In this document: piece after piece, positions 1 to 19,426 of the stretch | Position numbering within the stretch: position 1 is the stretch's first letter | How the letters are laid out: each line of letters opens with the position of its first letter | Origin: a bacterium | GTDB lineage: Bacteria; JAHJDO01 | Assembly: GCA_030611945.1 (NCBI GenBank) | Contig: JAUWOV010000031.1 | Location: 1-19,426 of the forward strand | Length of the DNA: 19,426 nucleotides | Direction of reading: 5' to 3' | Position numbers and translations under genes: made by a program | Notes under the pieces: model-generated | What the model was told of the DNA's origin: nothing | Database searches by the model: none | Seen by the model: only the letters and a program-made list of their open reading frames with translations

Positions 1-201
1 TCGTGTTACATCGAGTATATGTAGGAGAGGTGTGTCTGTAATTAGGAAAAACCAGGCATAAAACGTTCTTTGAGTGAATTATAGTGATTTGAAAGGAAAT
101 TCTTGGCAGAAATAAGTAGATTAGGTGAAAACTAATCCCGAATTTTCTTTAGATCCCTGTGTTTGCCGGTCTAAATAGGAATTTGGGCATACAACTGCTG
201 C
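1..201. other. Left-edge non-coding stretch
   Basis: I see no convincing gene here. Stop codons are frequent in all frames, and there is no ribosome-binding site followed by a sustained reading frame. It may hold the 3' region of a gene cut by the window edge, but nothing supports that. Confidence 0.5.
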
Positions 202-230
202 TTGATTTTTTATGTTTCACTGTATATAAT
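202..230 (+). promoter_or_regulatory. Sigma70-like promoter
   Basis: TTGATT at 202-207 and TATAAT at 225-230 are separated by 17 nt, close to the sigma70 consensus. Transcription would start near 237 and run through the structured leader at 307-438 into the zinc-ribbon gene. The assignment rests on sequence match alone. Confidence 0.6.
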
Positions 231-306
231 TAAAATTAGATTTTTAGGTTTTGCTCTTTGGAAATTTTTGTTTGTAGCTTTTAACAATTTACTTGTCTTA
301 AAAAAG

Positions 307-438
307 CCTTGTCCAGGCCGAGTGAGTTGTTCCCCAGATAGGGGACACTCAGTTACTCTAAGCCCTGGACAAGGTGGTCGTAGAATCTTCGGATTCTGTG
401 GCGGGTAATTAGTGTCCCTTTTTTTATTATATGGGATA
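307..438 (+). promoter_or_regulatory. Structured leader RNA with alternative terminator pairing
   Basis: An 11-bp perfect stem pairs CCTTGTCCAGG (308-318) with CCTGGACAAGG (364-374). It encloses a second hairpin: GAGTG and TCCCC (321-325, 332-336) against GGGGA and CACTC (342-351), with loop AGATA. A third hairpin follows, AGAATC-TTCG-GATTCT (382-397), with a C(UUCG)G tetraloop on the plus-strand RNA. GGGACACT (343-350) can instead pair with AGTGTCCC (411-418), which is followed by seven T residues, a terminator-like arrangement. TGTCCC (413-418) can also pair with GGGATA (433-438). A promoter lies about 70 nt upstream and genes lie downstream, so a cis-regulatory leader is plausible. I do not recognise a known riboswitch class. 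A dispersed palindromic repeat is the main alternative. Confidence 0.5.
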
Positions 439-469
439 GAATAACTAAGAAGAAAGATGAATTATTGAG

Positions 470-709
470 ATGTTTAGACAAATATATAAGATGTTCAGGA
501 ACTTGCAAATGCTCAAGGATCTTAAAAAAGCAATGACTTGTCCACAATGCAGGAATAAAAACACATATTTAATGGAGAAGGAAAGCAAAGACTGGGAAGA
601 TATTAATTTCGTATGGTATGGGTGCAGGGATTGCGGGCATAAATTTATAAAAGAAAAAAGCGAAAGAATTGGAGAAAAATTTAAGACAGCTTCAAAAAGA
701 TATTCCTAA
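470..709 (+). CDS. Small zinc-ribbon protein
   Basis: This 79-residue protein has a CPQC knuckle (Cys24, Cys27) and a CRDC knuckle (Cys52, Cys55), spaced as in a four-cysteine zinc ribbon. The knuckles are separated by a charged segment, and the tail is Lys-rich. The central part resembles the TFIIS-like or transposase-associated ribbons that bind zinc and often nucleic acid, but no specific function can be read from it. The start is uncertain. ATG at 470 has only a loose purine stretch upstream, whereas the internal ATG at 509 (residue 14) has AGGA 8 nt before it and keeps both knuckles. It is the first gene after the structured leader and lies 24 bp before a small membrane protein on the same strand, so the two are probably co-transcribed. 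Confidence 0.7.
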   Translation: MFRQIYKMFRNLQMLKDLKKAMTCPQCRNKNTYLMEKESKDWEDINFVWYGCRDCGHKFIKEKSERIGEKFKTASKRYS

Positions 710-733
710 TAGAAAATATGGGGAATCTGCGCA

Positions 734-922
734 ATGAGTGGGAATTTTGAACTTTTCTACGTAATTGTGACAAGTGTAATTGTTATTTTACTTCTTTTTT
801 TAATAATAAGTTTGGAAATTAGGATGCATATAATTATGAAACAGCTTGAGAAAATATCGGGGAAAGCTACTGAGTTTCTCAAATTTGGGCTTACTCATTT
901 CTCCAGAAGAGGCAAGAAATAA
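734..922 (+). CDS. Single-span membrane protein
   Basis: This is a 62-residue protein with one strongly hydrophobic helix at about residues 8-27 (rich in Val, Ile and Leu), followed by an amphipathic, basic C-terminal tail ending in Arg-Arg-Gly-Lys-Lys. The topology predicts a short outside N-terminus and a cytoplasmic tail. GGGGA sits about 9 nt before the ATG. It lies between the zinc-ribbon gene and the EIIA-PilZ gene (18 bp upstream of the latter) and may share their transcript. I do not recognise a family. It could be a small membrane partner or anchor for the signalling proteins that follow, but only gene order suggests that. Confidence 0.6.
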   Translation: MSGNFELFYVIVTSVIVILLLFLIISLEIRMHIIMKQLEKISGKATEFLKFGLTHFSRRGKK

Positions 923-940
923 AATAATGAGGAAGGATGA

Positions 941-1774
941 ATGAATCTTTCTGACTTTATGCGCAAGGAGTTAGTTCTCATTGATCTTCTGTCTAACAAA
1001 AAGGAAGACATAATCAAAGAGTTAATATGCCCAATAATAAAAACAGGATTTACTAATTCAGAAGAGACACTTTATAAAGCTATTTTAGATAGAGAAGCGC
1101 TCGGCAGCACTGCAATAGGAAAAGGGGTTGCTATTCCGCATGCGGAAACAACCTCTGTTAAAGAAAAAATCATTGTTTTTGGAAGATCCAAAAAAGGAAT
1201 AGACTTTAACGCAATTGACGGCAAGCCTGTAAATCTTTTCTTTATGATTGTTTCTCCACGCAGAGAAATAAGCCCGCATCTAAAAATATTAGCCAGAATA
1301 TTCCGTTTTCTTAAAGATAAAACTTTTAGGGATGCTTTAATGAATGCTAAATCTTCAGGAGATATAATGGAATTAATTGCTATGGAGGAGAAACCTTCTT
1401 CGGAAAGGAGTAATATGAATCAAGAACGAAGGGAACATCCGCGCTATCCTGTTAATGTTGGTATTGAGCTGAGATTGCAAAATGATTCAGCAAAACATTT
1501 AATTGGATATTATGGCTATACAAAGAATATAAGTCTTGGCGGAGTTTATGTAAAAATACCGGGACATAAGAACATGGAATATCCCATGATAAAAGAAAAG
1601 ATAGAGCTTCAGATAAGAATCCCTGTGCTGGATATTCAAAAATATTTAGAATTAAATGGGCAGATAATATGGTGTTCACGGAAAGAAGAAGATTACAACA
1701 TTGGCATACAATTTATCCCAAATGACAAAGAGAGAGAAGTATCTCTTACCCGGTTTGTTGAGAGCATTAAATAA
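941..1774 (+). CDS. PTS EIIA (fructose/nitrogen type)-PilZ fusion
   Basis: A 277-residue two-domain protein. Residues 1-148 look like a PTS EIIA domain of the fructose/PtsN class. The phosphorylatable histidine is His67 in the motif GKGVAIPHAE, preceded by the typical REALGSTAIG segment. Residues 162-277 form a PilZ c-di-GMP-binding domain: RxxxR at Arg164-Arg168, the NxSxxG motif at Asn196, Ser198 and Gly201, and a conserved end of GQIIWC then NIGIQF. There is no membrane segment, so it should be cytosolic. AGGAAGG immediately upstream supports the start. The family logic suggests that PTS phosphorylation state and c-di-GMP are read by one protein; this is inference. The PilZ part is closely similar to that of the kinase-PilZ gene downstream. 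No EI, HPr or permease gene is in view, so a regulatory rather than sugar-transport role is favoured. Confidence 0.88.
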   Translation: MNLSDFMRKELVLIDLLSNKKEDIIKELICPIIKTGFTNSEETLYKAILDREALGSTAIGKGVAIPHAETTSVKEKIIVFGRSKKGIDFNAIDGKPVNLFFMIVSPRREISPHLKILARIFRFLKDKTFRDALMNAKSSGDIMELIAMEEKPSSERSNMNQERREHPRYPVNVGIELRLQNDSAKHLIGYYGYTKNISLGGVYVKIPGHKNMEYPMIKEKIELQIRIPVLDIQKYLELNGQIIWCSRKEEDYNIGIQFIPNDKEREVSLTRFVESIK

Positions 1775-1787
1775 AGAAGTAAGTAAA

Positions 1788-1805
1788 ATGATAGGAAAAC
1801 ATCTA
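1788..1805 (+). pseudogene. Remnant of a duplicated kinase-gene start
   Basis: ATGATAGGAAAACATCTA encodes Met-Ile-Gly-Lys-His-Leu. It matches the first six codons of the kinase-PilZ gene at 1984 (Met-Ile-Gly-Lys-His-Val) at 14 of 18 bases. The frame stops six codons later at 1821-1823. Because the preceding PilZ gene and the kinase-PilZ gene also share their 3' ends past the stop codon, this looks like a leftover from tandem duplication. The match is short and could be chance. Confidence 0.35.
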
Positions 1806-1826
1806 ATAAGGAGAGAGATTTAGTAG

Positions 1827-1895
1827 ATGTTAAAACTTAGTAGAGAAGAAATGCTAGAGCTTATTAAGAAAAAAAGATTAGAACCTATCGCATAG
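1827..1895 (+). CDS. Possible 22-residue peptide
   Basis: A short frame begins at ATG 1827, with AAGGAGAG about 10 nt upstream, and encodes a Lys- and Glu-rich helical peptide (start MLKLSREEMLELIKKKR) before a TAG. The good ribosome-binding site argues for translation. The tiny size and the decayed surroundings (1775-1983 between the two PilZ genes) argue for a gene remnant. No function can be assigned. Confidence 0.3.
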   Translation: MLKLSREEMLELIKKKRLEPIA

Positions 1896-1983
1896 ATATG
1901 GTTACAATTGAACAAGAGAAGAAAGTTGACGCGTCAAAATATAGATAAATCTTGGGTAAAATGAGACTGGGTTATTTATTTCT

Positions 1984-3138
1984 ATGATTGGGAAACACGT
2001 ATCAGGATATAAAATAGATAAATATCTTACTTCTACTGATTTTACAAATATTTATTTAGGAAATAAAGATAAAACAGATGTAATCATTAAAATATTGCAG
2101 ATAAAACCTGATACTGAGCAAAAACGTATTAGCAGATTTTTTCATGAAGCCGAAATAATGGAGAAATTAAGTCATGAAAATATTTCCAAGGTGTACGACT
2201 TCGGGGAAAAGAAAGATTTGCAATATATTATACTGGAATATATTGATGGATATAACCTGAGAGAGCTGATAAAAGCTCATGATGATCTCTCAAAGAATTA
2301 CATTAGTATAATTCTTAAAGTATGTGACATACTTGGGTATATTCACAAAAAAGGCGTTATACATCAGGACATAAAAAGCAGAAATCTAATTTTAACAAAA
2401 GATAGTGATGTGCAAATAATAGATTTTGGTTTAGCTTATGAAAAGGACAAATATAGCATAAAAATACGAGAAAGAGCAGGTACTCCACATTATATGTCTC
2501 CTGAACAAGTAAAAGGATATAGAGGGGATGAACGATCTGATATTTACTCTCTTGGAGTTGTTATGTATGAACTAGCAACAGGCAGGAGACCATTTAATGG
2601 AGAGGCCCTTGCTCAAATTGTTTTCCAGCAACTAAATATGCCTATTAAATCACCACGAGTTTATAATCAAGAGATATCCGAGGATTTTGAGGGCATTATC
2701 CTAAAAACTCTTAATATCGATCCTGCTAAAAGGTATCAAAGCATAGAGGAGTTGGTTTCAGATATAAAAACTAGTTGGATAGACCAAGAGAGAAGAAAAC
2801 ATCCACGGTATGCTATTGATACAGGTGTTGAACTAAGAATATTGGATGATTGGGAAAAACATCTGATTGGATATCATGGTTATACAAAGAACGTAAGTCT
2901 TGGTGGGATTTGTGTAAAATTACCAAGATATAAAGCTATAACATATCCTAGAATAAAAGAAAAAATAAGACTCCAGGTAAGAATTCCTGTATTGAATACT
3001 GAAAGCTATTTGGAATTAAATGGCGAGATAGCTTGGTGTTTACATAAGGAAAAAGATTGTAATATTGGCATACGATTTATCTTAAATGATAAAGAAATGG
3101 AAGCGTGTCTTTCCAGATTTGTTGAGAGTGTTAAATAA
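1984..3138 (+). CDS. Hanks-type Ser/Thr protein kinase-PilZ fusion
   Basis: A 384-residue protein. Residues 10-265 are a Hanks-type kinase: Lys36 (VIIK) and a helix-C glutamate (Glu55 or Glu57), catalytic HQD at 127-129 (Asp129; Gln replaces the usual Arg) with Asn134, DFG at 147-149, and SPE at 172-174 followed by DIYSLGVVMYELATG. The nucleotide loop (residues 15-26) lacks the usual GxGxxG glycines. Residues 269-384 are a PilZ domain with RxxxR (Arg271-Arg275) and NxSxxG (Asn303, Ser305, Gly308), so c-di-GMP binding is expected. There is no transmembrane segment or PASTA domain, so it is a soluble kinase. c-di-GMP may control the kinase or its targeting; that is inference. ATG 1984 lacks a strong Shine-Dalgarno, but the kinase N-terminus supports it. 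The PilZ half is a paralogue of the one in the preceding EIIA-PilZ gene. Confidence 0.88.
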   Translation: MIGKHVSGYKIDKYLTSTDFTNIYLGNKDKTDVIIKILQIKPDTEQKRISRFFHEAEIMEKLSHENISKVYDFGEKKDLQYIILEYIDGYNLRELIKAHDDLSKNYISIILKVCDILGYIHKKGVIHQDIKSRNLILTKDSDVQIIDFGLAYEKDKYSIKIRERAGTPHYMSPEQVKGYRGDERSDIYSLGVVMYELATGRRPFNGEALAQIVFQQLNMPIKSPRVYNQEISEDFEGIILKTLNIDPAKRYQSIEELVSDIKTSWIDQERRKHPRYAIDTGVELRILDDWEKHLIGYHGYTKNVSLGGICVKLPRYKAITYPRIKEKIRLQVRIPVLNTESYLELNGEIAWCLHKEKDCNIGIRFILNDKEMEACLSRFVESVK

Positions 3139-3238
3139 AGAAGCAATGCACGAATCTCCGCTACCCCCTATCATCAACGCTCACTAAGGCACACAGTAGG
3201 GACCACGCTCTTTTTTACATATATTTTATTTATTCATC

Positions 3239-4180
3239 CTACTCTCCTTTATCTCTAAAGTAATTGTTTTTTAATTGCAGCCTTAATTCTTTACCAGAAT
3301 CCCTATCCATAGTAAAACTCCAATCTGTTTCTTTGTCAACGTCAAATAATACAAAAGCCTTTACGCTTTTCATGTGCTTGATATTATTCATGGCCTTTTT
3401 TATCCATACTGTCTTATCGCCACCGTTGCTTGTAGAGCTAAATTCAGAAATCAACGCAGGTTTTTTTATATGACTTACAATCTCATTGTATCTTGTCTCG
3501 AAAATCTCCTTAAAGCTCATCCATCTGCTCCATGTCTTTGTGTTGCCCCAATTGTAGCCGTCTATGCCGACAAAATCTACATAATCATCACCGGGATAAT
3601 AGAGCATAAAATAATTATTTTCTTTAGGTACATCTTCCCAATTTACAGAAAAGACCCATTTCACATTGTCTGCGCCTACTTCATCAAATATATTTTTTAC
3701 ATATCTATATACCGCTTTATATTTATCTTTCCCTAAATGAGATCCTGACCATGGATACCAGTTTCCGTTCATTTCATGAGCGAATCTCAAAAAAACCGTT
3801 TTGTTTATGCCCTTCAGTTTATCTGCAAAATCCTTGATATGTTCATCCCATTTTCCTGATAACAGTCCATCATAGTCTATGCCTTTTTTGCTCCCTGCAT
3901 ACCAAGGTTCCCAGGTAACAAACAATACGCAATTACTGGAATAAACATCTGTTATAACTTCTTCGTTAACGAAGTTTCCCCAATCAACAAAAGCCATAAC
4001 TAAAAATGGTTTCTTGCCATATTTGTTTTTGAAATCGTTTATGTCTCTTTTGGTTGGCTTATCGCTTAGAAAAGCGCCTGTAAGACAATATGAGTTGGGG
4101 TCAGTTGTGCAGGATAACGAAAAAATAACTATTGGAACTATTAAAAAAAATATTACTGTATAGAAAAGAAATTTCTTCAT
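3239..4180 (-). CDS. GH26-family glycoside hydrolase, lipoprotein
   Basis: A 313-residue protein with a lipoprotein signal peptide: basic start, hydrophobic core at 4-22, lipobox Leu-Ser-Cys with Cys24 as the lipidated residue. It is predicted to be anchored on the periplasmic side or in the outer membrane. The mature part matches GH26: RFAHEMNG with acid/base Glu136, followed by Trp-Tyr-Pro-Trp, and a likely nucleophile Glu246 in ALISEFSS. GH26 enzymes are mostly endo-beta-1,4-mannanases, with some beta-glucanases and xylanases, so a beta-mannan-like substrate is inferred rather than shown. It is the last gene of the minus-strand polysaccharide locus, 12 bp after the hemerythrin gene. Its position suggests trimming of the exported polymer, as BcsZ does for cellulose. 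The spacing upstream is tight and the Shine-Dalgarno is weak (GGAA). Confidence 0.85.
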   Translation of the reverse strand: MKKFLFYTVIFFLIVPIVIFSLSCTTDPNSYCLTGAFLSDKPTKRDINDFKNKYGKKPFLVMAFVDWGNFVNEEVITDVYSSNCVLFVTWEPWYAGSKKGIDYDGLLSGKWDEHIKDFADKLKGINKTVFLRFAHEMNGNWYPWSGSHLGKDKYKAVYRYVKNIFDEVGADNVKWVFSVNWEDVPKENNYFMLYYPGDDYVDFVGIDGYNWGNTKTWSRWMSFKEIFETRYNEIVSHIKKPALISEFSSTSNGGDKTVWIKKAMNNIKHMKSVKAFVLFDVDKETDWSFTMDRDSGKELRLQLKNNYFRDKGE

Positions 4181-4192
4181 ATGGAAATTCCA

Positions 4193-4603
4193 TTACTTAA
4201 TTTTGTCTTTTAGAAACGGCACATATTTCATGTCGGTTGTTTTTATGTGATTCATAAACCAATCGCCGATTAAATCCTTCACGGCAATAGCCAAATTTGA
4301 AGTTGCTCCCCTTTCCTGAAATTCTTTTTTTAGTTTAAACACATTATTCGTAAAAACCGCGTGCGCTACCTTGTGGGGCGAGTAGCCGAGATAGTTATTT
4401 TTAATCATAAAATCTTCTTCTGTGCTTAAATGCACTTTTATATAGCTCTCCAAAAAATTCACAGTATTGCCAACCTCTTCGTTACCCTTAGCAAGGGTCA
4501 AGGCCATTAAAAGATTATTAACCCTGTCAAATAATTCCTTATGCTGGCTATCAATAGTTGGTATGCCCGTTGTGGTTGAATCATCAAGCTTATATAAATT
4601 CAT
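4193..4603 (-). CDS. Bacteriohemerythrin
   Basis: A 136-residue single-domain hemerythrin that binds O2 at a carboxylate-bridged di-iron site. All seven expected ligands are in place: His21 (DSQHKELF), His58 and Glu62 (HLSTE), His77 and His81 (HKVAH), His119 and Asp124 (HIKTTD). The C-terminal DWFMNHIKTTDMKY stretch is characteristic of the family. It is a soluble cytosolic protein. A strong Shine-Dalgarno (AGGAGG) precedes the ATG, and the gene starts 12 bp after the hybrid kinase stop codon. Family members store, deliver or sense oxygen. Its place between a phosphorelay kinase and the GH26 gene suggests oxygen-linked control of the locus, which is inference. Confidence 0.93.
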   Translation of the reverse strand: MNLYKLDDSTTTGIPTIDSQHKELFDRVNNLLMALTLAKGNEEVGNTVNFLESYIKVHLSTEEDFMIKNNYLGYSPHKVAHAVFTNNVFKLKKEFQERGATSNLAIAVKDLIGDWFMNHIKTTDMKYVPFLKDKIK

Positions 4604-4615
4604 TACACCCTCCTG

Positions 4616-7600
4616 TTATATTTTGTTGAATTCTTCATCCAACCGCTTAAGTTCTTGTGTCAGTTTATTAAATACATTCTCGGCATTTGATAAGTCCCCG
4701 CTTTTGCCAATATTTTCCAGAGCCAGCGCTGTCTCAAAGGCCGGTTTCGCGTCAAAGTTTCCCACTGCGCCCTTAATGGTATGCGCAATGAGCCTTAGCG
4801 CGTCTGCATCTTTCTTATTGATCGCTTGCTGTATTTCTTCTAACTGTTTAGGGTACTCCTGACGATAAATATTAATAACTTCTTTAAGTACTTCCCTGTC
4901 GCCGCCAACCTGTTCTAACGTCTTCTCCAGAGAAAAAACGCTGTTAGCATTCTTACCATTTTCCATGCTTACCCCCCTTCCTTCCACTACCTTAAAAAGC
5001 TCCTCCATCTTTATCGGCTTCGCGATATAATCATCCATTCCCGCCTCTATGCATTTTTCACGATCACCTTTAAGCGCATGCGCTGTCATAGCTATAATAG
5101 GGATATGAGCCCCAGCCGTTTTTTCCTGTTGGCGAATAACGCGAGTTGCCTCATACCCGTCCATCTCAGGCATCTGAATATCCATAAGCACAAGGTCAAA
5201 CAGCTCTCGCGATAAAATATCCAGTGCCTGTTTGCCATTTTCAGCGATAGTCACTAAATGACCTCTCTTCGTTAACATAGTCGATGCCACTTTCTGGTTT
5301 ACCTTGTTATCTTCAGCTAACAAAATACGAAGCTTCTTTATTCCTTCTGCTGTAGGAGTCACGGCTTTTTCTGTCTCATTAGCGGCCGCGAGTTTTTGCT
5401 CAGAGAACCCCAAACCCTTCTTAATCGCTTCAAGCAACTGCGAAGGGACAACCGGCTTCCTTAAAACCTCTTTTATCCCCGCCTCTTCAGCAAGCTTATA
5501 ATCTCCTTCTTTTAATCCGCTGGCAAGCATAATAGTTACAATATCCTTCATCAAGCCTTGCTTGTTCAATTTATCTGCCGCCTGAATTCCACTCATTCCC
5601 GGCATATTCATATCCATCAAAATGAGCGAAAAAGGCTTCTTATCCTCCCCAGCCTTGCTAACAGCAGAAAAGGCATTTTCTCCGGAAATCGCTTCCGCCG
5701 GGATCATACCCCATCTCTCAAGATATCCGCGAAAGATAAACCGGTTTGTAGCGCTGTCATCCACGATTAACGCGCGTAAACCTTGCAGTTTTTCGGGTAA
5801 AATTTCCTTCATTTGACCCCGTGTCTGATCAACGCCAAAACGCGCCGTGAAATTAAACGCCGTACCGGGCCCAGCATCAGGAACAGAAAGCCCGGGCGCG
5901 GGACTCTCTATCCATATTTGGCCACCCATCATTTCCACAAGCTGTTTCGAAATAGAAAGGCCCAATCCTGTGCCGCCATACTTGCGTGACGTTGAAGCAT
6001 CAGCCTGCGTAAAAGGATTAAAAATAAGTTTCTGTTGTTCAGATGACAGCCCAATACCGCTATCACGAACTAAAAACTGTAATACGCATCCGCTATCCGG
6101 CTCAACCTCTTGACGCCCGGCGGTATCAGCAGAATGTTTAAGAAATTGAACCCTTGCCAAAATCTCTCCCTTTTCCGTAAACTTAACCGCATTATTAATA
6201 AAATTGACTAAAATCTGACGCAACCGAAATGGATCCCCTATAAGAGAAGAAGGAATCTCAGGGTCTATTTCCCACACCAATTCCAAGCCTTTGGTTGAAG
6301 CCAAAAAACCAACATTGTCTAAAACCTGTTTAAAAACATCCCGAATATCAAAAGACACATCTTCTAATCTGATTTGCCTTGCTTCGACTTTAGAAAAATC
6401 AAGGATATCATTAAGCAGATTAAGAAGCGACTCACCCGAAGATTTAATCGTTTCAATGTAATCTTTCTGCTCAGAATTCAAATCTGTAGCAAGAGCCAAC
6501 TGGGCCATACCAATAACCGCGTTCATCGGTGTACGGATTTCATGGCTCATATTTGCCAGAAAACTGCTTTTAGCTTTATTAGCAAGTTCCGCTTCTTCCT
6601 GAGCCAGTTTCAATGCTGATTCATCTTCTTTCTGCTTAGTAATATCGTGAATAATTAGCATAAAAATCTGTTGTTTCTCTAACTGCACCTCTCCCATAGA
6701 CACATAAACCGGAAAAATCGTTCCGTCTTTACGCTGGGCAACTACTTCGCCACTACTGCCAATAAGTTCTTGTATACGCGCAGACAACCTACTATCCGAT
6801 ACAGTAGTCTTGCTGCCGTAAGCTTTAGGAATTAAAACCGCAAGATCCTGTCCAATTATCTCGGCTACCTCATAACCAAACATACGCTCAGCGGCCGCGT
6901 TAAAAGACTCAATCTTACGCTGTGCGGCTACCGTAACAATACCATTGGGCGCAGCGTCTAAGATAGCGCGAATACGCGCCTCGCTATCCTTTAACTGATA
7001 AGTTCGTTCCTCAATGAGCATCTCTATACGCGCAGTTCTCCTAATACTGACAAAAAAGTACATTGCCAATATTCCGGTAATAATAAAAATAGCTGTCCAT
7101 ACAACCCACGGATACCAGGTCCTGTGCATAGCAACAAATTCCTGTGTCGTAACACACACAATTTCCCATTGACGGCCGCCAACTTCAATAATTTTTCTAT
7201 ACCTTAAACTTTTTGCGTAATCATCCTTATTTATATCATCCGTCCCTGACACATCTTTCATGGAACGTGAGCGGTGCTGGTAAAGAAAACTTTTATCTTC
7301 CGGGGCATTCTTATCATACAGGTAAATATCAATATATTTTGACTCTAAGGATACCAGCGCACTTTCAACAATATCACCAATTCGAAAAACACCAAGAATA
7401 AATCCATCTAAATTCTTTCGGCGTTCTTCAATTGTATTAAGAGGCACCTCCTTTTTAAAAACCGGTAAGAAAATAAGAAAACTATATTTCTCTCCCTTTT
7501 CTTCCTGCACAAGAATTATTCGTTCAGTAGCAATGCTTCTACCGGTCTGGCGCGCATTATCAAGCGCTGTTAAACGTTCGGAATTAGAAGCCAGATCAAA

Positions 7601-8116
7601 ACCCACAGCAGCCTCGTTACCTCTATACGGCTCTACAAAATAAATAGGGAAATATTCGTCACGTTTCTTGGCAGGCACCAAATATCCCTGGTCTGTTCTC
7701 TCCGTAATCTTAAAATCCTCTAGCCCATCTCTCTTTGCCTCTTCTTCATATTTTTCACGTTCGCTCTTTAAAACTCGGGGAATCCATTCCAAAGCCTGTA
7801 TCTCTTCAACGCGATTTAAAAATGGCGTTACAAAAGTCCTGAATTCTTCCCGTGAAACAAAGTTCGATGCATAATAAAAAGAACGGACTGCCTCCAATGT
7901 AAGCATTCTGTCATTAATAGCTTCCTTTATAGCTGTTGTACGTTCCTCTGCGGCACGATCAGATAAGGCCTTTATTTTGCCGCTCTCCCAAGCCCGGGTC
8001 CCAATTAAACCGAACAAAGATACTATTAGGCCGGCACAGATTACCAGAAATACAGGCACATAACTCTTCCACGACAAGACGTTATCTTTAACGCCGTCTT
8101 TATTTCCCGAATCCAT
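4616..8116 (-). CDS. CHASE-PAS hybrid histidine kinase with two receivers and an HPt
   Basis: A 1166-residue membrane sensor. A transmembrane helix at 19-40 is followed by a periplasmic CHASE domain at about 75-320 (motif ALEWIPRV) and a second helix at about 337-356. Next come a PAS domain (about 378-495), HisKA with His525 (SHEIRTPMN), and HATPase_c (N box NFINNAVKF, DSGIGLS, GGTGLGLS). Two receivers follow, with Asp835 and Asp979, and an HPt with His1112 (AHTIKGAVGN). The architecture matches BarA/ArcB-type phosphorelay kinases. AGAAGGAAAG before ATG supports the start. It sits 14 bp after a stand-alone receiver gene, which may be its partner. No DNA-binding output regulator is in view. 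The gene looks richer in GC than its neighbours and contains GCGGCCGC twice (5382, 6891), which hints at a different origin. Confidence 0.95.
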   Translation of the reverse strand: MDSGNKDGVKDNVLSWKSYVPVFLVICAGLIVSLFGLIGTRAWESGKIKALSDRAAEERTTAIKEAINDRMLTLEAVRSFYYASNFVSREEFRTFVTPFLNRVEEIQALEWIPRVLKSEREKYEEEAKRDGLEDFKITERTDQGYLVPAKKRDEYFPIYFVEPYRGNEAAVGFDLASNSERLTALDNARQTGRSIATERIILVQEEKGEKYSFLIFLPVFKKEVPLNTIEERRKNLDGFILGVFRIGDIVESALVSLESKYIDIYLYDKNAPEDKSFLYQHRSRSMKDVSGTDDINKDDYAKSLRYRKIIEVGGRQWEIVCVTTQEFVAMHRTWYPWVVWTAIFIITGILAMYFFVSIRRTARIEMLIEERTYQLKDSEARIRAILDAAPNGIVTVAAQRKIESFNAAAERMFGYEVAEIIGQDLAVLIPKAYGSKTTVSDSRLSARIQELIGSSGEVVAQRKDGTIFPVYVSMGEVQLEKQQIFMLIIHDITKQKEDESALKLAQEEAELANKAKSSFLANMSHEIRTPMNAVIGMAQLALATDLNSEQKDYIETIKSSGESLLNLLNDILDFSKVEARQIRLEDVSFDIRDVFKQVLDNVGFLASTKGLELVWEIDPEIPSSLIGDPFRLRQILVNFINNAVKFTEKGEILARVQFLKHSADTAGRQEVEPDSGCVLQFLVRDSGIGLSSEQQKLIFNPFTQADASTSRKYGGTGLGLSISKQLVEMMGGQIWIESPAPGLSVPDAGPGTAFNFTARFGVDQTRGQMKEILPEKLQGLRALIVDDSATNRFIFRGYLERWGMIPAEAISGENAFSAVSKAGEDKKPFSLILMDMNMPGMSGIQAADKLNKQGLMKDIVTIMLASGLKEGDYKLAEEAGIKEVLRKPVVPSQLLEAIKKGLGFSEQKLAAANETEKAVTPTAEGIKKLRILLAEDNKVNQKVASTMLTKRGHLVTIAENGKQALDILSRELFDLVLMDIQMPEMDGYEATRVIRQQEKTAGAHIPIIAMTAHALKGDREKCIEAGMDDYIAKPIKMEELFKVVEGRGVSMENGKNANSVFSLEKTLEQVGGDREVLKEVINIYRQEYPKQLEEIQQAINKKDADALRLIAHTIKGAVGNFDAKPAFETALALENIGKSGDLSNAENVFNKLTQELKRLDEEFNKI

Positions 8117-8130
8117 AACTTTCCTTCTTT

Positions 8131-8505
8131 TTAACCTATAAAATCTTCAATCTTCACCAAAAGCAGTTTTAAATCAAACGGTTTTATAAAATAGGCATCT
8201 GCCCCTGCCACAACCGCTTTTTCTCTTTCATCCTGCTGGTCCAGCGACGACAAAATAATTATCGGTATCTTCTTATATTTATCATCAAACTTTAACATCC
8301 GGCATACCTCATAACCGGTCATTTTCGGCAGCATCAAATCCAGCATCACCAGATCAGGATGTTCGCTTCTTGCCTTCCTGAGTCCCTCTTCTCCGTCTTG
8401 TGCGGTAATAACCTCGTACCCGTTTATCTCCAGCCTTGCTGAAAGTACTCGCTGAGTAACTAAGTCATCCTCTACCACGAGTATCTTTTTAGTCTCGCTC
8501 ATCAA
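8131..8505 (-). CDS. Stand-alone CheY-like response regulator
   Basis: A 124-residue receiver domain with no output domain. The acidic pocket is Glu12, Asp13 and Asp14; the phosphoacceptor is Asp56 in LVMLDLMLP; and the conserved lysine is in FIKPFD near residue 108. GGGAGG lies 6 nt before the first of two adjacent ATG codons. It lies between the small helical proteins and the hybrid kinase (14 bp apart), so it probably takes phosphate from that kinase's HPt or relays it onward. Its output must be by protein-protein contact; candidates nearby are the synthase or the small helical proteins, but nothing in the sequence picks one. Confidence 0.92.
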   Translation of the reverse strand: MMSETKKILVVEDDLVTQRVLSARLEINGYEVITAQDGEEGLRKARSEHPDLVMLDLMLPKMTGYEVCRMLKFDDKYKKIPIIILSSLDQQDEREKAVVAGADAYFIKPFDLKLLLVKIEDFIG

Positions 8506-8525
8506 AAACCTCCCTTTTTAAGCTT

Positions 8526-8717
8526 TTAAAGAAACTTTTCTTTGTATTTTTTAAGAACCCTGAAAGCCTCCAGATTCTCTGACATAATCGGATATAATTT
8601 ACTGCGAATTGAGGAATCAGAAATTTCATTAAGCAGGTCAGTATAAACTGTCAGAGCTTTTTTAGAGATATTTTCTAACTCGTTGAAATAATTTTTGTAG
8701 TCCTCATTAGTAAACAT
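8526..8717 (-). CDS. Small all-helical protein
   Basis: A 63-residue, charged, all-helical protein predicted to form a two-helix hairpin (about residues 5-30 and 34-62). An excellent AAGGAGG lies 7 nt before the ATG, and the gene overlaps the end of the preceding gene by 11 bp. The pattern of the first helix (a Leu-Glu-rich segment followed by a Thr-Asp-Leu-Leu run) faintly resembles half of a ferritin-like bundle, but no metal-ligand ExxH motif is present. It may form a bundle with the adjacent 79-residue protein. Function unknown. Confidence 0.65.
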   Translation of the reverse strand: MFTNEDYKNYFNELENISKKALTVYTDLLNEISDSSIRSKLYPIMSENLEAFRVLKKYKEKFL

Positions 8718-8946
8718 CTCTTTGCCTCCTTACAATTTCATCGTTAACCCTACTTAGAATCTCTATATGTTTTGTCTTTGCGATTACCAATTTTTGAAAA
8801 TATTCCACAATATTCTCCCTGTCATCCTTTTTTAAGTTACTAAAAAACATTGCCGCTGAAAGATGTTTATTCAACAAAGGAACAAGGCTCTGCTCTAATC
8901 TTATCAGCTCCTCTATTTGCTTCAACAATTTATCTTTCTTTATCAT
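8707..8946 (-). CDS. Small all-helical protein, ferritin-like-half resemblance
   Basis: A 79-residue helical protein. GAAGGAGG precedes the ATG, which overlaps the stop codon of the synthase gene as ATGA, so translation is coupled to the synthase. The layout of helix 1 with Glu18 and His28, a turn at the Leu-Lys-Lys-Asp-Asp segment, and helix 2 ending near His60 recalls one half of a ferritin-like four-helix bundle. The glutamate of the usual ExxH is missing, so di-iron binding is doubtful. Together with the overlapping 63-residue gene it may make a two-component bundle. A small accessory subunit of the synthase is the contextual guess. Confidence 0.65.
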   Translation of the reverse strand: MIKKDKLLKQIEELIRLEQSLVPLLNKHLSAAMFFSNLKKDDRENIVEYFQKLVIAKTKHIEILSRVNDEIVRRQRDVY

Positions 8947-10766
8947 TTACGCATCCTCCTTCTTAATTTCTCTCTATCTTCCTCCAACGCCGTAACCAGA
9001 CCTATGCTTGTCTCAAACCCTTTGCGGGTTTTCTTCTCGGATGACCAGATCACCTTTCCATCAAATACAGCAGTCTCGTTATCTGCTAAATTGAGTTTGC
9101 ATATAATCAAAGTTCCGGGCTTAAGATGCTCCGGCAAGAATACAGAAAAACAGTCTTTCAAGGTCTGTTTACTTAAATCCTCTGTCGCAGTAACAGCTCC
9201 TATAATTTTATATTCAAATTTTACATCTCTCTGCAGTCTTTTACAATTTATTTTTGAGGTATCTTCCTGATTAAAATAAAATATACTGGATAAAACCCCA
9301 AAGTGGTAAAAAGCCCAGAATCCATTAACCAATAAAGCCGGTTCCCGTTCATAGACAAACCTGTTAGCCCCCCAGACAACCGCGATAAAATTCACGAAGA
9401 GCATAGTCAACTGCGGCCAGAGCTTTGAATACGGCAGGGCCCTGCCTTTGATCTTCTCAGTAATTCCAAACGTTACCTTTATTCCCAGTAAAGCCGATAC
9501 TGCACCACGAATATATATGGAAAAGGCGATGATGCCCAACAATTGTCCGAGAAATAAATCTTTAAATTTGTAATTGCGTGTACTCAGTACCATATAGAAG
9601 ACACTCATAGAAAGCACTATGTAAGGAATGAAGGCCAGAAAATAAATTTCCGGACTGGCGAAGAAAGAAGGGATTCCAAAGAAAAGATAAACAACAGGGC
9701 ATATCATAAGAGCGAAAAAGGCAATGCCAATCAAATAATAAGAACTGGATAATAGATACTCCCACCATTGCTGAGACGTTAAGGAAAATGGCCTTGTTAA
9801 GAATCTAAAGAGAAGCTTTTTGAAAACCGCTATGGTACCTGTAGCCCAACGAAATTGCTGTTTAAAATATCCGAGCAGGTTTTCAGGCCCCATACCAAAT
9901 ACAGAGACATGGTTATAGTATAGTGATTTCCAGCCTTTAGAGTGTAACTTAACAGATGTTGCAAAATCTTCAGTAACAGTTGACTCATCCAAACCACCTA
10001 TCTCTACAAGCGCATCCCTACGGAATACAATGTTTGTGCCACAGCAAAACATCGCATTCTGGCTGCTTTTGCCCTCGCAGATGTATTCATAGAAAACAGC
10101 CTGTTGAAATGCTGAACCACGCGCAACCAGTGTTTCTTTTATGTTGGTATAGAATTGCGGGGTCTGAATAAAAGCCAGCTTTTTGTCCTTTTCCATAATC
10201 GGTATCAAAACATTCAGAAATTCAGGTAAAGGATTTTGGTCTGCGTCAAAAATGGTAATGTATTTTTGATTTAGGCCTTTTAGACAATCATTGACAATAC
10301 CAGCCTTAGCCCCATGACGTTCTTTTCGCCTGAATAAATTCAAATGGTAATCCTGCGCCAGCTCATCGGCCTCTCGCATATATTTCTCATCTGAACTATC
10401 GTCTAAAAAATAGACAGATTTATTACGGTAGTTCAGGCTGTTAAGCGAACGAAATGTGTTTTCTAAAATTTCTTTTGGCTCATGTCTGGCAGCAACCATA
10501 ACCGCCACTGAAGGCTCCTCTTGAAGTCCTTGCTGTTGTGATAATGTCTTCGGCTGTGCGGATACCCTGAAAATGGTCAAGACATAGCCGAGGGTATGAA
10601 CAAGAATAAAAAACTCTCCAAACATAAGCACGAAAGAGAAAGTTTTTTCTAAAGGTGTATAATCGGCAAATAGAAAAAGGGTTAGCCGAACAATAATATA
10701 ACTTAAAATCGCTATTCCCGCGCATAAAACCAGCACGTTTAAAAAATCTCTTTTGTTTAGTTTCAT
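8943..10766 (-). CDS. Membrane GT2 polysaccharide synthase with PilZ-like C-terminus
   Basis: A 607-residue cellulose-synthase-like processive glycosyltransferase. Two N-terminal transmembrane helices (about 10-33 and 42-67) precede a GT2 domain with Asp122-Asp123, the DAD motif at 174-176, TED at 265-267 and QQFRW at 303-307. Several helices follow (about 340-500), with an amphipathic GITEKIKG segment at 434-441 like that before the last helices of BcsA. Residues 507-607 look like a PilZ domain by its end (GKVIW, then IGLV), but the c-di-GMP motifs are degraded: Lys-Arg-Leu-Gln-Arg in place of RxxxR, and DLSKQT in place of DxSxxG. The polymer is unknown; GH26 nearby suggests a beta-mannan or mixed glucan. 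It is 15 bp downstream of the TPR/barrel exporter. The start has a weak AGAG site. Confidence 0.9.
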   Translation of the reverse strand: MKLNKRDFLNVLVLCAGIAILSYIIVRLTLFLFADYTPLEKTFSFVLMFGEFFILVHTLGYVLTIFRVSAQPKTLSQQQGLQEEPSVAVMVAARHEPKEILENTFRSLNSLNYRNKSVYFLDDSSDEKYMREADELAQDYHLNLFRRKERHGAKAGIVNDCLKGLNQKYITIFDADQNPLPEFLNVLIPIMEKDKKLAFIQTPQFYTNIKETLVARGSAFQQAVFYEYICEGKSSQNAMFCCGTNIVFRRDALVEIGGLDESTVTEDFATSVKLHSKGWKSLYYNHVSVFGMGPENLLGYFKQQFRWATGTIAVFKKLLFRFLTRPFSLTSQQWWEYLLSSSYYLIGIAFFALMICPVVYLFFGIPSFFASPEIYFLAFIPYIVLSMSVFYMVLSTRNYKFKDLFLGQLLGIIAFSIYIRGAVSALLGIKVTFGITEKIKGRALPYSKLWPQLTMLFVNFIAVVWGANRFVYEREPALLVNGFWAFYHFGVLSSIFYFNQEDTSKINCKRLQRDVKFEYKIIGAVTATEDLSKQTLKDCFSVFLPEHLKPGTLIICKLNLADNETAVFDGKVIWSSEKKTRKGFETSIGLVTALEEDREKLRRRMRK

Positions 10767-10781
10767 CTCTTTAAATCCGTG

Positions 10782-12812
10782 TTAGAAATAATATTTTATT
10801 GACGCAATCAGGCGGCTATCTTTGTAAATATCACAGCTTGTATTCGTTATTGATCCTTGTACGTTGAAATTTAATCTTTTGTTTACATCCCAGTTAAGTC
10901 CTGCGCTAAATTTATGGCCGACTATATCCCCTGAATCCACAGAAACATCATAACCCAAATCATAATATAGATCATCCGCTCCAAAGAATATCTCCTCTTT
11001 ATTTAAGAAATGCCTCCAATTAAGACTAACTTTATTCGTCCAGAAACTATGCGGTGAGAAATACTCAGGCATTTTTTCATCAAAAACCCTGTAGAAATAT
11101 CTATATTTTACGCTAAACCTTCTGGGTTCAAGAGAAATATAATAAAGAAGATCTACCCCAGGTTCATCTCTATAATTCCCATCTGAATAATTTGAAAATA
11201 GATAATCCAAGCCTAATTTAAGCCTTCTATCTATATCTATCTCCAATCGCTCTTTATAATTATCGCTGTAATAATCACCCCTTATAACTGTGCTTGAATT
11301 CTCAAGACGCTCCCTCTCAAAAGAGAAATGCGATACACCTATATCAAAAACCCTGAAATTAAAATCTCCTCCAAATGTATGCATGGTATCTATATCTTTA
11401 TTATACTCAATAAAATCATAGAATGCGCTTACTCGCCAGTCAGGAGACTGCAAATAACTAATTCCTATCATCCCTTCATTCTCCACCACATCACTAAAAT
11501 CTGAAAAGCTTCTATTGGTAACTTTATATTCCGCATCTATCTGAAAATTATAGTCTAGGGGATATCTCAGCTTATTGAAAAAACTACGCCTCTTGATGTC
11601 ATTTACCCTGTCTTGACCATCTGCTTCAAAAAATTCATAACCTGATTGTGAAAAAAGATGCGTTGATATAAGCTGTGCTTTTTGGAGTCCTTCTTTTGCC
11701 CTGAAATGAGCGGGTGATATAGTGAGTATTCTTTTATATTCTTTGATAGCCTTTTCCCACATGGACTGGTAAGAATAAATTTGGCTTAAATCGAACATGG
11801 CTTCGACATTTTGCGAGTCTTTTTCTATAAGCTCCTTATAGTAATTTATCGCATGCTTTACCCTGTTATCCCAATATGCCTTTTTTGCACGCATCTCCAG
11901 CGCAATTTGTTCATCATGTGCAATTTCCAGTATTTTCCTGTACTCTTTTATTGACTCTTCATACTTTCTGGCCCAACCCAAAATACGCGCCTTCTGTAAC
12001 CTTATCTCTGAAGACTCTTTATCCTTAAGAATTTCATCGTATAATTCTAATGCCTCGTCGTATTTCTTATTCCAGCCTAATATATCGGCAAGCGCAGTCC
12101 TTGCTTTTATATTCTTGGGGTCGTTTTTTAAGACTTCTCTATACTCTGCTGCAGCGCTTTCATAGTCCCCGTCTGCTATATAGGCCTCGGCTAATAATGC
12201 CCTTATTTCTCCTTCATTGCTATTCTCCTCCTTTAAAAATTCCTTATAGATTTTAATAGCCTGTTCTGCCTGCCCGGAATACTGCATTGCCCTGGCAAGT
12301 AATAACTTTACCTTTTTATCTTCAGGGGTTATTTTTAAGATCCCGATTAGAATCTCTTTCGCTTCTTCAAATTGATTGTTCCAGATATAAACTTCTGCCA
12401 ATTGCTTCTTGACATCAATGTTGTCTGTCGCTGTAACAACTTCTTTGTAAAGCTGGATGGCTTTATCATATTCTTTCTGCCAACTCAAACTCTGAGCCAA
12501 TGATTCTTTTATTTTATTATCGTGCGGCTGAAGAGAAAGGATTTTTTGAAAGGTAATTATCGCCTTTTCGTAGACTTTAGTCCACTGATAGGAATACGCT
12601 AAATCTCTAAGCACATCGATCCGCGAAGATTTTATTGCAAGCGCCTTTTCATAGAATTCTGTTGCCTGGGCGAATTCACCCTTTTCAAATAATCTATGGC
12701 CTTGATAATAATTTATATCCGCTTGTTGAGTATTTTGATAAATCAGTGTTGTAACAGCAGAAATAACTATCAACACAAAGATAAAACAAATGATTTTTAT
12801 ATAGACTTTCAT
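10782..12812 (-). CDS. TPR-beta-barrel outer-membrane polysaccharide exporter
   Basis: A 676-residue envelope protein. The hydrophobic stretch at 5-25 is a signal peptide or anchor. About ten TPR repeats fill residues 33-385; they are regular 34-residue units with conserved Trp-x-x-x-Tyr-x-x-Ala patterns. Residues 388-676 are beta-rich with alternating aromatic residues and end in Tyr-Tyr-Phe, the usual outer-membrane barrel C-terminus. PgaA, BcsC and NfrA share this TPR-then-barrel plan for exporting polysaccharide. It stands directly upstream of the GT2 synthase, so it likely carries that product across the outer membrane. No Shine-Dalgarno is visible before ATG 12812, and a TATAAT lies 8 nt upstream, so translation may be leaderless. 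It is shorter than PgaA or BcsC. I am fairly sure of the class but not of the polymer. Confidence 0.85.
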   Translation of the reverse strand: MKVYIKIICFIFVLIVISAVTTLIYQNTQQADINYYQGHRLFEKGEFAQATEFYEKALAIKSSRIDVLRDLAYSYQWTKVYEKAIITFQKILSLQPHDNKIKESLAQSLSWQKEYDKAIQLYKEVVTATDNIDVKKQLAEVYIWNNQFEEAKEILIGILKITPEDKKVKLLLARAMQYSGQAEQAIKIYKEFLKEENSNEGEIRALLAEAYIADGDYESAAAEYREVLKNDPKNIKARTALADILGWNKKYDEALELYDEILKDKESSEIRLQKARILGWARKYEESIKEYRKILEIAHDEQIALEMRAKKAYWDNRVKHAINYYKELIEKDSQNVEAMFDLSQIYSYQSMWEKAIKEYKRILTISPAHFRAKEGLQKAQLISTHLFSQSGYEFFEADGQDRVNDIKRRSFFNKLRYPLDYNFQIDAEYKVTNRSFSDFSDVVENEGMIGISYLQSPDWRVSAFYDFIEYNKDIDTMHTFGGDFNFRVFDIGVSHFSFERERLENSSTVIRGDYYSDNYKERLEIDIDRRLKLGLDYLFSNYSDGNYRDEPGVDLLYYISLEPRRFSVKYRYFYRVFDEKMPEYFSPHSFWTNKVSLNWRHFLNKEEIFFGADDLYYDLGYDVSVDSGDIVGHKFSAGLNWDVNKRLNFNVQGSITNTSCDIYKDSRLIASIKYYF

Positions 12813-12819
12813 AGCTGGT

Positions 12820-12825
12820 ATTATA
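12820..12825 (-). promoter_or_regulatory. Possible -10 box before the exporter gene
   Basis: TATAAT on the minus strand lies 8 nt before ATG 12812, with TTTCCT 17 nt further upstream as a poor -35. If used, the transcript would start almost at the ATG, giving a leaderless mRNA. This would fit the absence of a Shine-Dalgarno. Weak evidence. Confidence 0.3.
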
Positions 12826-12836
12826 GCAGGAAATCC

Positions 12837-13418
12837 TCACCTAGGAAACAGGGAGGTATAAACTATGGCGGGGACCTCCACTGCAACCGCCTGCTTTAGC
12901 TGGCGGTTTATCCTTTTCCTGTCATTGCGAATCCCGAAAGCCTTCGGAATGGGGTAGTAGGGGCTCAATATTTTGAGCCCAATCCCCTTTTCTTTTGAGA
13001 TTTTTATGTAGGGGACAGACATGTCTGTCCTATTTGCTTTGTTAGGATTTACAATGTCATTCATTAACCAAACTTTAATACCAAGAGAATTAGCCAGTTT
13101 TTTAGCATAATTAAATTTTTCTTTTGTATCTTTTTCTCCATCTATAAAAAGCGCAAGACCTGGTTTTTTACCAGTTTCATAAGCGTAATGAAGAGCTTGT
13201 CCTATCCCTTCATGAAACTTATAAACATGGTCAACCTCTATGGCATATTCGTCAGTAAGAATGTCTACTCTGCCAAAAGTAACAGAAACCTCTAACTTGC
13301 CATGCGCATAAGCATCATTCCAAGCCGCTTGCCACTCTTTTTCAGAGGCAGCAAAGAGAGAAACAGAAAAGACGAAAAGCAAGAAAGCAAAAAAAAGTAA
13401 ACGCTTTTTAATTAACAT
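12837..13418 (-). CDS. Secreted protein with a nuclease-fold-like core; C-terminus repeat-derived
   Basis: A 193-residue protein with a signal peptide (residues 1-24, cleavage probably after Phe-Ala-Ala). The core at 48-92 contains GRVDILTDEYAIEVD, then FHEGIGQALHYA and TGKKPGLALFI. This resembles a recurring uncharacterised family with a restriction-endonuclease-like pattern (Asp52, then Glu61-x-Asp63). Catalysis is unproven, and the second residue is Asp rather than Lys. From about residue 130 to the end the reading frame passes through palindromic repeats (12852-13030), so roughly 64 C-terminal residues are probably acquired and not part of the fold. The start lies 1 bp after the methyltransferase stop codon, with no clear Shine-Dalgarno, so translation is probably coupled. 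I know of no firm function; extracellular DNA processing is only a guess. Confidence 0.7.
   Translation of the reverse strand: MLIKKRLLFFAFLLFVFSVSLFAASEKEWQAAWNDAYAHGKLEVSVTFGRVDILTDEYAIEVDHVYKFHEGIGQALHYAYETGKKPGLALFIDGEKDTKEKFNYAKKLANSLGIKVWLMNDIVNPNKANRTDMSVPYIKISKEKGIGLKILSPYYPIPKAFGIRNDRKRINRQLKQAVAVEVPAIVYTSLFPR
12852..12908. repeat. Two adjacent inverted repeats
   Basis: GGAGGT (12852-12857) pairs with ACCTCC (12874-12879), and AACCGCC (12885-12891) pairs with GGCGGTT (12902-12908). They lie within the 3' end of the secreted-protein frame. On RNA they would form consecutive hairpins just before the exporter gene. Confidence 0.6.
12920..12954. repeat. REP-like element (TGTCATTGCGAATCCCGAA type)
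   Basis: The sequence TGTCATTGCGAATCCCGAA and its continuation to GGAATGGGG match the widespread class of short dispersed repeats that begin GTCATTGCGA and contain a CCGAA/TTCGG hairpin. Here the element is inside the reading frame of the secreted protein. Confidence 0.55.
12961..12980. repeat. Palindrome, member of a GGGC-NCAA repeat family
   Basis: GGGCTCAATATTTTGAGCCC has 8-bp arms (GGGCTCAA and TTGAGCCC) around a 4-base centre and is preceded by GTAG. Read on the minus strand it matches the element at 16369-16388 except for one compensatory base-pair change, so both belong to one family. Confidence 0.7.
13013..13030. repeat. Perfect 18-bp palindrome
   Basis: GGACAGACATGTCTGTCC is a perfect palindrome preceded by GTAGG (13008-13012). 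Its boundary with CCCCTAC on the minus strand resembles the neighbouring palindromes, so it may be another member of the same repeat group. Confidence 0.7.
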
Positions 13419-13419
13419 C

Positions 13420-14886
13420 TCAAAGAAAAGTTGTCTGCTTATTATTTTTTTTATTATCTCTTACAGCAGTTTTAAATGTGCCTTTTGTTGAAGTTGGAAT
13501 GTTTATCATTTTATCCTCCAGCAGATCTTCAACCGTTATAATCTGAATTTTGTCGTAATTACTCCCAAAAAACTTTTCTAAATAATATCCCTGCTTTTTT
13601 GCAGTCTGTCTCATACCTGAGGTTATCTGTTCTTTAAAACAAACAAAAACTCCCACTCCTGCATTTTTTTCTTTAACTGTTGTGATGAAATGATTAACTT
13701 GAGGTAGATTTACATTCCCGCTTTTAACTTCTATTAAAACTGTTTCTTTTGTGCCTTGAATATCAAAAGTTAAATATCCATCAAACCCTATTTGAGTTCT
13801 TTGTTGATTTAGAACACCGTGAAGCATTACTTCTATTATCCATTCCTCAAATTTTAATCTCCCGCCCTTTGTACCTGTTGCCAGCTCTTTTGCTGATGCT
13901 ATATCTTTGGGAAATCCAAACACTTCAAATGTATTTTTGACTTGTCGGCCATAAGTGTCTATTAATCTTTTTGTAATTAATCTTGTTGCTAGATGCGAGA
14001 TATCAACTCCTATCCAATTTCGATTTAAGCTTTCTGCTACAGCTATTGTGGTCCCACAACCACAACAAAAATCTGCAACTAAATCGCCTTTGTTTGAGCT
14101 TGCCCTGATTATTCTCGACAGTAATGCTCTTGGTTTCTCTGTTGGAAACAATTGCTTTACTGGAGGAACTCTACTTATGTCCCAAACATCATCTCGAGGA
14201 ACTCCCAATGATTCTCTGTCTTCTACTTGTGAGGGCAATCTATTACCATTTTTATCATAGCTAGAGATAATCTTGGATTTCCCAAACCTTTTGAGAGTAG
14301 AGCTTGTTCTCTCCATTAAATCAATTTTGTTAAAGACTCGACCGGTATTTTCTTCTTTTGAATAAAAAAGAAGAATGTCATGATTTCTTTGAAATTGCCT
14401 GTTTCCTGAAGGCCATTTTCTATAATGCCAGATAATTTCATTTCTAAAATTCTTTTTCCCAAAAATCAAATCACAAACTAATTTTAGATAATGGCTCATT
14501 GTAGGATCACAATGCAGATAAAAGCTTCCGGTATCTTTTAAAACTTTGTGCATATACCATATTCTAATTGCCATTATGGAGAGATAAGAAATAACCCCTT
14601 TTGAAAGTCGTATTTGATCAAGCGCATTTAGAAAATTGTATAAATCTAAATCAAACTCTTTTATTTCGTTTAGAGTATCTAAATACGATACATTACTCCA
14701 AGTATCAGCAAATGCCTCTTTTTGTGCTTTTGTATCGCTTAAATCAATGCTTTCAAAAAGGACGTTATAGTTTCTTTTTGAATTGAATGGGGGATCAATA
14801 TATATTAAGTCTACTAATCCGCTTGGGTATTTTTCGTGCAGTTCTTTCAGAACGTCTAAATTATCACCAAAATATAATTTGTTCAT
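13420..14886 (-). CDS. DNA methyltransferase fused to a PD-(D/E)XK-like domain
   Basis: A 488-residue protein from ATG 14886, which has GGAG upstream; a longer frame from 14928 is unlikely. Motif IV, DPPF (31-34, followed by Asn-Ser), comes before motif I, DFCCGCGTT (272-280). This is the beta-class order of N6-adenine or N4-cytosine methyltransferases. The region between, about 150-260, is the likely target-recognition part. After residue 340 comes a separate domain with Asp369 and Glu386-Val-Lys388, the spacing of a PD-(D/E)XK endonuclease core (IEVKSG), resembling Mrr-like cores. The protein may both modify and cut DNA, or use the C-terminal domain for binding. Its promoter and structured leader lie upstream. 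The next gene starts 1 bp after its stop. A role in defence against foreign DNA is inferred. Confidence 0.85.
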   Translation of the reverse strand: MNKLYFGDNLDVLKELHEKYPSGLVDLIYIDPPFNSKRNYNVLFESIDLSDTKAQKEAFADTWSNVSYLDTLNEIKEFDLDLYNFLNALDQIRLSKGVISYLSIMAIRIWYMHKVLKDTGSFYLHCDPTMSHYLKLVCDLIFGKKNFRNEIIWHYRKWPSGNRQFQRNHDILLFYSKEENTGRVFNKIDLMERTSSTLKRFGKSKIISSYDKNGNRLPSQVEDRESLGVPRDDVWDISRVPPVKQLFPTEKPRALLSRIIRASSNKGDLVADFCCGCGTTIAVAESLNRNWIGVDISHLATRLITKRLIDTYGRQVKNTFEVFGFPKDIASAKELATGTKGGRLKFEEWIIEVMLHGVLNQQRTQIGFDGYLTFDIQGTKETVLIEVKSGNVNLPQVNHFITTVKEKNAGVGVFVCFKEQITSGMRQTAKKQGYYLEKFFGSNYDKIQIITVEDLLEDKMINIPTSTKGTFKTAVRDNKKNNKQTTFL

Positions 14887-15040
14887 AGGGCTCCATGCAA
14901 GCCCCAATAAAAAAAGGGGCGCAAACATCTATATCGGCCACTGACAAGTAAATCCGATAAAGACTGCCACCCCTCGCCATCCCGAAGGACAGCGATATGA
15001 CAGCTTTACCCCACTTGTCAGTGAGAAGCCGAAGCTTCTT
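14887..15040 (-). promoter_or_regulatory. Structured leader of the methyltransferase gene
   Basis: On the minus-strand RNA a hairpin AGAAGC-UUCG-GCUUCU (15039-15024) precedes an 11-bp stem, CACTGACAAGT (15023-15013) with ACTTGTCAGTG (14949-14939). Inside it are TAAAG/CTTTA plus CTG/CAG (15008-15001 with 14966-14958) and a 9-bp stem with a UUCG loop (14995-14974). Downstream, GGGGTG (14973-14968) can pair with CGCCCC (14921-14916), followed by T7. GCCCC (14920-14916) can pair with GGGGC (14905-14901). GGGCT (14904-14900) can pair with AGCCC (14892-14888), which covers part of the Shine-Dalgarno. These pairings are mutually exclusive, as in a switch. No known class recognised. Confidence 0.45.
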
Positions 15041-15093
15041 TAAGGTAAAAACTGAAAAACAATTAATTTTTAAAGAACAATGTTGCTAATGTG
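15041..15093. other. Untranslated start of the methyltransferase leader
   Basis: An AT-rich stretch between the promoter and the first UUCG hairpin. I see no gene and no further clear structure. Transcription from the promoter at 15094-15123 would start near 15087. Confidence 0.4.
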
Positions 15094-15123
15094 ATAATAA
15101 CACTTCGCAACTTACTTTGTCAA
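15094..15123 (-). promoter_or_regulatory. Sigma70-like promoter for the methyltransferase operon
   Basis: Minus-strand TTGACA (15123-15118), a perfect -35, is followed after 17-18 nt by TTATTA/TATTAT (15100-15094). It would give a leader of about 200 nt before ATG 14886, covering the structured region. Confidence 0.65.
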
Positions 15124-15204
15124 AAAATTTTCTGGGACTTTGTCTTGCTTTTGCAGGCGAATGTAGGAACTATGAGTTGAAAAGAGTCTAATGCCTATTT
15201 GGCG

Positions 15205-15225
15205 TCGCCTCAAAGGCTTGATTTG
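15205..15225. repeat. Hairpin downstream of the small membrane gene
   Basis: CCTCAAA and TTTGAGG form a 7-bp stem separated by a 7-base loop, just past the stop codon of the gene at 15233-15586. No T-run follows, so a rho-independent terminator is not supported. It may be an mRNA 3' end structure. Confidence 0.4.
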
Positions 15226-15232
15226 AGGGTCT

Positions 15233-15586
15233 TCAATTCCTGAAGATTCCCACAATCATGCAGATTGCACTCAGAATGATCAGGAGGAATCCGAGGAGAT
15301 CACAAGCAAGGCCAAATAGATCTGGCTTACGCTCATTTGTTTCCATGAGAGCAGTTCCGCCAGTGTACACATTGGGAGGTTTGATCCAGCTTACAGTCTT
15401 GTGATTCTTCCATTCACCAATTCCGATCAAGAAAACCCCGAGAGAGAGCAATTGGAGCTGGCCATTGGTCATCCCCCCTTTGATCTCGACAAAGAGAGAG
15501 ACAAGGAAAGCCACACCACCGAGGTATACGAAAACTTTATACCATGTGTCGAGCTTCAGATTCTTGAATGTGTCAGAAGGTGACAT
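15233..15586 (-). CDS. Three-helix membrane protein, unknown function
   Basis: A 117-residue protein with three predicted membrane helices: about residues 16-35, 44-58 and 90-114, with a polar loop between the second and third. AGGA lies before the ATG within AGGACAGGAATAAA. I do not recognise a family. The gene is on the same strand as the membrane-anchored gene at 15656-16252, and the attC-like palindrome at 15599-15672 sits exactly between them. Base use looks more GC-rich than in the flanking genes. Isolated membrane genes of this type are frequent integron-cassette cargo; a second possibility is a small defence-associated membrane protein. No function is claimed. Confidence 0.65.
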   Translation of the reverse strand: MSPSDTFKNLKLDTWYKVFVYLGGVAFLVSLFVEIKGGMTNGQLQLLSLGVFLIGIGEWKNHKTVSWIKPPNVYTGGTALMETNERKPDLFGLACDLLGFLLIILSAICMIVGIFRN

Positions 15587-15598
15587 TTTATTCCTGTC

Positions 15599-15672
15599 CT
15601 CGAACGACCAAGCTTACTGGCAACAATTGAGCACAGCGGATTTGCCAGTCCAACTTCAACCGCTGGTTCGGC
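15599..15672 (-). other. attC-like imperfect palindrome
   Basis: On the minus strand GCCGAAC (15672-15666) and GTTCGAG (15605-15599) bound a 74-bp imperfect palindrome with an inner perfect 8-bp arm pair (ACTGGCAA 15616-15623, TTGCCAGT 15642-15649) and an 18-nt loop. This resembles the R''-L''-L'-R' layout of integron attC sites, whose ends are RYYYAAC and GTTRRRY. The match to those ends is imperfect (C at the first R of GTTRRRY). The preceding gene ends inside the element, as cassettes do. No integrase is in view. Confidence 0.35.
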
Positions 15673-16252
15673 AAAATAATTTACGTCCCTTTGTCAGTTG
15701 CTCCATGCGATTTCTTTTCAAACGCCACTTTTCCTCAACCCTTTTGATCATTTTTGGGCGCATAAAAGATACAGAACCTATGTGCTCTCGTGTTGAAAGA
15801 GCCGTTCTGAAGTTTTGACCCTTAGCTCGTTTTAGCCTGGCCATATCTATTTGAAATTCAGAAAATATTTCTACATCATCAGGATCAATAAGGTGCCAGT
15901 TCTTTTCAAGTAAGTTTATAATTTTTGCATTGTTTTGCATAACCTCTGTGTCGATATAAGAATTTGCTTCTTCTAACATTGCAATAGCTTCTTTCTCGAA
16001 AGCCTTCATAGATCCACGAGCTACGTTTTTAACTTTAAACTCTTTATCAAAGGCTTTATGATAGTCTTTATAGAGTTCAAATAAGGCCTTGTTCAAACAT
16101 GTAAAGTAATATAATGTCCCATACAGACCACCAAGCTGGTTTTGTATAATTTGTAATTCTCCTTGACGCATGCTATGCCATATTTGAAAAAGGGCAGTGA
16201 CAACTGCTGCGCCAACACTACTCCCAAGAAGTGCTATAAGAAATGTCATCAT
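15656..16252 (-). CDS. Membrane-anchored helical protein, unknown
   Basis: A 198-residue protein with one N-terminal membrane helix (about residues 3-24, Gly- and Ala-rich) and a long, charged, mostly helical cytosolic part (about 30-140), followed by a basic tail. There is no recognisable catalytic motif. The pattern (single anchor, then helical bundle) occurs in many uncharacterised accessory and defence genes. Two ATG codons are adjacent at the start. The stop codon falls inside the attC-like palindrome, with a same-strand membrane gene following 69 bp later, so the pair may be cassette cargo. Function unknown. Confidence 0.65.
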   Translation of the reverse strand: MMTFLIALLGSSVGAAVVTALFQIWHSMRQGELQIIQNQLGGLYGTLYYFTCLNKALFELYKDYHKAFDKEFKVKNVARGSMKAFEKEAIAMLEEANSYIDTEVMQNNAKIINLLEKNWHLIDPDDVEIFSEFQIDMARLKRAKGQNFRTALSTREHIGSVSFMRPKMIKRVEEKWRLKRNRMEQLTKGRKLFCRTSG

Positions 16253-16361
16253 AACTACCTTTTATTATGTCGACAAACATTAATCATCAAACACCCACTT
16301 TTACTTTGATACCACCCTACCTCAAATTACCCAAAATCTCAATAAATTTAATTAATGACAT

Positions 16362-16388
16362 AAAAAAAGGGCACAAAATATTGTGCCC
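16362..16388 (-). terminator. Rho-independent terminator, repeat-derived
   Basis: Minus-strand GGGCACAA-TATT-TTGTGCCC (16388-16369) forms an 8-bp stem, immediately followed by seven T residues (16368-16362). It is placed to end transcription of the DUF5661-like gene. The stem belongs to the palindromic family also seen at 12961-12980. Confidence 0.75.
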
Positions 16389-16460
16389 CTACAATTACAT
16401 CCCCCTGAATCCCCCTTCAAAGTGGGAATCTCTACGTCAGCCAATTTAATTTTGGATTGG

Positions 16461-16505
16461 AGAATGACAAAGAGATTGCTTCGTTACTTCACTCCTAAGA
16501 ATGAG
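16461..16505. repeat. REP-like element (GAGATTGCTTCGT type)
   Basis: GAATGAC, then GAGATTGCTTCGTTACTTCA, then CTCCTAAGAATGAG resembles the widely dispersed repeat that runs GTCATTGCGAG to GAAGCAATCTC. It appears to be the same broad class as the element at 12920-12954. Confidence 0.5.
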
Positions 16506-16542
16506 CGGGCAAAACTCCTCTGCAGGTTTAACATCCCAATCC

Positions 16543-16815
16543 TCAGGACTTTTCCCAAAATTTATCAGCCTCATTTTCCATCTTTTCTAATCTTGTATAA
16601 TAATCGGGAAATTCCTCTAAGTGCGCAAGCGCAATCTTCCCTGTCGTTAAAGGGTCATCATCAGTAACATTTGTTGCCAGACTAACTAAACCATGCTCTA
16701 ACTCCACATCCATCCCAATACGAAACTGCTCCACGTCAAATTTATCCCATTTTATCCCCAGCTGCTCTCCAATTTTCTTTGCCTCATCAAAACTAAAACT
16801 TCTTTTACTGCTCAT
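16543..16815 (-). CDS. DUF5661-like small protein
   Basis: A 90-residue soluble protein. The central motif FDVEQFRIGMDVELEHG followed by TNVTDDDPLTTGKIALAHL and EFPDYYTRLEKME is typical of the DUF5661 family, whose function is unknown and which is also found in phages. A strong AAGGAGG lies just before the ATG. The gene begins 20 bp after the left copy of the direct repeat, whose translation reproduces the end of the J-domain protein. The AbiE module thus appears to split an original J-domain/DUF5661 pair. A link to the chaperone is suggested by this position only. Confidence 0.8.
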   Translation of the reverse strand: MSSKRSFSFDEAKKIGEQLGIKWDKFDVEQFRIGMDVELEHGLVSLATNVTDDDPLTTGKIALAHLEEFPDYYTRLEKMENEADKFWEKS

Positions 16816-16826
16816 AAAAACCTCCT

Positions 16827-16880
16827 TGTTCTTGTTTATGAATAACGTACAGAAACTATTAGATCTCCCTTATGGTCACA
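16827..16880. repeat. Left 54-bp direct repeat flanking the AbiE module
   Basis: It matches 18491-18544 at 52 of 54 positions. On the minus strand it encodes an in-frame C-terminus, [14 protein letters not shown] with TAA at 16838-16836. This is the J-domain protein's ending with two substitutions, so it is probably the original, displaced 3' end of that gene. Confidence 0.9.
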
Positions 16881-16888
16881 TGAATGTT

Positions 16889-17761
16889 TCATTTTCGTAA
16901 TTCTAACCAATATTCTTGTAAAAATGAAAAAGCTTCCGCCATTGTCTTTTTCATAACGCCACAATCTTCTGCCATTTGAGCGTAGCTATTTTCCATTATC
17001 TTAGGAGGAATTTCTAACTCTTGAGGTATATCATGGGTGTTGCGCCGTTTAAACGTTGCCTCTATTGCTGATATTACCAATCCTTTATCAGGAAGACCCT
17101 GTTCAATAAGCAAAACTAGATCAACCAAATCCCTTATGCGTGAAAAAGGTCGTTTTTTACGAGGATATGAATACGCGTGTATCTTTTCAGCGAAATGCTG
17201 TTCAACAGGCAACATAGCAACACATGTCGGTTCTATTCCTGCAAACCCTAAAATATCATCACCCTTTTTCCATTCGGCCTCAGAAATTACCGCGTCACCT
17301 ATGCCAACATCAATATGAAATCTTGTAAAAATTCGATTAGCAACTCTCGCCTCAACAGGATAGCGCCATCCACCATATACTGCCTGATCAAACTCTCTCA
17401 TAGGAACACCAATATAAAACTGGAACCAATCTGACATATCTTTCTTTGCTTCTGCCTGAAGCAACTCGCGAATAGTATTTTCATCCAGGTCATTCATACG
17501 AGGTATTGAAAAGTCAATATCTTTAGTCGTCCGTGCAATGCTATGAAACCGAAATTCCAAAGCATAACCACCTTTTAACAACCATTGTTGATTTGGTCTA
17601 TTTGGTTCAAATAATCGTGCGAGGAAACGATCAAATGTAACCCGTCTTCGCAAGCGATCTAAAGGGATCGATTGTTCACGTGTAATATTTCTAAGTCTAT
17701 CCTCAAGAGCCCGCCTGAATGCGATCGCGTTTTTATACTTTTTGAAATCAGCTGTCATCAT
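16889..17761 (-). CDS. abiEii: AbiEii-type nucleotidyltransferase toxin
   Basis: A 290-residue protein of the AbiEii/AbiGii (DUF1814) family, the toxin of type IV toxin-antitoxin systems. The nucleotidyltransferase signature is present: LLKGGYALEFRF (Gly64-Gly65), then RTTKDIDFS with Asp81 and Asp83, then HIDVGIGD with a third acidic residue. The C-terminal PVEQHFAEKIHAY and RDLVDLVLL motifs are also typical. Family members transfer nucleotides to tRNA or other substrates and stop growth, often during phage infection. The start overlaps the antitoxin gene by 14 bp, so translation is coupled. The stop lies 8 bp before the left direct repeat. Confidence 0.93.
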   Translation of the reverse strand: MMTADFKKYKNAIAFRRALEDRLRNITREQSIPLDRLRRRVTFDRFLARLFEPNRPNQQWLLKGGYALEFRFHSIARTTKDIDFSIPRMNDLDENTIRELLQAEAKKDMSDWFQFYIGVPMREFDQAVYGGWRYPVEARVANRIFTRFHIDVGIGDAVISEAEWKKGDDILGFAGIEPTCVAMLPVEQHFAEKIHAYSYPRKKRPFSRIRDLVDLVLLIEQGLPDKGLVISAIEATFKRRNTHDIPQELEIPPKIMENSYAQMAEDCGVMKKTMAEAFSFLQEYWLELRK

Positions 17762-18368
17762 GCTTTCCCTGTCGACTTTTCATCTTTTTCAAAATCGTTA
17801 TTATTTTTTTTCTTGCCTTCTCCGACATTTCAGCGCTTACAATATCAATAATCTGAATCATCCCTTTGTCGTAAGCCTCTTGAATAGCCTGTCCAAGATA
17901 ATCCATGCTCAGATTAGCTTCGGCAGAATCAAGAATTGTTCGAAGAGGATTCGTAACAAAAAAACCTTCTCTTTGCTCCTTCTCGTCAATCGACACTCTC
18001 CCCTTGTGGATGACACATCCTTTAGGTGTTTTTTTTCTAAATCCAGGAGGAATTGTAAGATGAATTTTTGATGGCATAACATCACTGAGGTTCTGAATGC
18101 AAAGTGCTGACTCGTGTGAAATAATAGCTTGCGGCTCACTATTGCGATCTCTACTCCATAGAGACCACCTAACATAATCCTCATCAGGTGAATTTGGGAA
18201 TTGCGCAAGTCGAAAAATGCCCCGATCAATCTCAAGCCAATCTCCGCTTTGCTTGTAATGGGTATGCATACGATAGGAAAATCCCGCGCCAACTGCCTGT
18301 TTTGCAGTAAAATAGCCCTGCTGAAAAGAAGCAACTTCAAATAGTTTCTGTTTTTTTGTGTTTTTCAT
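17748..18368 (-). CDS. abiEi: AbiEi-type antitoxin/transcriptional repressor
   Basis: A 206-residue protein of the AbiEi antitoxin family. Residues 1-60 contain the winged-helix DNA-binding part (FTAKQAVGAGFSYRM, then DWLEIDRGIFRLA), followed by a C-terminal domain with ISHESAL and TNPLRTILD that is characteristic of the family. AbiEi antitoxins neutralise AbiEii and repress their own promoter by binding paired repeats. Two TTACATTATATGTAA sites flank the predicted promoter upstream and are the likely operators. AGGG precedes the ATG. It is the first gene of the two-gene operon, antitoxin before toxin as usual. Confidence 0.93.
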   Translation of the reverse strand: MKNTKKQKLFEVASFQQGYFTAKQAVGAGFSYRMHTHYKQSGDWLEIDRGIFRLAQFPNSPDEDYVRWSLWSRDRNSEPQAIISHESALCIQNLSDVMPSKIHLTIPPGFRKKTPKGCVIHKGRVSIDEKEQREGFFVTNPLRTILDSAEANLSMDYLGQAIQEAYDKGMIQIIDIVSAEMSEKARKKIITILKKMKSRQGKHDDS

Positions 18369-18380
18369 AGTACATAACCC

Positions 18381-18449
18381 TTACATTATATGTAATATAT
18401 ATACTCCCTCAAGAGGTTTTGTCAAGCATTTTTATTACATTATATGTAA
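18381..18449 (-). promoter_or_regulatory. AbiE promoter with two operators
   Basis: The minus-strand promoter has a perfect TTGACA (18425-18420) and TATATA (18403-18398) with a 16-nt spacer. Identical TTACATTATATGTAA copies lie at 18381-18395 (near the transcription start) and 18435-18449 (upstream of -35), with arms TTACAT/ATGTAA and a centre-to-centre distance of 54 bp. This fits cooperative AbiEi repression, which is inferred from the family. Confidence 0.8.
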
Positions 18450-18490
18450 TGTTTGTGCGCCAGAATACGAAAAACAGCCAATAACCGTTG

Positions 18491-18544
18491 TGTTCTTGTT
18501 TATAAATAACGTATAGAAACTATTAGATCTCCCTTATGGTCACA
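18491..18544. repeat. Right 54-bp direct repeat at the J-domain gene 3' end
   Basis: It matches 16827-16880 at 52 of 54 positions. It covers the last 14 codons and the stop of the J-domain gene plus 9 bp beyond. Together with the left copy it bounds a 1,664-bp unit holding only abiEi, abiEii and their promoter. Confidence 0.9.
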
Positions 18545-19183
18545 GGTAGGGCACATTCTACCGATGCCTTTCAATCTTAATTTCTGGCCATTTTTTGTGC
18601 CGGGATTTATTTTTAGTGTAATTGTTCTTGCATCGCTTAATTTAACTTTAACCTGACCTCCGTTCACAGCAAGATTTTGGGGAATCTTTATCTCTGCGTA
18701 TGTATCTGTATCATGTTTTTGTTGACCCCCTGTATTCGCGAATTGATAAGTCGTATAGGCGCCGCCTTGATCGCCTTGTCCTGAATTTACCCCTTCAAAA
18801 ATATCAGATAAATCATCAAAAGAGAAATATCTGTTAAATCCTCTTTGCTGTTGGGTCTCACGTGGTCTAGAGGCATGAAAATGCTTCATTAAATCTTCGA
18901 AATCAAACCCTGTTTGTGAAGCAAAATCTCCGGAGCCATGCCCGCTTCTAAATACATAAGCGCCTTTTTTATAATCATCGTATTCCTTGCGTCTTTTTGC
19001 GTCGCCTAAAGCGTAATATGCGGCTGCAATCTCTTTGAATTTCTCCTCGCATTCTTTTTTCTTTTCCTCCGGACATGTATCAGGATGATATTTAACAGCC
19101 AGTTTGCGGTATGCTGCCTTAACCTCTTCCTTGGAGGCATTCTCATTCACGCCTAAAATATTATAATAATCCTGAGCTTCCAT
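18500..19183 (-). CDS. J-domain co-chaperone (DnaJ/CbpA-like)
   Basis: A 227-residue protein. Residues 1-70 are a J domain with DYYNILGV at the start and the catalytic HPD at Tyr-His-Pro-Asp. A Gly/Gln-rich linker (about 75-155) follows, then one C-terminal substrate-binding subdomain (about 157-227) with [20 protein letters not shown] and GLKGIGRM-like features, ending in [17 protein letters not shown]. It stimulates an Hsp70 (DnaK) in the cytosol. It lacks the full zinc-finger region and second C-terminal subdomain of classical DnaJ, giving a CbpA-like or shorter form; this may be natural. The last 14 codons are within the direct repeat left by AbiE insertion. The dnaK partner is not in view. 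Confidence 0.88.
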
Positions 19184-19216
19184 GCTTATTCCTAATTTCT
19201 AGTTCATATTATATCA

Positions 19217-19225
19217 ATTATACCA
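19217..19225 (-). promoter_or_regulatory. Extended -10 promoter of the J-domain gene
   Basis: Minus-strand TGGTATAAT (19225-19217) fits the TGnTATAAT extended -10, about 34 nt before ATG 19183. No good -35 is obvious. A second TATAAT-like box lies just downstream. Confidence 0.5.
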
Positions 19226-19332
19226 AATTATAAATAAAACAACATCTTTCAGATACGTCGAAGTGGAAATGACTTGATAAAAAAGACCCCAAAAACCTAG
19301 ATAGAAGCCTAAAAAAAGGTAGAAAGAAGCAG

Positions 19333-19378
19333 GCTCTGCTGGTATAATAGCAAAAACAGAGCATCACCCAATGGGTGA
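19333..19378 (+). promoter_or_regulatory. Extended -10 promoter inside a dyad, with a leader hairpin
   Basis: TGGTATAAT (TATAAT at 19343-19348) lies between GCTCTG (19333-19338) and CAGAGC (19357-19362), inverted repeats that could be an operator. TCACCC-AAT-GGGTGA (19364-19378, six pairs plus a closing pair) forms a hairpin in the leader. It would serve the gene starting at 19394. Confidence 0.5.
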
Positions 19379-19393
19379 AAAACGGAGATAAAG

Positions 19394-19426
19394 ATGCTAT
19401 TAACAAAAAAGATGTCACAAGTCAGA
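19394..19426 (+). CDS. Start of a gene cut by the right edge
   Basis: CGGAGA lies 7 nt before ATG 19394. Eleven codons (MLLTKKMSQVR) are visible before the window ends. The promoter features upstream and the divergent J-domain gene support a real gene. The identity cannot be determined. Confidence 0.55.
   Translation, partial: MLLTKKMSQVR

Follow-up and report, generated by a model that had tools for sequence, protein, structure and literature searches.

An AbiE toxin-antitoxin operon inserted at the 3' end of a J-domain gene between two copies of a 54-bp target duplication

How did a lone toxin-antitoxin operon come to lie between a J-domain gene and its downstream partner, with a copy of the J-domain gene end on either side? 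The question is raised by the window analyzed here, a stretch of 19,426 nucleotides that makes up contig JAUWOV010000031.1 (positions 1 to 19,426) of assembly GCA_030611945.1, the genome of an uncultured bacterium referred to below as G000. On the minus strand of the window, the J-domain gene is followed by abiEi, abiEii, and a gene encoding a DUF5661 protein (Table 1). The initial annotation, made from the letters of the window, had described two 54-bp copies with 52/54 identical positions around abiEi, abiEii, and their promoter, and had proposed that they mark a site-specific integration into the gene 3' end. A repeat search recovered both copies, and their ungapped score of 48, compared to a maximum of 11 among shuffled flanks, shows that the repeat is not due to chance. 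As first described, the right copy is the 3' end of the J-domain gene, comprising its last 45 bp (stop codon included) and a further 9 bp, and the left copy encodes the same gene end, its TAA lying 20 bp ahead of the DUF5661 start codon with a ribosome-binding-like AGGAGG in between. The size of 1,664 bp given for the unit corresponds to the repeat-to-repeat period, and the insert proper measures 1,610 bp. It contains solely the AbiE operon and a putative double operator, with an unremarkable G+C content of 39%.

Table 1. Positions of the repeat copies, the insert, and the genes at the AbiE locus within the window
Feature	Position	Strand	Basis
DUF5661 gene, downstream partner of the J-domain gene	16543..16815	-	Pfam DUF5661 1e-24
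Left 54-bp copy, duplicated J-domain gene 3' end adjoining DUF5661	16827..16880	-	Repeat search, alignment with empty sites
Insert proper, missing from G001 and G003	16881..18490	-	Repeat bounds, empty-site comparison
abiEii, nucleotidyltransferase toxin (predicted)	16889..17761	-	Pfam AbiEii E 3.5e-30, PADLOC E 1.5e-84
abiEi, antitoxin and transcriptional regulator (predicted)	17748..18368	-	Pfam AbiEi_4, PADLOC AbiEi E 1e-60
Second palindromic box, 54 bp from the first	18381..18407	-	Repeat family D2
First palindromic box upstream of abiEi, putative AbiEi operator, TTACATTATATGTAA	18435..18461	-	Repeat family D2
Right 54-bp copy	18491..18544	-	Repeat search
J-domain gene, target, 3' end whole after insertion	18500..19183	-	Pfam DnaJ 6e-24, DnaJ_C (partial) 1e-9

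The operon in the insert is predicted to encode an AbiE type IV toxin-antitoxin system, its abiEi and abiEii genes being adjacent and both scoring over the Pfam cut-off. As in the AbiE systems described by Dy et al. (2014; PMC3985639), a winged helix-turn-helix antitoxin-regulator and a DUF1814 nucleotidyltransferase toxin with intact motifs form a two-gene operon that is preceded by two palindromic boxes, and that is found both on mobile DNA and in diverse contexts. The two genes overlap by 14 bp. AbiEii motifs I to IV were assigned against those in the same study (PMC3985639), and GG 64-65, R77, D81/D83, the K193 region, and RDLVD 210-214 are invariant across six relatives. AbiEi is known to bind two inverted repeats within the abiE promoter (PMC3985639); because this autoregulation is known, the palindromic boxes, the first of which is also present in relatives, are regarded as a putative AbiEi operator. 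The proteins themselves are no different from those of known AbiE systems, whereas the unusual aspect is the location of the operon, with the same host gene end on either side.

To compare the locus within the genus, we used five genomes, namely G000 and the congeners G001 to G004. The J-domain/DUF5661 junction without abiE, which the initial annotation had suggested looking for in relatives, is present in G003 (C28) and G001 (C5), where the J-domain gene, 20 bp, and the DUF5661 gene follow each other with a single 54-bp copy and no AbiE. At the nucleotide level, the J-domain gene of the window is 93% identical to that of G003 and 91% to that of G001, and the DUF5661 gene is 93% identical to that of G001 and 90% to that of G003. 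The J-domain gene was not found in G004 or in G002, the latter being only 62% complete. The uninterrupted site in G001 and G003 demonstrates that the locus in the window is an insertion that duplicated 54 bp of its target with no loss of sequence, leaving both neighboring genes intact, and the two sister species bear out the proposal that AbiE was inserted at the J-domain gene 3' end. Two empty sites set against one filled site provide a before-and-after case for a lone toxin-antitoxin pair within a duplicated gene end. Relative to both empty sites, each copy shows a single base difference, the right copy having TTA for TCA in the last codon and the left copy GTA for ATA. The idea that the 54 bp form a specially conserved functional site was rejected, as the genes concerned contain longer stretches of identity at other positions.

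The AbiE unit was also found outside this locus. G002 harbors the same unit (94% identity over window positions 16879-18481) at a different locus (L026:3469-5333, C25), ~200 bp from the 3' end of a tRNA-Leu(CAG) gene beyond which all congeners diverge, and its abiEii is frameshifted through a short deletion. The stretch between that unit and the tRNA gene reads like a replication-gene fragment. Relatives with 74-83% nucleotide identity, confined to 1.57 kb, occur in unrelated contexts in two Omnitrophota and in Elusimicrobia- and Actinomycetota-labelled records, and four further, more distant relatives belong to Omnitrophota. This presence in unrelated contexts and in several phyla shows that the unit has spread horizontally. 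The locus had no megablast match among plasmids, no AbiEii was found in viral contigs, and the AbiEii proteins encoded on plasmids are distant relatives with 30-38% identity.

J-domain gene sequence flanks none of the other AbiE units. A search for abiE units bounded by similar repeats, also suggested at the outset, found no direct repeats above those of shuffled sequences around nine other units, with the exception of the Elusimicrobia-labelled locus L027, where an above-chance flanking repeat of 18 nt is ambiguous, lying within a dispersed, partly simple repeat. Since the other units are without J-domain gene flanks or such repeats (L027 being ambiguous), the 54-bp repeat is target sequence and not part of the AbiE unit. 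The unit in L027 splits a dispersed intergenic repeat, ~26-38 bp of which lie on both sides (4209-4246 and 5874-5911) at a spacing of 1665 bp, compared to 1664 bp in the window, and an integron cassette was considered for this locus owing to its repeat family. L027 may represent a second long target duplication or may reflect chance arising from simple sequence; five genomes related to the Elusimicrobia-labelled one contained no second case.

For the origin of the insert, the reading we favor, at about an even chance, is that a recombinase made it, either acting in trans or decaying in place to leave a minimal remnant resembling a CIME, which is a decayed element that has kept its att sites and lost its integrase (PMC5704250). 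An acquired AbiE operon would have entered the J-domain/DUF5661 junction by one crossover, in the style of a tyrosine recombinase, between the 3' end of the J-domain gene and a 54-bp match to it on the incoming DNA. The incoming DNA would have supplied the new 3' end and stop codon of the J-domain gene, and the old end would have been displaced to adjoin DUF5661. The presumed recombinase would have been provided in trans, or would have been lost through later deletion together with the rest of a presumed element, leaving an attL-AbiE-attR remnant that would be retained since AbiE, as a presumed addiction module, would select against its own loss.

The att repeats of tyrosine recombinases are 8-60 bp long and are found at the 3' ends of housekeeping genes (PMC5704250). 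The 54 bp fall inside this range, and the duplicated gene 3' end includes a regenerated stop codon. In addition, the two base differences sit as a single crossover between differing sites predicts, 3' of the crossover in the J-domain gene copy and 5' of it in the left copy; this side pattern, expected in an estimated ~1 in 4 cases under random mutation, is mild support for a crossover. The proposal of site-specific integration is partly supported, the product being consistent with it in its repeat length, its regenerated stop codon, and the sides of its base differences. The insert abuts the repeats directly, and the little space left for a lost element counts against the recombinase, as does the lack of such repeats around other copies of the unit, L027 being ambiguous. 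As noted from the start, no integrase lies in the 1,610-bp insert, which holds abiEi and abiEii only and contains no integrase relic. The 54 bp showed no clear inverted core sites or recognizable att architecture, viral contigs contained no exact repeat core, and no other element was seen at the J-domain gene 3' end, congeners included. When the 54-bp sequence was sought as an attB elsewhere in the genome, as had been suggested, no third copy was obtained, the next-best match being 15 bp. The presence of tyrosine recombinases in the genome, where the initial annotation had suggested seeking a helper integrase, counts in favor of a recombinase, but none of the genome's recombinases could be tied to the J-domain gene site. 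There are six tyrosine recombinase matches, all on contigs other than that of the window, and one large serine recombinase; the 342-aa tyrosine recombinase on C84 adjoins an ORF for a LexA-like repressor within a phage-like region, and two others resemble a conserved Xer pair common to the congeners.

Comparable insertions in the genus involve miaB. In G001 (L020:9300-11510), a partial miaB 5' end is followed by an AbiEi/AbiEii pair, a serine-recombinase-like fragment, and a rebuilt miaB with a replaced N-terminus, and on C88 of G000 (L018:4690-6840), miaB breaks off at almost the same codons, ahead of a further AbiE-like pair. For genes outside the window, names were assigned by reading translations, not by profile search. 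Codons ~10-12 of miaB resemble an integration hotspot for toxin-antitoxin cargo, and the insertions look like decayed elements bearing such cargo; they were counted in favor of the action of a recombinase in the window. A 33-bp stretch in the G001 miaB insertion (C5:48427-48459; L020 ~9440-9475) is 91% identical to the AbiE operator of the window and precedes an AbiE pair other than that of the window.

Both of its components being known, the locus is a new example of AbiE and of insertions at gene 3' ends that lack an integrase. It resembles a CIME (PMC5704250) in that foreign cargo lies within direct repeats, one of which is the target gene end, no integrase is present, and relatives have an empty site; in contrast to a CIME, the insert is only 1.6 kb long and holds one operon, and the site has no known parent element or integrase. 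Since neither descent from an integrase-bearing element nor att sites in common with one were found in the genome, in viral contigs, or at the J-domain gene end of congeners, we describe the insert as CIME-like and do not classify it as a CIME. With IMEs and SGI1-like islands, which use a tyrosine recombinase (PMC5704250, PMC8409611), it shares insertion at a gene end, repeats in the range of 8-60 bp, and a target left whole. Unlike them, it has no int or xis, its target is a J-domain gene, and no second element was seen at its site; with abiEi and abiEii as its only genes, it is not an autonomous tyrosine-recombinase element. If made by a recombinase, the insert would be almost as small as a remnant of an integrative element can be, and would show that addiction genes can outlive the element that brought them. 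As with transposons and IS elements, it is bracketed by duplicated target DNA, but the 54-bp duplication is far above their usual length and no transposase is present. A DDE transposon or IS was rejected on account of this length and of unconvincing terminal inverted repeats; an imperfect inverted match of 13 bp lies near, not at, the insert ends (shuffle p 0.008) and was treated as chance.

The same product could have arisen by illegitimate insertion, the main alternative, possible but less than even, in which a break with ends staggered by 54 nt took up an AbiE fragment, and fill-in produced the 54-bp duplication. Such an event needs neither site specificity nor a recombinase, selection having kept only the case that spared the genes. 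It would explain the missing integrase, the missing second site, and the lack of repeats at other units, and is consistent with the flush junction on the abiEii side of the insert, where there is a possible 2-bp TG microhomology; the L027 unit may likewise lie within a repeat that it split, the duplicated stretch there being a different one. However, a 54-nt stagger is long, the insert ends lie near the limits of the functional operon, and the two copy differences are placed as a crossover predicts, although this last evidence is mild. It is quite improbable, in our estimate, that the AbiE operon is itself mobile, as a recombinase-less cassette of 1.6 kb moved by a recombinase in trans with target duplications of ~30-55 bp and holding the toxin-antitoxin pair alone; such a unit would be a minimal mobile cassette of a new type. 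An assembly artefact or a mixture of strains in the metagenome bin could be suspected in a draft of 119 contigs bounded by IS ends, but is very improbable in view of the two bases at which the copies differ, the position of both junctions inside the contig, and the 90-93% similarity of both flanks to the congeners.

An origin by rearrangement or homologous recombination is unlikely, though it draws on the displaced position of the target genes. In G001 and G003, rlmB and corA precede the J-domain/DUF5661 block and miaB follows it, and the block in the window is outside this context. Its homology to the congeners ends 12-14 bp above the start of the J-domain gene and at or just before the end of DUF5661. 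A second DUF5661 paralogue (91% nucleotide identity; G000:C88:3410-3682) is found in the rlmB context without a J-domain gene, giving the window genome two DUF5661 genes compared to a single one in congeners. Both contig ends (47-205 and 19282-19426) are ends of an IS-like repeat that recurs at dozens of contig ends of the genome, which is fragmented largely because of it. The block could have been moved or duplicated, and the repeat could be what remained after recombination between two variants of the locus, AbiE already being next to the J-domain gene in one of them. Opposed to this are the restriction of the J-domain gene duplication to 54 bp, with AbiE flush on one side, and the failure to find a genome with a J-AbiE junction but no second copy. 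The displacement of the block may be unrelated to AbiE, yet it keeps room for a rearrangement origin of the repeat. Elsewhere in the window, positions 13420-14928 encode a fusion of an N6/N4 DNA methyltransferase with a restriction-endonuclease-like domain (Pfam NA-iREase1), ~1.6 kb from DUF5661.
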